NCBI GenBank assembly: GCA_016350165.1
Contig: CP066225.1
Span: 2,480,001 to 2,544,000 of the forward strand
Direction: 5' to 3'
Source: Planctomycetota bacterium
GTDB lineage: Bacteria; Planctomycetota; Phycisphaerae; Phycisphaerales; Phycisphaeraceae
Length of the DNA stretch: 64,000 nt
Below are positions 1 to 64,000 of the stretch, piece after piece (position 1 is the first letter of the stretch; the number at the start of each line of letters is the position of its first letter). A program made the position numbers and the translations under genes. The notes beneath the pieces are model-generated. The model saw only the letters and a program-made list of their open reading frames with translations, searched no databases and was not told where the DNA came from.

Positions 1-692
1 TTGCCTTGGGATATGGTGAGTGGTTTATTTTTGTGGCGTTGGGAGAGTTCGTGGTAAACCAAGTCGGGGTTTGATGAGAGGTAATAGTGGTTGAGTTCGA
101 GGGTAAGAAGCCAAATGGGTTTGTGTTGGTTGAGGTCGTATTCTTTGTAGCGAATGGTGAAGAGAGTGGCTGTGAAGAGGGCAGAGATGAGGAAGATTGT
201 GGAGGCGATTGTGATGTTGCGTGAAGATCGGGTTCGGTTGCCTATGCGGATGGATGGGGGGAGTTTACAGTCGGGGCAATGTGTGGGAGGTGTGGCGAGG
301 GTTTTGAAGTTGTAATGGCAGCTGCGACAGTGGGTGAGACGATAAGGGCGGTGGTGTGTGATGAAGATGTAGATGAGTGAAGCGATTGCGAGGTAGTTGA
401 GGATGGTGAGGAAGATGTTTTGTGAATCGATGGCGATGGGTGTGATGAGGATAATGAAGATGATGAGAGAGGTTGTGATGAAGGCGGAGGCGCGAGGCGT
501 GCGTATTGGTTTGGTGGAGGTGAGGTTGTGGCCACATTCGGGGCAGTTGGTGAGAGGGTCGGGGAGGCCGGTGAGGTCGTAGTTGCATTTACGGCAGAGT
601 GGGTGGCGATCGATGCGCTTACCTCGGATTAAACGAACGAGGTAGAAGAGGGTGATGAGAGTGATGATGCTGTTGATGATGAGCCAATGCAT
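1..692 (-). CDS. Zinc-ribbon membrane protein, 3' end outside the window
   Basis: The frame is open from an ATG at 690-692 to the window edge (230 codons, no stop), so the C-terminus is missing. The product starts with a hydrophobic segment (about residues 3-19). Next comes a zinc ribbon with CRKCNYDLTGLP and CPECG, then two adjacent hydrophobic helices (about 70-110). A second, degenerate ribbon (CRSCHYNF, CPDC) and a third hydrophobic segment follow. The CxxCxYDLxG...CPECG signature recurs in 19241-19717 and 20617-21123. It is common in small membrane proteins of Phycisphaerae, but its function is unknown to me. The last bases read on the minus strand as CCCAAGGCAA, which resembles the Shine-Dalgarno stretches before 4831 and 5928, so another gene may begin just past the edge. 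Confidence 0.75.
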   Translation of the reverse strand, partial: MHWLIINSIITLITLFYLVRLIRGKRIDRHPLCRKCNYDLTGLPDPLTNCPECGHNLTSTKPIRTPRASAFITTSLIIFIILITPIAIDSQNIFLTILNYLAIASLIYIFITHHRPYRLTHCRSCHYNFKTLATPPTHCPDCKLPPSIRIGNRTRSSRNITIASTIFLISALFTATLFTIRYKEYDLNQHKPIWLLTLELNHYYLSSNPDLVYHELSQRHKNKPLTISQG

Positions 693-727
693 GGGAGAGC
701 CGGAAGTTAAGGGGGTTGTGTGAGGGG

Positions 728-1183
728 TTATTTGAGTGAATTGGGGAGGTTGTCGTAGTAAATGGTTGGGAGGTTATTGGCTTTGGTCGTGTCGATGGTT
801 TGTTTGGACCATGCGGGTGAGGTGTCGGGTGAAAATTTGAAGAGGCCGAGGTCGCCGGAGTAGGTGTAGAGGGTGGGTTCCTGATAATAGAAATACCAGC
901 GTGAGAAGTTGGACCCGAGGTTGTCGCTTAGGAGGGTCTGTTGAGTTTTTGAGTCGAGGATTGTGAATGTGACGAGATGCCCGTTGCCGTCGGGTGTGAG
1001 TTTGATGTTGAGGGTGTATTTTTTGTTGTTGAGTTTGAATGTGCCGGGGTATTTGATGATGGCGTTGTCGGCGTTTTGCTGAAGCTTGTTGAACTGGCGT
1101 TGGGTGGAGATGAGGTTGAATGCGAGTATGAAGAGGAAGAAGAGTGTGATGGCGATGATGAAAATGCGGAGGTATTTAGGCAT
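728..1183 (-). CDS. Hypothetical single-pass membrane protein
   Basis: A 151-residue product. I chose the ATG at 1181-1183 (MPKYLRIF) because it puts a long hydrophobic helix (about residues 5-25) at the N-terminus; the same frame extends to 1279, but that extension has no membrane logic. After the anchor the protein is a polar, probably extracytoplasmic domain rich in Thr, Tyr and Asn, with no motif I recognise. In size and topology it resembles the six paralogues at 4301-7663, but it lacks their VSILIDD-type C-terminal motif, so I do not group it with them. It shares strand and spacing with the zinc-ribbon gene downstream (35 nt) and may be co-transcribed with it. Confidence 0.6.
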   Translation of the reverse strand: MPKYLRIFIIAITLFFLFILAFNLISTQRQFNKLQQNADNAIIKYPGTFKLNNKKYTLNIKLTPDGNGHLVTFTILDSKTQQTLLSDNLGSNFSRWYFYYQEPTLYTYSGDLGLFKFSPDTSPAWSKQTIDTTKANNLPTIYYDNLPNSLK

Positions 1184-1453
1184 GTTAAATCCGGAAATTT
1201 TATGGATGTTGCTACGGCTGCTGGGTTTTATTGTAAGAAAGGAGGGATTGGGTGTGAAGAGGCGGAAATTTTGTTGCAAATGATAACGTGAGGGTTGCTT
1301 GGATGGGAAAAGATGGGATGATGTTATTATAGTGCTTATGCTATATAATATAATTGGGCGTGAAGGAACGGCTATTGGTTTGAGTTACAGGTACTGGATG
1401 TGTGCTGGGGGTGGGATCAGGTTTAGATTGGATGAATTGAAATGAGGATGGAC

Positions 1454-2992
1454 ATGATAAGCAAGCGAAGTGGTTTGTTGGCGATGTCGGCGGTGGTTGG
1501 TGGGAGTCTGTTGTTGGGACAGGGTGAGGTGATGGGAGCTGAGGGGAGTGGTGGTGAGGTGGTGAGGCCGAATGTTTTGATGCTGGCAGTGGATGACTGG
1601 AATGATTGGTTGCCGGCGTTGGGTGATAATCGCGCGATTACGCCGAATTTGGATCGGTTGGCGGCGCGTGGCGTGACGATGGCGAATGGTCATAGTCCTG
1701 CTGTATATAGTGCACCGTCGAGGACGGCGTTGATGACGGGGATGAATGCGACGACGACTGGGATTTATCACGATCAGATTTTTTATGTCGCTGATCCGAG
1801 CATTGAGGATTTGCCGCGGTACTTTAAGAAGCATGGATATAAGACGGTTGGTGCTGGGAAGATATACCATCACATGCCGGGATGTATTGATATGCGGAGT
1901 TGGGATGAGTACTTCGTATGGAATCCTGTGAATAAGAAGAATGGTTGGTCGTACGAGGCGTGGGCACCGAAGACGGGGTTGTTGCCGAAAGAGTTACCGG
2001 TGAGTGAGGTGGGCAAGAATATCTTGTCGAAGGGCGTGTCGAAGGTGATGCCTACGCACTGGATGGATTTTGGTGTGATGCCGAATGATCTTGAGCCGAA
2101 GATGGCGGACACGATTACGACGGACTTTGGTGCGAAGTTTTTGAAAGAGAAGCATGTCGATCCGTTTTTCTTGGCGGTTGGGATTTATGCGCCACATAAG
2201 CCGAACTATGTGCCTGAGAAGTATTTTGATTTGTATCCGCTGAATAAGATTGAGGTGCCGGAGTTTGGGCCGAGCGATCCGACGGGGAATCAGTGGACCG
2301 AGAAGTTGCATAAGGTGATTACTGAGACGCCTGACGGGGCGAAGAAGGAGATACAGGCGTATTTGGCGGCAATCAGTTATGCGGATGCACAGTTGGGTAA
2401 GGTTTTGGATTCGCTTGAAGCAAGTGAGTACTTTGAGAATACGATTGTGGTGTTGTGGTCGGATCATGGGTATCACCATGGGGAGCATCATCGCTGGATG
2501 AAACATACGCAATGGCAGAGAACTTCGCATGTGCCGTTTATCTGGGCGGGTCCGGGGATTGCGAAGGGTGAGAAGGTTGAAGGAACGAGAAGTTTGTTGG
2601 ATATCTATCCGACACTAGTCTCGATGGCGGGGTTGTCTGAGAACTCGAGGTTGGAGGGTGTTGATATGAAGAATGATCTTGCGAATCCGAAGGGGGCGGA
2701 GGATCGTGAGGTGTTGGTGCCGTTGGCGGATGACCACATGGCGGTTGTGAATCAGAAGTGGCGATACGTGGTGAGGGGGAAGGGCGAGTTTCTGTATGAT
2801 CTGACGAATGATCCTCAGGAGTTTGTGAATCTTGCGAAGGATATGAAGTACGCGAAGGTGAAGGCGGAGCTGAAGAGTAAGCTGCCTGCGAATGTGACGA
2901 AGGAAAGCGACGAGCATCGGCCGATGAGTATGATTTTGAAGAAGCATAAGGATGAGACTTATGAGTGGAGGCCGAAGCCGAATCAGAAGTAG
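1454..2992 (+). CDS. Secreted sulfatase, Ser-type active site (iduronate-2-sulfatase-like)
   Basis: A type I sulfatase that would hydrolyse sulfate esters, probably on sulfated polysaccharides. I prefer the ATG at 1454 because GAGG lies 6 nt upstream; in-frame ATGs also exist at 1442 and 1448. A signal peptide covers about residues 1-29. The metal-binding DD pair follows (VLMLAVDDWNDW, residues 47-48). The formylglycine motif reads SAPSR at about residue 86 (codon AGT), so the modified residue is Ser rather than Cys. Family knowledge: Ser-type sites are matured by the radical-SAM anaerobic sulfatase-maturing enzymes. Other sulfatase landmarks are present (AGKIYHH, FFLAVGIYAPHKP, WSDHGYHHGEHHRW). 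The gene stands alone and ends at a strong terminator. Substrate cannot be read from sequence. Confidence 0.92.
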   Translation: MISKRSGLLAMSAVVGGSLLLGQGEVMGAEGSGGEVVRPNVLMLAVDDWNDWLPALGDNRAITPNLDRLAARGVTMANGHSPAVYSAPSRTALMTGMNATTTGIYHDQIFYVADPSIEDLPRYFKKHGYKTVGAGKIYHHMPGCIDMRSWDEYFVWNPVNKKNGWSYEAWAPKTGLLPKELPVSEVGKNILSKGVSKVMPTHWMDFGVMPNDLEPKMADTITTDFGAKFLKEKHVDPFFLAVGIYAPHKPNYVPEKYFDLYPLNKIEVPEFGPSDPTGNQWTEKLHKVITETPDGAKKEIQAYLAAISYADAQLGKVLDSLEASEYFENTIVVLWSDHGYHHGEHHRWMKHTQWQRTSHVPFIWAGPGIAKGEKVEGTRSLLDIYPTLVSMAGLSENSRLEGVDMKNDLANPKGAEDREVLVPLADDHMAVVNQKWRYVVRGKGEFLYDLTNDPQEFVNLAKDMKYAKVKAELKSKLPANVTKESDEHRPMSMILKKHKDETYEWRPKPNQK

Positions 2993-3018
2993 TGAATGAG
3001 AAAGAAGATGTTAGAGAG

Positions 3019-3046
3019 AACCTCCTGCTTGCTAGGAGGTTTTTTT
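3019..3046 (+). terminator. Rho-independent terminator of the sulfatase gene
   Basis: AACCTCCT (3019-3026), a 7-nt loop and AGGAGGTT (3034-3041) form an 8-bp stem that runs into a T tract to 3046. It begins 26 nt after the sulfatase stop codon. Confidence 0.85.
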
Positions 3047-3073
3047 GTGGACGGTGTTGGTTATGATTGAAGT

Positions 3074-4315
3074 ATGGATAAGAAGAAGGTTTTGTTTTTG
3101 CAGGGATATGACGGGGAGTCGCATGGCGCGTTTTTGCGTGGGTGGATGAAGGGGAGTGGTTATGAGGTGATTGGGCTGACGCTGCCGGGGTATGGGTGGA
3201 AGTGGCGGATGCGGCATAGTGGGGTGAGCTTTGCGAAGGTGGTGAGAGAAGTTTGGGGTGGTGAAGTGTTTGGTCATGAGGGTGATGATGAGTCGCAGGT
3301 TGAGGTGGTGCGGTTCGTTGATGGGGAGGTTGTGAAAGGGGAGTTGGGGAGAGAGGATTTGGAGGCAGTGGTGGGTGAGGGATGTGTGGTGGGGACGTCG
3401 ATGGTGAATATGGCGGATTTTTTGGCATGCTTACCTTCGGAATGGGGACGCGTGGGGTGCGCGCAGTATTTTCATGAAAATCAGTTTGCGTATCCGTTTC
3501 GAGCGGAGCATAAACATGTGGGGGATGTGCATTATGGACTATCGCAAGTGATCAGCGCTCATGCGGTTTTGAGCCGAGATGGGAAGGTGATGTTTAATTC
3601 TGAGTTTAATCGCGACTCGCTTGTGAAGGGGTTTGGTGAACTTTGTTCGAAGGGGGCGAAGTTGAAGTATGGGGACTGGGGTTTTATGGGTGATGAGATT
3701 GAGAAAGCGGGGATCGTTGTTGGGCAGGGAACTGATGCGCGGCTAATTGGGGAAGTGACGCGCGGGGTGAGAGATGATGAGGGTGAGGGTGAGGTGCATT
3801 TTGTTTGGGCGGGACGGTGGGAACATGATAAGCGGCCTGAGATGTTTTTTGATGCATTGAAGGTTTTGGATGAGAAGGGGTTGCGGTTTAAGGTTTCGGT
3901 TTTGGGTGAGAGTTTTGGGAAGGTGCCGGGGTGTTTTGGGGAGGCTAAGGAATGGTTAAAGGGAAGGATTGTGAAGTGGGGGTATCAGGATGAAGTGTCG
4001 GATTATTGGCGCGGGTTGGGTGAGGGGGATGTGTTTGTTTCGACTGCGGACCATGAGTTTTTTGGTGTGTCGGTTGTTGAAGCGGGGGCGGCGGGTTGTG
4101 AGCTGGTTTTGCCTCGGGGATTGGCGTATCCAGAGATATGGGGAGAGTGCGAGCATGAGGGTGTTGATTTTTATGAAGATGAACAGGGTTTGGTGGATGT
4201 GTTGCAGCGAAAATGTGAGCAAGGTTCACATGTTAGTGAGAAGGTGAGAGAGATTGCGATGCGATATGAGTGGGAGAATATTGTTCAGCAGATGGATGAG
4301 TTAGTTGGATGTTGA
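3074..4315 (+). CDS. tRNA-queuosine alpha-mannosyltransferase-like glycosyltransferase (DUF3524 + GT4)
   Basis: A 413-residue protein with a glycosyltransferase B fold. The N-terminal half has the DUF3524 features: GYDGESHGAFLRGW, then TLPGYGWKWRMRHSG, then CAQYFHENQFAYPF. The C-terminal half carries the nucleotide-sugar part: FVWAGRWEHDKRPE (about residue 250) and FVSTADHEFFGVSVVEAGAAG (about 325-345). This combination is that of GTDC1/QTMAN, which in vertebrates mannosylates queuosine in tRNA-Asp; bacterial members are mostly uncharacterised. The reaction is inferred from family, so a different acceptor is possible. No signal peptide is visible, so it should be cytoplasmic. Its last 15 bases overlap, tail to tail, the end of the minus-strand gene 4301-4831. 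Confidence 0.82.
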   Translation: MDKKKVLFLQGYDGESHGAFLRGWMKGSGYEVIGLTLPGYGWKWRMRHSGVSFAKVVREVWGGEVFGHEGDDESQVEVVRFVDGEVVKGELGREDLEAVVGEGCVVGTSMVNMADFLACLPSEWGRVGCAQYFHENQFAYPFRAEHKHVGDVHYGLSQVISAHAVLSRDGKVMFNSEFNRDSLVKGFGELCSKGAKLKYGDWGFMGDEIEKAGIVVGQGTDARLIGEVTRGVRDDEGEGEVHFVWAGRWEHDKRPEMFFDALKVLDEKGLRFKVSVLGESFGKVPGCFGEAKEWLKGRIVKWGYQDEVSDYWRGLGEGDVFVSTADHEFFGVSVVEAGAAGCELVLPRGLAYPEIWGECEHEGVDFYEDEQGLVDVLQRKCEQGSHVSEKVREIAMRYEWENIVQQMDELVGC

Positions 4316-4831
4316 AGGACTCATATCGATGGTGATGTAAACCATTTTGTCGTCGGGAAGCTGATCATCAATAAGGATTGAGACGGGGTTGTTGTTTCTG
4401 TTTTGGTATTGGTAGAAACGGAATTTGGTGATGAGGGGTTGGTTGGTTGGATCAGTGAGCGTCCATTGGTTGTAGGGGAGGGTGAATGAGTCAGTGCGTG
4501 GTGTGAGTGACTTGAGAGTTGGCTCGCTTTCAATCCAAATTTTGATCTGCTCGGCAGTGGTTTGGAATTGATAATTGAAAACGTGATGTTTTTTGCGATC
4601 GAGGAAAAAATAGAGATGGGTGGTGTCTTGAAGTGGGATGCGATCGAGGTTGGTAAGCATGCCGACACCTGGCGTATGTCGATAGGTCACGTGCGGGTAG
4701 GAAACTTCTTCGTATTTTTTGGTATATGGGTATGCGTTATTTAAAGCCTTTGAGGAGGAATAGATGAGTGCGGCAATGAGGATGAGGGGTGTGAGGATGG
4801 TGATGGTGATGATTAGTAACATGCGTTTCAT
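4301..4831 (-). CDS. Tandem membrane-anchored family, member 6 (last in order of transcription)
   Basis: A 176-residue protein: N-terminal membrane helix (residues 5-27), then a probable extracytoplasmic domain. It is a clear paralogue of 5398-5928, sharing SYPHVT, LYFFLDRKKH, WIESEP, LKSLTPRTDSFTLPYN, QPLIT and the C-terminal VSILIDD. I do not recognise the family. The start ATG is preceded by CCAAGGCC at about 8 nt. It is the last of six same-strand genes with short gaps, so an operon running from 7663 to 4301 is likely. The gene end overlaps convergently the end of 3074-4315. Confidence 0.75.
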   Translation of the reverse strand: MKRMLLIITITILTPLILIAALIYSSSKALNNAYPYTKKYEEVSYPHVTYRHTPGVGMLTNLDRIPLQDTTHLYFFLDRKKHHVFNYQFQTTAEQIKIWIESEPTLKSLTPRTDSFTLPYNQWTLTDPTNQPLITKFRFYQYQNRNNNPVSILIDDQLPDDKMVYITIDMSPSTSN

Positions 4832-4854
4832 GTTTGGCCTTGGGTTATTGGTGG

Positions 4855-5391
4855 TTATGCTGAATGATAGAATATGTGGATGGTTTTGGTGTCGGGGTCT
4901 GTGTCGTCGATGAGGATGCTTACGAAACGTGAGGGCGCGTATTCGTAATTTGCGTAGCGGAATTGGGTGAGGCTTTTTCGCAAGTTATCGAAGCGGTGTT
5001 TTTGTGTGTCCCAAGTGAGGTTTTTGAGTTTGTTTGAGGTGGTGATCCAATTTTCAAGGTCGGGAGTTGGGAGGGTAAATTGGAAGTCGAGTGAATCGTC
5101 GAGCCCTTGATCGTAGCGATAGTATTTGAAGGTTGATGAGGTTGGGAAGGTAAGGCGGGTGAGCGATTGAGCTTTGGTGATGTGTTCTTGAGTGATGTTT
5201 TGGTTGATGGCTTTTTGGGTGGAGGAGCCAAGGAAGTCGATGTCGGTGAAGGTGAAGATGATTATCATCAAAAGAAGAAAAGCGATGGGGAATACGAGGA
5301 AAGGGAATGCTAAAAGCATGAAGGGGCTGAGGATGCGTTGACGGCATAGGAAATTCTGTTTGCGAAGTTTGGGATGGCGTTTAAATATCAT
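4855..5391 (-). CDS. Tandem membrane-anchored family, member 5
   Basis: A 178-residue protein with a basic N-terminus, a membrane helix at about residues 24-46 and a polar C-terminal domain. It keeps the family landmarks LTFP...FQFTLPTPDLENWI and VSILIDDTDPDTK, but is otherwise well diverged from its neighbours. The ATG at 5389-5391 lies 6 nt after the stop of 5398-5928, so its ribosome-binding region sits inside the upstream gene and translation is probably coupled. Function unknown. Confidence 0.72.
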   Translation of the reverse strand: MIFKRHPKLRKQNFLCRQRILSPFMLLAFPFLVFPIAFLLLMIIIFTFTDIDFLGSSTQKAINQNITQEHITKAQSLTRLTFPTSSTFKYYRYDQGLDDSLDFQFTLPTPDLENWITTSNKLKNLTWDTQKHRFDNLRKSLTQFRYANYEYAPSRFVSILIDDTDPDTKTIHIFYHSA

Positions 5392-5397
5392 TAAAAG

Positions 5398-5928
5398 TTA
5401 ATTCTTGGGTTGGGAGTTGAGATCGATGGTGAGGTAGACCATTTTGGCGTCGGTGAATTTGTCGTCGATGAGGATGGAGACTTGACGGTTGTGTGAGTCT
5501 TTGAATTGGTAGAGGCGGAAGTTTGTGATGAGGGGTTGGTTGTTGAGATCGGTGAGTGGCCAATGGTTGTATGGGAGGGTGAATGAATCGGTGCGCGGGG
5601 TTAATGATTTGAGAGCAGGTTCTGATTCGAGCCAAGTGGCGAGTTTTTCGTTAGTAGTGAGGAGCTGATAGTTGAACACTTTGTGTTCTTTTTTGTCTAA
5701 GAAGAAGTGGAGGTGCGTGGTGTCGGTGTAGGGGATGGCGTCGAGGTCGGTGAGCATGCGAACGCTATGGGTGTAGCGGGAGGTGACGTGCGGGTAGGAA
5801 ACCTCGTCGTATGTTTTCATATAGGGGTAGGTGTGACGCATTGCTTGGAGAGCTGAGTATAGAAAGAATGCGATGGCAGACAGGGGAATGAGTATGGTGA
5901 GGGTGATGATGAGTTTCTTTCGTTTCAT
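5398..5928 (-). CDS. Tandem membrane-anchored family, member 4
   Basis: A 176-residue protein, the closest relative of 4301-4831: same length, same N-terminal helix, and nearly the same central block (LKSLTPRTDSFTLPYN, then LTD, QPLIT and VSILIDDKFTD). The close match suggests a more recent duplication than for the other members; 4855-5391 now lies between the two. CCCAAGGCAAAAT precedes the ATG and provides the ribosome-binding site. Function unknown; the topology suggests a membrane-tethered domain outside the cytoplasm. Confidence 0.75.
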   Translation of the reverse strand: MKRKKLIITLTILIPLSAIAFFLYSALQAMRHTYPYMKTYDEVSYPHVTSRYTHSVRMLTDLDAIPYTDTTHLHFFLDKKEHKVFNYQLLTTNEKLATWLESEPALKSLTPRTDSFTLPYNHWPLTDLNNQPLITNFRLYQFKDSHNRQVSILIDDKFTDAKMVYLTIDLNSQPKN

Positions 5929-5954
5929 ATTTTGCCTTGGGAATGGAGGGGGGA

Positions 5955-6512
5955 TTAGTGGTTGTAATCGTAATAAATGCGAACGGTTGTTGGCTTGTCG
6001 CTGAAGTCTTCGATCAGTATCTCGAACTGATTGATCGGTGGTGAGGTGTATGAAAGATAGCGGAAGTGGGTTGCTTTGTGACTTGGTGTCTGGGTGTAGG
6101 GTTCTTCGAACATGTCGTAGTGTGTGATGAAGGTTTTGTTCTGGAAGAATGGGGCGGTGGCGATCCAGTTTTCGAGTTTTTCTGGTGGGATGATGAGTGT
6201 TAAGTTCATATCTGTTTGTTTGCTGCCGCCTGAACGTCTAAGTTCGGTGTAATGAATTTTGTCGGGGAGTTGAAGCCCTTCAATGCGACGAAGCCGACGA
6301 TAGTAGGTTTGGGGTAAGAAATTGTTTGTGGGATGTATGATTGCTTGCGTTTTTTTAGAAGACTGTTTTTGGGGGCCGGTGCCAGCGAACCAGATGATTA
6401 AGTTGAAGCCCTTTTGAGGATTGAGGACGTAGTAAGTGGTAACGGCGCCTGCTAATAGCAGGATAAAGATGAGTAAAGAGAGGGAGGCTGTGATGAACGT
6501 CTTCATGTGCAT
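5955..6512 (-). CDS. Tandem membrane-anchored family, member 3
   Basis: A 185-residue protein, or 183 if the second ATG (MKTF) is used; neither has a clear Shine-Dalgarno sequence. A membrane helix spans residues 6-28 and is followed by a basic, Lys/Gln-rich linker. The C-terminal domain has LQLPDKIHYTEL, LTLIIPPEKLENWIATAPFF and a diverged form of the end motif (FEILIEDFSDKPTTVRIYYD). It is placed in the family by this order of motifs and by position, not by high identity. Function unknown. Confidence 0.7.
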   Translation of the reverse strand: MHMKTFITASLSLLIFILLLAGAVTTYYVLNPQKGFNLIIWFAGTGPQKQSSKKTQAIIHPTNNFLPQTYYRRLRRIEGLQLPDKIHYTELRRSGGSKQTDMNLTLIIPPEKLENWIATAPFFQNKTFITHYDMFEEPYTQTPSHKATHFRYLSYTSPPINQFEILIEDFSDKPTTVRIYYDYNH

Positions 6513-6568
6513 GGGTTTATTATAAAGTGTGCACGGAGTTGCTTGGAGGGTTTTTCTGGTGCGTGGGA

Positions 6569-7156
6569 TTAGATGTTAAACCAGACGAGTAGGAATTTTT
6601 GCTTTTGAGGGTCGGTGGTGTCACGGCAGAGGATGATGTAGGTACTTGAGGTGGGTTCGAGCTTGATGAAACGCTGATTGGGGTTGGGTTGGTATTCCCA
6701 TGCGATGATGCCTGTGGTGCGGTGATCGGGGGACCATGCTTGATCTTTGAGTGAGGGGATAGATGTGAGCCAGGTGTCGGCTTGGTCGTTGGGGAGTGTG
6801 AACTCGATTTGGTAGGTATGGTCCTGAAAGCCTGAGGTGTGTGCGAAGTAGGTGTAGATGGATGTGTCCTGGGGGAGAGTGAAGCTGGTGAGAGTTTGGA
6901 TTTTATCGATGTGTGTGAGATCGATATCAGGCGGACGGAGTTTTGTTTTGATGCCTATGAGGGGGGTGGATGTATCGTTGGGTGCGTTTGTTGGGGGTGA
7001 TGAGGAATCGAAAGATGGGAGAAAGAAGAAGGGGGAGAAGCAACAGGTGAGCGGGATGAGGCAAATGACGAGAAAGAGGACGAGGGTTGAGGTTGCTGAA
7101 GCGGCCCGGATGTTTTTAGTTTTGAGATGGGTAACGAATTGTGGCGTGATAAGAAT
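6569..7156 (-). CDS. Tandem membrane-anchored family, member 2, no canonical start codon
   Basis: The minus-strand frame is open for 195 codons before TAA at 6569-6571. It encodes a membrane helix (TLVLFLVICLIPLTCC), a Ser/Pro/Thr-rich linker and a domain with the family pattern (LTSFTLP, then IEFTLPNDQADTWLTSIPSL). The frame has a TAA just upstream and contains no ATG, GTG or TTG before the membrane helix; ATT at 7154-7156 is the first plausible initiator. A TTG 5 nt further upstream is in the +1 frame relative to this reading. The gene may therefore start at ATT, or may have suffered a small frameshift at its 5' end. The gap to the upstream gene is 12 nt. Confidence 0.5.
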   Translation of the reverse strand: MLITPQFVTHLKTKNIRAASATSTLVLFLVICLIPLTCCFSPFFFLPSFDSSSPPTNAPNDTSTPLIGIKTKLRPPDIDLTHIDKIQTLTSFTLPQDTSIYTYFAHTSGFQDHTYQIEFTLPNDQADTWLTSIPSLKDQAWSPDHRTTGIIAWEYQPNPNQRFIKLEPTSSTYIILCRDTTDPQKQKFLLVWFNI

Positions 7157-7168
7157 CCCAAATTAAGT

Positions 7169-7663
7169 TTACCACCATTCTATATAGCTTACAGCAACGG
7201 ATTTATTGATTGGATCTGACTCATCAATGACGACACTGAAGACGGCTGTTGGAAATGGTTTGAATATAACTGATGAGTAACGGGTGATTTTATCGAAATT
7301 CCATTTCGACGGTCTAAAGGATAATTGCGTGTTACTCCAAGTTTGGTCATCAAAGATGGCATTACTTTGAACCCATTGACTGACTTGTTCTTTCGGGAGC
7401 GAGAACTGAACTTCAACCATTAGCCTATCATCCGAATCCATGATCATCAGAAAATCGTAGATATCAACTTTTGAGGGCAGATCGAGACTGGTTTGCTTTT
7501 CACAGCTTTTGATATGTGTGAGCGTAATCTCTTCTGGCTTGGGTATGATTGAAATATCTTTGCCTCCAAAGTTAAAAACAGCATTCATCGAATAAAAGAT
7601 GATGGCTGGTATGAGCACAATTGAGATCATGACTGATAGAAAAAGAATTTTGCTACGATCCAT
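7169..7663 (-). CDS. Tandem membrane-anchored family, member 1 (first in order of transcription)
   Basis: A 164-residue protein with an N-terminal helix (residues 6-27) and the family domain: TSLDLPSKVDIYDFL, VQFSLPKEQVSQWV and FSVVIDESDPINKSVAVSY. CCGGAGG lies 8 nt before the ATG, the best ribosome-binding site in the cluster, which fits a promoter-proximal position. Its base composition is closer to even than that of the other members, whose coding strands are strongly C-rich. Function unknown. Confidence 0.72.
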   Translation of the reverse strand: MDRSKILFLSVMISIVLIPAIIFYSMNAVFNFGGKDISIIPKPEEITLTHIKSCEKQTSLDLPSKVDIYDFLMIMDSDDRLMVEVQFSLPKEQVSQWVQSNAIFDDQTWSNTQLSFRPSKWNFDKITRYSSVIFKPFPTAVFSVVIDESDPINKSVAVSYIEWW

Positions 7664-7698
7664 CGTTTTTGCCTCCGGAAGTGATTACATGACGAGGT

Positions 7699-8145
7699 TT
7701 ATTTGGCTTCGAATTCGTTGATGAGTTCGAGGAATGGTTGGTATTGGGATTGGCCTGCATCGAGCAGGGCTTGGATCATGTCGCGAGGTGAGGCGCCGTC
7801 GGCTTTGCGAGCGTGAAGTTCTGCACCTGAGTTCAGGAGGATGCGAGCGATGTCGGGTTGGTTTTCGGTGACTGCGATGTGGAGCGCGGTGGCGCGTGCT
7901 TTGGTTGGTCCGGGTTGAAAGCGGGTGCGGCCGTTGACGTTGGAGCCGAGATCGATGAGGAGCTGCACGATTTCTGTTTTGTGAAGACGAACGGCGTGAT
8001 GGATGGGGAGCCAGAGTTCTTCACCCCAAGGGCGGTCGTAGGCCATGTGTGTGTGGACGGATTGAGGGTGTTGCGAGATGAGGTTTTTGATGGCGTGGAG
8101 GTCTTCGGCTGCGATGAGATCGAGGAAGTTGATGGATTGTGTCAT
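7699..8145 (-). CDS. Ankyrin-repeat protein
   Basis: 148 residues from the ATG at 8143-8145 (MTQSINFLDLI); CAAAGG lies 8 nt upstream. An in-frame extension to 8208 looks non-coding. Ankyrin repeats are visible: NFLDLIAAEDLHAIKNLI, then LPIHHAVRLHKTEIVQLLIDLGS, then TALHIAVTENQPDIARILLNSG and a partial fourth (GASPRDMIQALLDAG). No signal peptide or membrane segment is present, so it is probably a cytoplasmic protein-binding scaffold. Its partner is unknown. It lies 35 nt upstream of the tandem family and could head that transcript. Confidence 0.82.
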   Translation of the reverse strand: MTQSINFLDLIAAEDLHAIKNLISQHPQSVHTHMAYDRPWGEELWLPIHHAVRLHKTEIVQLLIDLGSNVNGRTRFQPGPTKARATALHIAVTENQPDIARILLNSGAELHARKADGASPRDMIQALLDAGQSQYQPFLELINEFEAK

Positions 8146-8544
8146 GGGGTGGCCTTTGTGTTTTGGGGAGGAATAAGGCGGGGTGGGTTCGGATTGATAT
8201 TTTAGCATGAGGCGAGAAGTGAGCGAGTTATGGTGGTGGGTAGGGTGAATGATTAGAAATGAGTAAAAATATTGAATTATGGATGTGAGGGGTCTGGATT
8301 ATCGGCTTAACTTAAAGTGACTCGGGGTGGGAAGCGAATAATTCCGATAGTCAATAAGTGAAGACTGCTTTTTGGGGAGGTGTCAGAGGGTTGGGCGGGG
8401 AGAGTGCATAAGAATAGCACTGTTCGGGGGTGTGGGTAGGGCGTACAATCATGCTGTTTGCGAGTAGTTTGCAAGCGGCGGGCTCATATTGTCGGTGGAT
8501 GATGTGGGCACAAGGATGGATCTGACTCGAAGGACTCCTGAAGC
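8146..8544. other. Divergent intergenic region, ankyrin gene / glycogen synthase
   Basis: 399 bases without a supported gene. It must hold the divergent promoters of the ankyrin and glycogen synthase genes. I see no convincing -35/-10 pair and no stable hairpin. The open frame crossing 8351-8968 on the minus strand is a shadow of glycogen synthase. Confidence 0.5.
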
Positions 8545-10458
8545 ATGGCCAAGACTGAAACCAGTTCGCAAACTGAACAAGTTGAGAAGAAGTTAAAAGA
8601 AGCGGCAGACGCTTCGAAGGATATGCCTGTGATACCGAAGTCGTCGCGAAAACAGCGAGCGACGAAGACGAGGCGCGCGGAGCCTTTGTTGATGGAGGTG
8701 TCTTGGGAAGTCTGTAATCAGTTGGGTGGAATTTATACGGTGTTGCGATCGAAGACGCCTTCGATGGTGACGCGGTGGTCGAATCGATATTGTTTGATTG
8801 GGCCTTATGATCATGACAAGGCACAGGTGGAGTTTGAGCCAGCGCCGTTGGTTGGGCCGATTGGTCAGACGGTGAAGACGTTAAGGGAGATGGGGATTGG
8901 TGCACATTATGGAAGATGGTTGGTTTCGGGTCGGCCGAATGTTGTGCTGCTTGAGAGTGAGAAGGCATACGAATATTTGGACAAGGTGAAGTATCGGCTT
9001 TACTCAGATCATGGGATCAATACTGAATCTGGTGATGAGTTAGTGGATCAGGTTTGCGCGTTTGGTGAAGTTGTCAGAGTCTTTTTGCAGGTGTTGGCTG
9101 AGAAGGAATCGCATCGTCGTGATTTGATTGCGCACTGTCATGAATGGATGGCGGGGCCGGTGATACCGATGTTGCGTAAAGAGAATTGGCCGGGCGCGCT
9201 TGTGTTTACAACGCATGCGACAATTCTTGGTCGTTACCTTGCGATGAACGATCATCAGTTCTATGACCATCTTTCGTTCTTTGATGATGGCAAGGAAGCG
9301 AAACACTTTAATATTGAAGCGCAACATCATCTTGAACGTGCTGCGTCGCATGGTGCGCATGTATTTACGACAGTTTCGGATGTGACGGCTGAGGAGTGTA
9401 CGCATTTGTTAGGCAGGACGCCTGACGTGTTATTGCCGAATGGTTTGAATATCAATCGGTTTGCTGCGCTGCATGAGTTCCAGAACTTGCATCAAGATTA
9501 TAAGAAGCGCATTCATCAGTTTACGATGGGTCACTTCTTCCCATCTTACACGTTTGACCTTGATAATACGCTATATTTCTACACGTCGGGTCGGTATGAA
9601 TATCGCAATAAGGGGATGGATCTGACGATTGAAGCGCTTGCTCGTTTGAATCATCGTTTGAAGGAAAATGGCTCGCCGGTGAATGTGATCTTTTTCCTGA
9701 TTACAAAGTCGCCGATTCATTCGATGAACGTACATACGTTGCAATCGCGTGCGATGCTGGAAGAGTTTAGAACGACGGCTGACCATATCAAAGATCAGAT
9801 TGGTGATCGTTTGTTCGAATCTGCAGCGGCTGGGCAGGTGCCTGATTTTAATACGCTGACGGATGATTATTTCAGGTTGCGATTACGTCGCGCGATACAT
9901 GCATGGAAACGTGATACACCGCCTTCAGTTGTGACACATGATTTGATTGATGATCGGAATGATGATGTATTAAAACAATTGCGGTCTTGTTATTTATTGA
10001 ATGATCAACATGATCCGGTGAAGTTTATTTATCATCCGGACTTTATTAATGCGACAAATCCGCTGTTTGGTATTGATTACGATCAGTTCGTTCGCGGGTG
10101 TCACTTGGGTGTGTTTCCGTCATATTATGAGCCTTGGGGTTACACGCCGCTTGAGTCGATTGCGCTTGGTGTGCCTGCGATTACATCTGACCTTTCTGGT
10201 TTTGGTTCTTACTTGGCACAGCTATTGCCTGACCATGATGAGAAGGGGATTGGCGTTGTGAATCGCCGGTATCATGACTTTGAATATGCTGCGAATCAGT
10301 TGGCGGACATGATGTTTAAGTTCTGTCAGCTTTCACGGCGTGAACGAATTAGCCTACGTAATACGGTGGAATCGTTCAGTGAGCACTTTGATTGGCATAA
10401 CCTTGGTCGTCGATATCATGAGGCGCATGAGTTGGCGCTTGATCGGTATCACGCGTAA
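8545..10458 (+). CDS. Glycogen synthase, GT3 (eukaryote-like) family
   Basis: 637 residues. It transfers glucose from a nucleotide sugar to the non-reducing end of glycogen. After a charged, low-complexity N-terminus (residues 1-45) come GT3 landmarks: SWEVCNQLGGIYTVL (about 52), FTTHATILGRYL (about 225), LPNGLNINRF (about 297), YFYTSGRYEYRNKGMD (about 350) and the catalytic-loop signature YYEPWGYTPLESIALG (about 530). It therefore belongs with animal/fungal-type synthases and their Bacteroidetes/Planctomycetes relatives, not with bacterial GlgA (GT5). The residues of the animal regulatory phosphorylation tail are absent. No other glycogen gene is nearby. AAGGA lies about 12 nt before the ATG. 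Confidence 0.93.
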   Translation: MAKTETSSQTEQVEKKLKEAADASKDMPVIPKSSRKQRATKTRRAEPLLMEVSWEVCNQLGGIYTVLRSKTPSMVTRWSNRYCLIGPYDHDKAQVEFEPAPLVGPIGQTVKTLREMGIGAHYGRWLVSGRPNVVLLESEKAYEYLDKVKYRLYSDHGINTESGDELVDQVCAFGEVVRVFLQVLAEKESHRRDLIAHCHEWMAGPVIPMLRKENWPGALVFTTHATILGRYLAMNDHQFYDHLSFFDDGKEAKHFNIEAQHHLERAASHGAHVFTTVSDVTAEECTHLLGRTPDVLLPNGLNINRFAALHEFQNLHQDYKKRIHQFTMGHFFPSYTFDLDNTLYFYTSGRYEYRNKGMDLTIEALARLNHRLKENGSPVNVIFFLITKSPIHSMNVHTLQSRAMLEEFRTTADHIKDQIGDRLFESAAAGQVPDFNTLTDDYFRLRLRRAIHAWKRDTPPSVVTHDLIDDRNDDVLKQLRSCYLLNDQHDPVKFIYHPDFINATNPLFGIDYDQFVRGCHLGVFPSYYEPWGYTPLESIALGVPAITSDLSGFGSYLAQLLPDHDEKGIGVVNRRYHDFEYAANQLADMMFKFCQLSRRERISLRNTVESFSEHFDWHNLGRRYHEAHELALDRYHA

Positions 10459-10602
10459 GCTTCTAAGTATTCAAATAATTTTAAACAACCTGGGATACTG
10501 GCATCGGGATATACCTGTGTCCGTGTATCTGCCGTACTGCTAATATGGGCTGCAACTTCGTTGTGGTTTATTATTCCGGTTATTTAATTCTTAGGGGGCG
10601 AT

Positions 10603-12060
10603 ATGTTTATCACTATTGGTTGTTTATATAAACTGAATATTATTTTATTATTTGTTACTCTTACATTTTGCCATCGTGTGGTTGCCGACACGACAACTGC
10701 TGATGATCAGGCTATGATTCAAAATAGCAGTAAGACACAAGTTGTAACCGAACAACTTATCAAAGCGATTAAAGAGCAGTGGTCATATTATGAATTAAGC
10801 CGCTTTGATTTGCATTCACAAATCAAGTCTATTCGTCAGTTAGAACTAACAGCCGATCGAGAATATCTTGTTCATGAGATTCAAAAAACAATTGCGTTGG
10901 GGATAGATGGACATGCTAGTGTTATAGGTTATAGGCCACCGGAGAATAGAGGTTGCTTGCCTTTTTTGATTGAATCTGTTGGTGATCGGTATATCGCTCT
11001 TAATGCTCATAGACAAGGGTTTTTAGAAGATCGATTCCCGTATATCAAATCAATCGATGGAAAATCAATTAATCAATGGTGTGATATGATTTTGGTGGTT
11101 GTGCCCAAAGGGTCGTTGCAGTATCAGAAAAGGAATTCATTGCGGTATCTGCGATATTATGATTTCTGGCGACGGGAAGCTCAGTTAAAGCATCGCAAAA
11201 CGGTCAATGTGGTTGTCGAAACTGAAAACAAGAGTGAGCAGCGCACACTTGTTTTGCCGATGCTGCCAAGAATACCCAAGTATGGCATATGGCCGCGGAA
11301 AGAATCTGGATTTATTGCGGATAATTTAGGTTATTTACGTTTGTCTAAAATGAATAGCGATGCGAACAGAGAGATCAATTATTGGCTTGCCAAATTTAAG
11401 AAAACAGTTGGGTTGATCATTGATGTGCGTGGTAATGGGGGTGGATCAAGACTGCCGCTCTTGAATCTGTACAGCTAAATCATTTCGGTTGATGAAAAAC
11501 CTCGTATCGTTAATGCGGCGAAGTATCTATTACACCCTAACCATACATTAGATCATTTGGACCGAAGGTATATGTATCGAGCAAATGACCAACTGTGGCC
11601 TGAAAGGGAGAAGCAGGCGATCCAATCATTTGCGGCCAGTTTTGAACCGGAAAGAGTAATAAGTGACGAGAAATACAGTGAATGGCATTATCTTGTATTG
11701 AAAGGTAGTGCGCGTGAGGATTTGGGCAAGCCGATTGTTGTATTGATGGATCAAAAATGTTTCAGCGCTACGGATATATTTCTTTCAGCATTGAAGGGAT
11801 TGCCTAACGTAACGCTTATTGGAACGGCAAGTAGCGGGGGAAGTTCATTTACGCAAACTGTCGAACTGGGTTATTCGGGGATTGAGTTGCGGTTGGGTTC
11901 GATGATTTCCTTCCAATCGGATGGCAGGCTGTATGACACGAATGGAGTACAGCCGGATATACATGTGGAGCCTAATGCAGATTATTTTCTTGGGAAATCA
12001 GACCCTCAACTGGATTTTGCGATAGGTTTTCTAAAACAGATAAATCTAACCATAAATTAG
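10603..12060 (+). pseudogene. S41-family (C-terminal processing-like) peptidase interrupted by an in-frame TAA
   Basis: One 485-codon reading frame is split by a single TAA at 11476-11478; the same frame resumes at once (IISVDEKPRIVNAAKYLL) and runs to 12060. The N-terminal part has a signal peptide (to about residue 28), a scaffold region and LIIDVRGNGGG. The C-terminal part carries the catalytic region (PIVVLMDQKCFSATDIFLSALK, with S-A-T-D at the nucleophile position), GTASSGGS and a late SDGRLYDTNGVQPDI block. Both halves look intact, so this is a recent nonsense change, a read-through site or a sequence error. An internal ATG at 11571 could restart the second half. AGGGGG precedes the first ATG. 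Base usage is more A/T-rich than in the glycogen synthase gene. Confidence 0.8.
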
Positions 12061-12064
12061 GAAA

Positions 12065-12382
12065 TTAGTGTATCTTAGATTTTGGTCTGTTTAATTTCCA
12101 ATCAAATACATTGGGGAATTGGCCGTTGCTTTGGAGGAAACCGAGGAATGCATTTTTTACTGTATTTGCAGGGTTTAGGCCTGCTTCGTAAATAGCGTGC
12201 GAAATGCCGTATTCGACGTTGATGCTGTCGCCGCGACCGAAAGCTTTACAGTAATGATTAAGTGAACTGCTGTCGCAAAGAATGAGTTCACAGTTTTCTT
12301 GTGTGAACTTATCGAAAGCTTGGATGAGTTGCTGTTCGGTAACGTTTTCGTAAACGATGTTGCCGTTTATTTTTAATCGCAT
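12065..12382 (-). CDS. Hypothetical 105-residue protein downstream of fic
   Basis: A small soluble protein (begins MRLKINGNIVYENVTEQQL) with no signal peptide, membrane helix or motif I recognise. It begins 23 nt after the fic stop codon on the same strand, so it is probably co-transcribed. It ends 4 nt from the convergent S41 pseudogene. Its position suggests a partner or target of Fic, but that is inference from position only. Confidence 0.6.
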   Translation of the reverse strand: MRLKINGNIVYENVTEQQLIQAFDKFTQENCELILCDSSSLNHYCKAFGRGDSINVEYGISHAIYEAGLNPANTVKNAFLGFLQSNGQFPNVFDWKLNRPKSKIH

Positions 12383-12405
12383 GCTTTTAATACCCTAACT
12401 AACGA

Positions 12406-13512
12406 TTAGTACTGTGGAAACTCGTGTTCGTCAGCACAAAGCAGTTTAAGGAATTTTGGATGGATGAAAAGTTTATCACGACCAATCGTGCGTTCCTGGA
12501 GGATGCCAACATCACAAAGACTTTTGAGATACACAGATGCGGTTTGTCGTTTAGCGATGTTTTCTTCAACGAGATCGCTGATGCGACAATAAGGTTGGTG
12601 AAAAAGCACATCGTTGAGTTCATGTGAGTAAATTTTTGGAAGGCTATCACGCAAATAGTGTTTCGTGTGGAGCATGAGGTCGGCGATAGATTCGATTTTC
12701 GCACAAGTCCAGTGGGCGGTATCGGCAATCGCGTTAATCATGAAGAGAATCCAGTCTTGCCATGCGCCTTCTTCGGTAACGCGGCGGATGCGTTGGTAGT
12801 AAATGGATTTCAGGTCCACGATGTAGCGGGAGAGGTAGAGGACGGGGATGTCGAGGAGCCGCTCATTGAGAAGGAGGAGGATGTTGAGAATGCGGCCGGT
12901 GCGGCCGTTACCATCGTCGAAGGGGTGGATGGCTTCGAATTGGTAGTGACCGACAGCCATGCGGACGAGCGGATCGACTTCAGTGAAGTGATTCATGAAC
13001 TGCTCCCAGTTGGCGAGCTTCTGCATAAGAACAGCTTCACCTTCCGGTGGGGTGTAGATGACTTCACGTGAGGCGGTGTTGCGGATGTGAACGCCACTAC
13101 CTTGACGCAGACCAATTTTCTTATCGCGAAGGATCTGACAGAGTTCGAGGGCAAGTTTAGCGGTGAGTGGACGTTTGCGAATCTCACGGTAGCCGTGCTG
13201 AAGGGCGGTGCGGTAACGGTACGCTTCCTTGGTAGCGGGGTCAGTATCACGTTCTGATTGGAGCGCTGCTAATTTGAAAAGCTCGTCGGTGGTCGTGACG
13301 ATGTTCTCGATTTCGGAGCTGCCTTGAGCCTCGAGGAGTGGAATTGTGTTGATGAGGACTGTCTGGTTGGGGATGCGTTTGCCAGCTTGCTTGAGTTCAG
13401 CGAGTGCAGCGTGTGCGCGGATGCAAGCTTTGAGAATGTCACGATTCTCGAGTTCAATCCCCTTGGGAGGTATCGCTGGGAGATCGTTATATGGCTGATT
13501 CTTGATGTACAT
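12406..13512 (-). CDS. fic: Fic-domain AMPylase with built-in inhibitory helix and C-terminal winged helix
   Basis: 368 residues. Fic enzymes usually transfer AMP from ATP to hydroxyl side chains of target proteins. The N-terminal region carries the self-inhibitory motif S-x-x-x-E-N (S65 to N70, in GSSEIENI), which marks a class II Fic with an intramolecular antitoxin helix. The catalytic motif HPFDDGNGRTGR is complete (196-207), including the active-site His. The C-terminal part (about 300-360) looks like a winged helix (YCRISDLVEENIAKRQTASVYLKSL), similar to Shewanella-type Fic proteins. It starts 44 nt from an 8+8 dyad (13556-13582), which suggests autoregulation. The target is unknown. 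Confidence 0.92.
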   Translation of the reverse strand: MYIKNQPYNDLPAIPPKGIELENRDILKACIRAHAALAELKQAGKRIPNQTVLINTIPLLEAQGSSEIENIVTTTDELFKLAALQSERDTDPATKEAYRYRTALQHGYREIRKRPLTAKLALELCQILRDKKIGLRQGSGVHIRNTASREVIYTPPEGEAVLMQKLANWEQFMNHFTEVDPLVRMAVGHYQFEAIHPFDDGNGRTGRILNILLLLNERLLDIPVLYLSRYIVDLKSIYYQRIRRVTEEGAWQDWILFMINAIADTAHWTCAKIESIADLMLHTKHYLRDSLPKIYSHELNDVLFHQPYCRISDLVEENIAKRQTASVYLKSLCDVGILQERTIGRDKLFIHPKFLKLLCADEHEFPQY

Positions 13513-13555
13513 GAGATAAGCAAGCTCGCTAAATATGTTTATGTTTTCTCATTAT

Positions 13556-13582
13556 ATCGACATGTTAACAAGTTATGTCGAT
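13556..13582. promoter_or_regulatory. Perfect 8-bp dyad upstream of fic, candidate operator
   Basis: ATCGACAT (13556-13563) and ATGTCGAT (13575-13582) form a perfect inverted repeat around an 11-bp spacer, 44 bp upstream of the fic start codon. The symmetry and position fit a dimeric repressor; the winged helix of Fic itself is one candidate. No T tract follows on the minus strand, so a terminator is less likely. Confidence 0.45.
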
Positions 13583-13771
13583 TTGATCTACACGTCAATG
13601 GGGGAGGGAAAGAAGAGCAAGAAAGCAGTAAAATAACCTTAATCCACTGATATATAAGTATTTACGAATGTATGAACTAAGGTTCTCTGCAGACAATTGG
13701 CTATATCGCGACGAATCCCATCTCGTCAGTGATCAGAAACAGGCGAAGAATTGAGGTGATTGGAGAAATTG

Positions 13772-14902
13772 ATGGGTAAGCCGTTTGAAGGAATGTTGGT
13801 GGCCGATTTTTCGCATGTATTGTCGGGACCATACACGACGATGATGCTGGCGGATATGGGTGCGCGGGTGATCAAAATTGAGCGGCCAGCGGTGGGTGAT
13901 GACTCGCGACAGTTCGGGCCGTTTAAGGATGGGGTGTCGATGTACTTTCAGACAGTGAACCGGGGTAAGGAGAGTGTGGCGCTGGATCTGAAAGATGAGG
14001 GGGATCGTGAGGTTGCGATGAATATTGTGAGGCGAGCAGATGTGCTGGTTGAGAATTTTCGGCCGGGCACAATGGCGAAGTTGGGTTTGGGGTATGAAGA
14101 TGTTCACGAACTGAATAAACGATTGATCTATGCTTCGATCTCAGGTTTTGGACAGGAAGGCTCAATGTCGAAGCTGCCTGCTTATGATGCGCTGGTGCAG
14201 GCAATGTCTGGATTCATGTCGGTAACAGGTGAACCGGATGGGCCACCGATTAAAGCGGGGCCTTCGATTGCAGATATGTTGACGGGCGTTTATGCGTATG
14301 CCGCAATTACGACTGCTTTGTATCAACGATCTGTGACGGGGCAGGGGACGCATATTGATGTGTCGATGTTTGATTGCATGGTGAGTTTTCTTGAGTCGGA
14401 TGTGGTGAGCAATAAGGTGCTGAAAAAGAATCCGAGCCGCATTGGGAATCGGCACCCCTCTATATCGCCGTTTGACACGTTTAAGTGTGCGGATGATTAC
14501 ATTGTGATTTGTGCAGGGACGGATCAGTTGTTTGGCAAGGCCTGTGGTGTGATGGGATTGGATAAACTTGCAGAAGATGCGGAGATGCAAACGAATCAGG
14601 ATCGTGTGATCAATTTTCAGAAATTAACGGATGCGTTCAATGGTGCACTTGGTTGCGATACAGCAAAGTCCTGGTATGCGAGGTTTGTTGAAGCGGGTGT
14701 GCCGGTGGGGTTGGTGAATGATATTGAAGAAGCACTTAAACTGCCTGCGGTGAAGGAGAGGAATATGTTATTGCAGGCGGGGCCGTATACGTTACCGGGC
14801 AATCCGATGCGGTTTAGTACCATAAAGGTCAATGAACAAGTGGGTCAAGCGCCGGAGCTGGGTGAACAGTCTGAGTCTATAAAACAAGAGTTTTCTGAGT
14901 AG
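13772..14902 (+). CDS. CaiB/BaiF (class III) CoA-transferase
   Basis: 376 residues from the ATG at 13772 (GGAG 6 nt upstream; an in-frame TTG lies at 13760). Class III CoA-transferases move CoA between carboxylic acids. The N-terminus is typical (GMLVADFSHVLSGPYTTMMLADMGA, KIERPAVGDDSR), followed by NRGKESVALDLK and VLVENFRPGTMAKLGLGYE. The family's catalytic Asp is present in LPAYDALVQAMSG (about residue 139). C-terminal landmarks AGVPVGLVNDIEEAL and HP/R-rich ends are also visible. It stands alone, so the acid substrate cannot be deduced. The gene ends 4 nt from the convergent MazG-like gene. Confidence 0.9.
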   Translation: MGKPFEGMLVADFSHVLSGPYTTMMLADMGARVIKIERPAVGDDSRQFGPFKDGVSMYFQTVNRGKESVALDLKDEGDREVAMNIVRRADVLVENFRPGTMAKLGLGYEDVHELNKRLIYASISGFGQEGSMSKLPAYDALVQAMSGFMSVTGEPDGPPIKAGPSIADMLTGVYAYAAITTALYQRSVTGQGTHIDVSMFDCMVSFLESDVVSNKVLKKNPSRIGNRHPSISPFDTFKCADDYIVICAGTDQLFGKACGVMGLDKLAEDAEMQTNQDRVINFQKLTDAFNGALGCDTAKSWYARFVEAGVPVGLVNDIEEALKLPAVKERNMLLQAGPYTLPGNPMRFSTIKVNEQVGQAPELGEQSESIKQEFSE

Positions 14903-14906
14903 ATCA

Positions 14907-15281
14907 CTACTCTTCCCACTTCGCTTTCCAGTCTTCTGTTTCAGGGAAACGTTGTTCGTTCTTAGCGAGTTTTTGGAAGTAAGCGTCCGCAAGGTCGATG
15001 CCTGCTACGTTGGCGAGTTCCATACAGTACATCAATACATCCGCGAGTTCTTCAGCAACCTCAGCTTTGACTTCAGGTTTTTGGATCACCTCATCTGATT
15101 GCTCTTCGCTTAACCATTGGAAGTGCTCCATAATTTCAGCGGCTTCAATAGCGATGCTCATGGAAAGATGTTTAGGACGGTGATACTTACCCCAATCGCG
15201 ACGGTTTGCGAAATCAAGGACAGCTTCTTTGAGTTGCTCCAAGGTTGTGTTATCGTCAGTTGGTTTGGGTTTATCTGTCAT
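14907..15281 (-). CDS. MazG-like nucleotide pyrophosphohydrolase (dCTP pyrophosphatase type)
   Basis: 124 residues, the usual length of single-domain all-alpha NTP pyrophosphohydrolases of the RS21-C6/dCTPP1 group. The entry motif is FANRRDWGKYHRPKHLSMS. The two Mg-binding acidic helices are EAAEIMEHFQW (about 49-59) and EELADVLMYCMEL (about 80-92). It should hydrolyse a (d)NTP to the monophosphate and pyrophosphate and clean the nucleotide pool; base preference is not visible. It is the third gene of a tight minus-strand run (15980 to 14907), 4 nt after the lipoprotein gene. Confidence 0.88.
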   Translation of the reverse strand: MTDKPKPTDDNTTLEQLKEAVLDFANRRDWGKYHRPKHLSMSIAIEAAEIMEHFQWLSEEQSDEVIQKPEVKAEVAEELADVLMYCMELANVAGIDLADAYFQKLAKNEQRFPETEDWKAKWEE

Positions 15282-15285
15282 CGTA

Positions 15286-15684
15286 CTATTGGTCGCCTTG
15301 TTGGAGTTGCTCTACCGTTGGTAATGCAGGAGAAATTCTTGCACGGAAGTTAAGGTTTTGAAAGATTGCGCCTTGTTTAAAAGCTTCTTTGTTGAGTTCA
15401 AATTTCACGCCTGCGATTTCGATGAACGTGCCACGCTCATACCATGCGACATCCAGTTGAGCTTCCCCCTTCTTATCAGTCACTGCTTTATTGGTTTCCG
15501 GTGCAAACGGCCAATACCAACCGGGTTCTGCGTAACTGCTTGCAACCTGTACGTTATCAATCGGTAAACGCGTTTGTTGACGCTCTACAGTAACATCCAT
15601 TTTCTGATAGTTCGTGCAACCGACAAGCATGAACAATATGCAGCCACTGATTAGACCTAACTTATTGATAGACATAAGTCTCAT
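15286..15684 (-). CDS. Small secreted lipoprotein
   Basis: 132 residues from the ATG at 15682-15684, with GAGGAA a few bases upstream that overlaps the stop region of the preceding gene; an in-frame GTG at 15696 is the alternative start. The N-terminus is a lipoprotein signal with lipobox LVGC (Cys at about residue 23). The mature part is a short beta-rich domain (DVTVERQQTRLPIDNVQVAS, then GEAQLDVAWYERGTFIEIAG) resembling a single carboxypeptidase-regulatory-like fold, though I cannot assign it firmly. It lies between a small membrane protein and the MazG-like gene. Confidence 0.72.
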   Translation of the reverse strand: MRLMSINKLGLISGCILFMLVGCTNYQKMDVTVERQQTRLPIDNVQVASSYAEPGWYWPFAPETNKAVTDKKGEAQLDVAWYERGTFIEIAGVKFELNKEAFKQGAIFQNLNFRARISPALPTVEQLQQGDQ

Positions 15685-15692
15685 TTTGTTCC

Positions 15693-15980
15693 TCACTGAT
15701 CATCGTTCTCAGCATCCCAATGCCCACGTTCTTTAAGAACCTGCACCATCTGATCTTTGCGTTTGTTGATACACATCCAAACCGACCATGCCGCAATCGC
15801 GAATAGCAGCCAGTTTAGCCAATCGACGCCTTCAACTTTCGAGAGGCGAAGAAGTGCTAAAACAAAGAAGCTGGTTAGTGACACGACCACCCAGTTGCGC
15901 GTACGTCGAGTGACTTCATGACGGATGGACTTTCGTTCATCCCATGACAACTCGTCCATAATATCGCTGACTTTTCGCAT
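15693..15980 (-). CDS. Small two-helix membrane protein
   Basis: 95 residues from the ATG at 15978-15980 (GTG two codons upstream is possible; AGGT lies just before). An amphipathic charged N-terminus (MDELSWDERKSIRHEV) is followed by two hydrophobic helices (about 30-47 and 52-70) and a charged C-terminus. I do not recognise the family. It is the first gene of the three-gene run ending with the MazG-like enzyme. Confidence 0.65.
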   Translation of the reverse strand: MRKVSDIMDELSWDERKSIRHEVTRRTRNWVVVSLTSFFVLALLRLSKVEGVDWLNWLLFAIAAWSVWMCINKRKDQMVQVLKERGHWDAENDDQ

Positions 15981-16027
15981 GATCACCTGCTTACTGAATG
16001 AATAACGGCGATCATTGTAACCGCAAT

Positions 16028-17314
16028 CTACGAATGATTGGCTTTTTCAAAGATCTCACGAAGCAGTTTCATCTCCGCATCGCTGTGGGTGACATTTCGT
16101 CTTGCCATCATCATCTTGGCCGTATCGACGAATTTGTCCCAATCATATTCGCTACGGATCATGCCATCTGGGCCATCGGTATAAAACCCAAAAGGTTTGG
16201 CATACTTCGGCGTAAAGTGCGAGCCTGCAAACATGCAGCCAGTACCAAGCACTGCGCCGGTATTCACGCGCGTCCCGATACCTGTCCGCACATAATCGCC
16301 AATGATCGGGCCTTGGAACTGACGATCACTGTCTTCGACTTCAAGTTCTTCACGCAGACGAATGCGAACGTGCCCATAGGTGTTCTTAAGGTTACTGACG
16401 TTTGTATTCGCGCCAAGATTTACCCATTCACCAAGAATTGCCATCCCTAGGAAACCGTCATGTACCTTGTTCGAATAGCCTTGCATGATGACACCACTGA
16501 TCTCGCCGCCGACTTTGCACCAAGGGCCGATCACAGTGTTCCGACGAATACTGGTGTGTGACACGAGTACCGCATTGGGGCCGATGTAGCATGGACCCTG
16601 CAACACGGTTAGTGGATTAATCTCTGCACCTTCATCGATCACGACCGGGCCGTACGTTGCATCGACCACCGTGTATGGCAGCAACTTTGCGCTACTGGCT
16701 ACACGCATCTCGTGACTACCGTGAGCAGTAATATTCACGTGATCAGACTCTTTGATCACGGGCAACTCGATCGCTGCTAAATCCACAAGTAGCGCATCAG
16801 GCATTTCATCGAGCACATGCCACGGTCGCTCAAGCATCGTTCGCTCACTTGACCCGCCAATCATTCTCACACTCGCGCCACCATGCGGATATGGGAAGCC
16901 GCTTAGCAAAAACTTGCTCAGCGCATCACTCGTGGCTTTCATCGCAATCACATCACCACTTCGACGGTCAACTAGAACACCCGAACCCATGCCGTTAAAT
17001 TTTTCCATCGGCGTGTTCATCAGCTGCTTCACATCATCGACGTAATTCACAGCATTCCACCGACCATTCACAGCAATCCACTCGCCTTGACCTTCGACCG
17101 GTTCGTTGACCACAACTTCACGCCCTACGCGCTCAGCCATGACCTCGAGTAAATTACCCTTCACCCACACGCCACTCGCCTTCAAACCGAGTGTTCTCTC
17201 AATGCGTTCACGAATCGAAATCGCTCCCGTTCGCATCTCAAAAATTGCGCGGCGGTCCGCCAAAGGGCCGAATTCACCCTTACCATCATCAAATATATAT
17301 AGTTTCTGGCCCAC
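16028..17314 (-). CDS. GlmU-like sugar nucleotidyltransferase / left-handed beta-helix protein
   Basis: 428 residues with a GTG start; GCAGGATTA precedes it. The N-terminal region starts KLYIFDDGKGEFGPLADRR and TGAISIRERIER, the pattern of the NTP_transf_4 family: a reduced nucleotidyltransferase fold that lacks the usual GGxGxR loop of GlmU. The C-terminal half (about 225-385) is a hexapeptide left-handed beta-helix (GPVVIDEGAEINPLTVL, GPCYIGPNAVL, GIGTRVNTGAVLGTG). Relatives in Bacteroidetes and Planctomycetes are annotated as GlmU-family. UDP-GlcNAc synthesis is possible but not proven, because the usual catalytic loop is missing. Confidence 0.82.
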   Translation of the reverse strand: MGQKLYIFDDGKGEFGPLADRRAIFEMRTGAISIRERIERTLGLKASGVWVKGNLLEVMAERVGREVVVNEPVEGQGEWIAVNGRWNAVNYVDDVKQLMNTPMEKFNGMGSGVLVDRRSGDVIAMKATSDALSKFLLSGFPYPHGGASVRMIGGSSERTMLERPWHVLDEMPDALLVDLAAIELPVIKESDHVNITAHGSHEMRVASSAKLLPYTVVDATYGPVVIDEGAEINPLTVLQGPCYIGPNAVLVSHTSIRRNTVIGPWCKVGGEISGVIMQGYSNKVHDGFLGMAILGEWVNLGANTNVSNLKNTYGHVRIRLREELEVEDSDRQFQGPIIGDYVRTGIGTRVNTGAVLGTGCMFAGSHFTPKYAKPFGFYTDGPDGMIRSEYDWDKFVDTAKMMMARRNVTHSDAEMKLLREIFEKANHS

Positions 17315-17714
17315 TAATCCTGCATCCCAATCAAATCGGCCTCAATCGGCCTGTAGTTCCCACTTCATTCCAATCACGTACTGCTCCCTGAATACCCAAC
17401 TCCCACCCCCGATTTATCACACCTAATCTATATATCGTACCCTAACCCGCCCCACTGAATCCAACTTATAATCATGTCCCTTACTTCCCATTTGTGACAC
17501 CCGATAACCGTCGCAAGCTCCTGTCAAGTCCTTACCCGAATCAGCCCCACGTTGACAGACTCCCCTGCTACCAATACCTTGAAACGACTGGGAACGCATC
17601 GCCGCTTTTTTGCCTGCTCTTTCTCTCAGGTAAACCTTTCTAGCGGATACAATCTGTGTGCCCAGAAACAACGAATTTTCATCAGTATTGACATAAACGA
17701 GAGCGACAACGCCC
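17315..17714. other. Divergent region upstream of dnaA
   Basis: 400 bases between the GlmU-like gene and dnaA. I found no consensus DnaA box (TTATCCACA or one mismatch) and no AT-rich cluster, so this does not look like an origin. TTGACA occurs at about 17554 and TTGACAT at about 17692, but neither has a good -10 at proper spacing. C-richness of the top strand increases through it. Confidence 0.5.
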
Positions 17715-19130
17715 ATGGCGAAACTCGATAACACCCAATGGCGCGAGATGATGACATACTTGCGCAAGAAGCACCCATCCATCTGTAGGCAGTGGTTTGA
17801 GGATCTTACTCCAATCACCCTCGATTCAGGGCTTCTCCAAATTCAAACAACAACCCCTCTGCAGCAAAATTATCTGCAGAAACGCTGCCTCGATCAATTC
17901 ACCGAAGCAGCACAAGCGATCACCGGCAACCTCGTCGCTGTTCGCTTCGTTGACCGTCCCGCCACCCCAAAAACCCCTCCAGCACCCTCACAGCCCACAA
18001 CTGTCAACACAGGCGTCCGCCCTGTCCTCCAAAACGGCCAAACCTCTCTCGAGGCCGACCAAATGGTCATCAGCCCCGATTACTCATTCGAAAACTTCAT
18101 CACAGGCCCCAATAACCAGCTCGCATACGCAGCTGCCGTTGCCGTCGCCAACCAGCCCGGCACAGCCTACAACCCCCTGTTCATCCATGGCGGCGTAGGC
18201 CTCGGCAAGACTCACCTCCTTCAGGCTGTCTGCCAACAGATTCTTTCTGTAAACCCTGAAACAAACATCCTTTACGTCTCATGTGACGCATTCATGAACC
18301 AGTTCCTCGAATGTGTTCAGTCAGGCCAGATGAACGAATTCCGTCATCGCTACCGCCACGTAGACGTACTCGTCATTGACGATATTCACTTCCTCGCCAA
18401 GCGCGACCGCACCCAGGAAGAATTTTTCCATACCTTCAACGAGCTGTACCAATCCAACAAACAGATTGTGCTCAGCTCCGACGCTGCTCCATCCGAAATC
18501 CCTGACCTCGAAGACCGCCTTGTCTCACGTTTCCAGTGGGGCCTCGTCACTCAGGTCACAAAGCCCGGCTTCGAAACACGCGTCGCAATACTCAAAGCTA
18601 AGGCCAAGTTGCGTGGCATCGAGCTTCCAGAAGATGTCATCAACTACATCGCTTCGAAGATTGACTCCAACGCTCGCGAACTCGAAGGTGCATTCACCAC
18701 CATCCAGGGTCACGCTGCCCTTCAGGATCAGCCGATCACCCTCAAGCTCGCACAAAACGCCCTCGGCGACACCCTCGCTGCCTCAGGCCCGAAATCAAAT
18801 CAGGTCACCCTTCAGAACATCATCGACGTCGTCACCGAGTTCTACAACGTTCGTTTGTCAGACCTCCAGTCACGCCGTCGCCACAAGTCAGTCACCGAAC
18901 CACGTCAGGTCTGCATGTTCCTCGCTCGTAAACGCACCCGATTCTCCCTCGAAGAAATCGGCGGCTACTTCGGCGGTCGCGACCACACCACCGTCATGCA
19001 CTCAATCCGCACGATTGATGATCGCATGAAAAAAGACGAAAACTTCGGTGCACAAGTCAACCAACTCGATGCTCAAATCGGCAACGCACCAGCTCACCCA
19101 ACAACCACCCCACTCGCCGAACGCATCTAA
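17715..19130 (+). CDS. dnaA: Chromosomal replication initiator DnaA
   Basis: 471 residues with all four DnaA domains: an N-terminal helicase-interaction domain (1-75), a Pro/Thr-rich linker (80-115), the AAA+ ATPase, and the C-terminal DNA-binding domain. Walker A is GGVGLGKTHL (159-168) and Walker B VLVIDDIHFL (about 218-227). Sensor-type RLVSRFQWGL and the DnaA signature region (RQVCMFLARKRTRFSLEEIG, then GGRDHTTVMHS) are present. The C-terminal tail (ANAPAHPTTTP-like) is short and unstructured. The gene is not next to dnaN, recF or gyrB, as often in Planctomycetes. The coding strand is markedly C-rich and uses C-ending codons. Only weak GAGAG precedes the ATG. Confidence 0.98.
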   Translation: MAKLDNTQWREMMTYLRKKHPSICRQWFEDLTPITLDSGLLQIQTTTPLQQNYLQKRCLDQFTEAAQAITGNLVAVRFVDRPATPKTPPAPSQPTTVNTGVRPVLQNGQTSLEADQMVISPDYSFENFITGPNNQLAYAAAVAVANQPGTAYNPLFIHGGVGLGKTHLLQAVCQQILSVNPETNILYVSCDAFMNQFLECVQSGQMNEFRHRYRHVDVLVIDDIHFLAKRDRTQEEFFHTFNELYQSNKQIVLSSDAAPSEIPDLEDRLVSRFQWGLVTQVTKPGFETRVAILKAKAKLRGIELPEDVINYIASKIDSNARELEGAFTTIQGHAALQDQPITLKLAQNALGDTLAASGPKSNQVTLQNIIDVVTEFYNVRLSDLQSRRRHKSVTEPRQVCMFLARKRTRFSLEEIGGYFGGRDHTTVMHSIRTIDDRMKKDENFGAQVNQLDAQIGNAPAHPTTTPLAERI

Positions 19131-19202
19131 GCCCCCGGAAGTATTAACCACTTCCAACCGGACGTTACTAAAACGTCTAACAACTAAATAGACACTAAAA
19201 AA

Positions 19203-19229
19203 GCTGACGCCTCAAAACGTCAGCTTTTT
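19203..19229 (+). terminator. Terminator after dnaA, probably bidirectional
   Basis: GCTGACG (19203-19209) pairs with CGTCAGC (19218-19224) around an 8-nt loop and is followed by TTTTT. An A tract precedes it, so on the minus strand it could also terminate the 19241-19717 transcript. A second small hairpin (GACGTT/AACGTC) lies at 19161-19176. Confidence 0.82.
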
Positions 19230-19240
19230 CTATTCTTTAG

Positions 19241-19717
19241 TTAGATCAAACGTTGCATTTCATCATCCTCGACCACCACTTCCCAAGGCCGTGCTCTCTC
19301 ACCACACTCAGGACACACACTAACCTCACCACCTCGCAAATCATAACCACATTTATAACATCTTGAACTATGCAACTTCTCTTCTATCAAATAACGCTCA
19401 GTTATTTTTCTTACATTCCGTTTATTCCAACGCTTCATCCACACCATTCCCAAAAACAAAATGAACTCGAAAACAATAAATGCATAAACAACTTCACGAT
19501 CTAACAAAACAACCGAAAACATCGATTGAAAAACGATTAACTTGGACGTGAGAATTGCTAACCCAAGAATAAGAACCCACACCCATAGCGTAGGTAAATT
19601 ACCACCCTGAGTAATAACCTGACAATAAATGCGCTGCTTTATTTTCTCACGTTTCACGCCTTCATAATGATGCAGATACCCATCAATAACACGTGAAATA
19701 TCTTTTTTGTATCTCAA
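19241..19717 (-). CDS. Two-helix membrane protein with C-terminal zinc ribbon
   Basis: 158 residues from a TTG start at 19715-19717, supported by GGGGG 7 nt upstream. A basic N-terminus (KKDISRVIDGYLHHYEG) precedes two hydrophobic helices (about 45-63 and 72-92). The zinc ribbon follows: CYKCGYDLRGG and CPECGE, plus a short acidic tail. It is a paralogue of 20617-21123 in layout and ribbon. Function unknown; the ribbon may face the cytoplasm. It is the last gene of a three-gene unit with 20617 and 19728. Confidence 0.72.
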   Translation of the reverse strand: MRYKKDISRVIDGYLHHYEGVKREKIKQRIYCQVITQGGNLPTLWVWVLILGLAILTSKLIVFQSMFSVVLLDREVVYAFIVFEFILFLGMVWMKRWNKRNVRKITERYLIEEKLHSSRCYKCGYDLRGGEVSVCPECGERARPWEVVVEDDEMQRLI

Positions 19718-19727
19718 CTTTTACCCC

Positions 19728-20636
19728 CTAATCAAAAAAGCTCAATTCCTGACATCGTCCCCAATCAGCTTTTACAAATTCAAACTCAACATCAAAATGT
19801 TTCTTCAAAAACTTCACGAGTGTATTGCGCTTCCAACCAAACTCTGAATACATCTCAGTAAAATCAGGCTTCCACAAACACCAATACTCATATCGCCCTT
19901 CATTATTTTTGATAATCATCCCGATCCAATCCTTCATCGAACCATTCTCACTGCTCGGCTGATATCGGCTCAAATAATAAAACCTATAAACTTCATCACG
20001 CCGAAACCTCATCCCAGCAAAAGGCAAATCAATCGTCTCATCCGTAACCTCACAAACAACCTTATCTTCACGCTTTTTGACTTGCCGATTAAAATAAATC
20101 AGAACGCTCATAACCAACAACAGCAACATGCTGATTAAAAATATCACACCGATTTCTTCACCTGATACCTCCCCACCTTCTTGCAACTTTAAAACAACCA
20201 AAAACACGACCGGGATCATCGCACTAAAAAAAATAACAAATAACGGAATTTTTCTACGTCGATCAACAATTCGATTCCCCTTCACCTCATGTCGTCTCAT
20301 CACCGCATTACGAAAATATCCAAGCAAATCTCTCTCACTGGGCTCATTATCATACTCGCGTGCAAGCCCAGCTATCTTCCCTTTATGAATCCGCTTGGTA
20401 GGATCATCCACCAACGCCGCAACAGCTTCTATTTCTTCCTCAATCTCAACATCTATCTCTTGATTAGCTGCTGCTTCAACCGCAACTTCTTTCTCATCAA
20501 CCACCTCAACCCGCGGTTCAACTAACTCTACACCATCCTCCACGACCTCTTCAACAACGACATCCGCAACAACTTCCTTCTCCCCTATTTCTTCCTGCCG
20601 ATGTTTCTTAATATCTTCACTCGTAAACTTCGCCAC
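19728..20636 (-). CDS. Two-helix membrane protein with acidic N-terminal region
   Basis: 302 residues from GTG at 20634-20636, which has GGGAG 8 nt upstream. Residues 15-80 are a Val/Glu-rich low-complexity stretch. A basic region (RRHEVKGNRIVDRRRKIP) precedes two membrane helices (about 130-150 and 160-182). The C-terminal 110 residues form a soluble domain (CEVTDETIDLPFAGMRFRRDEVYRFYYLSRY) that resembles a membrane-associated PH-like/YcxB-type domain, a weak impression. It overlaps the upstream gene by 20 nt, so translation is likely coupled. Confidence 0.68.
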   Translation of the reverse strand: MAKFTSEDIKKHRQEEIGEKEVVADVVVEEVVEDGVELVEPRVEVVDEKEVAVEAAANQEIDVEIEEEIEAVAALVDDPTKRIHKGKIAGLAREYDNEPSERDLLGYFRNAVMRRHEVKGNRIVDRRRKIPLFVIFFSAMIPVVFLVVLKLQEGGEVSGEEIGVIFLISMLLLLVMSVLIYFNRQVKKREDKVVCEVTDETIDLPFAGMRFRRDEVYRFYYLSRYQPSSENGSMKDWIGMIIKNNEGRYEYWCLWKPDFTEMYSEFGWKRNTLVKFLKKHFDVEFEFVKADWGRCQELSFFD

Positions 20637-21123
20637 AATTTTGCTCCCGTTTAAACGTAATTACTTCACCACATTCCGGACATTTCTCAACCTTACCACC
20701 ACGTAAATCATAACCGCAACCCCAACATTTTGAACTAATCACAGCACCTTCACTCATGATCTGCCTCATATAAACTGACAATTTTCGTAACTTATATCTG
20801 CGGGCAATCAAATACAGAACGAAAAATAAACTACACGTAATAGCTAATGAAACAAATAACATCGGAAGACGATAAGTGTTCGATACTGCAACAACACCAC
20901 CATCGAACGCATATGCATACCCAACTGTTCGATCAAACTGAGTAAACCAAAAAAATACTAAAACAGTTCCCAAAAGCATCGGCAAAGCAATTGTAATCAT
21001 CTGTAAAAATGCAATCCGCGCATCTTCTCTCACCAACCGCATCGCCTTGTCGCGCATCTTCCCCTTCAATCCCTCTTCTTCCACAAAGATCAAATACTCA
21101 TCAATTTGCTTCTCGATACTCAA
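20617..21123 (-). CDS. Two-helix membrane protein with C-terminal zinc ribbon
   Basis: 168 residues. The frame opens with TTG at 21121-21123, with GGGAGTGGG just upstream, and no ATG lies near. The layout matches 19241-19717: amphipathic N-terminus, two hydrophobic helices (about 41-60 and 90-108), basic linker and the ribbon CWGCGYDLRGG...CPECGE. It is the first gene of a likely operon running to 19241. Function unknown. Confidence 0.7.
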   Translation of the reverse strand: MSIEKQIDEYLIFVEEEGLKGKMRDKAMRLVREDARIAFLQMITIALPMLLGTVLVFFWFTQFDRTVGYAYAFDGGVVAVSNTYRLPMLFVSLAITCSLFFVLYLIARRYKLRKLSVYMRQIMSEGAVISSKCWGCGYDLRGGKVEKCPECGEVITFKREQNCGEVYE

Positions 21124-21152
21124 AACCCACTCCCATCTATTCTCCGCTTAGA

Positions 21153-22640
21153 TTACTTCGCCTTCCCCATAATCTTCAACGCCTTACCACCAGCTTTCCA
21201 ACTCTTCTTAACCATCCCAACATCTTTACCATCAACCTTACCATCCAAATTCAAATCACCCATCCGCCAAGCTCTCTCTTTGTCAGCCTCCGGGTCAGTT
21301 TCCTTCAACCAGTTCTTTCGCATCACATACAAGTCACCCTTATTCAACATCCCATCCATATTAAAATCTGGCAACCCCTTCTTCATAATGATCTCTTTAT
21401 AAATCGCCTTTAAAAGCGACTTCTCACCCACCGCGTCCTGACCCAACTGCCAAATCATCACACCCTTAAGCTTCTTATCCATCGCCCACGCTACGCGCTC
21501 ACGCATCGATTTGATATTCGTAAACGCTATCTCCCCAGCCTTATCAACCTCTTCACCAATCTTGGGGTTCTCTTTCAAAATCGTCCCATACCCCTTCGCT
21601 TTTTTCCAATTCGTCAGACTACGCCCATAAAACGGCACCCCCATCACCAACTTACCCTCTGCCCCCTTAATCCCATTCTTCTTCATCAAACTCAGCCAAA
21701 AATTAATTGATTCCTGCACACGATCAAACGGACTATTCACAGGCTGAAAGTCATACGTCATCGTCATCACCGCATCCTGCGCAAAACCACGCTTCACCAA
21801 CATCGGCTTCACCTGCATCACCGCCGTCCCCACCGTCTTCTTACCCTTCGCCAACAACTTCGTCAGCTCATAAATAAACTCCGAATACGCCTTCGTCTGC
21901 GTACCAGGATCTGGATACTCCCAGTCAAGATTAAAACCATCCAGCCGATGCTTCTTCACAAACTGGCCAATCTCCTGCACCAACTTGCGTCGCAACTTCA
22001 CCGACGTCATCACCTTCACATACTTCGCCTGAATCTCTTTCGTTCGCCATCCACCAATCGCAACGTGAATCTTCACACCCCGACTCTTACACCCTTTACT
22101 CATCCGCTTCAACAAATCAACATTTTTCTGGGCCATCAACAGATCTCCTTTATCATTAATCCCCGCCTTAAAGAAGATCACATCCGTCAAATATTCAAGC
22201 TTCACCTTCGGCCAAAAATCCTTCACATAATCAGGCATATAGCCGTACACCCGAAAATCCGCGACCTCCAACGTCCGCTCCGGCTTCACCCCACTCACCT
22301 TCAGTTCATCCTTCACCATACGCATCACCACCTCACGCTTCGCAGGCTCACTCTTCTCAACCTGCTGCGCCGGCTTCACCACCTCTTCCTTCTCTTTTAC
22401 AACTTCCTCTTCACCTTCCTTTTCCTCATCCCCAACCACCAATTCCTGTTCCCCTGCCTCCTTTTTCTCCGCCTCTTCCATCCGCTCTTGCCGCGCACGG
22501 TCAGCCCGATCGCGACGAGTCCGCCTCGTCCGACTACTCGCCCCCCAAACATCAGCAGCACTCAACAACAGACTCCCAAGCAACAGCGCGCAAACCAACA
22601 CGCGCCCCGCTGACACTAACTTCTTACAATCATTGAACAT
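21153..22640 (-). CDS. Secreted GH18 glycoside hydrolase with dockerin-like C-terminus
   Basis: 495 residues. After a signal peptide (to about residue 33) comes a highly charged Arg- then Glu/Lys-rich linker (35-105). The GH18 barrel spans about 125-415: VYGYMPDY at its start, HVAIGGW, and the catalytic motif DGFNLDWE (234-241). The acid/base Glu241 and Asp239 are present, but the fourth motif position, usually Asp, is Asn237. YDFQPV and MIWQLGQD (last barrel strand) are also typical. The C-terminus has two EF-hand-like duplicates (DFNMDGMLNKGDLYVM and DLNLDGKVDGKDVGMV), as in type I dockerins. It likely acts on chitin or peptidoglycan-like glycans outside the cell. Substrate is not readable. 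Confidence 0.9.
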   Translation of the reverse strand: MFNDCKKLVSAGRVLVCALLLGSLLLSAADVWGASSRTRRTRRDRADRARQERMEEAEKKEAGEQELVVGDEEKEGEEEVVKEKEEVVKPAQQVEKSEPAKREVVMRMVKDELKVSGVKPERTLEVADFRVYGYMPDYVKDFWPKVKLEYLTDVIFFKAGINDKGDLLMAQKNVDLLKRMSKGCKSRGVKIHVAIGGWRTKEIQAKYVKVMTSVKLRRKLVQEIGQFVKKHRLDGFNLDWEYPDPGTQTKAYSEFIYELTKLLAKGKKTVGTAVMQVKPMLVKRGFAQDAVMTMTYDFQPVNSPFDRVQESINFWLSLMKKNGIKGAEGKLVMGVPFYGRSLTNWKKAKGYGTILKENPKIGEEVDKAGEIAFTNIKSMRERVAWAMDKKLKGVMIWQLGQDAVGEKSLLKAIYKEIIMKKGLPDFNMDGMLNKGDLYVMRKNWLKETDPEADKERAWRMGDLNLDGKVDGKDVGMVKKSWKAGGKALKIMGKAK

Positions 22641-22967
22641 ACTTACATCATCCCAAATTTACCCCCATCCTTGCAACCCCAATCGACCAAGTTTTATATA
22701 ACCATTTCCCTCACTCAACGCGACTTTCATTACATCCTATCACAGTTCGCCTGGCCACCTCCCGTATGAATAAATTCATCTTTCACTAGCAGTTCAATGT
22801 CATGACCCGCTTTTCACGAAACGACCTACTGGTCAACGAGAAAAATCTCGCAAAACGCATGATCAACCCCTCACTACACAAAAAAGCACTTCATCCGCCC
22901 GGACAAAGTGCTCATCTAAACTGAGAGCAACCTGCTCTCACTACGCTAGTAAGTCATCAATCGCCAT
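22641..22967. other. Intergenic region between PEP-CTERM and GH18 genes
   Basis: 327 bases on the minus-strand path from the PEP-CTERM gene to GH18. It holds the terminator at 22879-22912 and, next to the PEP-CTERM stop, an 8-bp inverted repeat with a 3-nt loop (TGAGAGCA/TGCTCTCA, 22922-22940). The GH18 promoter must lie in 22641-22870; no convincing box is visible. Confidence 0.5.
22879..22912 (-). terminator. Terminator of the PEP-CTERM gene
   Basis: AGCACTT (22885-22891) pairs with AAGTGCT (22906-22912), with an inner TCCG/CGGA stem. Read on the minus strand, the hairpin runs into TTTTTT. It lies 56 nt after the PEP-CTERM stop codon. Confidence 0.8.
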
Positions 22968-23753
22968 TCACCCTCGTCTTCGCAACAAAAACAACCCACC
23001 TAAGCCCATCATCCACCCTACCACTGGTTCTGGAACCGCCACGCTCTGAAACCTCACTTCATCAAAACACAACCCATCCGATGCGCTCGACAAATTCGAA
23101 GGCCCCCCCAAGCTCATCTGCGTAAAACCATTCGTCCCCTCCCATACCGATGCATCCAATTCCAACTCAAATACACCATCCACCTCACCATCACCCAAGT
23201 AATCCAACTTCACCACCAACTGATCAAACGTAAACCTCGCCTCAATCTCATGCCAACCCTTCTTCGCATCCATACCATCCAGCCCATACCACTTCGTCGA
23301 CGAGCAAATACTCGTATTCGACATCCTCACACAATAATCCGACCCCGACACACCGTTGTATCTGCCAACCTCAAACAGCGGATACGGATAAGACGCGTAA
23401 CTTCGTAATCCGATCGTACTTCGTTTACTCGAACCACCATCATCATAAATACGTGCAGTTAACACCAACTCATTCCACGCACTCGCCTTCCACGACTTAC
23501 TAAACTCCTTCACCGTTGTGTTCTGCTTACTTTCATTACTCGCATCCCCCTTCATCAACAGCGCCTTCCCACCCAAACCATCATCCACAAACGACATCGT
23601 ACTCACCCCACTCCACGTCGGCCCCATCTCACTCACATCCCCATAATCATCAAACACTTCTTCAACAATCATCTCACCGCTCGCTGCTCCACCCACCATC
23701 AATCCCATCACACCAGCAAAACCCAATAACCATCGTCTCTTTGCCAACAACAT
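22968..23753 (-). CDS. PEP-CTERM exported protein
   Basis: 261 residues from the ATG at 23751-23753, which has GGAGG 5 nt upstream; the frame extends 12 codons further without support. An N-terminal signal peptide (to about residue 27) is followed by a concanavalin-like beta-sandwich region (EEVFDDYG, then LMKGDASNES, WNELVLTARIYDDGGSS, WHEIEARFTFDQLVVKLDYLG). The end is a PEP-CTERM sorting signal: VPEP, a hydrophobic segment (VVGWMMGLGGLFLL) and RRRG. Such proteins are processed and anchored by an exosortase, often in exopolysaccharide-producing bacteria. No exosortase is in the window. The upstream spacing is 319 nt. Confidence 0.88.
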   Translation of the reverse strand: MLLAKRRWLLGFAGVMGLMVGGAASGEMIVEEVFDDYGDVSEMGPTWSGVSTMSFVDDGLGGKALLMKGDASNESKQNTTVKEFSKSWKASAWNELVLTARIYDDGGSSKRSTIGLRSYASYPYPLFEVGRYNGVSGSDYCVRMSNTSICSSTKWYGLDGMDAKKGWHEIEARFTFDQLVVKLDYLGDGEVDGVFELELDASVWEGTNGFTQMSLGGPSNLSSASDGLCFDEVRFQSVAVPEPVVGWMMGLGGLFLLRRRG

Positions 23754-24071
23754 AAATGCCTCCAGTCTCAAAATTTTAAAAGTGTCCAAAGTTCAAAACA
23801 TTCGCGCACCAATAGCCATCGCCCTGCCCATTCACTTCATCTCTCTTCTTACGCATCTGTCCAAACATCCGCATCCTCAACAACACGCACACCAACATCT
23901 CCAACACATCATCCGTGTCGTTAAACATGCATACCTGAAATTTGCCCTTTGAACTCCACTACAGTGGACGCAAACAAAACCAACCAATTTCATCTTTTGA
24001 TCAATCTTTTTTACTTTCCGCCCATTTCCGCAGCCGCCTCTTCCTCACTCAAAACCTCTCCCCCAACATCA

Positions 24072-25946
24072 TCACTCAGCAACATGTTCACGCACAACCT
24101 CCAAAATCTCCTTCCTGTCAAAACCCTTCGCAACAATCTTCCCTTCAGGCGAAACCAAAATCAGCGTCGGGATCCCTTGCACGCCATACGCCTTCATCAC
24201 ATCCATCTCTTCATCCCAAGGCCCCAAAAATCCCTGATCAAAATCCAATCCATGCTTCCTCACATACTCAACCGCAGGCTCCCTCCCTCGATCCAACGTC
24301 AACATCACAATCTCCCAATTCCCCTGCTCACCATACCGCTCCCAAGCCTCCTTTATAAACGGCGTCTGCACCACACAACTACTGCACCACGTCGCCCAAA
24401 AATCCAACAACACCCACTTACCTCGATAATCATGCAACCGCAGCACCTTCTCCTTATCCATCAATTCAAACACTTCAAAATCAGGGGCATCATCCCCAAC
24501 CTCCAAACGATCAACCTTCATCGCCACGAAATTCCCCACATCCACAACCTTCTCTCCCTCATCCTTCACCACCACTTTCGTATCAATCCGATATCCCGCT
24601 TCCTCTCCAACACCTTCCTTCCCATACAAAATCAGCAACCGATACTCGCCCGGCTCAACATTCCTTATCACAAAATTCCCACGCTCCTGCACCTCAAACG
24701 CATACGACTTCGCCGCCTGCGCCTTCTCAGATGCTTTCTCAATCAAAGCCACATACTCATCCGTCTTTCCAAACTCCTCCAACCACTCCCCTTGCTCATA
24801 GCGATCCATCTCTTCCCATCCCTCAGGCAAAAAACTGTCATCCTCCTCAACAACCATCTCCATCCTCGCATAGTCAATCTTCCAACCCGCTTCCAATCCC
24901 TTCACCTCAACACAACCCTTCACATACAACCCCTCATTACTCAAATCCAACTTCCCAACCATCCAATCAACCTCAGCCTCCATCTCATACAACGTCTTGA
25001 TCCCCTCATCCATCGACTTCGAATCATCCATCACCTCAACCCTCAGCTTCCCCATCGGCACATACTTAAACTCATACTTCCCATCCTCATCCGATCGCCC
25101 CGTACACATCTCATACACAATCGCCGTCGTCTGCTCCGTCCGCACATCATAAACATCGTAATTCGTCTCAGGCTCCAACGATATCATCGCCCCCTTCAAT
25201 AACTCACCATCCATCCAAACCTCACCACGCAACTCACCCCAACCCGCCAACCTCACCACACCAATATCACCCGCCTCCCACTTCTCCTCAGCACTCTCAC
25301 CAACATCATTCCCCTTCAGCCGCTTCGCCATCTCCTCCAAACTAATCACCGCATATCCCCGCTCATGCAACACCAACATCCCAAACTCACTCTTCTGATC
25401 CACCACCTCAAACTCACCCTTCTCACCACTCTCAACCATCGGCAACCTCCGCCGATACACCGGCCCATCAAACCTCACCCGCGCACCCTTCACCACAGGC
25501 ATCACCCGCGCACCCTCAACCCTCATCCCCCAAGCATCGACCACAACACCATTCATCCCGCCCGCAGCTTTCTTCAACTCAACCCTCAACTTCACCGCTT
25601 TCTCACTCGCCCCAACAAACCGCGTCACCCCCGGCTCATACCCCTCCTTATAAACACGAAACGCCGTATACGGGTAATACAACAACTCATTCCTCACCTG
25701 AAACTTATGCCCCTTCACATTGATCTTGTAATTACTCCCCTCAAAATCCCAGTAATAACAAGCCTTATCCGAATAACTAATCCCAGCAAACACCTCTATC
25801 CCGCTTAACTTCTCACCCGTCTCCTCATCCACCACCTCCCCCGTCATCACCTGCACCATCTTCTTCCCACTCTGCCCCCATACCACATCACCACACAAAC
25901 CGATCGCCACCAACATCACTAAAACCAAACTAAAGATATGCTTCAT
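24072..25946 (-). CDS. Secreted thioredoxin-like (TlpA) protein with carboxypeptidase-regulatory-like domains
   Basis: 624 residues from the ATG at 25944-25946 (GAGGG 6 nt upstream). A signal peptide ends at about residue 25. The first 450 residues contain repeated beta-sandwich elements of the carboxypeptidase regulatory-like type: TGEVVDEETGEKLSGIEVF, MNGVVVDAWGMRVEGARVMP, WGELRGEVWMDGELLKGAMI. The C-terminal 150 residues are a TlpA/AhpC-TSA-like thioredoxin domain (DDAPDFEVFELMD, LLDFWATWCSSC). The redox pair is WCSSC (about 520-524), with cis-Pro in QGIPTLILV (about 591). The likely role is extracytoplasmic thiol reduction or redox control. It stands alone, so its partner is unknown. Confidence 0.87.
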   Translation of the reverse strand: MKHIFSLVLVMLVAIGLCGDVVWGQSGKKMVQVMTGEVVDEETGEKLSGIEVFAGISYSDKACYYWDFEGSNYKINVKGHKFQVRNELLYYPYTAFRVYKEGYEPGVTRFVGASEKAVKLRVELKKAAGGMNGVVVDAWGMRVEGARVMPVVKGARVRFDGPVYRRRLPMVESGEKGEFEVVDQKSEFGMLVLHERGYAVISLEEMAKRLKGNDVGESAEEKWEAGDIGVVRLAGWGELRGEVWMDGELLKGAMISLEPETNYDVYDVRTEQTTAIVYEMCTGRSDEDGKYEFKYVPMGKLRVEVMDDSKSMDEGIKTLYEMEAEVDWMVGKLDLSNEGLYVKGCVEVKGLEAGWKIDYARMEMVVEEDDSFLPEGWEEMDRYEQGEWLEEFGKTDEYVALIEKASEKAQAAKSYAFEVQERGNFVIRNVEPGEYRLLILYGKEGVGEEAGYRIDTKVVVKDEGEKVVDVGNFVAMKVDRLEVGDDAPDFEVFELMDKEKVLRLHDYRGKWVLLDFWATWCSSCVVQTPFIKEAWERYGEQGNWEIVMLTLDRGREPAVEYVRKHGLDFDQGFLGPWDEEMDVMKAYGVQGIPTLILVSPEGKIVAKGFDRKEILEVVREHVAE

Positions 25947-26073
25947 CACTTACCCTCGTTAAAATCAAAATCACAAAATCAATACTTCATACATTCATAT
26001 AGACGCACTCACCGCTCACCTCTTGCAAATAAATCCCTGCAACACACCTTTCCGGGTAGCGTCTCTATCCATC

Positions 26074-27477
26074 ATGAAATCAATACAAGTGCAAACACAA
26101 TCATCCCCCACCACATCCCCCGCCACCGGCGATGCGCCATCACCGCGCACCTACATCCTCTCAACCCTCCGCTATCTCTTACTCGCCATCTTCCGCCCCT
26201 TCAAAGCCGCACACCTCGCCGAACGCATCTCCAAACCCAAACTCATCCTCAGCATCAGCCTCTTCACCACCACCTACTTCGCCCTCTTCTTCTACATCAT
26301 CCTCAACATCAACAAGCAAACCCCGCGCTCCCTTCTAGGCTTCCTCATCATCGCATTCACACCCATTCTCGTGATCAATCTCTTTATCATCGTTGTCCCT
26401 TACCTCATCACGCCCCTCTTCGCATCAAGACTCACCCCACCTCACACACCCATCAAGCATGCCCTCAACCCAACCCTCAAACGCATCTACGCGATCATCC
26501 CTCACACCCTCATCATCCTCACCCTCGCCCTCTTCTTCCAAGCCTCCTTCATTCAACCCGCCGTCTATCAATACAATCAAGACCAAAATCAAAACAACCC
26601 AACTCAATACTTCAAAGACTCCAACTCCCAAGAAGCGCAAGCCCATTACGCTCAATGGAAAAAAAACGACACCCTCGCTTGGCAAAACGCTTCAACCCTC
26701 GTTCGCTACAACAAAATCTATAACTCACTCCTCATCGCCCTCAATTTCCTCTACCCCACCACCATCATCATCATCGCTCTCCGCAAACCAATCCGAGGAC
26801 AATCCTCCCCTTACCCTTACACCTGCCCAAAATGCAACTACCCACTCTTCTATCATCAAACCAAATTCCAAGCATGCCCCGAATGTGGCTCCCCCTCACA
26901 CTTACCCTCCTCATCCAAAATCAAATACCTCGACACCTCCCCTCTTAACCCACTCACCCTCCTTCAACTCCTCTACCTCCCCATCCTCTCACCCAAATCC
27001 TTCGCCCGTCGCATCCAAACCAACAACACCACCCCTCAACATCACAACTTCTTCATCCTTGCCCCCATCCTCATCTTCTTCATCATCCTCAAAGACTCAC
27101 TTCCCAACATTTTCACCCTCCGTTTATTCTGGTTCCGATACATCGTTGAAGCGCTTTTCAACACTTACATTCTGCTCAGCATCCTTATCTTCCTCCCCAT
27201 CATCTATTCCCTCTACCACCGCATTCGGCATAAAAATCACACCACCAACCACTCCTGCCACGCCACCTTCATCGCCGTCAAAACCTTAAACCTCCTCATC
27301 CCACTCGCACTATTACTGCTCATCATAACACCCATCACTCAACACTTGTTGATGAACCAATCCATCTATTTCCCACTCGCAAAGATTTTCAGCCCCATCA
27401 TGATCAACTCTCTGGTCTTCCTCATCACCTACCACCGCACCCTCACCCCCAACCTAAAAAAACTCCAACGCACCTAA
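26074..27477 (+). CDS. Polytopic membrane protein with internal zinc ribbon
   Basis: 467 residues from the ATG at 26074 (MKSIQVQTQ); the frame is open from 26023, and neither start has a clear Shine-Dalgarno sequence. Two or three helices precede a central soluble loop. The ribbon is CPKCNYPLFYHQTKFQACPECG (about residues 250-271), a variant of the CxxCxYDL family with Pro for Asp. Three or four more helices follow. Function unknown; it could be a distant Yip1-like protein. The top strand here is extremely C-rich (I count 27 C and 4 G in 26221-26280) although the gene is on the plus strand. Confidence 0.72.
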   Translation: MKSIQVQTQSSPTTSPATGDAPSPRTYILSTLRYLLLAIFRPFKAAHLAERISKPKLILSISLFTTTYFALFFYIILNINKQTPRSLLGFLIIAFTPILVINLFIIVVPYLITPLFASRLTPPHTPIKHALNPTLKRIYAIIPHTLIILTLALFFQASFIQPAVYQYNQDQNQNNPTQYFKDSNSQEAQAHYAQWKKNDTLAWQNASTLVRYNKIYNSLLIALNFLYPTTIIIIALRKPIRGQSSPYPYTCPKCNYPLFYHQTKFQACPECGSPSHLPSSSKIKYLDTSPLNPLTLLQLLYLPILSPKSFARRIQTNNTTPQHHNFFILAPILIFFIILKDSLPNIFTLRLFWFRYIVEALFNTYILLSILIFLPIIYSLYHRIRHKNHTTNHSCHATFIAVKTLNLLIPLALLLLIITPITQHLLMNQSIYFPLAKIFSPIMINSLVFLITYHRTLTPNLKKLQRT

Positions 27478-27518
27478 TCCCCTCATAAGCGCCACACCCC
27501 CACATACCAAACCACTAA

Positions 27519-28091
27519 CGATACGCTCGAGTGTAATCTCCAACTACTCTACATTCAGATTATCAATCTACGATACGTTTAAGTGAAAGGTCTCATAAAC
27601 AATCAATTCACGCCCCACTCAAATAAAACAACCACACCTCAAAAGTCATCATTTACAAAAACGACACGCTACAGTGAAACAATTCAAGCAGCCACCAAAC
27701 AGATCGCAAGTCCCTTAAAATTCCCAACCAACGACACGCTTGAGTGCAACAACTTAAAACCGCCAGCGAGCCACACTCGCCATGCCCACCCCTTCTCACT
27801 CAATGCGCAAATCAAAAACGCCCTCCGCAACAACCTACGATACGCTTAAGTGAAAAAAGTATTGAACGATCAATCACCAATCCGCGATACGTTTTAGTGA
27901 AACAACCTTTTTCTTTTATCCTCTCTTTCACAACGATAACCCATTAGCCTCTAATCATTGATTAGTCCATCAAACGCAAGCATTTGAAGATGAATCGCAT
28001 TCTCCCACCTCTTAAGGCCAAATGTAACATCACGCTTGCCCTTCTTCCCCTCATGACACAACATTCCCACCACGATCTCCTCGAGTGAAAC
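27519..28091 (+). repeat. Cluster of seven 19-bp direct repeats
   Basis: Seven copies of a motif close to CGATACGCTTAAGTGAAAC start at 27519, 27571, 27662, 27732, 27838, 27885 and 28073, all in one orientation. An eighth is at 29145. Invariant or nearly invariant positions are CGA, ACG (except the 28073 copy), then Y-T-N-N-A-G, then TG and AA. The two centre bases vary (CG, TA, AC, TG, TA, TT, CG), keeping a CT..AG half-palindrome. Spacing is irregular (52, 91, 70, 106, 47 and 188 nt), which rules out a CRISPR array. They fill the gap after the 26074-27477 stop and may be protein-binding sites. I found no copies elsewhere in the window. Confidence 0.75.
27951..28055 (-). repeat. ~100-bp imperfect direct repeat, copy A
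   Basis: It begins with the palindrome CTAATCATTGATTAG and contains CCATCAAAC, TTTGAA, TCGCA, TCTCC, CAAATG and CCCTTCTTC in the same order as copy B at 28956-29060. Read on the minus strand, an inner stem CAAATG/CGTTTG contains a T-G wobble where copy B has a full base pair, which hints at a conserved RNA fold in the direction of the neighbouring genes. It lies just downstream of 28106-28423. Confidence 0.6.
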
Positions 28092-28105
28092 ATCCCCCTA
28101 CAACC

Positions 28106-28423
28106 TCAATCCAAATGATCTAAAAACTTCCAGTCCGTCATCATCACGCAACCGCCAACCAAACCCACCACAACCGGGATCAACACATATTCAGTCTTCA
28201 CGCCTTCTGCCCAGATCCCCCAACCACAAACGACAATCGCAATCACCATCGCAACAGCGCTGCACACCTTAAAACCCACATTCACCATCTGATACCGTCG
28301 CAGCAAATACCACAGCAACGTCAAGCCGCCCACAACAAAACCCCAGGCAAGCCAGCCAATCTCCGCCTGGCCATCTTGACCCACCCGATAAATCTGTCGT
28401 AACAAAAAACTGCCGTAAACCAT
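28106..28423 (-). CDS. Small membrane protein, pair A
   Basis: 105 residues from the ATG at 28421-28423 (GAGG 6 nt upstream). Three to four hydrophobic helices fill the protein. It is a paralogue of 28473-28814, with the shared order W..LLRRYQMVNVGFK, then a glycine-bearing helix, then TEYVLIPVVVGLVGGCVMM before a charged end. Function unknown. It follows its paralogue with a 49-nt gap, so the two are probably co-transcribed. Confidence 0.65.
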   Translation of the reverse strand: MVYGSFLLRQIYRVGQDGQAEIGWLAWGFVVGGLTLLWYLLRRYQMVNVGFKVCSAVAMVIAIVVCGWGIWAEGVKTEYVLIPVVVGLVGGCVMMTDWKFLDHLD

Positions 28424-28472
28424 CACCGACCTCAAAACTCAAAACAATTTCTCAAACAACATCATCTTCAAA

Positions 28473-28814
28473 TTAAAAATGATACTTCGACTCTTTATCC
28501 TTCCCACCAATTAAAACGCATCCACTCATCACCCCAGTGATCGCACTCACTGCCACATAATCCATCATCACCTTATGAAAACTCCACATCACCACCCCAC
28601 TCACCCCCCAACAAATCACAATGAGCCCAATCGCTACCCATCGATAACCCACATCCACCCACCGATACTGCTTTCGCAATACCATCCATATCACCGAATA
28701 CCCCAAAAACGCAATCATTAACAACCACAACCTTTCCAGCACCCCATCCTTCATCTCCATCTCTCTAAAAAACGGCATCCAACTCCCCAAACTCATCAAC
28801 ATCAAAAACATCAT
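28473..28814 (-). CDS. Small membrane protein, pair A paralogue
   Basis: 113 residues; AAGGGAG just before tandem ATGs supports the start. Hydrophobic helices at about 27-45, 58-77 and 84-102. WMVLRKQYRWVDVGYRW and MDYVAVSAITGVMSGCVLI align with the matching parts of 28106-28423. The two genes together are flanked by the ~100-bp direct repeats at 27951 and 28956. Function unknown. Confidence 0.65.
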   Translation of the reverse strand: MMFLMLMSLGSWMPFFREMEMKDGVLERLWLLMIAFLGYSVIWMVLRKQYRWVDVGYRWVAIGLIVICWGVSGVVMWSFHKVMMDYVAVSAITGVMSGCVLIGGKDKESKYHF

Positions 28815-28955
28815 CTGCTCCCTTCATGAACCACCCCCAGTCTACCATCTCCCACCTCACAAACATGCAAAACCACCCCACCCAATCCCCATCTTTCCAA
28901 CCCTATTCCCTTCAGACCAAAATCCACACACAAACAAAAAACCCATCTGCCATAT

Positions 28956-29060
28956 CTAATCATCGATTAGGCCATCAAACCTAAAGGTTTGAACTTGAGT
29001 CGCAATCTCCTACCCCCGAAAACAAATGAGATATATTCCTTCCCCTTCTTCATCACTTAC
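28956..29060 (-). repeat. ~100-bp imperfect direct repeat, copy B
   Basis: Begins CTAATCATCGATTAG, then follows the same block order as copy A. Its inner stem is a perfect inverted repeat (CAAACC, TAAA loop, GGTTTG). It lies 142 bp upstream of the 28473-28814 start, so copies A and B bracket the gene pair. Confidence 0.6.
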
Positions 29061-29144
29061 CCAGCCGCCCCATATGCTCCAACACTCAACCAAAAATTCA
29101 TCAGCTCATCCCACCATCGCCCAATCAACCGATCATCCCACTAA

Positions 29145-29163
29145 AGATACGCTTTAGTGCAAC
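29145..29163 (+). repeat. Eighth copy of the 19-bp repeat
   Basis: AGATACGCTTTAGTGCAAC matches the consensus of the 27519-28091 cluster except for its first base and known variable positions. It is about 1.05 kb beyond the cluster, in the same orientation. Confidence 0.7.
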
Positions 29164-29767
29164 AACCAACATCCCAAGCCCAATCCCATGCCCCACTACC
29201 AAAAATCTCATCCCCACCCTCGCCAACCCCTCGCACCTCTACCCCATCCTTTCCCAAATACTTCGCGCATAACCTCAATGGCCGGTCCGGCCTCATAGAG
29301 GACCCACTCAAACAAACATCTTCTACTGATTGCACCACGCCCAACTCACCTTCCGGGCGCGCACGAAAATGACGGAAATTGGTTTCCACCAGCTTTCAAC
29401 ATTGCAGTTTTTCGCTCATTTCTGACCAAAACGCGCCGATTCTTCACCGTTTTAAGCCAAAACCACCGATTTCTGACCGTTTCCAAACCACCACATCCAA
29501 AACCACACATTTTCGCGCGCACAAAATGAAAGCCACAACCTCAAACTATCCAACAACTTACAAAACCACTTGCAGAAATCAGCACAAAATGCGCGCACGA
29601 AAACAATTTCAAAATCGAGAAATTTAAAACCATCAAACTTTTCATTCGTGCGCCAAAAAGCGTTCAATCCCATCCCCACACGTGTGCACAACATCTGCTC
29701 AAACCTCGCGCGCATTCGTGCGCGCCATCCTTGCCAATTCATCTTCACAATCATGTGCGCCGGCGCA
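29164..29767. other. Gene-free stretch with GCGCGCAC and TTTCTGACC oligomers
   Basis: 604 bases without a gene I trust. GCGCGCACGAAAA-type strings occur at 29357, 29515 and 29591, and as reverse complements (ATTCGTGCGC) at about 29644 and 29714. GATTTCTGACCGTTTCC (29468-29484) matches 16 of 17 bases of the reverse complement of 56592-56608, in another non-coding region. Near 29410-29500 an imperfect ~33-bp tandem unit is visible. Confidence 0.5.
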
Positions 29768-30019
29768 TCAACCAGACCCCGTTTGGTCAATCACCAGCGC
29801 CGCCAAAAACAGCAGCAGGCAAAACAGCGGCACAAAAAACGTATGAGCATGTACCCCATGTTCCAACATCGGAATACTATACAAACCACCAATCACCAGC
29901 AGCACCCCACCACACAACCACCGCACGCCAGTACTATCGCTAAACGCCAATCCCGCCGCCAACCCCATCAAAAGCAATGCTCCTCCACCCGGCACAATCG
30001 CCAAACCTGCAATCATCAT
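29768..30019 (-). CDS. Small membrane protein, pair B
   Basis: 83 residues with AAGGG 6 nt before tandem ATGs. Three hydrophobic helices (about 3-24, 32-48 and 60-78). WLCGGVLLVIGGLYSIPMLE and the closing helix match 30071-30310, its paralogue. Function unknown. The gap to the upstream paralogue is 51 nt. Confidence 0.65.
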   Translation of the reverse strand: MMIAGLAIVPGGGALLLMGLAAGLAFSDSTGVRWLCGGVLLVIGGLYSIPMLEHGVHAHTFFVPLFCLLLFLAALVIDQTGSG

Positions 30020-30070
30020 TCAATCCCTTCATCCCACAGGCAACAACCTAAAAATCCCAATAACACATCA

Positions 30071-30310
30071 TCACAAGCGATGGATCAACGCCCCCAACAG
30101 CAACAGCACACACAACGCCGGCACCAACATCGTCTCCGCTGATACCCCCTCTTCGAGCATCGGCAAAGCCAAAAAACCTGCCAGCCCTAACATCACAACA
30201 CCGCATAACCAGCTCAACCACGCATACTCTTTTTGAGCAACGCCCCACATCAACACAAACACAATCATCACTTCCCCACCCTGATGTCGATTCATATATG
30301 CCATCATCAT
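30071..30310 (-). CDS. Small membrane protein, pair B paralogue
   Basis: 79 residues; GGGAGGCC lies 5 nt before three consecutive ATGs. The C-terminal half (WLCGVVMLGLAGFLALPMLE, then a final hydrophobic helix) is clearly related to 29768-30019. Function unknown; the pair is a second example of small membrane gene duplication within 2.5 kb. Confidence 0.62.
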   Translation of the reverse strand: MMMAYMNRHQGGEVMIVFVLMWGVAQKEYAWLSWLCGVVMLGLAGFLALPMLEEGVSAETMLVPALCVLLLLGALIHRL

Positions 30311-30496
30311 GACTGGCCTCCCGGATTATGACCCTATAAATCCCGCACCCCCTAACCAGCGCTTAGCATATCACAAAACCCCTGAAAAATAAGCTTATAG
30401 GACCTTACAGCCAAACCATTCGCCGTTCAGACACCACTTTTCCAGCAACAAACGTCGTTTTTACAAAAACCTGCCTGAGAACCTGTAAATACGTGT

Positions 30497-30537
30497 CCGA
30501 TAAATAGCGCGAGCGCCCGGCGCGCGCGCATTATCGG
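30497..30537. repeat. 41-bp GC-rich interrupted palindrome
   Basis: CCGATAA (30497-30503) and TTATCGG (30531-30537) are exact inverted copies. Inside, GCGCG (30507-30511) pairs with CGCGC (30523-30527), with a 3x3 mismatch between the stems. It could form a cruciform or an RNA hairpin; there is no T tract. Confidence 0.65.
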
Positions 30538-30948
30538 CCCTTCCCCGAATCAACCACCCCAAATGCCTTGAAATTCACTCCTAAATCGACCTCAAACTTC
30601 AGGGGGCGCGGGCGCCATTCATTTACCGACACCCCAGACCAATCCGAATAACTGGCACGACCGCTACAACCGGATGTCGCCACTTTTTCCACAGAAATTG
30701 TGCATAAACCCGTTTTCCCTGTCATTTAACAAGCTAAACACCGAGTTACCGACAAGGGCCATCGCCAGTTATTGACAGTCGCGCCCGATAAACAGGGGCC
30801 GTCTAATCAAGTGTTTGTCAATTAGCCTCTGGAAAAACAGGGGGAAAACTGGTCGATTGCGCCGCCGACATGTCCCCGAGCGCGCGCCGCGCAGTCCAAT
30901 AACAGCGCGAGCGCGCGCCTCATCAGCACTAGTAGGTCCGTTATTATC

Positions 30949-30980
30949 GGCGCTTCGGCGCGTACCGGCGCAGAAGCGCC
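30949..30980. repeat. 32-bp GC-rich hairpin
   Basis: GGCGCTTC (30949-30956) and GAAGCGCC (30973-30980) pair perfectly around a GC-rich core. The preceding bases contain TTATCGG and a second GCGCGAGCGC block (30905-30914) like the one at 30507-30516. Confidence 0.65.
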
Positions 30981-31363
30981 AAGTTATTCATCAGAACAAC
31001 AAGAACGAAAGTAACTGTAAAATAAGAGGTTATAACGCGAGAATTGGCATGGCGCACAGGCTTTCCACAAAGCGCCAGCATAACTACTAGGTAAGAAGAA
31101 TATATTTATATATATCTCTTTAGTTATGTCATTAAACATGACATCCAGATCCACACCCTTATTTTCCAACCAACCTCAACCTTGCTTAACCATTCAGGAC
31201 CGAATCACTTCTCATTCACCTGGCCACCAACCACCTCTCCCATTCCTCAACTGCAAACATTCTCATCTCCCGATCGCCTGACCCGTCCGTGGCACACAAG
31301 ATGCGCACCCACAACCCAAGACATCTGATCATCTCTCAAATTCAGGTTCGCGCCCAGATGTCG

Positions 31364-32293
31364 CTAACGCTGTTGGCAGCTCGTGCAATACACCGTGGTC
31401 CTGCCTGCAATGACCGCATGGCGAAGTGGCTTCTGGCAATTTGGGCATGGATGGTTTTTGGGTTTGCCGTAGACCTGATGGGCGAGCTGGTAGTCGCCGA
31501 TTTCGCCGTGCCCATTCACGTAGTCGCGCAGGGTGGACCCGCCGGCATCGATGGCCTGCTGCAAAATGGTTTGCATGTTCTGGACTAGGATCTCGGATTG
31601 AGATTGGGTCACTCGGTCAGCTCGCTTCTTGGGGCTGATGTGGGAGGCGTAGAGCAGCTCGTCGACGTAGATGTTGCCGAGCCCTGCAACGAGGTGCTGG
31701 TCGAGCAGAGCGGCTTTGAGGTGGCGTGTGGTCCGCTTGAGGCGGTGATAGAGGTCGGATGGTTCAATGAGGAGGGCATCGGGGCCGAGAGCGTCCCAGT
31801 GGTGAGCATGCAGGTCTTGGAGGTTGGCGTGAAGGCGGAGCTGCCCGAAACGGCGCGGGTCGCGGAAAATGATGGTCGTGGGCGGGTCTTCAGGTGATGC
31901 GGTTGAGGATTGAGAGTGGGGGGAATCGGGGTTTTGGAGTTCGAGGGTGAGGTGCGTGTGAGTGGGCAGTGGGGTGTTGGGGGGATGGAGTTTGAATTGG
32001 CCGGTCATGCCGAGATGGGCGGCGAGTATCCCGCCCTGTTGCGAGGATGTGGTTTTGTGATTGGGTGATGAGGGTGTGGGTGAGAGTAGGAAAGCGAATT
32101 GTTTGCCGTGACGGATGATGCGGGTGATGGTGTGATTGCAGAGATCTTGGAGCTTGAGTGGGGAGTGGTCGTGAGAGCGGGGGGGATGCTTGAGCATGTC
32201 GGGGCGGTGGAGTTGGATGCGTGAGATGATTTTGCCACGGGTGAGTGTGGTGAGTGAGCGGACGACGTTTTCGACTTCGGGCAACTCAGGCAT
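31364..32293 (-). CDS. mutM: Formamidopyrimidine-DNA glycosylase
   Basis: 309 residues. It excises oxidised purines such as 8-oxoguanine and cuts the abasic site. The N-terminus is PELPEVENV, with catalytic Pro2 and Glu3. The beta-hairpin Lys lies in IRHGKQFAF. HLGMTGQF, DPRRFGQLRL and AGLGNIYVDELLY (helix-two-turn-helix) are present. The C-terminal zinc finger is CPNCQ (about 286) and CTSCQQR at the very end, the DNA-contacting loop. Length is about 35 residues more than usual, because of Ser/Thr/Pro-rich insertions near residues 72-85 and 120-137. It is the first gene to the right of the origin-like region. Confidence 0.96.
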   Translation of the reverse strand: MPELPEVENVVRSLTTLTRGKIISRIQLHRPDMLKHPPRSHDHSPLKLQDLCNHTITRIIRHGKQFAFLLSPTPSSPNHKTTSSQQGGILAAHLGMTGQFKLHPPNTPLPTHTHLTLELQNPDSPHSQSSTASPEDPPTTIIFRDPRRFGQLRLHANLQDLHAHHWDALGPDALLIEPSDLYHRLKRTTRHLKAALLDQHLVAGLGNIYVDELLYASHISPKKRADRVTQSQSEILVQNMQTILQQAIDAGGSTLRDYVNGHGEIGDYQLAHQVYGKPKNHPCPNCQKPLRHAVIAGRTTVYCTSCQQR

Positions 32294-32492
32294 GGTGGGC
32301 GCTGTTCAGCGGATGGTTTAAGGTATTTGCTTTGGGTTTATAAATTATAGTTTGTACGAGATTTAAAACTAGCGCGAAAGGCGCTCGCGCGATTGGCGTG
32401 TATGAAAGTCTTGTTATTGATTGGGATATGCATACAGTGGTGAGACGATCGAAGCGGGCAAGTTTGATTCGAGAAATGAGAGTTGTTTTGAG

Positions 32493-32843
32493 ATGGTGAA
32501 CAAAGAGGTTGATGCGTTACTGAAATTTGTGGGGTGGATGAATGTGGTGGTAGGGGGAGGTTTGTTGGTGTTGGGGGCGCTTGGTTTGATTGGGTTGCGG
32601 GATCAAGCGAATCAGCCTGAGAATCTTGGGATTGTTGTGGTGGCTGCGATCTGGTTTGAGATTTGTGGTTTGGTGCTGATGGTACTTGGGGTGGAAGTGC
32701 TTCGGCGGATTCGTTATCAAGTGTGTTTGGTGTTGGCGGTGATTTCGATTTGGCTGTTTCCAATCGGAACGGTGACGGGGATTGTGAGCGTGCTGAGTTT
32801 GGGATTTGGAACGCAGGTGAAGAGCGCGTTTGGGAGAGGGTGA
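32493..32843 (+). CDS. Small four-helix membrane protein
   Basis: 116 residues from the ATG at 32493 (MVNKEVDALL); an in-frame TTG at 32421 is less likely. Hydrophobic segments at about 11-30, 46-66 and 72-95, with LGVEVLRRIRY as a charged loop. The pattern resembles small membrane proteins annotated only as hypothetical. A hairpin (AGCGC/GCGCT) lies between it and the divergent mutM gene. Function unknown. Confidence 0.6.
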   Translation: MVNKEVDALLKFVGWMNVVVGGGLLVLGALGLIGLRDQANQPENLGIVVVAAIWFEICGLVLMVLGVEVLRRIRYQVCLVLAVISIWLFPIGTVTGIVSVLSLGFGTQVKSAFGRG

Positions 32844-32946
32844 TGCAGGTGTGGGGAAATGGGGTTTGATTTTAGCTGCAGTGCGTTGATAGGTTTGAGA
32901 TGATGTGGGTTTGCCTGTGAGTGAATGGTGAATGACTTCTATATAG

Positions 32947-34359
32947 ATGATGGGGTTTGAGATGCTGATAGCTGAGTTGATTATTGCGATCGTTGAGTTG
33001 CCGGTGTTGATTGCGTCGATAGTGGGTTTGTTGGTGGAGCTGGCTGCTGCGGTTGCGACGTTGCTGGCTAATCTATTGGTTTGGGGTTTGATGCTCATTG
33101 ATAAGAAGCGCGCGAAGCAGGTTAGTGCGGTGGTGAAAGAGAAAGTGAGTGTGGGGGCTGGTGGTGAGGTGAAGGGTGAGGATGTGAAGCGGAAGGAGAA
33201 GGGGGCGGGGCTGCTGGAATTTTTGAAGCGGGTGAAGGGTTCGAAGTGGTATCGGTATTACAAGGTAACGATGTTGGTGTTGTTGGGTGGGGTTGTGGTT
33301 TTGGTGGTGTTATTGAATACGGTGTTGTTTGAGCCGACGGTTCGGTATGCGATTGGGAAGGCTGCGGAGAAGATGGGGGCGACGATTGAGGTTGATACGA
33401 TTGAAGGAAGTTTGCTGAAGGGTGAGTTGATTGCGGAGGGTGTGAAGTTTAAGCGGGCGGGCCATGAGTATCAGGATTTTGATTTAGCGATTGATGAATT
33501 GCGATTTGATGTTGCGATGTGGGACTTGCTGCATTTGAGTAAACGGATTGAGCACGCGGAGGCGGCGGGGGTGAGGGGCGTGATTACGCAGAACAAAAAG
33601 AAAAGCTTTGAAGAAAAGTTGGCGCGTGCGATGCGCAAGAAGAGCAAGGTTGTGATTGATGAACTGGTGGTGAGAGATAGTGAGATTGAGTGGCGAGGGG
33701 ATCAGACGGTGAGGTTGGATGTGGATCGGTTTGTGAGCAGCCCGATGAGGAGTTGGCGGCTGAAACGTGACTTTCTGTTTAACTCTAATGGTGAGATAGA
33801 CCTTGGTTTTGGTGAGGAGGATGAGGCGACGGATGGGACGCTTGCTGTGAAGCGTGAGATGGTGAATGGGAAGCAGGCGAATTATTGTGAGGCGGTGATT
33901 AGTGGTGAGTCGTTTGGGAAATTGATTGGTGGGCCGATGGAGGGAATTCGGGAGGGTGAGGCGCGTTTGGATCTACAAACGAAGTGGAAAGATGATAATC
34001 AGGTGGTGGCTGCGATGAACTGGAAAGTTGAGCTAAAGGATATTGTGGCTGAGCGTACGACGGATGATTTATTGAAGGGATGGGGTAGCGCGGCTACGAC
34101 GAAGTGGCTAAACAGTAAGGATGGGAATCATGTTTTATCGCTGACTTATGATTATAAGGATGAGCGATTGGGCGGTAATGTCGGGGAGTGGATTGAAGAT
34201 CAGTTGAAGCAGTTGTTGGATGCGATGATCGATGAGATGGTGGGTAAGGTTAGTGAGGTGAAAGAAGGGGCGAAGGATAAGTTGCTTGATGTGAAGGATG
34301 GTGTGAAGGAGAAGGCAAAGGGGATGAAAGAGAAGATGAAGGGATTATTGGGGCAGTAG
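32947..34359 (+). CDS. Membrane-anchored AsmA-like hypothetical protein
   Basis: 470 residues. An N-terminal hydrophobic stretch (about 6-50) is followed by a charged linker and a second membrane helix (about 108-130). VRYAIGKAAEKMGATIEVDTIEGSLLKGELIAEGVKF then resembles the start of AsmA/DUF748-type periplasmic proteins, in which a small chorein-like strand begins a lipid-binding or scaffold domain. That is a weak resemblance. The middle has SxPMRSWRLKRDF and beta-rich text. The C-terminus (about 420-470) is an amphipathic Lys/Glu/Met helical repeat. Coding bases are strongly G-rich (30 G, 5 C in 33181-33240). The first ATG is doubled; no clear ribosome-binding site is seen. Confidence 0.65.
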   Translation: MMGFEMLIAELIIAIVELPVLIASIVGLLVELAAAVATLLANLLVWGLMLIDKKRAKQVSAVVKEKVSVGAGGEVKGEDVKRKEKGAGLLEFLKRVKGSKWYRYYKVTMLVLLGGVVVLVVLLNTVLFEPTVRYAIGKAAEKMGATIEVDTIEGSLLKGELIAEGVKFKRAGHEYQDFDLAIDELRFDVAMWDLLHLSKRIEHAEAAGVRGVITQNKKKSFEEKLARAMRKKSKVVIDELVVRDSEIEWRGDQTVRLDVDRFVSSPMRSWRLKRDFLFNSNGEIDLGFGEEDEATDGTLAVKREMVNGKQANYCEAVISGESFGKLIGGPMEGIREGEARLDLQTKWKDDNQVVAAMNWKVELKDIVAERTTDDLLKGWGSAATTKWLNSKDGNHVLSLTYDYKDERLGGNVGEWIEDQLKQLLDAMIDEMVGKVSEVKEGAKDKLLDVKDGVKEKAKGMKEKMKGLLGQ

Positions 34360-34412
34360 ATAAGTGGACCTGAAACAGGTTTGGTAGTTGGTTTGATTGT
34401 GAAGTGGTGGAA

Positions 34413-35423
34413 TTAATCGAGTGTGACGATAAAGGCTTCGATTTGACTTTTGGGGTTGACGCCTACACCGACGATGGTTTTGCCATTGGGCGTGATACCG
34501 GTGGCTCGGGTGAGACGCCAATTTTTGAGTTGGTCGGAGAGTCCTCTATCCATAAGATAGGGTTTGAGTTCTTTCATGCCGAGGGATTTGGTCCAGATGA
34601 AAGCTGTTGTTTTTTCCTTTATGCCCGCCCATCCAACGACGACTGTTCCATCTTGATTGACGGACCATGTGTTACTGTGATTGCCGGTACCGGGTATTGA
34701 GCCGAGTGGTTTCATGCCGGTTTGTTTTGTCCAGATAAATGCTTCGCCACCTTTGTCTGTTGAGCTACTACCCACAACGGTGCTGCCATCATCGGAAATT
34801 CCTCTTGCGGTCGTACCGTCGGACCCGCCGGGTAGTGAGCCGATGTTGAAGAGTTTGTTGTTTGAGTAGATGTATTGGTTTGAGGCGATGACTTTGCCGT
34901 CGAATGAGACAGCGGTTGGGAAGTAACATTCTTTGGGCAATTCATTCATGCCGTGTTGGTTGTAAATAAAGCCTCGTTGTGAGCGGGATGTATCGGTAAT
35001 ACCGACGATTGTTTTACCGTTGCCTGCGATGCCCATCGCATTGCTGGTTTTACGGCCGGTTGGTGCGCCGAGTGGTTGCATGCCTTTTTTAGCGGTCCAA
35101 GCGAAAGCCATGCGTTCTGAGTTTGAGACGAATTCGACGCCTACAACAATTTTACCATCGTTGGAGATTGCTTTGGCGAGGCTATGGGTTGCTTTATTAT
35201 TGATTTTGCCGAGTGGAATCCAACCTTTTTTGGCGGTCCAGATACATGCAAAGCTATTACTGATACCGATGACGTTTTTGCCATCAGCTGAAATATCGTA
35301 TGCAGTTGAGCTGGGATTACTATGGTTTTGGTTAGCGTAGCCGAGTCCTTGGAAGGTGTCGGCAAGCAGTGGGGATGTGAGTGAAACGATGAGTGATAGA
35401 ATGGCAAATTTTTTGATTCGCAT
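34413..35423 (-). CDS. Secreted HAF-repeat beta-propeller-like protein
   Basis: 336 residues from the ATG at 35421-35423 (CCGGAG 7 nt upstream). A signal peptide ends near residue 22 (SLTSPLLADTF). At least seven repeats follow, each about 40-50 residues, with the pattern ISADGKNVIGISN...IWTAKKGWIPLG (also ISNDGKIVVGV, GISDDGSTVVGSS, GITPNGKTIVGVG). These are HAF-type extracellular repeats; their role is unknown and may be adhesive or simply structural. The end, AFIVTLD, is a complete last strand, with no sorting signal. It is convergent with 32947-34359. Confidence 0.82.
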   Translation of the reverse strand: MRIKKFAILSLIVSLTSPLLADTFQGLGYANQNHSNPSSTAYDISADGKNVIGISNSFACIWTAKKGWIPLGKINNKATHSLAKAISNDGKIVVGVEFVSNSERMAFAWTAKKGMQPLGAPTGRKTSNAMGIAGNGKTIVGITDTSRSQRGFIYNQHGMNELPKECYFPTAVSFDGKVIASNQYIYSNNKLFNIGSLPGGSDGTTARGISDDGSTVVGSSSTDKGGEAFIWTKQTGMKPLGSIPGTGNHSNTWSVNQDGTVVVGWAGIKEKTTAFIWTKSLGMKELKPYLMDRGLSDQLKNWRLTRATGITPNGKTIVGVGVNPKSQIEAFIVTLD

Positions 35424-35532
35424 GGTTATACTCCGGAAGTAGCAAGTCAACTTAATTTGTTTAGTATACGAAATTAGTTTGTAATCGTTAAATGAAAGTA
35501 TGTTTAACTTAAAAAATAGTGTTTTTATGTGG

Positions 35533-35985
35533 TTAGAGTCGTTCTGTGAGAAGGCTTAGTGTTTTATGTGAGTTGATCACGAGGTCGCGAAACATGGTGA
35601 GGATAGTAACAGCGATGAGAACGATGACGATGCTTGCGATGGAGAAGATGATTGTGGGGAGAAGGAATACTAAGTCAGACAAAGGGCGTGTAAATGAGAA
35701 GTAGATGGAGGCGATGCCGAGGGCTGCACAGAGGAGTGTGTAGAAGTAAAGGAAGTAAATGAAGAGGCGAATCACTGTGTAGTTTTTGGCTTTGTGTGAT
35801 TTGTTGTTGGATGTGAGGAATGAGGGAAGTTCGGATACGTCATCTTGCATACATTGAATAGAAGGATTGGCGATGCCGCGTTGTGCTGCGATGGTGTTTG
35901 CGTGATCGTGATTGAGAGCTTGAATGGTGAGTTCGGTGGTGAGTCCGGATTCAGCATCGGTGCCTGTAATTTTGAAATCTGACAT
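35533..35985 (-). CDS. Hypothetical membrane protein with cytoplasmic N-terminal domain
   Basis: 150 residues; CCAAGGG lies 6 nt before the ATG. Residues 1-55 are a soluble domain (SDFKITGTDAESGLTTELTI, then NHDHANTIAAQRGI). Two hydrophobic segments (about 70-98 and 103-130) and a charged end follow. The N-terminal domain resembles the short tandem-type modules found before membrane anchors in Planctomycetes, but I cannot name it. Divergent from the MoxR operon. Confidence 0.65.
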   Translation of the reverse strand: MSDFKITGTDAESGLTTELTIQALNHDHANTIAAQRGIANPSIQCMQDDVSELPSFLTSNNKSHKAKNYTVIRLFIYFLYFYTLLCAALGIASIYFSFTRPLSDLVFLLPTIIFSIASIVIVLIAVTILTMFRDLVINSHKTLSLLTERL

Positions 35986-36160
35986 GTTTGTCCCTTGGAA
36001 AGAATGCTTTTGGATATTGAGATCATGTTACTTTTAGGGCGAGCTGGTTGGAAGTGTGAAAGGGAGAAGGGTGGCTGAAAAGGGGAGTGATGAAGGGGGA
36101 AAAGCCGATAAGGTGGTGGGGTCCAGTGCACTATCACTATCAATGTGGACTGGAGTGGTC

Positions 36161-37303
36161 ATGTCGTCGAAGCCAGATGGTAAAGATTGTTCTGATAGAG
36201 AGTTAGATAAAAGTACGCAATCGCTTGGTGATCATGCATCTGGTGAGGATGTTGAAGCGTTAATTGCGCGTATCTCTGGTTTGGTACAAGGGTTGCGCGA
36301 TCAAGTGAGTCGGGTTGTGGTTGGTCAGGATGAGGTGATTGAGCAACTATTTATATCGTTGTTTACGAGGGGGCATGCGGTACTGATTGGTGTGCCTGGG
36401 CTTGCGAAGACGTTGTTGGTGTCGACGGTGGCGAAGGCTTTGCATTTGGATTTCAGTCGTATTCAGTTTACGCCTGACTTGATGCCGAGCGATATTACCG
36501 GGACTGAGGTGATTGATGAGAAGCGTGGTGATGATGGGCAGATGAGGCGTGAGTTGCGATTTATCCCGGGGCCTGTTTTTGCGAACGTGATTTTAGCAGA
36601 TGAGATAAACAGGACGCCGCCGAAGACGCAGAGCGCACTGCTTGAAGCGATGCAAGAGAGGCAAGTAACAGTGAGCGGACAGCGCCATGGATTGCCTGAT
36701 CCGTTCTTTGTACTTGCTACTCAAAATCCGATTGAGCAGGAAGGTACATATCCATTGCCTGAAGCGCAGCTTGACCGGTTTATGTTCATGATCAAGGTTG
36801 GGTATCCGAATGTTGATGAAGAGCTGGAGATTATCAAGCGAACGACGGGTAAAGCTGAAGCAGATGTTGAAACGGTGGTGACAGCTGAAGATGTGAGACA
36901 AATACAGTCATTGGTTAGAGAGGTGCCGATTGCTGACCATGTGATGAAGTATGCAGTGAATCTTGTGAGAGCGACAAGGCGTGAAGAGTCGGGTGAAATC
37001 AGTGATGAATTTATGGGTGTTGGTTTGGATTTTATCGATCGGTATTTGCAATGGGGTGCAGGTCCTCGCGCGAGTCAGAATTTGATTTTAGCTGGAAAAG
37101 CAAGGGCAATTCTGTGCGGCCGCATACATGTGAGTGCTGAGGATATTGCTGCGGTTGCCAAGCCTGTATTGCGCCATCGTTTGATTTTGAATTTTAACGC
37201 TGAAGCAGAAGGTATTACTGCTGACGATCTGATTGAGCAGCTACTTAGTGCGATCAGTCCGGATGGACAGTGTGATCCACGCCTTGATGCAATTATGAAA
37301 TAG
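36161..37303 (+). CDS. MoxR-family AAA+ ATPase
   Basis: 380 residues from the ATG at 36161 (TGGAG 6 nt upstream; a GTG at 36056 is in frame). MoxR ATPases act as chaperones that help assemble or activate VWA-domain complexes. Walker A is GVPGLAKT (77-84) and Walker [10 protein letters not shown] (143-151). [22 protein letters not shown] is the sensor region, and the lid domain follows. After the start, residues 1-30 are polar and probably flexible. It is the first gene of an eight-gene operon (36161-50014) that also encodes DUF58 and two VWA-type membrane proteins. Those are the likely clients. Confidence 0.95.
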
Positions 37304-37362
37304 CTTCAATAAATGAGCCAACCAGACAATGAGGGTCTAATCAACGGATTGACAATTAAGTA

Positions 37363-38646
37363 ATGTTTTTGATTCATTCAATGCAAGGGATTGCGAGCGC
37401 GTATATGGCTGAAGGATTCAACAAACAGACTGGTTCAGATCATAGCGGAGGTCGATATTTAGATCCGCACGTCATCGCATCGATTGGTTCGCTTGAGCTG
37501 AGGGCAAGGATGATTGTTGAAGGTGTCATGACAGGGATGCATCGTTCGCCATACCAGGGTTTTAGTGTTGAGTTTGCACAGCATCGGCAATATGCAGCGG
37601 GTGACGATATTCGATTTGTTGATTGGAAAGTTTACGGCAAAACAGAGCGTCTTTATCTCAAACAATATCATCAGGAAACCAACCTTGATTTAATCGTCAT
37701 GTTAGATACATCCGAATCAATGGGTTACGCAGGACAGGGGCGAGCGATCCATGTGGATGACTATAAAAATGCAGGGGTATATAAAAGTGGAAAAAGTGTC
37801 GATAATTTCACTATTGATAATCAGGTAGGCAATAATATTGTACGTGGTGGTGTTTCTGGTGGGGAAAGAGATGGGTTTGGTTTGCCGACAGACGATGTGG
37901 ATGGGCGTGGAAAAATAGCCGGGGGAGGGGTGCTTGGGAAAGTGGATAAAAGCAAGGATGTGGGCTGGGGGAAATATGATTATGGCGCGACGTTGGCCGC
38001 TGCGATGAGCTATTTGGCGCTCAGGCAACAAGATCGGGTGGCACTAAGCTTGCTCTCGGAAGATGAAGGTAAGCAAGTGACGCGACTGTCGAATAAGCAA
38101 GGTCAATGGAAAACAATTATTGAACGTTTGGAATATGCTCGAACAGAAGTTTGTAAGCAAGCATCCAAGAGTATTGCGCGAAGTGAAACCAAACAACATA
38201 ATCCTATTTCAAATGCACAAGATGTAGAGACAGGCATGTTTGACCGTGTTGTGTCAAAACTGACTCGTCGATCATTGGTCGTTCTGATAAGCGATCTGTA
38301 TATGGATGTGGAGGTTATGAGGGATGCAATGGCTAAGTTGTCACACAAAGGTCATGACCTGATTTTAATACAGGTGGTAGATGGTGATGAAGAAGAATTA
38401 CTTTTGCGTAATGGTGTTGAACTACTAGGGCTAGAAGGTGAAGGAAAATTGATGATTGACCCCAAAGCTTTGCGTGAAGCGTACGTGAGGGAAGTACGCT
38501 TACATCGTGAAGCATTGGAAACAGCCGCTCGGGGGTTTGGTTTTGATCTCTTACGTGTAAGACGTGATGAAGAGTTTAGTGGGCCGTTAAGTTACTTCTT
38601 GGCAAAACGTGGTGCAAGCATTGCGAGAGGAGGAACGCGATGCTGA
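37363..38646 (+). CDS. DUF58 protein with VWA fold carrying an ~80-residue insertion
   Basis: 427 residues as written; later ATGs at 37381 and 37405 are possible starts. DUF58 landmarks are GMHRSPYQGFSVEFAQHRQY (about 58-77) and DDIRFVDWKVYGKTERLYLK (81-100). The VWA metal site starts with LDTSESMG (114-121). Residues about 125-203 are a Gly/Asp/Val-rich insertion between the first metal-site loop and the next helix (YDYGATLAAAMSYLALRQQDRVAL); most family members have only a short link there. The remaining landmarks (RSLVVLISDLYMD) are intact. The stop overlaps the next start by 7 nt. It probably works with MoxR. Confidence 0.9.
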   Translation: MFLIHSMQGIASAYMAEGFNKQTGSDHSGGRYLDPHVIASIGSLELRARMIVEGVMTGMHRSPYQGFSVEFAQHRQYAAGDDIRFVDWKVYGKTERLYLKQYHQETNLDLIVMLDTSESMGYAGQGRAIHVDDYKNAGVYKSGKSVDNFTIDNQVGNNIVRGGVSGGERDGFGLPTDDVDGRGKIAGGGVLGKVDKSKDVGWGKYDYGATLAAAMSYLALRQQDRVALSLLSEDEGKQVTRLSNKQGQWKTIIERLEYARTEVCKQASKSIARSETKQHNPISNAQDVETGMFDRVVSKLTRRSLVVLISDLYMDVEVMRDAMAKLSHKGHDLILIQVVDGDEEELLLRNGVELLGLEGEGKLMIDPKALREAYVREVRLHREALETAARGFGFDLLRVRRDEEFSGPLSYFLAKRGASIARGGTRC

Positions 38647-40865
38647 TCGAATCAATCTTGGGAGTAGGATTAATTGTGCCAGGTCTTGCTATTGCAGGCG
38701 CGGTTGCGGTAAGCGTGCCAATAGGCATTCATTTACTGAGCAGATTGAGAAGAAAGAAATGGTATTGGGGAGCGATGCGATTTCTTGAGCAGGCGATCAA
38801 AAAACAAAGAAGGCGTATGCTGATCGAACAATGGCTGTTGCTTACGTTACGATGCTTGATTGTTGTGTTGGTTGGTGTAGCTATGGCTGGGCTTACAGTT
38901 GATCGGAATTGGCTGATGAGTTTTATTGGCCAAGATCAGGGTCGTGAAGTTCATTTGGTGTTCGATACTTCACTCAGTGGGCACATCATAGATCAAACTC
39001 AAAATAGTGAAGCAATAAGTCGATTAGAGCAGAGCAAGCGAGTTGCAAATCACATCTTGAAATCACTTGATCGGAATGATCAGATCATAATCTGGGGAAT
39101 GGGTAAACCATCAGGCCTATTGTGGGACAGTTCTGAAAATTCAACACCTTCAGCAAGTGAGTACATACAAAAAATCTCAGCAAATCAGAGTGCACATGAT
39201 CTTGCACATGTTCTTGAATCAATTGATGAATATCAAGGTGATAAGACACAAGTAAATAATTTGGAGAAGAATATATTTGTACTAAGTGGATTTTCTAGAG
39301 CTGATGATTATCTATCGAAAGATACTAACAGTACTGCAAATAATAAAAATAAATACTTTGTCACGACTCCTTTGAAGGGTGCTGCAAACTATCAGATATC
39401 AAATGTAAACCTAGATACTAACTGGTTATTGGATGATCAGTCAGGTGGACAAAGGGTGGGAGTTGAAATCGAACTAACTCGTTTCGTCGATTTCAGTAAT
39501 GAAAACGGTTTGTTGAATATTGAAGCTCATGATAAGCAAGGCAATATAGTTGGTAAAAATCATAAAGATATCATTTGGCAATCAAATGAAGATGAAAAGA
39601 GAATCAACACGAGTGTTCTAATAGAACAAATTGATCAGCTGAATAATCAAAATCAATACGCAATCGCAGTTAACTATATCAGTACTTCATATGATGCTCT
39701 GCCAACAGATAACCAAATGACGCGGCTAGTCGAAGTATCAAATAGGATTCACATCGGACTTTTATATGACGAACTAGATGACCAATCAAAACAAAGTGCT
39801 GATTGGCTTACGTTAGCATTAAACCCTTTTCGAGACGTTGAATCAAATACGATTCAAATCAATGAGCTTGCAGATCTACAAAAAAAACAGGATTTAGATC
39901 GCATAGATCTGTTAATAGTACTTGGTGAGGCAGGAAGTGACGATAAGTCATGGAAGTACATTGATGCCTGGCTTGAAGAGAATAGTAAAGCACTTTGGTT
40001 TGTTCCTGTAGATAGAGAGGAACAAGGATTACAGAATCGATTTGTAAATCGTAATAAGGTAAAGAGTACACAAAATACATCAGAAACTTGGTTGATTGAT
40101 CACAATTATCTAGGTTCAGCACTCAAGAAAAATTTATCGGCTGACTGGAAAGGGCTTACGAAAACGATAAAGATTAATCATATCAATAACATAAAAAATG
40201 ACAAAGATGATGAAGTGTGGGCACAGCTAAATTCTGGCGATCCAATTATTTTCAGCAAAAAATATAGGAAAAGTGAGATTGTTCTTTGGAATATTGGGTT
40301 GAATGATTCCTGGAGTAATCTTACAACCAAACCACTATTTATCGCATTAATACAAGAAACATTTCGAAGTATAAATCGTAAATATTCAGAACAAAAGTTC
40401 AATCAATTTATCGATGGAGAAGTTGAAATATCATCTACCACTTCATGGAATAATTCGAAGAACCATAAGCAAAATAAAATCTTTGTTGATACAAACCAAT
40501 CACTTTGGATTCAAAATCACGCATCAATAGCTGGCAATACAAATCAAATTGATAATAAAGAATTTGAAGCCTTTTGGGACAAGCAAGGTCATTGGCAATT
40601 AATTGATTGGAACCAATCAAACAATGCATCTTTTTTTCAAAATGAAAAAATGGATCTGAGTTGGTATTTACTGTTATGTGTTTTGGCTTTGCTAATTACT
40701 GAAATGTGGTTAAGTCGAAGAATGAGTTACGCATTAGATGAATCAAAGAAAACGCTTAGTTCACATATTTTCGATTGGTATGGGAAATTACAGGATAAAG
40801 ATAATGCCAAGCAAAGTAGTAACACATTCAAATCAGTAGATAAGCAAAAACGGGGGGATGGTTGA
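38640..40865 (+). CDS. BatA-like membrane protein with degenerate VWA domain
   Basis: 741 residues. The N-terminal double-transmembrane unit has the BatA form: VPIGIHLLSRLRRKKWYWGAM, RFLEQAIKKQRRR and LEQWLLLTLRCLIVVLVGVAMAG. A VWA-like domain follows, with VFDTSLSG at the metal site. Middle regions are Asn/Gln-rich beta domains. The last 90 residues contain a membrane helix (about 675-694) and a cytoplasmic tail. AGGAGG precedes the ATG, which overlaps the upstream stop by 7 nt. From here to 47.5 kb the coding strand becomes much more A/T-rich than elsewhere in the window. Confidence 0.82.
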   Translation: MLIESILGVGLIVPGLAIAGAVAVSVPIGIHLLSRLRRKKWYWGAMRFLEQAIKKQRRRMLIEQWLLLTLRCLIVVLVGVAMAGLTVDRNWLMSFIGQDQGREVHLVFDTSLSGHIIDQTQNSEAISRLEQSKRVANHILKSLDRNDQIIIWGMGKPSGLLWDSSENSTPSASEYIQKISANQSAHDLAHVLESIDEYQGDKTQVNNLEKNIFVLSGFSRADDYLSKDTNSTANNKNKYFVTTPLKGAANYQISNVNLDTNWLLDDQSGGQRVGVEIELTRFVDFSNENGLLNIEAHDKQGNIVGKNHKDIIWQSNEDEKRINTSVLIEQIDQLNNQNQYAIAVNYISTSYDALPTDNQMTRLVEVSNRIHIGLLYDELDDQSKQSADWLTLALNPFRDVESNTIQINELADLQKKQDLDRIDLLIVLGEAGSDDKSWKYIDAWLEENSKALWFVPVDREEQGLQNRFVNRNKVKSTQNTSETWLIDHNYLGSALKKNLSADWKGLTKTIKINHINNIKNDKDDEVWAQLNSGDPIIFSKKYRKSEIVLWNIGLNDSWSNLTTKPLFIALIQETFRSINRKYSEQKFNQFIDGEVEISSTTSWNNSKNHKQNKIFVDTNQSLWIQNHASIAGNTNQIDNKEFEAFWDKQGHWQLIDWNQSNNASFFQNEKMDLSWYLLLCVLALLITEMWLSRRMSYALDESKKTLSSHIFDWYGKLQDKDNAKQSSNTFKSVDKQKRGDG

Positions 40866-43210
40866 TGTATGTAACGGGTATTCAATCCAGTTGGTTAGAT
40901 TGGCTGTTAGGTTTAAGAAAAATCAGTGCTGATGGTTCAGTACTGAACAGCGATACACTTCATTTGTCTAGCTCATTTGCTGGTTGGGTATGGTTTGTTC
41001 TCATAATCTTCATTCTACTTTCAGTGTATTTTGCCTATGCTCGCTTACTTGGTAAACGCACAGTGCGTGTGTTACTTGGTTCAATCAGAGCTTGCATTTT
41101 CTTTCTTCTTTTTTTAATTTTATGTGGCCCAATGATTGTAGAACGCAATGACAAAATCGAGCCAGACAAAATCATCGTCATGTTGGACAATTCTGCATCC
41201 ATGACAACCAAAGATATTGAATCGGATAATACAAATATAAGTAGATTTGAAGCGATAAAGAAAGTTGTTAATGAAATACAGGAGTACAAATCAAACAATA
41301 GAAAAATAGATTTGTATGCATTTGGTAAAGATTTAAGAAAAATTAATAATAATTTTGACTATATCATAGAACCAAGTAGTACAACATTAATTACCAGCAA
41401 TATTGCTAACGCAATTAAGATGAATAAAAATGATGGAATTGCTGGCATAGTTATAATTAGTGATGGGCGATCTAAAGACTTCTCAGCTAAAAACGTGAGC
41501 TTATCAAGATATACTGAGCAAAAACAAAGAATACCTATTTATACATCAGCTTTAGGATTATCATCAGATCAATTTGACCTATACGTGGATTCTATTGAAG
41601 TCCCCAAACGAGTGTTCGAAGGTGATCATATACCGATTCGAATTAAGGTTGGCGTTCAAGGTGAATTGACAAATCCTTCCGATGTCTATGTTAGCATCTT
41701 CAATCATCGTAATGAACTAGTTGTGCAATTGCCTCTGAGTGATAAAGATGAATTTGGTTATATTAACTATACGATCAAAAATAAGGTAGATAAAAACGAA
41801 CATTGGCGTATTGATGTTAATCTAGAAAAAAAAGGGGATCGTTTAATACATGAAAAGGTAATCGAGAATAATTCAGTTGTATTTAATATTGATGTAATTA
41901 CAAATCCTTTAAGAGTACTGTATGTCGATGGCTATCCAAGATGGGAGCAAAGATATTTAAAAAATATGTTGATTCGTGAGCAATCCGTTGAATGTAGTAC
42001 GTTACTGTTTAGTGCAGATAAAGATTTTGCTCAAGAAGGCAACAACCCAATCAAACGATTACCTAGTAGTCGAAAAGAGTTAGCTGAGTATGATACTGTC
42101 ATTTTAGGTGATGTATCATCGCGAAATCTTGATGAAGATTTTATGCGCAATTTGAAAAACTTAGTAGCTGAACAAAACCTTGGTTTAATTATTATAGGTG
42201 GTGATCGCTTTATGCCACGCACCTATGAAGGAACATTGTTAACAGATTTACTACCTATGCAGAACCCCAGTGGCGTTCAACGGCTTTTCATTGGGAGTGG
42301 GCTATATAACGTAGTTTCAACACAATTAGCAGATAAATTGGGTGTACTTCAGATTAATAAGAATGCTAAAGACTTATCTGTGACAAGTATGCCATCAATA
42401 TATTACGCACAAAATATGGGAGAATTGAAACAAACTGTTGAGCCGATTGCTGTTTTTGCAGATTCAGGCGATGGATCAGGTAAGCCAGAATCAAGCTATA
42501 ACGCGATTACATGGATGCGTTATGGTAGTGGTAGAATTCTGTACATAGCTACTGATGAATTATGGCGGTGGCGTTACGGCAAAGGCGAAACATACTTCGA
42601 ACAAACATGGCTTAGTCTTATCCGATTTGCTGGTAAAAATCGTGCAGGTATCTACGATCAGCCAGTGAATATCGCTATAAATCAAGATGATATTTTAACT
42701 AATGAATACATGCAAGTTGATGTGCATATAAACGACATAGCAATAATTGAATCTTTAAATGATGAAATACGTTTAGATGTTTTTGAGTTAAATCAAATAG
42801 ATCCTACTAATAGCATATTTTTAAAACGTTATTCATCAGATGAAGATCAAAAAAAGTATGCGAAGTTTACAGGTGAGTTTAAGGCAAAAAAATCAGGAGA
42901 TTATGAACTTCAGTTTATAACCCCCGGCGGAAAAATATATAGCCAATCATTTATTGTTCATGACTCAAATGATGAAATGTTAGATGTACGAGCTGATTAT
43001 GAAGCAATGAAACATATCGCTAATACAACAGGTGGAGAATATTTTAAATTAAACGATCTTTCACAAGTTATCGAGAGTATCCCAAGTAAAGCTAAAATAA
43101 TTCCACATGATCAGAGTGAAAGTTTGATCCGTTCACCAGCTATTTTTGGTTTGATACTTATATTGCTAACTGTTGAGTGGATAGGTCGTAAGCTGATCCA
43201 CTTAGCATAA
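40865..43210 (+). CDS. VWA-domain membrane protein, second of the operon
   Basis: 781 residues from the ATG at 40865, which overlaps the previous TGA by one base (TGATG); GGGGGG precedes it. Two hydrophobic helices (about 39-60 and 70-92) are followed by a VWA domain with metal site VMLDNSASM (about 104-112) and VIISDGR. An immunoglobulin-like region and a class I glutamine-amidotransferase-like domain come next (RVLYVDGYPRWEQRYLK, DTVILGDVSS, LIIIGGDRFMPRTYEGT). The last helix (residues 755-775) anchors the C-terminus. No catalytic Cys is evident in the amidotransferase-like part, so a structural role is likely. Confidence 0.85.
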   Translation: MYVTGIQSSWLDWLLGLRKISADGSVLNSDTLHLSSSFAGWVWFVLIIFILLSVYFAYARLLGKRTVRVLLGSIRACIFFLLFLILCGPMIVERNDKIEPDKIIVMLDNSASMTTKDIESDNTNISRFEAIKKVVNEIQEYKSNNRKIDLYAFGKDLRKINNNFDYIIEPSSTTLITSNIANAIKMNKNDGIAGIVIISDGRSKDFSAKNVSLSRYTEQKQRIPIYTSALGLSSDQFDLYVDSIEVPKRVFEGDHIPIRIKVGVQGELTNPSDVYVSIFNHRNELVVQLPLSDKDEFGYINYTIKNKVDKNEHWRIDVNLEKKGDRLIHEKVIENNSVVFNIDVITNPLRVLYVDGYPRWEQRYLKNMLIREQSVECSTLLFSADKDFAQEGNNPIKRLPSSRKELAEYDTVILGDVSSRNLDEDFMRNLKNLVAEQNLGLIIIGGDRFMPRTYEGTLLTDLLPMQNPSGVQRLFIGSGLYNVVSTQLADKLGVLQINKNAKDLSVTSMPSIYYAQNMGELKQTVEPIAVFADSGDGSGKPESSYNAITWMRYGSGRILYIATDELWRWRYGKGETYFEQTWLSLIRFAGKNRAGIYDQPVNIAINQDDILTNEYMQVDVHINDIAIIESLNDEIRLDVFELNQIDPTNSIFLKRYSSDEDQKKYAKFTGEFKAKKSGDYELQFITPGGKIYSQSFIVHDSNDEMLDVRADYEAMKHIANTTGGEYFKLNDLSQVIESIPSKAKIIPHDQSESLIRSPAIFGLILILLTVEWIGRKLIHLA

Positions 43211-43235
43211 CAAAGAAGTAAGTTGAATAATCTTT

Positions 43236-46200
43236 ATGAAGCAAATCATCAATCAACTTAAATCGATAAGAGAGATTGGTCGTTGGTTGCTCATTATGCG
43301 CATGCTTTTATGGTGGGGCATGTTCATTATATTTATAGTTTTGCTTCTGGGAACTTTAGACTATTGGTTGGTCTTACCAACATGGATTCGACTGTGTATC
43401 CTCTTATGCATTATAGCGATTTACGCATTAGGGATCAGTTCACGTTTTAGACATCTACTCAGATTTCAGCCACGTCTTGAAGACATCGCTCTTCATGCTG
43501 AAAATCATATAGTCAGTTTAAAAGGTAAGTTAGCAAGTGCAGTTGGTTTGTGGCTTCGCGATAAAAAAGATAGCAATCGAATAACTAAACAATTATGCTT
43601 CAATTTATCAAAAGAAGTTATTAGCAAAATGCACGGTAAATCGCTGATCGGCTTAGTCAATTTAGCCGAAGTGAGAAAATCACTATGGGGCATGTTTTTT
43701 GCAATTGCAACACTAAGTCTTGTATTTATTCTCACACCACGTTGGCTTGGAACAGCAACATCCCGCTGGCTTCTCCCTTTTGGTAAAGCGAAGTGGCCTC
43801 AAAAAGTTTATATACAAGATCTTACGAAACAGAAAATTTATGCGATTGGTTCACCTCTACATTTTACAGCAGGTATTGAAAAAGGTTTCTCTGACCAAAT
43901 GCGGGTACGCATGCATTATCGTATAGAAGATACGCATGGCAAATCCCTTTCTTCGTGGGAAACAGTTTTAATGAATCAACAAGGTTTTCTGCGTGCAACA
44001 CTTGAGCATCAACAAGTAAAAATTGAATGGGGATTTGTAGAACCAATCAACAATAATAGCTTTCAGAAGAAACTAAATTCTTCAGAAGTCATGCTCCCAA
44101 AATTCGAGAAAACAGTTCAAATAGATTTGGAGAATATCGATTTTTCTACTGACGATAATATTAACAGTGAGTTAGCTATTAACTATTGGTTTGAATCTGC
44201 TGATGATAGGACAGAAAATTCGATCATTGCACTAACAGAAAAGCCAGCAGTTAACTCTATTTCATTAAAAATAACCCCACCTAAATATGCGACAGATCTA
44301 CTAAAAGATCAAGAAGTAGTACTCCATGATCAGTTATACCAAAGCTCGATTGATGATTTGAAAACAATTTTGCAATTTTCGCAATTAGAAGTGACCGTTA
44401 AAGCAAACAAAAAATTGAATGAGCAAAGCCAACAAAATATTTATCCGGGTTTCGGTAGCAACAATGATCTGATATTCACAAGAGTACATAACAAATCGAA
44501 TAGTTTAGATATGCTTAAATGGGTCATCACCCAAGATGTAGTAAGTACAATCAATTTGCAGGATGAAATGGGCATCTTCAATCGTGATGATTATGTATTG
44601 GATTTTAAAACACATCACGATGAAAACCCAGAGATACAAATCAGTGCACCTAAAACCGATCTAGCTGTACTATCACAGGCAGTTATCCCCATTGAAATAA
44701 TAGCCCAAGATGACGTTGGCTTAAAATCATTAAGTGTAAAAGTTAACGCACCGATCAAGAACAGTGGAGGTGAATCTGTAAGACAAGATGATCTTCTTGC
44801 TCATGAAAATCTACAAGTAAATTCAAGTAGTTTAAAAACTGAGTTAAATCTGGAAAATTACAATCTCCAAGTTGGTGACTATATACAAGTCTACGGCATT
44901 GCGATTGATGTCTTCGAGGTAAATGGCAAAACCCATCCAGAAACAAGATCACTAACAAGAACGCTGCGTATCGTTGATCAAGTTACCCTAACGAATCTAT
45001 TACGCAAAGATATTTCATTGATTAGGCAGCATGCTATACGTGCAGAAAGACAACAAAGACAGCAACTAGATCAGCCATTAGATGAGAACAAGCAAAAAAG
45101 TATCACTAAGCGTATCAATCGAATGCAGAAAATGCTGGATGAAACAAATACAAAAATTAAGCAAAACAAATTAGAAGATTCAGTATTAAAGGAACTGCTT
45201 AATAATGCAGAGCAATTATTATCAAACGCTCAAGGCAGCAGTGAGCAAATTAAAGCCATTCACCAGAATAATGATAACAAAAAACATATGACTAATGTTG
45301 TAGATAAATTAGGACAACTAATTCACGTGCTCAGCCAAGGCAAGAGTGTTTCCGATTTGCAAATGCGCCTAAAACAAATAGAGGCAATTCAACGATCTTT
45401 GCAAAATGACACACGTCAACTTTTACCAAAAACCATCGGCCGCACTGAAGGTGAGTTAGATCCAAATACAAAAAAAGAAATGAAAGAGATTGCAAATCGT
45501 CAACAAGAACTAAGTAATCAAACCGAAAACATGCTTGAGCAAATGCAAAAAACAATTGAGCAAATGAAGCAATCTGAAAAAGAAAGTGATCATACCGCGG
45601 GCGAGGCTATGAAACAAGCAGCTGACATAGCCCAGAAGCAAGGTCTTAATGAAAAAATGAAAGATGCTGCTCAACACATCGACAATAACAAGTTATCGCA
45701 AGCAGGATCTAAACAAAGTGATGCAGTAAGTGTGATGTCTCAAATGATGGGTGCGTTGAATGATCGGAAAAAAATTAAAGCACAGATGCTTGCTCGAAAA
45801 TTGAAAGAACTCGTCGATCAACTTGAACAACTTGTCAAAGACCAAGAGTCGGAGCTGAAGATTCTACATCAAGCTAATGATATACAGAATTTAGAACATG
45901 ATATGGTTCTTCTTCGCAGACGTACTATGGCTGCCGGTAACCTTGTGAGTAAATCAAAGAATATTGATAAAAATCCACCACTAAAAAGTGTTTTTCAGAT
46001 ACTGAAAAATGCTGGTCAAAAACAAGGTGAAGCAATTTTCAGTTTGCGCTCATCAAATAAAGATATAGCTGTTATCGCGGAAGAACGTTCATTGTCACTG
46101 CTAGAGGAAGCAGTCAGATTAGCCAAAGAAGCAATAGAGCGTGGGCAATTACAACAACTTATTGAAGAACGTGAGGAGTTAATTAATCAATATCGTGAGT

Positions 46201-46868
46201 TAGCGGAAAATCAACGCGATATTCAAGATGAAACAAAATTAATTCAAGATCAAAAAATCCAAGGCCGTAAAGCTCGATCAAAATATATTAGTCTAGCCAA
46301 ATCACAAAATGAAATTCGACAAGCAGCTAATAAGCTTAGTGAAAAAGTAAAAAACAACACCGTATTCATATACGAGCATAATCGTATAGATCAGGATTCG
46401 CAGAATATACAAAGCATGCTTCGTAAAGGACGAGCACAAGATAACGATAATAATGTAGTTGATGTTCAGGAAGATATTGCAGACAGTTTAGTAATGATGG
46501 CCGATGTTCTGGAAATGCAAAACGAAGAGAGCAAATTTGCACTGAGCCAGGGCGGTTCAAATGCTGGAGGTAGTGGTTCAGCAGGAAGTCAGCAACCCAA
46601 AATGATTCCTCCAGTTGCAGAATTAAGATTATTACGTGCTATGCAAATCGGCTTGAATCTACAAACTAAAAAAATGAATGAATCAAATTCCAAGAATACC
46701 AAACAAGCTGAACTATTAAGTCAACGACAGTCCGACCTGGCCGATCTAAGTAAAGCAATGCTTAAGAAAATGCAGCAAAATTCAAATCAAAAAATGACAG
46801 CACCGATTGAACAAAAAACAGACAAACCAAATATTGATGAAAAAGTAACGGGGGATATCCGATCATGA
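43236..46868 (+). CDS. Large coiled-coil membrane protein (DUF4175-like)
   Basis: 1,210 residues. Three hydrophobic helices lie near the N-terminus (about 19-45, 49-67 and 153-170) and are separated by RPRLEDIALHAEN, typical of the DUF4175-type proteins found beside MoxR/VWA operons. A beta-rich domain (about 190-570) with repeated Ig-like strands follows. From about 590 to 1,130 the protein is a Gln/Lys/Glu-rich coiled coil (KEMKEIANRQQELSNQTENM, KLKELVDQLEQLVKDQE). The end is low-complexity and hydrophilic. It may serve as a long scaffold for the VWA proteins. The stop overlaps the next start by 4 nt (ATGA). Confidence 0.8.
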   Translation: MKQIINQLKSIREIGRWLLIMRMLLWWGMFIIFIVLLLGTLDYWLVLPTWIRLCILLCIIAIYALGISSRFRHLLRFQPRLEDIALHAENHIVSLKGKLASAVGLWLRDKKDSNRITKQLCFNLSKEVISKMHGKSLIGLVNLAEVRKSLWGMFFAIATLSLVFILTPRWLGTATSRWLLPFGKAKWPQKVYIQDLTKQKIYAIGSPLHFTAGIEKGFSDQMRVRMHYRIEDTHGKSLSSWETVLMNQQGFLRATLEHQQVKIEWGFVEPINNNSFQKKLNSSEVMLPKFEKTVQIDLENIDFSTDDNINSELAINYWFESADDRTENSIIALTEKPAVNSISLKITPPKYATDLLKDQEVVLHDQLYQSSIDDLKTILQFSQLEVTVKANKKLNEQSQQNIYPGFGSNNDLIFTRVHNKSNSLDMLKWVITQDVVSTINLQDEMGIFNRDDYVLDFKTHHDENPEIQISAPKTDLAVLSQAVIPIEIIAQDDVGLKSLSVKVNAPIKNSGGESVRQDDLLAHENLQVNSSSLKTELNLENYNLQVGDYIQVYGIAIDVFEVNGKTHPETRSLTRTLRIVDQVTLTNLLRKDISLIRQHAIRAERQQRQQLDQPLDENKQKSITKRINRMQKMLDETNTKIKQNKLEDSVLKELLNNAEQLLSNAQGSSEQIKAIHQNNDNKKHMTNVVDKLGQLIHVLSQGKSVSDLQMRLKQIEAIQRSLQNDTRQLLPKTIGRTEGELDPNTKKEMKEIANRQQELSNQTENMLEQMQKTIEQMKQSEKESDHTAGEAMKQAADIAQKQGLNEKMKDAAQHIDNNKLSQAGSKQSDAVSVMSQMMGALNDRKKIKAQMLARKLKELVDQLEQLVKDQESELKILHQANDIQNLEHDMVLLRRRTMAAGNLVSKSKNIDKNPPLKSVFQILKNAGQKQGEAIFSLRSSNKDIAVIAEERSLSLLEEAVRLAKEAIERGQLQQLIEEREELINQYRELAENQRDIQDETKLIQDQKIQGRKARSKYISLAKSQNEIRQAANKLSEKVKNNTVFIYEHNRIDQDSQNIQSMLRKGRAQDNDNNVVDVQEDIADSLVMMADVLEMQNEESKFALSQGGSNAGGSGSAGSQQPKMIPPVAELRLLRAMQIGLNLQTKKMNESNSKNTKQAELLSQRQSDLADLSKAMLKKMQQNSNQKMTAPIEQKTDKPNIDEKVTGDIRS

Positions 46869-47575
46869 AATTATTAATCATCATATCTGTAACTTTGCTT
46901 TTTATCTCTACACATCAAATTGCCAATGCGCAATCATTAGATGAGTTACTGGGCTTGGATGACGATACTTCACCAACTAATGAGCAAACACCTTCACAAG
47001 AACAAACAGTTCAGGCGGTAGATACAGTTGATGATGATAAGATGAAGCGTGCCTTGTCTGGTCAAGATCCATCAGATCTTTTTGAGAAAGTCATTGTTGA
47101 AATGAACGATGTCAGTCGCCGGTTAAAAGATAAACACGTTGGTTTACAGACGCAGCGTGAGCAAATCGAAATCATTAGCAAGCTTGACCAAATCATTGCG
47201 CAAGCCAAGCAACAGCAATCAAGTAGTGGCAAAAGTAGTCAAAACCAAAAACACAAGCAGTCGCAATCCGATCGCTCTGGAAAATCACAAGCAAAACAGA
47301 GCAAAGCAAGTTCGCAAAAAGGCAAGATCCAAACAAAAGCAGGCGAAAATAAAGGGCAGGCTGGAGTCAGTTCTTCTTCCCAAGCCACAAGCGATGACAA
47401 AGCACTGCGTGAAACACGCATGGAATGGGGCCAACTCCCCGAGCGCGTCCGAAAAGAAGTTGAAGAGGGAATGAACGAGCGATTCAGTTCAAAGTATCGC
47501 CGTTTGACCGAACAATATTACAAACGATTAGCAGAAACAAAGAGCGGCGAGTCCGCCGAGGATGATTCGTACTGA
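46865..47575 (+). CDS. Secreted Gln/Ser-rich small protein of the MoxR operon
   Basis: 236 residues with a signal peptide ending at about ANAQS (residue 22). A short acidic stretch with SLDELLGLDD is followed by a helical segment (DPSDLFEKVIVEMNDVSRRLKDKHVG...QREQIEIISKLDQIIAQAKQQ). A Ser/Gln/Lys low-complexity region (about 118-180) and a conserved-looking C-terminal helix (LPERVRKEVEEGMNERFSSKYRRLTEQYYKRLAE) follow. That C-terminal block occurs in many planctomycete operons of this type. The gene starts inside the preceding stop (ATGA), so translation is coupled. Confidence 0.75.
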   Translation: MKLLIIISVTLLFISTHQIANAQSLDELLGLDDDTSPTNEQTPSQEQTVQAVDTVDDDKMKRALSGQDPSDLFEKVIVEMNDVSRRLKDKHVGLQTQREQIEIISKLDQIIAQAKQQQSSSGKSSQNQKHKQSQSDRSGKSQAKQSKASSQKGKIQTKAGENKGQAGVSSSSQATSDDKALRETRMEWGQLPERVRKEVEEGMNERFSSKYRRLTEQYYKRLAETKSGESAEDDSY

Positions 47576-47618
47576 TTCACAGGATCATTGTTTCATTGAC
47601 TCACATAGGAGATTAATA

Positions 47619-48671
47619 ATGAAACGTTACGGATTCATTTTAATCTATTTGTTGATTAGCCTTCTGATTGTTCTATTTGCAGGAAACTACGCACTCGCAT
47701 CTGACGTCGAAACGCAACGGGGTGCTGAGGATGTTACATTCGAAGAAATTACCCCTGAGATGCGTGCATCTGTCGATAGTGCACTCGCTTTTCTTGCGCA
47801 AGCACAAATGGAGGACGGTAGCTACGGTTCTGAACGTTATCCAAAACACGTTGGCATGACCTCTCTTGCTGCAATGGCGTTCATGGCCGATGGGAACCTG
47901 CCCGGACGTGGACGTTATGGCCGCAACGTTGAACGTGCTGTCAACTTTGTCGTCAACTCAGCGGCAGAATCAGGCTTTATCGCCGCCGATACTTCTCACG
48001 GCCCCATGTATGGCCACGGCTTCGCAACACTCATGCTTGGCGAAGTCTACGGCATGACCAACGATTCACGCGTTCGTGAAGTTCTAATCAAAGCCGTGCG
48101 TCTTATTGTCAACACGCAAAACCACGAAGGCGGTTGGCGGTATCACCCTATCCCCTTCGATGCTGACGTCTCAGTCACAATCTGTCAGATCATGGCTCTA
48201 CGAAGTGCACGTAACGCAGGACTCAGCGTTCCCAAAGAAACCATCGACCGTGCAGTCCGATATGTGCGCCAATGCCAAAATCCAAACGACGGCGGCTTCC
48301 GCTACATGCTCTCCTCAGGCGGCTCCGCATTCCCTCGTTCTGCCGCTGGTGTTGCGAGCCTTTTCTATGCAGGCATCTACGAAGGCGACGACATCAACCG
48401 CGCACTCAGCTACCTATTGCGTGAAGGTCGTAACATCACCTTCCGTAGCGGCGGACACTACTACTACGGTCACTACTATGCTGGCCAAGCCATGTACCTC
48501 GCAGGCGGTGAGTACTGGCAACTCTGGTACCCACGCATCCGTGACGAACTCGTCAGCAAGCAAAATGATGATGGTAGTTGGGATTCTTCACACGGAAAAT
48601 CTTACGGAACTGCAATGGGTTTGCTCATTTTGCAAATTCCAAATCGATTATTGCCGATATTCCAGAGGTGA
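47619..48671 (+). CDS. Secreted prenyltransferase/squalene-oxidase-repeat (alpha/alpha-toroid) protein
   Basis: 350 residues from the ATG at 47619 (AGGAGA 6 nt upstream). A signal peptide covers about residues 1-27. QW-like repeats of the terpenoid-cyclase toroid follow: ALAFLAQAQMEDGSYG, LIVNTQNHEGGWRYHP, YVRQCQNPNDGGFRYM, ELVSKQNDDGSWDSSHG. The acidic DxDD motif of real squalene-hopene cyclases is absent, so a binding or scaffold role is more likely than terpene chemistry. It belongs to the MoxR operon, 43 nt after 46865-47575. The next gene starts 3 nt after its stop. From here the coding strand becomes C-rich. Confidence 0.85.
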   Translation: MKRYGFILIYLLISLLIVLFAGNYALASDVETQRGAEDVTFEEITPEMRASVDSALAFLAQAQMEDGSYGSERYPKHVGMTSLAAMAFMADGNLPGRGRYGRNVERAVNFVVNSAAESGFIAADTSHGPMYGHGFATLMLGEVYGMTNDSRVREVLIKAVRLIVNTQNHEGGWRYHPIPFDADVSVTICQIMALRSARNAGLSVPKETIDRAVRYVRQCQNPNDGGFRYMLSSGGSAFPRSAAGVASLFYAGIYEGDDINRALSYLLREGRNITFRSGGHYYYGHYYAGQAMYLAGGEYWQLWYPRIRDELVSKQNDDGSWDSSHGKSYGTAMGLLILQIPNRLLPIFQR

Positions 48672-48673
48672 GA

Positions 48674-50014
48674 ATGTTAGTACTTCCCAATTTGTTTTCA
48701 GCTCTACGCCGCGCTTCAACTCCTTTCACGCAAGCATGCATCGGAGTTATCTTTCTATCGTTGTTTTTATCGGCAAGCATCACCCAAGCCGCTTCGCCTG
48801 TCCTGCTAATGGACAAACAACTTCAAGAACAACGCGTCTATCTCAAGTCAATCAGCGATGGCAACATCGTATTCTTTGACATGCAACGTCGCCTTCAGCA
48901 GCGCGCGTTTGAACGGTTTGTAAGGCTTGAAGAGGTTAGTGAAAGAAAACTCTCCATTCCTAATGACGTTGGCATCATCGAGTTCGTCGACGGACAGCGT
49001 GTGCGTGGCAAGATGGTTGTGGGTCAGCAAAATGAAGAAGGCTCCTTCTACTGGGACTGCATGATCGGCGACCGTTGGGAACCAATCGATCAAGGTACTG
49101 CTTTCGATCAGGCGCTTACCAATGATCAAACGAATGTTCAGCCAGACATTATCGAAGGTTTTCGTCATCGCATCGCAGTCAATCTTGATGAAGTCCGCCG
49201 CATGACCTTCGGCATCGAACCAAACAACATTGAAGTACTTGAAGAAGACATCATCATTCTCCGTAACGGCGAGGAAATTCGAGGCTTCGTCATTGAAGCC
49301 AAAGGAAACCAGATCCTCTTTCAAATGGAACATCAGGATGAGCCCATCAAGCTACTCATCCCTCAAATCCGCGCAATCAGCCTCATGAATCAAGAGATCG
49401 ACTACGATTTCGGCGACTATATCGTTGTCATGAAAGATGGTTCACGATTCTACGCTGACAACCTCAACATCCAGAGCGAAACTGTCAGTATGCAAATCAG
49501 CCTCACCGGGCAAAGCGATGAACACGTCACTGTCCCACTCGATACTATTCACAAGATAGACATTATTAAAAGCGGTTATCGCCTTGAATATCTCAACGAT
49601 ATGAAACTCGAAGTCGTCTCACCAAGCGTCGTCTTCGGCAAAGAATTCCGATACAAACTCTCTGATCGTCTGATGAATTTGCACGCACCAATGCTCATGC
49701 GCTATACACTCCCGCATGGCACCGTTCGTCTCGGCGCTGTTGCTGAACTCGATGAGCGTGATGACCTGCCCCAACTCAACGGCTGGGCCGACATGAACAT
49801 TATCTTCCGCCACAACCGCGAGCAGACCAAATACACTCTGAATAACAAACAAAAACGCCAAGTTATACAGATCGATCTTCACAATAATAACCAACTCGAG
49901 ATCGAACTCGACGAAGGTCTCAACGGCCCCGTCCTTGATCGCATGCGACTGCTCGACGCCATGTTACTCATCAAAGTCGACAACAATCAATCTGCTTCGG
50001 GGACAGCAAAATAA
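48674..50014 (+). CDS. Secreted protein with three SLA1-like beta motifs
   Basis: 446 residues from the ATG at 48674, which has GAGGTGAGA directly before it. A signal peptide ends near residue 40 (SITQAASPV). Three copies of a beta-hairpin motif are visible: IIEFVDGQRVRGKMVV, IIILRNGEEIRGFVIE and YIVVMKDGSRFYADNL. Each is followed by a strand-loop-strand that ends in an I..I/L pattern. They resemble small SH3/SLA1-homology-type barrels of planctomycete secreted proteins. The function is unknown. It is the last gene of the MoxR operon and lies 3 nt after 47619-48671. Confidence 0.72.
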   Translation: MLVLPNLFSALRRASTPFTQACIGVIFLSLFLSASITQAASPVLLMDKQLQEQRVYLKSISDGNIVFFDMQRRLQQRAFERFVRLEEVSERKLSIPNDVGIIEFVDGQRVRGKMVVGQQNEEGSFYWDCMIGDRWEPIDQGTAFDQALTNDQTNVQPDIIEGFRHRIAVNLDEVRRMTFGIEPNNIEVLEEDIIILRNGEEIRGFVIEAKGNQILFQMEHQDEPIKLLIPQIRAISLMNQEIDYDFGDYIVVMKDGSRFYADNLNIQSETVSMQISLTGQSDEHVTVPLDTIHKIDIIKSGYRLEYLNDMKLEVVSPSVVFGKEFRYKLSDRLMNLHAPMLMRYTLPHGTVRLGAVAELDERDDLPQLNGWADMNIIFRHNREQTKYTLNNKQKRQVIQIDLHNNNQLEIELDEGLNGPVLDRMRLLDAMLLIKVDNNQSASGTAK

Positions 50015-50125
50015 ATCGTGTCTTTTCATAGGGGAGAGGAAATGGGTCAAAATTCAGCTATTTTAACGACTTTCTTACATAGTTTGTCATTGCATTTCTA
50101 CGGCTAAAAATACAAAACGCTACTA

Positions 50126-50152
50126 TTGAGTTAATACCTTGATGGCTATAAT
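50126..50152 (+). promoter_or_regulatory. Candidate ppk1 promoter with palindromic -10
   Basis: TTGAGT (50126-50131) and TATAAT (50147-50152) are 15 bp apart, shorter than ideal. The -10 lies inside a 13-bp palindrome GGCTATAATAGCC (50144-50156), which could bind a regulator. It is 77 bp before the ppk1 ATG. Confidence 0.4.
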
Positions 50153-50228
50153 AGCCTTGTGCCGATAATGAATTAATAGACTTTATGCAGTTTTTCGCCG
50201 AATTTGTATCAGAAAAGAGTACTCACTC

Positions 50229-52487
50229 ATGACAGCGAATCAGGATCTCACACCTATTTCAACCACTGAGAGTACAGTTCCCTCAAAGGAACAGGAAGCC
50301 GTTCGCGCTGAACGCGCTAAGTTCTTCAACCGCGAATCTTCTTGGCTTGAATTTAATCGTCGTGTTCTTCATCAAGCACTCGATCCGCGCACTCCGCTCC
50401 TCGAACGTGTTGGCTTCCTTGCGATCTTCACTTCAAACCTCGATGAATATTTCCAGAAACGTGTCGGCGGACTCAAACGACAAATCGGTCTCGGTATCAA
50501 CGTCCGTACACCTGATGGCCTCTCCTCTGAAGACATGCTAGCGCTGATTAGAGATATGGTGCTGCCCATGATTAAAGAGCAGGCAGAGTGCTACGAAAAG
50601 ATCATTCGCCCAGCACTCGCAAAGCATGGCATCCATCTTCTCAATTGGAATGAGCTCACCGAGCACGGCAAAAAACTCGCTGAAGAATACTTCCGAAAAA
50701 ACCTCTTCCCGGTTCTTACACCCATCGCCGTCGATCCCGGCCACCCATTCCCATTCATCAGCAACCTCTCAACCTCGCTAGGCGTCATGCTTCGCGCACC
50801 CGGTGAAGCGCAGCATCATAACGATCCCCAACTTGAAGGCATCATCGATCCTGATGAAGTCGGCCTTCAATTCGCTCGTGTTAAAGTACCTGCCGTCCTT
50901 CCCGGTTGGATTCCACTAAAAGATCCAAAACAGCAAACAGACAAAACCATGCCCGCTGATGAGTACCGCTACATCAGCCTTAACGAACTGATTACACACA
51001 ACCTCGATGATCTTTTTCATGGCATGGAAATCGCTGAAGTCGAACCATTCCGCATCACACGAAACGCTGACGTTGAACGTGATGAGGAAGATGCAGAAGA
51101 TTTGCTCGAACTCATCTCACAGGAACTTCGTGATCGCCGCTTTGCTAAAACCGTGCGACTTGAAGTTTCCGATGATCCGTATCGACCTATCTATCAAGTA
51201 CTCATTCAACAACTCGGGCTTGGCAAAGATGATGTCTACGAGATGCCATCACTTCTCGACTACACCGACCTTTGGACCATTCAGGGGCTCAATAAACCTG
51301 AACTGAAATTCAAACCTTGGACACCACAAACACCGCCGCGTCTCGCTGATGATGATGCGAACATCTTCAACGTCATCCGTGCAGGTGATGTCCTTGTTCA
51401 TCACCCATACGAATCATTCACTGCGAGTGTCGAGCGCTTCATCAAGGCTGCAGCAAGTGACCCCCACGTCGTTACCATCAAACTCACGCTTTATAGAACC
51501 GCCAAAGCGTCACCCTTCCTCCCAGAACTGATCCGTGCAGCAGAAATGGGTAAACAGGTTGTCGTACTTGTTGAACTCAAAGCGCGCTTTGATGAGGAAC
51601 GCAACGTGCAAATCGCACGGCAACTTGAGCAGGCAGGTGTTCACGTTGTTTACGGCGTTGTCGGTCTTAAAACACACACCAAAACAGCGCTCGTTGTTCG
51701 TCAGGAAGAAGACGGCATGAGATGCTACGCGCACATCGGCACGGGTAACTACAACTCTAAGACCGCAAAACTCTACACCGACCTCGGTATCTTCACTTGC
51801 GATCCTCGCCTAACCAGCGATTTGGTCGAGATGTTCCACTTCATCACCGGACGCAGTCTTAAGAAAAACTTTAATCACCTGCTCATCGCACCGATCAATA
51901 TGCGCACACGCTTTGAGGAAATGCTCGATCGTGAAATCGAACACTGTCATGCTTGGCATGAACGTGGCGCTGATCCAGAAGATCCAAACCGTCCAACGAT
52001 TATTGCGAAGATGAACAGTCTTGAAGATAAACTCATCATCGAAAAACTCTACGATGCATCGCAAGCAGGTGTACGTATTAAACTGATCGTGCGTGGTTTC
52101 TGCTGCTTGCGACCTGGTGTTGAAGGACTCAGTGAAAATATCACGGTGACTTCAATCATCGGCCGTTTCCTCGAACACTCACGCATCTATCACTTCAGTA
52201 ACAACGGCAACCCTGAATACTTCATCGGTTCTGCTGACTGGATGTATCGTAACCTCAACAACCGCGTTGAATGTATTACGCCGATCTATGATCTCACATT
52301 ACAAAAACGCTTGAAGCAGATTCTCGATATCTGTCTCGCAGACCAGCGCTCCGCATGGGACCTGCAACCTGATGGTACGTACATTCACCGTCAACCAGAT
52401 CCTGACAAACCCGAGACAGCCATCGGCACGATGCAAACACTCATGGACATCACCCGACATGAAGCGGGCATTAATCTCTTAAAATAA
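50229..52487 (+). CDS. ppk1: Polyphosphate kinase 1
   Basis: 752 residues, somewhat longer than the usual ~690-700. The enzyme makes polyphosphate from ATP and, in reverse, ATP from polyphosphate. N-terminal domain: FFNRESSWLEFNRRVLHQAL. FTSNLDEYFQKRVGGLKRQ follows. The head region contains FPVLTPIAVDPGHPFPFISN. The autophosphorylated His is in GVVGLKTHTKTALV (about residue 479), followed by YAHIGTGNYNSKTAKLYTDL. The second His is in EHSRIYHFSNNG (about residue 656). An extension at each end accounts for the extra length. It is not next to ppx. Translation begins at the ATG at 50229, although AAAAGAG upstream is a weak ribosome site. Confidence 0.95.
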   Translation: MTANQDLTPISTTESTVPSKEQEAVRAERAKFFNRESSWLEFNRRVLHQALDPRTPLLERVGFLAIFTSNLDEYFQKRVGGLKRQIGLGINVRTPDGLSSEDMLALIRDMVLPMIKEQAECYEKIIRPALAKHGIHLLNWNELTEHGKKLAEEYFRKNLFPVLTPIAVDPGHPFPFISNLSTSLGVMLRAPGEAQHHNDPQLEGIIDPDEVGLQFARVKVPAVLPGWIPLKDPKQQTDKTMPADEYRYISLNELITHNLDDLFHGMEIAEVEPFRITRNADVERDEEDAEDLLELISQELRDRRFAKTVRLEVSDDPYRPIYQVLIQQLGLGKDDVYEMPSLLDYTDLWTIQGLNKPELKFKPWTPQTPPRLADDDANIFNVIRAGDVLVHHPYESFTASVERFIKAAASDPHVVTIKLTLYRTAKASPFLPELIRAAEMGKQVVVLVELKARFDEERNVQIARQLEQAGVHVVYGVVGLKTHTKTALVVRQEEDGMRCYAHIGTGNYNSKTAKLYTDLGIFTCDPRLTSDLVEMFHFITGRSLKKNFNHLLIAPINMRTRFEEMLDREIEHCHAWHERGADPEDPNRPTIIAKMNSLEDKLIIEKLYDASQAGVRIKLIVRGFCCLRPGVEGLSENITVTSIIGRFLEHSRIYHFSNNGNPEYFIGSADWMYRNLNNRVECITPIYDLTLQKRLKQILDICLADQRSAWDLQPDGTYIHRQPDPDKPETAIGTMQTLMDITRHEAGINLLK

Positions 52488-53038
52488 CTCGCATGTTTCA
52501 TTTTAAAGCTAGCTTCTCCGAAGGATAAGGCTGTACTACGTTTATCAATCAGTGACTTGCTCAAATAACTCGGTTTTCTTTAGTTGCGAGCTTATTACTC
52601 GAAAAATCCTCACACGACTGCACTTTACATAATGAAAACAGCTGTGTTGTACAGAATCGTGATGCGACAACAAAGCCGTGAGAAGCGTATTTTTGTATAG
52701 TCGCATTAATATAGTTAGATGATTGGTATGCGCTAGATAACAATGTAAAACATTATATTTTTCTAGAAATGTATAGATGTAATTGCAAATAATCTACTTG
52801 AAAAGTCTTGATAGTCATAAAATTTAAAAGATAATATATTCGATATTAGAAGTGAATTTTCTTAACAGTATTTGGTGTTAGTTACCGCATTACCACTGAG
52901 CCGAATGGCTAACAGTTAAAAAACTAGGAATAGGTATAGATGCACTGCATCAGGACTGACAGTGGTTTGATAATCGGTCAGTATTGAGTATTCCATCAGT
53001 TCAGCAATCACAGTTTCCAGATCAAAGGGCAAACAAAT
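52488..53038. other. AT-rich intergenic region before the RHS gene
   Basis: 551 bases with no gene I can support; the 60-residue minus-strand frame at 52561-52743 has no ribosome-binding site and no protein-like text. AAAGGG at about 53023 belongs to the RHS gene. The region is clearly richer in A/T than ppk1 and continues that way into the next two genes. Confidence 0.5.
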
Positions 53039-53833
53039 ATGATGCGACTAAAATCATTTCTGCCAGTATTTATTGCAACGTTCACGCTGTTACTCTGCTC
53101 GACCGATGCGATGGCAATGTATAACCCAAGGCTTGGGCGATTTATGCAAAGGGACCCGATTGGTTATCCCAATGGCTTCAACGCATTTGCGGCTTACCAT
53201 ATCATTAGGGGAGGATTAGATCCAAGTGGTTTATATGAAATAGAATATGAAGGTGATTGGACTGATGAACAGAAAAAGAGAGTTGAAGATTCCTTAGATC
53301 GTATAGATGAACGTATTACAGATCTACTTGATCAGTTAGATGAATTAGAAAAAAGTTTGTCCGATTGTGTGAAAAATAAAATGGAAGATTCATTAAATAA
53401 GATTCGAAATAAATTAAAAGCTATGCAAGATAATATAAATAGCAAATCTCGCAACTTAGAATTGTATCAGGGGAAAATTCCTACAACTGATAAACACGGT
53501 TATACAAATATGATGACTAAGCCATCAGGAGGGTGGTGGGATGATTGGATGAAATTTAACACTATACCAGACGAAAGAGGAAACCCTTGGGATACTCTTC
53601 CTAAAAGTGAATTTGATAGGCACTTTTTTCACGAGCAGTTTCATATTACCGAAGGAGGGTGGGGGACCAATCACGATGATGATGGTACTTGGGAAGATCC
53701 ACATAAGTTAGATAAACTCATAGGCAAAGATATTGCCGACGCACTAGGTTTTGACTTACTTATGGCTGAAAAAGAATGTGGTGAATGTCCACTACCTGAA
53801 GATGATGATGATTATGATGAGGGTGAAGAATAA
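53039..53833 (+). CDS. Orphan secreted RHS-core tip with HExxH motif
   Basis: 264 residues. A signal peptide (about 1-26) is followed at once by the RHS-associated core boundary (YNPRLGRFMQRDPIGYPNG, DPSGLYEIEY), with none of the preceding YD repeats. Such core pieces normally end a long RHS shell and introduce a C-terminal toxin. Here residues 70-140 form a Lys/Glu/Asp-rich helix, and the last 90 residues include HFFHEQFHITEGG, i.e. HEQFH (198-202), a metallopeptidase-like HExxH. The acidic tail (DDDDYDEGEE) is unusual. Inference: a small secreted or cell-surface effector. The sequence is A/T-rich compared with ppk1, which suggests horizontal transfer. Confidence 0.78.
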   Translation: MMRLKSFLPVFIATFTLLLCSTDAMAMYNPRLGRFMQRDPIGYPNGFNAFAAYHIIRGGLDPSGLYEIEYEGDWTDEQKKRVEDSLDRIDERITDLLDQLDELEKSLSDCVKNKMEDSLNKIRNKLKAMQDNINSKSRNLELYQGKIPTTDKHGYTNMMTKPSGGWWDDWMKFNTIPDERGNPWDTLPKSEFDRHFFHEQFHITEGGWGTNHDDDGTWEDPHKLDKLIGKDIADALGFDLLMAEKECGECPLPEDDDDYDEGEE

Positions 53834-53899
53834 AAGAATCTTGATCTTCATAAACTCGATAGCTTGAAATTGATAATCAAAATAAAAAGAAAATGTACT

Positions 53900-54394
53900 A
53901 TGATGTGTTCTTTCAAGAGAAGGCCTAAAAAAATAATTCTAATATCCTTGTCAGCGTTATTGGGTCTGGCTTTAGTACTGATATTGTTTGCTAGGGGTAT
54001 AATGGTTAATACATATATTGATATTAATTCAGGTAGACTTCAAAAAGAAATTGTTTTGAGAGGTTATGTTTTTCAACGAACGAACATAAATACTACATTT
54101 TCGGAATTTTATGCATCGACATCACCAAGTCCCCAGAACTCAGATTGGGCAATTATTGATTCTCGGCCATATTTTAAGTTGCTCACAGGTCGGCCTTCCC
54201 CGAATTATCATTTTCATGGTGCGAATGCAAGTCTCAAACAATTAATGGAAGCTTTTGCAGTAAGTGGGAGTTCTCAGAAGAAACAGCGAGATTTGGCTGA
54301 AAGAGCAATTCAAATTCTTCAAAGTGGTCATAATTTTGAAGTAGTTTATTTGGAGAATGGTTCTTTGGAAGTTGTGTCGACTAACGCAGAATAA
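53900..54394 (+). CDS. Membrane-anchored hypothetical protein, possible partner of the RHS tip
   Basis: 164 residues from the ATG at 53900 (MMCSFKRRPKK). The frame is open from a TTG at 53864. A basic N-terminus and a hydrophobic helix (about residues 12-33) anchor an extracytoplasmic domain (RLQKEIVLRGYVFQRTNINT, then SDWAIIDSRPYFKLLTGRPSP). I recognise no family. It begins 66 nt after the RHS-tip stop with the same A/T-rich base use and ends at the same terminator, so it is probably co-transcribed. An immunity role is inferred from this position only. Confidence 0.65.
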   Translation: MMCSFKRRPKKIILISLSALLGLALVLILFARGIMVNTYIDINSGRLQKEIVLRGYVFQRTNINTTFSEFYASTSPSPQNSDWAIIDSRPYFKLLTGRPSPNYHFHGANASLKQLMEAFAVSGSSQKKQRDLAERAIQILQSGHNFEVVYLENGSLEVVSTNAE

Positions 54395-54450
54395 TTCAAG
54401 CGGCTGTTACCTGTATTATCAAAAAACGATGGTTGTTATATTGCAACCCA

Positions 54451-54475
54451 TGGCCGATTAATTTCGGCCATTTTT
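54451..54475 (+). terminator. Terminator after the RHS-tip gene pair
   Basis: TGGCCGA (54451-54457) pairs with TCGGCCA (54464-54470) around a 6-nt loop, followed by TTTTT. Confidence 0.8.
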
Positions 54476-54585
54476 ATTAGCATTTTATCGATATAAAACA
54501 CATCACTTATTTACAGAAATAAGAGTGACTTGAATAAAATATTCGTAAATGATTTGCAGCTTTTTCATTGTTGTTTTCGTTTTGA

Positions 54586-56127
54586 TCACTGACTTACTTT
54601 TGCCATATCGTTGGTCAGCATTGTTTTTTGAATCTGCGAAATCATTTTGTCTTGCAGTACCGTGATCTGACCTTCCTGCACAGGTGCTTTGATGTTGTTG
54701 AACATAAAGCTGAATGCAATTGTGCGGGTGATCGTCGGGTCTTCTGGCGAAGGATACATGTAATAACCACTCACCGTTTTCACGCCTGTTAAACGACCTG
54801 TTTTGCCGAATACCCAGTGACCGCTTTTCAAATCGCGGAATCGTCTTGTTAGTGTACCTTCACCCATGCGCTGTCCATCTGCGGTGCGGCCTGCGTAAGC
54901 CATGGATTCACGATACATGTCGATTGAATCCGGATTATCGTACATGGCTTCAAGCAGTTGAACGAGCATGTGACTTGAGATGAGATTACTGCGACTTAAA
55001 CCACTACCATCAGCAATCTGCGCGGTGCTTGCAGATGTACCGACTAGGTTGCGAAGGAAGGTACGCATTGCAGCGGCGCCGTTTGCCCAACTGCCGGGAC
55101 TGCCCGTGATCTTGTTCGCGATGCGCTTGAACAATGATTCAGCATACATGTTCACGGAATTTTGATTTGTTCTTGCGAGTACGAGTGGGAGCGTGGTACG
55201 GACTGCGTGCAGCGAAGTACTTTCGGGGAGTGTGTCGTGTTCTTTGGGACGATCAATCACATCAAATGTAATGCCATGTTTGCCGAGTTCTTCGGTGAAG
55301 TATTGTGCGAAGAATGCAGCGGGGTCGTGAACGGTGATTGAGGTTGAACCGCGTCGATTGAATTTTACGTTGCCATGAAAAACGAGGTTGTTGTTGTCAG
55401 GACCGCGGCTGATCCAGAAGTTGTCCTGTTTGCTGGTACGAGCGCGGTTGATGGTGGTGAGGAATCCTGCATTGGGGAACATAATAATGCGCGGTTCGGA
55501 GCCGAGGTATTTACTGGGAACAGGCGTGACGTCGATGAGGTTGCGATAGAAGTTGAGCCCTGCGATTTCTGCGCCGTAGTGGTACATGAGATCACGTTTA
55601 TCCCAATCGGGGTGCGTGAACTGGTAATCGAAGACGCGGTCGTCGAGGTATAGGGTGCCGAAGTGGGTGATACCAGTTTCTTTGATGGTGTTGATCCAGA
55701 GATCGAGGATATCTTCGATCGCGAGATTGTGTTGTTTGAGGAGTATGGGGTCACAGAAGGCGGGGTCGCCGTCACCTTTGATGATGAGGGAGGGGCGGCC
55801 GTTGTCGTCGAGTGCTTCAACGAGACGGAGTTCGGTTGCGAATGCGAAGTCGGTGCCGAGCAGGTCGATGGCGGCGGCGGTGGTGAGTAGCTTCATATTT
55901 GAAGCGGGGATGAGGAGGGTGTCGGAATTGATCTGCGCGAGCATGACGTCGTAGTCGAGATCTTTGACGGTGATTGAGTATTGGGTTTTGCGGAGGTTTG
56001 AGGTTTGAATGAGATTGCGGAGCTGCCCTTCGATGTCGGCAGCAAGGGTTGCGGTGCAAATGCATAGCGTGATGAGTGTGAACAGGAGTGGTGTGGTGAA
56101 CTTTGAAAGACGCTTAATATCCGGCAT
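54586..56127 (-). CDS. dacB: D-alanyl-D-alanine carboxypeptidase/endopeptidase (PBP4 type)
   Basis: 513 residues from the ATG at 56125-56127 (AGAGGA 6 nt upstream). A signal peptide ends near TLAAD (about 30). The three serine-DD-peptidase motifs are present: SxxK in LIPASNMKLLTTAAA, SxN in RTNQNSVNMYAESLF and KTG in WVFGKTGRLTG. ADGSGLSRSNLIS is the class C (S13) signature. The protein trims D-Ala or cuts cross-links in peptidoglycan, in the periplasm. Its presence supports peptidoglycan metabolism in this organism. It is convergent with the RHS gene pair. Confidence 0.94.
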   Translation of the reverse strand: MPDIKRLSKFTTPLLFTLITLCICTATLAADIEGQLRNLIQTSNLRKTQYSITVKDLDYDVMLAQINSDTLLIPASNMKLLTTAAAIDLLGTDFAFATELRLVEALDDNGRPSLIIKGDGDPAFCDPILLKQHNLAIEDILDLWINTIKETGITHFGTLYLDDRVFDYQFTHPDWDKRDLMYHYGAEIAGLNFYRNLIDVTPVPSKYLGSEPRIIMFPNAGFLTTINRARTSKQDNFWISRGPDNNNLVFHGNVKFNRRGSTSITVHDPAAFFAQYFTEELGKHGITFDVIDRPKEHDTLPESTSLHAVRTTLPLVLARTNQNSVNMYAESLFKRIANKITGSPGSWANGAAAMRTFLRNLVGTSASTAQIADGSGLSRSNLISSHMLVQLLEAMYDNPDSIDMYRESMAYAGRTADGQRMGEGTLTRRFRDLKSGHWVFGKTGRLTGVKTVSGYYMYPSPEDPTITRTIAFSFMFNNIKAPVQEGQITVLQDKMISQIQKTMLTNDMAKVSQ

Positions 56128-56940
56128 GGAATCCTCTGCTCGCTTTGAATCTGGCCAACGTAACAAACAGGCGTGTTAATAAACAGGCGATGAAAACTTG
56201 GGGAGGGTACTGATCGATTACCCTTGATGATAGTAAGTTACACGAAATATAGAACGGTTGCGAGAGAGAGAATAAGAATGATGCGGGGGTGGGATTGGTT
56301 GTTTGAAAGTTGCGGATTTTGTGTGATTGCGCGCATGAAATGGGAGGAGAGTTGGTTTGGCGGAGCGCTGAAATGCGCTGGTTTTTGAAAAACAAAATGA
56401 GCGATTATGTGAAATTGATGATCGAAAAAGTGAAATGAGAATGAAAATAAAGGTGTTACACGCGTGAGAATGGGGTGGGGAGGCGCGAATGTGCGCGCGG
56501 TTTGGTTTGGGGGCGCGCAAGTGCTTTATTTTTGAAGTTGGAAATGACACGAAATGAGCTGAAATCGATGAGAAATGGTGCGGGATGGGTTGGAAATGGT
56601 CAGAAATCAGTCAGAAATGGATGGTCTTAAGAGGAGGTGGGCGCGGTTGTGCGCTGATTTGGGGTGGGGGATTGTGTGTTGGTTGGCAATTGGAATTATG
56701 CGCGCGGTGGAGGAGGGCGAGGTTGTGTTGCTGCACGTATTTGAGTGAACAGTGTTCGCTGTAATATGAGGGGTATAAATAAGCTAGAACTATATAAAGG
56801 TTATTAATAATCGCGGACTTGCCTTAAGGGTTTATTGGTAGATCACGATAGAGCTATTACTAGACGCTCGTTCAATGAGCAAAGTTATAAATATAAAAAT
56901 CCATGCCCATAGGCAACCTATCTAGATTGAGGCAATGAAG
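56128..56940. other. Long intergenic region before the autotransporter gene
   Basis: 813 bases between divergent genes with no gene I trust. It contains GCGCGC-based strings (56326, about 56493, 56513, 56700) and GAAATG repeats. GGAAATGGTCAGAAATC (56592-56608) is the near-exact reverse complement of 29468-29484. The 3' part (56720-56930) is A/T-rich and probably holds the autotransporter promoter; GAGG (56929-56932) precedes its ATG. Confidence 0.5.
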
Positions 56941-59900
56941 ATGAAGAATGAAAGTAATAAGTTAAGGACTGGTGTGTTGGCTGGTTTGGCGGCGTGTTCG
57001 ATGGTTTGGTTGGGGAGTATGAGCGTGAATGGTGCGACGGTGACGTGGGACAATGGTTTTCATAACCAGGATTGGACACGTCCGACGAACTGGGACACGG
57101 ATGCTTTGCCGACGAACGCGGATACGGTTGAGATTGGTATGGGTGTTGGGATTTATAGTGGTGCGACGGGTGAAGCGGATGTGGTGAATTTCCGTCCGAG
57201 TGGTAGTGGTAATAATTTGTCGATTTTGAGTAATGCGACGTTGAATGCGAATGCGGTGAATTTGATTAATGAGATTAATCCGAGTTTTGCGTCTGAGATA
57301 AAGCTGAACATTCAGAACAGCGCGGTGAATGTGGCGGGTGATTTGACGCTGACGAGTTCATCGATTGATACGAATCAGAAGGTGACGATTACGACGACGG
57401 GTAGCTCGACGGATAACGATACGCTCGATATTGATGGTAATCTGATTCTGAATGCGGCGAGCACTTTGATTGAGTCGAATAGTCTGAGGCTTGAGGCGTC
57501 GAATATAACTGGTGGTACGATTGCTCGTGAGAGCCGATTTATTCTCACTGATAATGCTGCAATTTTGTTGGATAATAATGCGGATGCAAATATTAATACG
57601 TCTTTGATCTTTTTTGAAAAATCTACGGAGTTGATATCGTTTGATGTAAGCGGAACTGCGATTATGCAATTTGGCTCGCTATCGATTGATGGTGATGGTG
57701 TTGCGGATAACGAGTTTGAGTTGCATTTGACCAATACGGCAGCGAACGGTTTTGAAGCGATACATGGTATTGATATTAAGTCGAAGCGATTGGATATTGT
57801 TTTAGATCAGGGTTACGTTGTAGCGGGTAATGATGGGATTGTGTTGGGGCGTTCAACGAATAACAAATCTGAAGCGACGACGATTGATGCGTTCAGTTTG
57901 GCAAACAATTCAACAATTTCCACTTCCGGAGATTTTGAATGCTATGCGAGTGGTACACTTGATTTAGGTAATGGTACGATCCAAGCTGCGAATATTAATA
58001 AGTATCGCTATGAGGGTGGTACGAGTTACGATCCGGGTCAGTGGTTGACGATTAATATGGCGGGTGGAAATTTGATTGCATTGGGTACGGTAACTGATGG
58101 GTCGGATTCCGATGCGGTCATTCAGTTTAATAAAGAGATGAGTAGCGATCGTTACGATCAACTGGTTGGTTATGGTACGGTGACGGCTGGTTATACAGAT
58201 GGTGGGGGCGTATTCCATAAGGGCGAGATTCGGATTGGTAATTATGCTGGTATTGTCAATGATGTGAATGGTGAGACATTAACATTTAATGGTAACATGC
58301 AAGTTGTTGGTATTGAGAATATTGATGCAGATCCAGCGAATAATTATTATCATCCGTATTCATTGAAGGCGACGAATGGTGGTAATATCGTTGTTAATGG
58401 TGATGTTGGTTATCAGGGTGTTTATGTTGCAGATGTGGGTTCATCGATCACGATCAATGGTGATTTGTCATGTGAAACGACGACGATCAATGGTAATGTG
58501 ATTGTTAATGGTGATATCTTGACGGATGTCTGGAGTGATGTAACGGTTAAAAATACGTTTGGTTTGCAGGATGGTCATGAGCTTTTGATGGAAGTATTTC
58601 GGCCTGATGATCAGTTTCTGACGGACAACGGAATTGGTGCTGATGAGTTGAGTGGTACGATCACTGTTGTTGATGGTGGGGTGATGAATCTTGATGGTGA
58701 TTTGCGTGTTAAGGATGTGACAGCAAACTTTACTAGTGATGCGTTTGAGTATGGCCAGTATGTGGTGGGTGATGAATTTGAATTGATCAAGACGGAGGGA
58801 ACGGGCTCGTTGGAAGGTGAGTTTGATAATGTTTACTTGCCGACGGAAACGAATGGGGTGATGCTGAAGATTGATTTGAATACAGCGGATGATGATGGTG
58901 TTGCGGATTATATGAAGTTATTGGCACAGGCAGCGGGGATCTCGCCGACGGTTAACGCGAAGAGTGAGGGGATGAAGAAGACGATGGGCGCGATTGATAA
59001 GGCGGCTGCGAATAATGCGGCGTTTAATATTGTGGTAACAGATATTTTGAATTTGCCAACCCAGCAGAAACAGCAGGCAGCGGTTGAATCATTGCAGCAG
59101 AATAACTTGCTCAGTCAGTCATCGACGGCAACGAATCTTGCGACATCGAATGCGAATGCGATGCATAGTCGGTTTAATGGTGTGCAGCAAGGGCAGGTAT
59201 TTGCTTGGGAGCCTTCGAGTAATCAGTCTAATCGAGTATTAGCTGGTGGTGAGAGGGAGATGAGCGATTACATGTTGATGTTGTCTGATGATAGTGAAGA
59301 GTTGACGGGATCGCCGGTGTTTGACTGGTTTAATGGTCATGGTGGCGGCTTGTTTTTGACGTCTGGTTTTACGCACACGGATCATAATTCGACAGAGAAT
59401 CAGGTTGGTTTTGAATCGTATCAGTCAGATTTTCTGATTGGTGGTGATTTTATGGCGGCTGAGAATTTGCGTGTTGGTGGTGCGATTGGTTATGCGTATG
59501 TGACAACGGATAATCTGAATTCGTTAGGTGGTTCGGAAACGAATGCACTGAATACACAGTTGTATGCGAATTATTATGCTGCTCCTAACTTACGAATAGA
59601 CTTGACAGCTGGTTATACATATGCAGCGTATGAGTTGGAACGTAATCTGTTTAATGGTGAGACTGCGTTTGGTAATACGCATAATCATCAGTTTACAGCT
59701 GAGGCAGGCGTGAATTATTTGATGGAAGATACAGGTGTAGAGGGATTGGTGTTGACGCCGTTTGCGTATATGCGTTATGTGAATTCGAATATTAATGGGT
59801 ATACGGAAACTGAGGCGGGGCACTTGGGGTTAAAGGTTGATGACCAGTCGAATGATTCATTAACGAGTTCGATTGGTGCGGTTGTTTCGATGAAATATGA

Positions 59901-60177
59901 GTTGTCTAACTCGGTATTAGAACCGTTTGTCTCGGCGTCTTATGAGCATCAGTTTATTGATCAGGATCGTTCGACGGATGTATCGTTTATTGGTGATCCG
60001 GCGAATCCGTTCAAAGCGTTTGTTGATGGGACTGATACGGATTATGTAAATCTGTCAGTAGGTTCGTTGTGGGCGTTGTCAGATAAGCTGATGTTACGTG
60101 CGACGTTTGATACGGTGCTGTTCCATGATGAGTTGGAATCACAGCGTGTAAGTGCTGGGTTCAGATTTAACTTTTAA
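56941..60177 (+). CDS. Autotransporter (type V secretion) with beta-helix passenger
   Basis: 1,078 residues from the ATG at 56941, chosen because GAGG is 8 nt upstream; the frame opens at 56935. A signal peptide ends at about NGA (residue 32). The passenger (to about residue 790) has many Asn/Asp/Thr/Gly-rich strands, as in right-handed beta-helices (GNVIVNGDILTDVWSD, INGDLSCETTTINGNVIV). The last ~270 residues form the autotransporter beta-barrel: FLTSGFTHTDHNS, LIGGDFMAAENLRVGGAIGYAY, LRIDLTAGYTYAAYEL, and the end SAGFRFNF with terminal Phe. It should insert in the outer membrane. Autotransporters are not common in Planctomycetes reports. It ends at a terminator. Confidence 0.9.
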   Translation: MKNESNKLRTGVLAGLAACSMVWLGSMSVNGATVTWDNGFHNQDWTRPTNWDTDALPTNADTVEIGMGVGIYSGATGEADVVNFRPSGSGNNLSILSNATLNANAVNLINEINPSFASEIKLNIQNSAVNVAGDLTLTSSSIDTNQKVTITTTGSSTDNDTLDIDGNLILNAASTLIESNSLRLEASNITGGTIARESRFILTDNAAILLDNNADANINTSLIFFEKSTELISFDVSGTAIMQFGSLSIDGDGVADNEFELHLTNTAANGFEAIHGIDIKSKRLDIVLDQGYVVAGNDGIVLGRSTNNKSEATTIDAFSLANNSTISTSGDFECYASGTLDLGNGTIQAANINKYRYEGGTSYDPGQWLTINMAGGNLIALGTVTDGSDSDAVIQFNKEMSSDRYDQLVGYGTVTAGYTDGGGVFHKGEIRIGNYAGIVNDVNGETLTFNGNMQVVGIENIDADPANNYYHPYSLKATNGGNIVVNGDVGYQGVYVADVGSSITINGDLSCETTTINGNVIVNGDILTDVWSDVTVKNTFGLQDGHELLMEVFRPDDQFLTDNGIGADELSGTITVVDGGVMNLDGDLRVKDVTANFTSDAFEYGQYVVGDEFELIKTEGTGSLEGEFDNVYLPTETNGVMLKIDLNTADDDGVADYMKLLAQAAGISPTVNAKSEGMKKTMGAIDKAAANNAAFNIVVTDILNLPTQQKQQAAVESLQQNNLLSQSSTATNLATSNANAMHSRFNGVQQGQVFAWEPSSNQSNRVLAGGEREMSDYMLMLSDDSEELTGSPVFDWFNGHGGGLFLTSGFTHTDHNSTENQVGFESYQSDFLIGGDFMAAENLRVGGAIGYAYVTTDNLNSLGGSETNALNTQLYANYYAAPNLRIDLTAGYTYAAYELERNLFNGETAFGNTHNHQFTAEAGVNYLMEDTGVEGLVLTPFAYMRYVNSNINGYTETEAGHLGLKVDDQSNDSLTSSIGAVVSMKYELSNSVLEPFVSASYEHQFIDQDRSTDVSFIGDPANPFKAFVDGTDTDYVNLSVGSLWALSDKLMLRATFDTVLFHDELESQRVSAGFRFNF

Positions 60178-60203
60178 GACTAATCAATAGATAGATATAA
60201 AAG

Positions 60204-60234
60204 AAAACGCCTTGCTTGATGCGAGGCGTTTTTT
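60204..60234. terminator. Terminator after the autotransporter, possibly bidirectional
   Basis: AACGCCT (60206-60212) pairs with AGGCGTT (60224-60230), followed by a T tract; an A tract before it would serve the convergent 60248-60607 gene. Confidence 0.8.
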
Positions 60235-60247
60235 GTGGTTCGGTTTT

Positions 60248-60607
60248 TTATTCTGCGGCCCATTGCCAAGCTTCGTCGATTTCGTTTGTGTGGAAGAATC
60301 GCATTTGGCCGTGCATGAGTTTGTTTGTGATTTTGGTCATTTGTTCGTGCCATTTTTTTTCGCCGACGAGGGCGATGCGGTGGAAGCTGGACCAGTGAGT
60401 GGTATCGAATTTGAGTTCTTCGAAGATGGCGTGGAGTGAGATGCCTTTGTAGTTATTGATGTCGACGACGGCGCGAAGGGAGCCATGCTTTTGGATGATG
60501 TCGTCGAGGACTGGAATGACGTGTTTGTAGTCGGTGGCTTGGAGTTTGTCAGTGGCGACCAGGCCTACAACGGTGGGATACTCATCGCGATATACGGTGT
60601 CGATCAT
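60248..60607 (-). CDS. SpoIIAA-like (STAS-related) protein
   Basis: 119 residues from the ATG at 60605-60607 (MIDTVYRDEYPTVVG), which matches the usual start of this family; the frame extends to 60643. Family pattern: VVGLVATDKLQATDYKHVIPVLDDIIQKHGSLRAVVDI, then FDTTHWSSFHRIALVGEKKW and a C-terminal helix with MRFFHTNEIDEAWQW. SpoIIAA-like (DUF3478) proteins are STAS-fold cytoplasmic proteins of unclear role. The gene is convergent with the autotransporter. Confidence 0.85.
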   Translation of the reverse strand: MIDTVYRDEYPTVVGLVATDKLQATDYKHVIPVLDDIIQKHGSLRAVVDINNYKGISLHAIFEELKFDTTHWSSFHRIALVGEKKWHEQMTKITNKLMHGQMRFFHTNEIDEAWQWAAE

Positions 60608-60743
60608 GGTGATGGCTCGGTTAGGGGTGAGGAAAAGGTGCATCTATATATAGATGCTGTTTGAAAATGATAGGCGAGTGGTGGGTGAGAAGAGGGTAGG
60701 GGTTTTAAGGCGGTGCGATAAGAAAGGGAGTGAAGTGAGGGAA

Positions 60744-61880
60744 TCAGGATTGTGTGAGGATTTTTTGGTAGAGATTTTGGTAGGCAGCGTGCATTTGGGA
60801 TTGGGTAAAATTGCTTTGGAGGTGTTGATGGGCGGCGGTTGCGAATTGTGTGCGAAGATCGGGGTTATTGGCGAGTGTGAGGAGGTTTTGTGCGAGAGCT
60901 TGGTGATCTTGGCGAGGGGAAAGGAGGCCTGTGGATTGGTTGATGACGACTTCGGGGTTGCCGCCGACGTCGGTGGTGGCGATGGGAATGTGGGTGGCCA
61001 TGGCTTCGAGAAGTGTGACGGAAATGCCTTCGGATAGGCTGGAGAGGGTGAAGATGTCTGCGGCGGGAAGGATTTGTGAGACGTCATCACGCACGCCGGT
61101 GAAGATGATGCGGTCTTGGAGGTTGAGTTTTTGTGAGAGGGATTGCATTTTGGGTTGTTCGGGGCCATCGCCGACGAGGATGAGTTTGGCTGTGGGGTGG
61201 CTTTTTGCGACAAGGTTGAAGGCGCGGATTGAGGTTTCGTGATTTTTGACTGGGTGGAAGCGAGCGACCTGCATGATGATGAGGTCTTGTGGTGAGAGGT
61301 TGAGGAGGTTGCGAGCGTGTGTGCGTGAGGTGGGTGAGATTGGAGGGAAATTTGAGGGGTTTATGCCGTTGTAAATGACGGAGATGGGTTTGTTTTTGAT
61401 GCGCTCGTTGTTAATGAGTGCTTGTCGTACGAAGTTGCCGACGGCTGTGATGTAGTCGGGGTGCTTGAAGAGGAAGCGGTTGAGGAGAGTTCGCTTGCGT
61501 GAGGGGAGGTCGGGGTAGTGGCGGCCGTGTTCGGTGAAGATGATGGGTGGTGATGATGAGAAGGGGAAACGTGAGAGGGATGCGTAGAAGAAGGGGGTGT
61601 ATTGATGAGCGTGAATGAGTTGGATGTTGTGTTTTTGGGTTACGTTTTTTATGTGCTTGGGGACGTTTCTATCAATGCCGGGCTGCCTTTGGAGGTCGAT
61701 GACTTGAAAGCCTTCGGATTGCATTTGTGTGCCGAGCTGGTCGGAGCCGCCGAGGCCATCGAGGCAGAGAAAGATGAAGTTGAATTGGTCCTGAAGCTTG
61801 CGCGCAAGATCGGTTGCGAGGACTTCAGCGCCAGCGAATGAGAGTTGGTGGAGGATGTGGGCGATGGTTGGTTTGGACAT
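60744..61880 (-). CDS. GT4-family glycosyltransferase
   Basis: 378 residues with a GT-B fold. N-terminus: IAHILHQLSFAGAEVLATDLARKL, with the acceptor-side AGAE motif. IQLIHAHQYTPFFYAS and FTEHGRHYPD follow. The C-terminal domain has MQVARFHPVKNHETSIRAF (about 215) and LILVGDGPEQ. The donor site is SSLSEGISVTLLEAMATHIPIATTDVGGNPEVV (about 280-312). Donor and acceptor are unknown; it resembles transferases of exopolysaccharide clusters, and a PEP-CTERM protein elsewhere in the window would fit. It stands alone between the SpoIIAA-like gene and the divergent LysR gene. Confidence 0.9.
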   Translation of the reverse strand: MSKPTIAHILHQLSFAGAEVLATDLARKLQDQFNFIFLCLDGLGGSDQLGTQMQSEGFQVIDLQRQPGIDRNVPKHIKNVTQKHNIQLIHAHQYTPFFYASLSRFPFSSSPPIIFTEHGRHYPDLPSRKRTLLNRFLFKHPDYITAVGNFVRQALINNERIKNKPISVIYNGINPSNFPPISPTSRTHARNLLNLSPQDLIIMQVARFHPVKNHETSIRAFNLVAKSHPTAKLILVGDGPEQPKMQSLSQKLNLQDRIIFTGVRDDVSQILPAADIFTLSSLSEGISVTLLEAMATHIPIATTDVGGNPEVVINQSTGLLSPRQDHQALAQNLLTLANNPDLRTQFATAAHQHLQSNFTQSQMHAAYQNLYQKILTQS

Positions 61881-62151
61881 GGTGGGGGAGGTTGATGTCG
61901 TGAATGTCGGTTTGAGGGGTAGGTGTGGGGTAATTTCTTAGACTGAGTTATGTGAGAATGTAGTGAAGTCTTACATAAGACTGTAGCGTTACTAATAGAT
62001 GTATCGGTTATCCCTTTCGCAAAACACGATCTATGTGTGTGTGACTAATGGACTTATCGGAATCCACGGTTCGTGCACATGTTGTTCATTATAAGTTATT
62101 TTAATAGTAGCTTTTTTTGACATTAACATTTCTAATGATATACTTCCCCTC

Positions 62152-63096
62152 ATGCAGACGTTGCGCTTGTTCTATGATGTTGCGCGTTGCCATAGCTTTT
62201 CGCAGGCAGCGTCGATGCACAGCATCACCCAGTCTGCGGCCAGCCAGCGGATAAGCCAGCTGGAGAAGCGACTGGGCGTTGTGCTGATAGACCGCTCAGT
62301 TAGGCCTTTGGCTTTGACTGAGGCGGGGCAATCCTTTTTAAGAGGTTGTGAGGGGATTTTGGACAAGTATGACAAGTTGGCTGCAGAGGTTGCTCTGATT
62401 AAGGAAGATCCGGTCGGGACTGTGAGGGTCGCGGCGATTTACTCAGCGGGTATTGACTTGCTGGGTCAGATTGTGGATCGGTTTCATGATGAGCATCAAC
62501 GGATCAATGTTGAGATCCAGTATACGAAGCCTGATGATGTGTACCGTCTAGTCAAGGACGGAGAGGCGGATTTTGGGATTCTGGCGTACCCACAAAGTTG
62601 GCGTAAGCTTGGGATCATTCCGCTACGCGAGGAGATCATGGCGGTTGTGTGTAGTCCGCGGCATCCTTTGGCTCAATTGAGTGAAGTGACTGCTGAGGTG
62701 CTGACTGCGTACAACATGGTGACATTCGATACTAATTTGCCCGTTGGTAAGGTGCTGCAAAGGTTCCTTCGCGAGCATGGTTCGAGTCCTAAAATTGTTT
62801 CGACTTTTGACAACATAGATACGATTAAGAATGCTGTCGCGGTTACAGATAGTATTTCGATCTTGCCGGGCCGAACGGTGTTGCAGGAAGCAAGGGTTGG
62901 GATTTTGTCGATGGTTCGACTGCTTCCACAGATGGTTCGTCCGATGGGTGTTGTTTATCGTCGAAAGCATAAGAGCCAAGGTGCTTCGTTTGCTCCAGCG
63001 GTTCAGCAGTTCGTTGATTATTTGTTAGCGAATGCTGGTCCGAGCAGTGAAGCGGAGCGTGAATGGATAGTTGGGCATGAGCCTAGTGTTGTTTAG
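62152..63096 (+). CDS. LysR-family transcriptional regulator
   Basis: 314 residues. The N-terminal winged helix is typical: LRLFYDVARCHSFSQAASMHSITQSAASQRISQLEKRLG (residues 4-42), then LIDRSVRPLALTEAGQSF. A linker helix and the inducer-binding domain follow (VGTVRVAAIYSAGIDLLGQIVDRF, DFGILAYPQ, and a late ISILPGRTVLQEARVG). It resembles the CysB/Cbl-type subfamily in general form. It stands 304 nt upstream of gltB on the same strand, so it may regulate it, as GltC does in Bacillus. The ligand is unknown. There is no clear ribosome-binding site. Confidence 0.92.
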   Translation: MQTLRLFYDVARCHSFSQAASMHSITQSAASQRISQLEKRLGVVLIDRSVRPLALTEAGQSFLRGCEGILDKYDKLAAEVALIKEDPVGTVRVAAIYSAGIDLLGQIVDRFHDEHQRINVEIQYTKPDDVYRLVKDGEADFGILAYPQSWRKLGIIPLREEIMAVVCSPRHPLAQLSEVTAEVLTAYNMVTFDTNLPVGKVLQRFLREHGSSPKIVSTFDNIDTIKNAVAVTDSISILPGRTVLQEARVGILSMVRLLPQMVRPMGVVYRRKHKSQGASFAPAVQQFVDYLLANAGPSSEAEREWIVGHEPSVV

Positions 63097-63400
63097 AGCG
63101 ATTCACGGATTAAGAAAACGAAATAGAAGTCTTCGCTGGGTTGAGTATTGCTCGGTGAAGATCGGATTAATAACCAGCCTCGCCGCTCGTTGTGATCCGT
63201 GTGCTCGAGGAGAGAAGGCCTAACCGTAGGTTGGACTAGTTGTGTGGAAGCATGGCGGTCGGAAAGATGAATTAATGTATTTTGTGAGATTGCGAAGGCG
63301 TTGCCTTGTGATTGAGCAAGATGCAGGCATTGTGTGAATCAGATGTGTCGCCTGAATGGGAGTCACACAATCTGCTGATTTAAATTGCAGGGATGGAACG
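63097..63400. other. Intergenic region between the LysR gene and gltB
   Basis: 304 bases with no gene. A small stem (CCTAACCGTAGGTT) lies near 63220-63235. The gltB promoter and any regulator site should be here; no box is convincing. Confidence 0.45.
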
Positions 63401-64000
63401 ATGAAGAAGGAATGGGACATAGACATGATTGAACAACGGCCGATTGGCTTCCCAGAGAAGCAGGGCTTGTATGATCCCGCCAACGAGCAAGATTCGTGTG
63501 GTGTGGGCTTTATTGCTCAACTGAAGGGCAAGGGGTCACATGATATTGTGACTGATGCGCTTGAGATGCTTCACCGTATGGATCACCGTGGTGCGTGTGG
63601 TTGTGAACCTAATACGGGTGATGGTGCAGGTATTCTGACATCGATCCCGCATGAGCTATTTAATCGTGAGTACAAGGAAGTGACTGGTCAGGATTTGCCT
63701 GAGCGTGGTCATTATGCTGTAGGTATGTTCTTCCTGCCACAGGATGAGCAGAAGCGAGCAGCTTGTAAACAGTCGGTTGAAAAGTATGTTAACGAACATG
63801 GTCAGAAGTTATTGGGATGGCGTGTTGTACCGGTGAGTGCGGACAATGCGGATATTGGTCCTAGTGCGAGGAAGACTGAGCCGTTTGTTGAGCAGGTGTT
63901 TATTGGTGCTGCGACTGGCGAGTTTGGTGCTGACTGTGATCACGATCAAAATGCATTTGAACGCGAGTTGTTTACGATTCGTAAGCAGGCGTTCCATGAA
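63401..64000 (+). CDS. gltB: Glutamate synthase large subunit, 3' part outside the window
   Basis: The frame is open from the ATG at 63401 to the window end (200 codons); a second ATG lies at 63425. This is the N-terminal glutamine amidotransferase class II domain: EKQGLYDPANEQDSCGVGFI, with the catalytic Cys at residue 33 that becomes residue 1 after propeptide removal. LEMLHRMDHRGACGCEPNTGDGAG and HELFNREYKEVTGQ follow. The complete enzyme (about 1,500 residues) converts glutamine and 2-oxoglutarate to two glutamates. Only the N-terminal end is visible, so the reductant type (NADPH or ferredoxin) cannot be judged. Confidence 0.95.
   Translation, partial: MKKEWDIDMIEQRPIGFPEKQGLYDPANEQDSCGVGFIAQLKGKGSHDIVTDALEMLHRMDHRGACGCEPNTGDGAGILTSIPHELFNREYKEVTGQDLPERGHYAVGMFFLPQDEQKRAACKQSVEKYVNEHGQKLLGWRVVPVSADNADIGPSARKTEPFVEQVFIGAATGEFGADCDHDQNAFERELFTIRKQAFHE

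Follow-up and report, generated by a model that had tools for sequence, protein, structure and literature searches.

A very likely DnaA-dependent replication origin beside fpg in a planctomycete chromosome with sawtooth GC skew

Introduction

Bacteria are considered to limit initiation of replication to one origin per chromosome (reviewed in PMC10331603), and as of 2015 evidence was lacking for a chromosome with two functional origins (PMC4403523). GC skew is typically about 2.5% in the SkewDB collection, where additional skew peaks can reflect several origins, inversions or assembly errors (PMC8941118), and rearrangements can also create local skew minima (PMC4403523). In some cyanobacteria multiple origins have been reported together with irregular skew (PMC7198777). 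For the basal unwinding system (BUS) of bacterial origins a rule has been given by which a DnaA box with at most 2 mismatches is followed, after at most 16 bases, by at least three DnaA-trios (PMC8287927). In human replication N-domains the skew rises abruptly and then declines gradually.

Here we describe a window of 64 kb (bases 2480001-2544000) from the genome of a Planctomycetota bacterium that consists of one contig of 5,234,020 bases (G000); positions are those of the window unless stated otherwise. The sole genome of the same genus in the sets searched, G001 (4.29 Mb), has a contig that starts with dnaA. The original prediction, made from sequence alone, had proposed a candidate chromosomal origin in this window away from dnaA.

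Results

The region at 30301-31363, hereafter oriC, is very likely a DnaA-dependent chromosomal origin, although no experiment was done and initiation in cells is inferred. The sequence-based support, namely uniqueness, conservation, position beside fpg or dnaA and skew polarity, is shown below, while DnaA binding, unwinding, fork loading and any role of the GC hairpins are inferred. The features are as follows.

17715-19130, + strand: dnaA, in many relatives next to fpg, the two genes convergent
30301-31363, no strand: oriC region, 1.06 kb, left of fpg; left border arbitrary
30497-30537, no strand: GC hairpin 1, arms CCGATAA...TTATCGG, alternating-GC tract; z -3.1; 95% identical in G001
30623-30631, + strand: TTACCGACA repeat, copy 1; kept in G001
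30685-30693, + strand: DnaA box TTTTCCACA; reads TTATCCACA in G001
30699-30707, - strand: DnaA box TTATGCACA, inverted partner, 5 bp apart; kept in G001
30746-30754, + strand: TTACCGACA repeat, copy 2; kept in G001
30785-30791, + strand: CCGATAA, within the conserved block GACAGTCGCGCCCGATAAA
30815-31090: short ORF, 91 aa, TTG start; sole listed ORF inside the oriC region
30880-30918, no strand: GC hairpin 2, alternating-GC tracts; z -5.1; mostly conserved in G001
30949-30980, no strand: GC hairpin 3; z -4.2; left arm and loop identical in G001, right arm changed
31061-31069, + strand: DnaA-box-like CTTTCCACA, 2 mismatches; first part of the unwinding-type module
31070-31083, + strand: GC-rich spacer AAGCGCCAGCATAA
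31084-31099, + strand: CTACTA (two DnaA-trio-like triplets), then GGTAAGAAGA
about 31100-31121, no strand: AT-rich tract, likely unwinding element (inferred)
31364-32293, - strand: fpg (mutM), adjoins the origin module in many relatives

Exact matches to TTWTNCACA number 355 in the genome and four in the window, and two of these four, at 30685 (+) and 30699 (-), fall within oriC, where about 0.07 would be expected in 1.06 kb. With these two exact boxes and one two-mismatch box, DnaA boxes cluster above chance at oriC; that only two of them are exact counts against the origin call. Both + strand copies of TTACCGACA in the window lie here (30623 and 30746), with one - strand copy elsewhere, and four of the 12 occurrences of TTATCGG/CCGATAA in the window are found at 30497, 30531, 30785 and 30944. 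At 31061-31121 a DnaA-like box, a GC spacer, CTACTA and AT-rich DNA follow one another in this order. Thus the proposed clustering of DnaA-box-like sites, TTATCGG-type repeats and an AT-rich block held, all elements being present, while the claim of two strong GC hairpins held only in part, as three were counted. The short ORF at 30815-31090 is probably no gene, because in G001 the corresponding frame runs into a stop codon after 54 residues, and scans of the window with Rfam (gathering threshold) and for tRNAs gave no match.

Between G000 and G001 the oriC region aligns in patches (76% over 456 bp, 95% over 41 bp), and the DNA between these patches has diverged. The near-identical patches comprise hairpin 1, both copies of TTACCGACA, the paired DnaA boxes, hairpin 2, the left part of hairpin 3 and GCTTTCCACAAAGCGCCAGCATAACTACTAGGTAAGAAGAATATAT.

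Among members of the family dnaA and fpg are often convergent neighbours, and inspection by eye of the gap between them revealed a recurring module composed of a DnaA-like box, GCGCCAG or GACAGGG, a tract of TACTA/GAAGA triplets and AT- or pyrimidine-rich DNA. A sequence-only model of this module (R1) was trained on 16 genomes of 15 other genera, with G000 and G001 excluded, and run on 101 whole genomes, where stricter filters may lose weak matches; 77 of the 101 had a match at E<=1. In the 5.23 Mb of G000 the best match was 31061-31116 (E 5.0e-7; runner-up 0.038), and no other site than oriC reached E<=0.01. An nhmmer search of a 2.1-Mb sample of G000 was concordant (E 1.4e-5 vs 3.6). Matches at E<=0.01 were obtained in 16 of 44 non-training genomes (G001-G060), and all 16, with match positions read by hand against dnaA and fpg, lay 1.25 kb or less from the 3' end of fpg or dnaA, a conserved position near dnaA or fixed neighbours. 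The remaining 28 of the 44 had no R1 match at E<=0.01, some having weaker ones at the same place, and G061-G100 were omitted from this count, as dnaA and fpg positions were not searched there. The module is present in six families of the order.

Since the matches in other genomes adjoin the 3' end of dnaA or fpg, the site in G000 probably corresponds to the former gap between these genes, with insertions having separated it from dnaA. The gap between the two 3' ends is thus the probable ancestral oriC site, and it is likely that insertions split an ancestral dnaA-oriC-fpg cluster, so that the location of oriC away from dnaA, correctly predicted here, is apparently secondary. The predicted distance of 12 kb to dnaA on the left also held (11.4 kb from dnaA to 30497); within this genus the module lies about 12 kb from dnaA in G000 and 6 kb in G001. 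In G031, G017 and G011, where 24-30 kb of the same contig separate dnaA from fpg, the module adjoins fpg; in G012 the two genes are on separate contigs and the module adjoins dnaA. Separation of dnaA and oriC is thus likely to have arisen more than once, although no tree was made.

The stretch between dnaA and oriC encodes a glycosyl hydrolase 18 (chitinase-like) protein with a dockerin domain (21153-22640; G001 counterpart 68% identical) and an ORF with an AhpC/TSA-thioredoxin match (24072-25949); its nine other ORFs had no Pfam match. On the other side of fpg, at 39000-47000, the DNA is low in GC (0.33-0.37), carries large + strand ORFs and is perhaps acquired. A second DnaA-like protein (34% identity) is encoded at contig bases 2246353-2247426 of G000, and by hand count such a copy, 29-42% identical, is found in 58 of 61 genomes, G000 included.

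At oriC the top strand has 26 C and 4 G in 31201-31260 and 24 G and 10 C in 31441-31500, exactly as counted in the original prediction, and the sharpest change from C-rich to G-rich lies at 31326, within the predicted interval of 31260-31440. With 0.91 across 2.5-kb flanks it is the largest of 38 such changes sampled. A switch from C to G bias is therefore present at oriC but is not specific to origins, and by itself it is not diagnostic, because such switches are common in this genome; in this respect the prediction had to be corrected. For the global trend 39% of the genome was sampled, as the window and 100 further stretches. The sampled cumulative skew forms a significant V, whose amplitude was reached by none of 5000 permutations, with mean skew per base of -0.0285 on the left and +0.0383 on the right. 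Its minimum is broad (point estimate 2.69 Mb, 5-95% range 1.70-2.84 Mb) and includes oriC at 2.511 Mb, 177 kb from the point estimate, and its maximum is near 4.92 Mb, the antipode of oriC being at 5.13 Mb. The whole-genome skew check proposed with the original prediction, made here on this sample, is thus compatible with oriC but is not sharp. Among relatives, of which 27-40 kb were examined, the cumulative-skew minimum was within 3.4 kb of the module in only four of eight genomes, and G021 showed no skew switch in the stretch examined.

The local GC skew of G000 has a sawtooth profile, with 38 upward jumps of at least 0.5 vs no downward one in 2.06 Mb. A jump was defined as a change of 0.5 across 2.5-kb flanks, a threshold chosen after viewing the G000 profile and reused unchanged on G001, where 11 upward vs no downward jumps were found in 0.44 Mb (samples L002-L101, L160-L179 and L276-L277, G000 and G001). 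Lower thresholds gave a smaller excess in G000 (50 vs 7 at 0.4, 65 vs 35 at 0.3); in G001 there were 12 vs 2 at 0.3. Changes from -0.3 to +0.3 took a median of 2.25 kb (n=41), and the reverse changes 8.9 kb (n=20; p 8e-9); increments in skew had a skewness of 1.19 (bootstrap 1.03-1.33). One jump occurs in every 31-41 kb, which extrapolates to roughly 130 in a genome, and oriC (0.91) ranks first in G000, followed by one of 0.80. Mean skew is about 0.35-0.4 at 2-3 kb from a jump and near zero at 13-14 kb, and AT skew drops at 35 of the 38 jumps. Of 44 jump-free 20-kb pieces, 36 show a downward slope, and skew is below 0.1 in 27% of the 2-kb bins of these pieces. As would be expected of a chromosome with multiple origins, a sharply rising and gradually falling skew of origin polarity is found across the samples.

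In the three intervals available the cumulative skew peaked 0.62, 0.55 and 0.48 of the way from one jump to the next. If a midpoint rule applied, inserted genes would shift the midpoint, and this would explain why collinear genes left of dnaA are skewed in opposite directions in G000 and G001. A G-rich block occupies 1-15500, left of dnaA, and has its boundary, at about 15.8 kb, close to halfway between oriC and the next upward jump, at contig base 2476226; some genes of this block are C-rich on the same strand in G001 though collinear.

As a control we used 73 dnaA-bearing loci from diverse bacteria (1.33 Mb; seven of 80 dropped as shorter than 8 kb or with many N). These contained no jump of at least 0.4 in either direction, and their nine jumps of at least 0.3 were all upward and within 1.8 kb of the dnaA start. 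Jumps in G000 have the polarity of an origin. Since the control loci are centred on dnaA, they give little information on what lies beyond them in each genome. Ten further genomes from the order (0.34 Mb, 20-40 kb each) likewise had no jump of at least 0.4 either way, which does not exclude single genomes; at 0.3 their joined stretches had one downward jump (G009) and no upward one.

Conservation of jump positions between G000 and G001 is partial. Nine of the 11 jumps of G001 were mapped to G000 by script, four of them, oriC included, matching a jump of at least 0.5, one a change of 0.31 and four changes of 0.18 or less (90% quantile of the null, 0.57). One further pair in the same gene was matched by hand (G001 4265000 and G000 2456576).

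Alternating-GC tracts cluster within about 2 kb of the jumps. The motif GCGCGC, discovered on the jumps of G000 and then checked on G001, occurs in intergenic DNA at 2.12 per kb near jumps, 0.18 in other low-skew DNA and 0.35 elsewhere in G000 (1.44, 0.48 and 0.12, respectively, in G001). CGCGCG shows the same enrichment at jumps, and TGCGCA is raised about two- to threefold. GC richness as the source of this signal was rejected, as GGCGCC, CGGCCG and GCCGGC are not enriched to a similar degree; G000 shows a rise in GGGCCC and CCGCGG, based on few matches (5 and 10), that G001 does not share. The oriC region holds seven GCGCGC in G000 (1063 bases) and nine in G001 (1278 bases), while the 500 bases left of fpg hold 0-3 in 17 relatives. 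Clusters are not always jumps, as four GCGCGC lie at 56329-56700 without one. Another cluster of five is situated immediately left of oriC, at 29357-29720. At the other 37 jumps DnaA boxes were not enriched (4 found, 3.1 expected), nor were TTATCGG and TTACCGACA. A known initiator site at each jump was not found, with no second R1 match at E<=0.01 in G000. Jumps had no preference for intergenic DNA (ORFs contain 30 of the 38 and cover 79% of the sequence). The 20 ORFs scanned of the 30 containing a jump point shared no genes; 17 had Pfam matches to unrelated functions and three had none at 1e-8.

Discussion

With a test independent of skew, our analysis locates oriC in a bacterial order that has received little study, and indicates that oriC and dnaA can separate while oriC remains adjacent to fpg. 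By its layout, and by analogy, the site would work like a BUS. In this model DnaA would bind the paired boxes at 30685 and 30699 and the box-like site at 31061, and a DnaA filament would extend rightward across the GC spacer and the CTACTA tract and open the AT-rich tract at 31100-31121, from which two forks would depart, with C-rich DNA on the left and G-rich DNA on the right. The box and spacer of the BUS rule are present (CTTTCCACA with 2 mismatches, spacer 14), and the trio number is not reached, there being 2 trios in both G000 and G001. As the strict rule, which was passed by 4 of 18 elements vs 67 of 3000 random 90-mers, is unmet, we say that the site may work like a BUS and not that it is one by that rule.

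The jump at oriC is the largest of dozens of the same polarity, and its size is unmatched in the 73 control loci. In the limited literature searched, no description of such a sawtooth from a bacterium was met. For sharp upward jumps followed by steady falls a simple cause would be replication leaving fixed points, as in human N-domains, and more than 100 replication start sites would leave such a pattern, which remains unproven. A bolder reading is that this genus has about 130 fixed, locally encoded start sites of bidirectional DNA synthesis, oriC being the strongest, marked by clusters of the GCGCGC palindrome and not by DnaA boxes, and delimiting N-domains of about 30-40 kb. We regard this reading, in which fork direction is inferred, as possible, with the balance tilting against it: the jumps lack a known initiator site, the global trend around oriC persists and local repair could mimic the pattern. 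If it were true, a bacterial chromosome would be split into replication N-domains in a eukaryote-like manner. With so many jumps of one polarity, it can be tested directly whether a large number of fixed start sites can serve one bacterium.

The strongest alternative for the sawtooth, which we find as easy to accept as to reject, is strand-asymmetric repair or recombination that begins at alternating-GC tracts and extends in both directions, the tracts having no role as origins. Such tracts could adopt cruciform or Z-DNA structures, and this explanation is favoured by the absence of DnaA-box enrichment at the 37 other jumps (4 vs 3.1 expected) and by the persisting weak global trend around oriC. 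Against it, the jump polarity matches that of origins in the control loci, and jump-free stretches mostly still slope, with few bins near zero skew. That the sawtooth is a mosaic of inverted segments in a genome with strong skew is very unlikely: inverted and relocated gene blocks do exist between G000 and G001, but equally sharp switches of both signs would be expected, whereas 38 vs 0 and 11 vs 0 were found (65 vs 35 in G000 and 12 vs 2 in G001 at 0.3), and collinear genes left of dnaA are oppositely skewed in the two genomes. A plain inversion mosaic was rejected as sole cause.

Regarding oriC itself, the locus could instead be a DnaA-binding regulatory or titration site, with the true origin elsewhere, for example directly upstream of dnaA. 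The scarcity of exact DnaA boxes, the many skew switches of the genome and the unmet trio rule speak for this possibility, but the module is unique in the genome and follows the 3' ends of dnaA or fpg in relatives, the skew jump at oriC is the largest and G001 jumps at the same place, so that we consider it very unlikely. Strand bias can track transcription, but gene direction, instead of replication, as the cause of the local skew change is all but excluded and was rejected, since third-position skew, which reaches 0.8 or more in either direction, owes only 0.5% of its variance to gene direction (R2 0.005, 1343 ORFs; 3.4% for the halves around oriC), the fraction of coding bases within 6 kb pointing away from jumps is 0.478, and fpg on the minus strand sits in top-strand G-rich DNA.

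Taking oriC as a DnaA-dependent origin, it is similar to bacterial origins of the DoriC type in its DnaA boxes, AT-rich stretch, place in a gap near dnaA or fpg and skew switch, but differs in the distance of 11-12 kb to dnaA, apparently due to insertion, in its few consensus boxes, in its three GC hairpins and in a very strong local skew. It resembles the BUS in the order of parts, the 14-nt spacer and the AT-rich side, but has two CTA triplets, where the BUS has at least three, and a two-mismatch box. Under the many-origin reading, G000 would be comparable to cyanobacteria with more than one reported start site per chromosome (PMC7198777); their GC skew is irregular, whereas G000, on which no experiment has been done, has sharp jumps that share a single polarity. 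Human replication N-domains (PMC3320577, PMC4729899) share with G000 the abrupt upward jumps of skew and the gradual fall between them. Human N-domains are megabase-sized and weaker in skew, whereas the domains of G000 are bacterial, tens of kb in size and stronger in skew.
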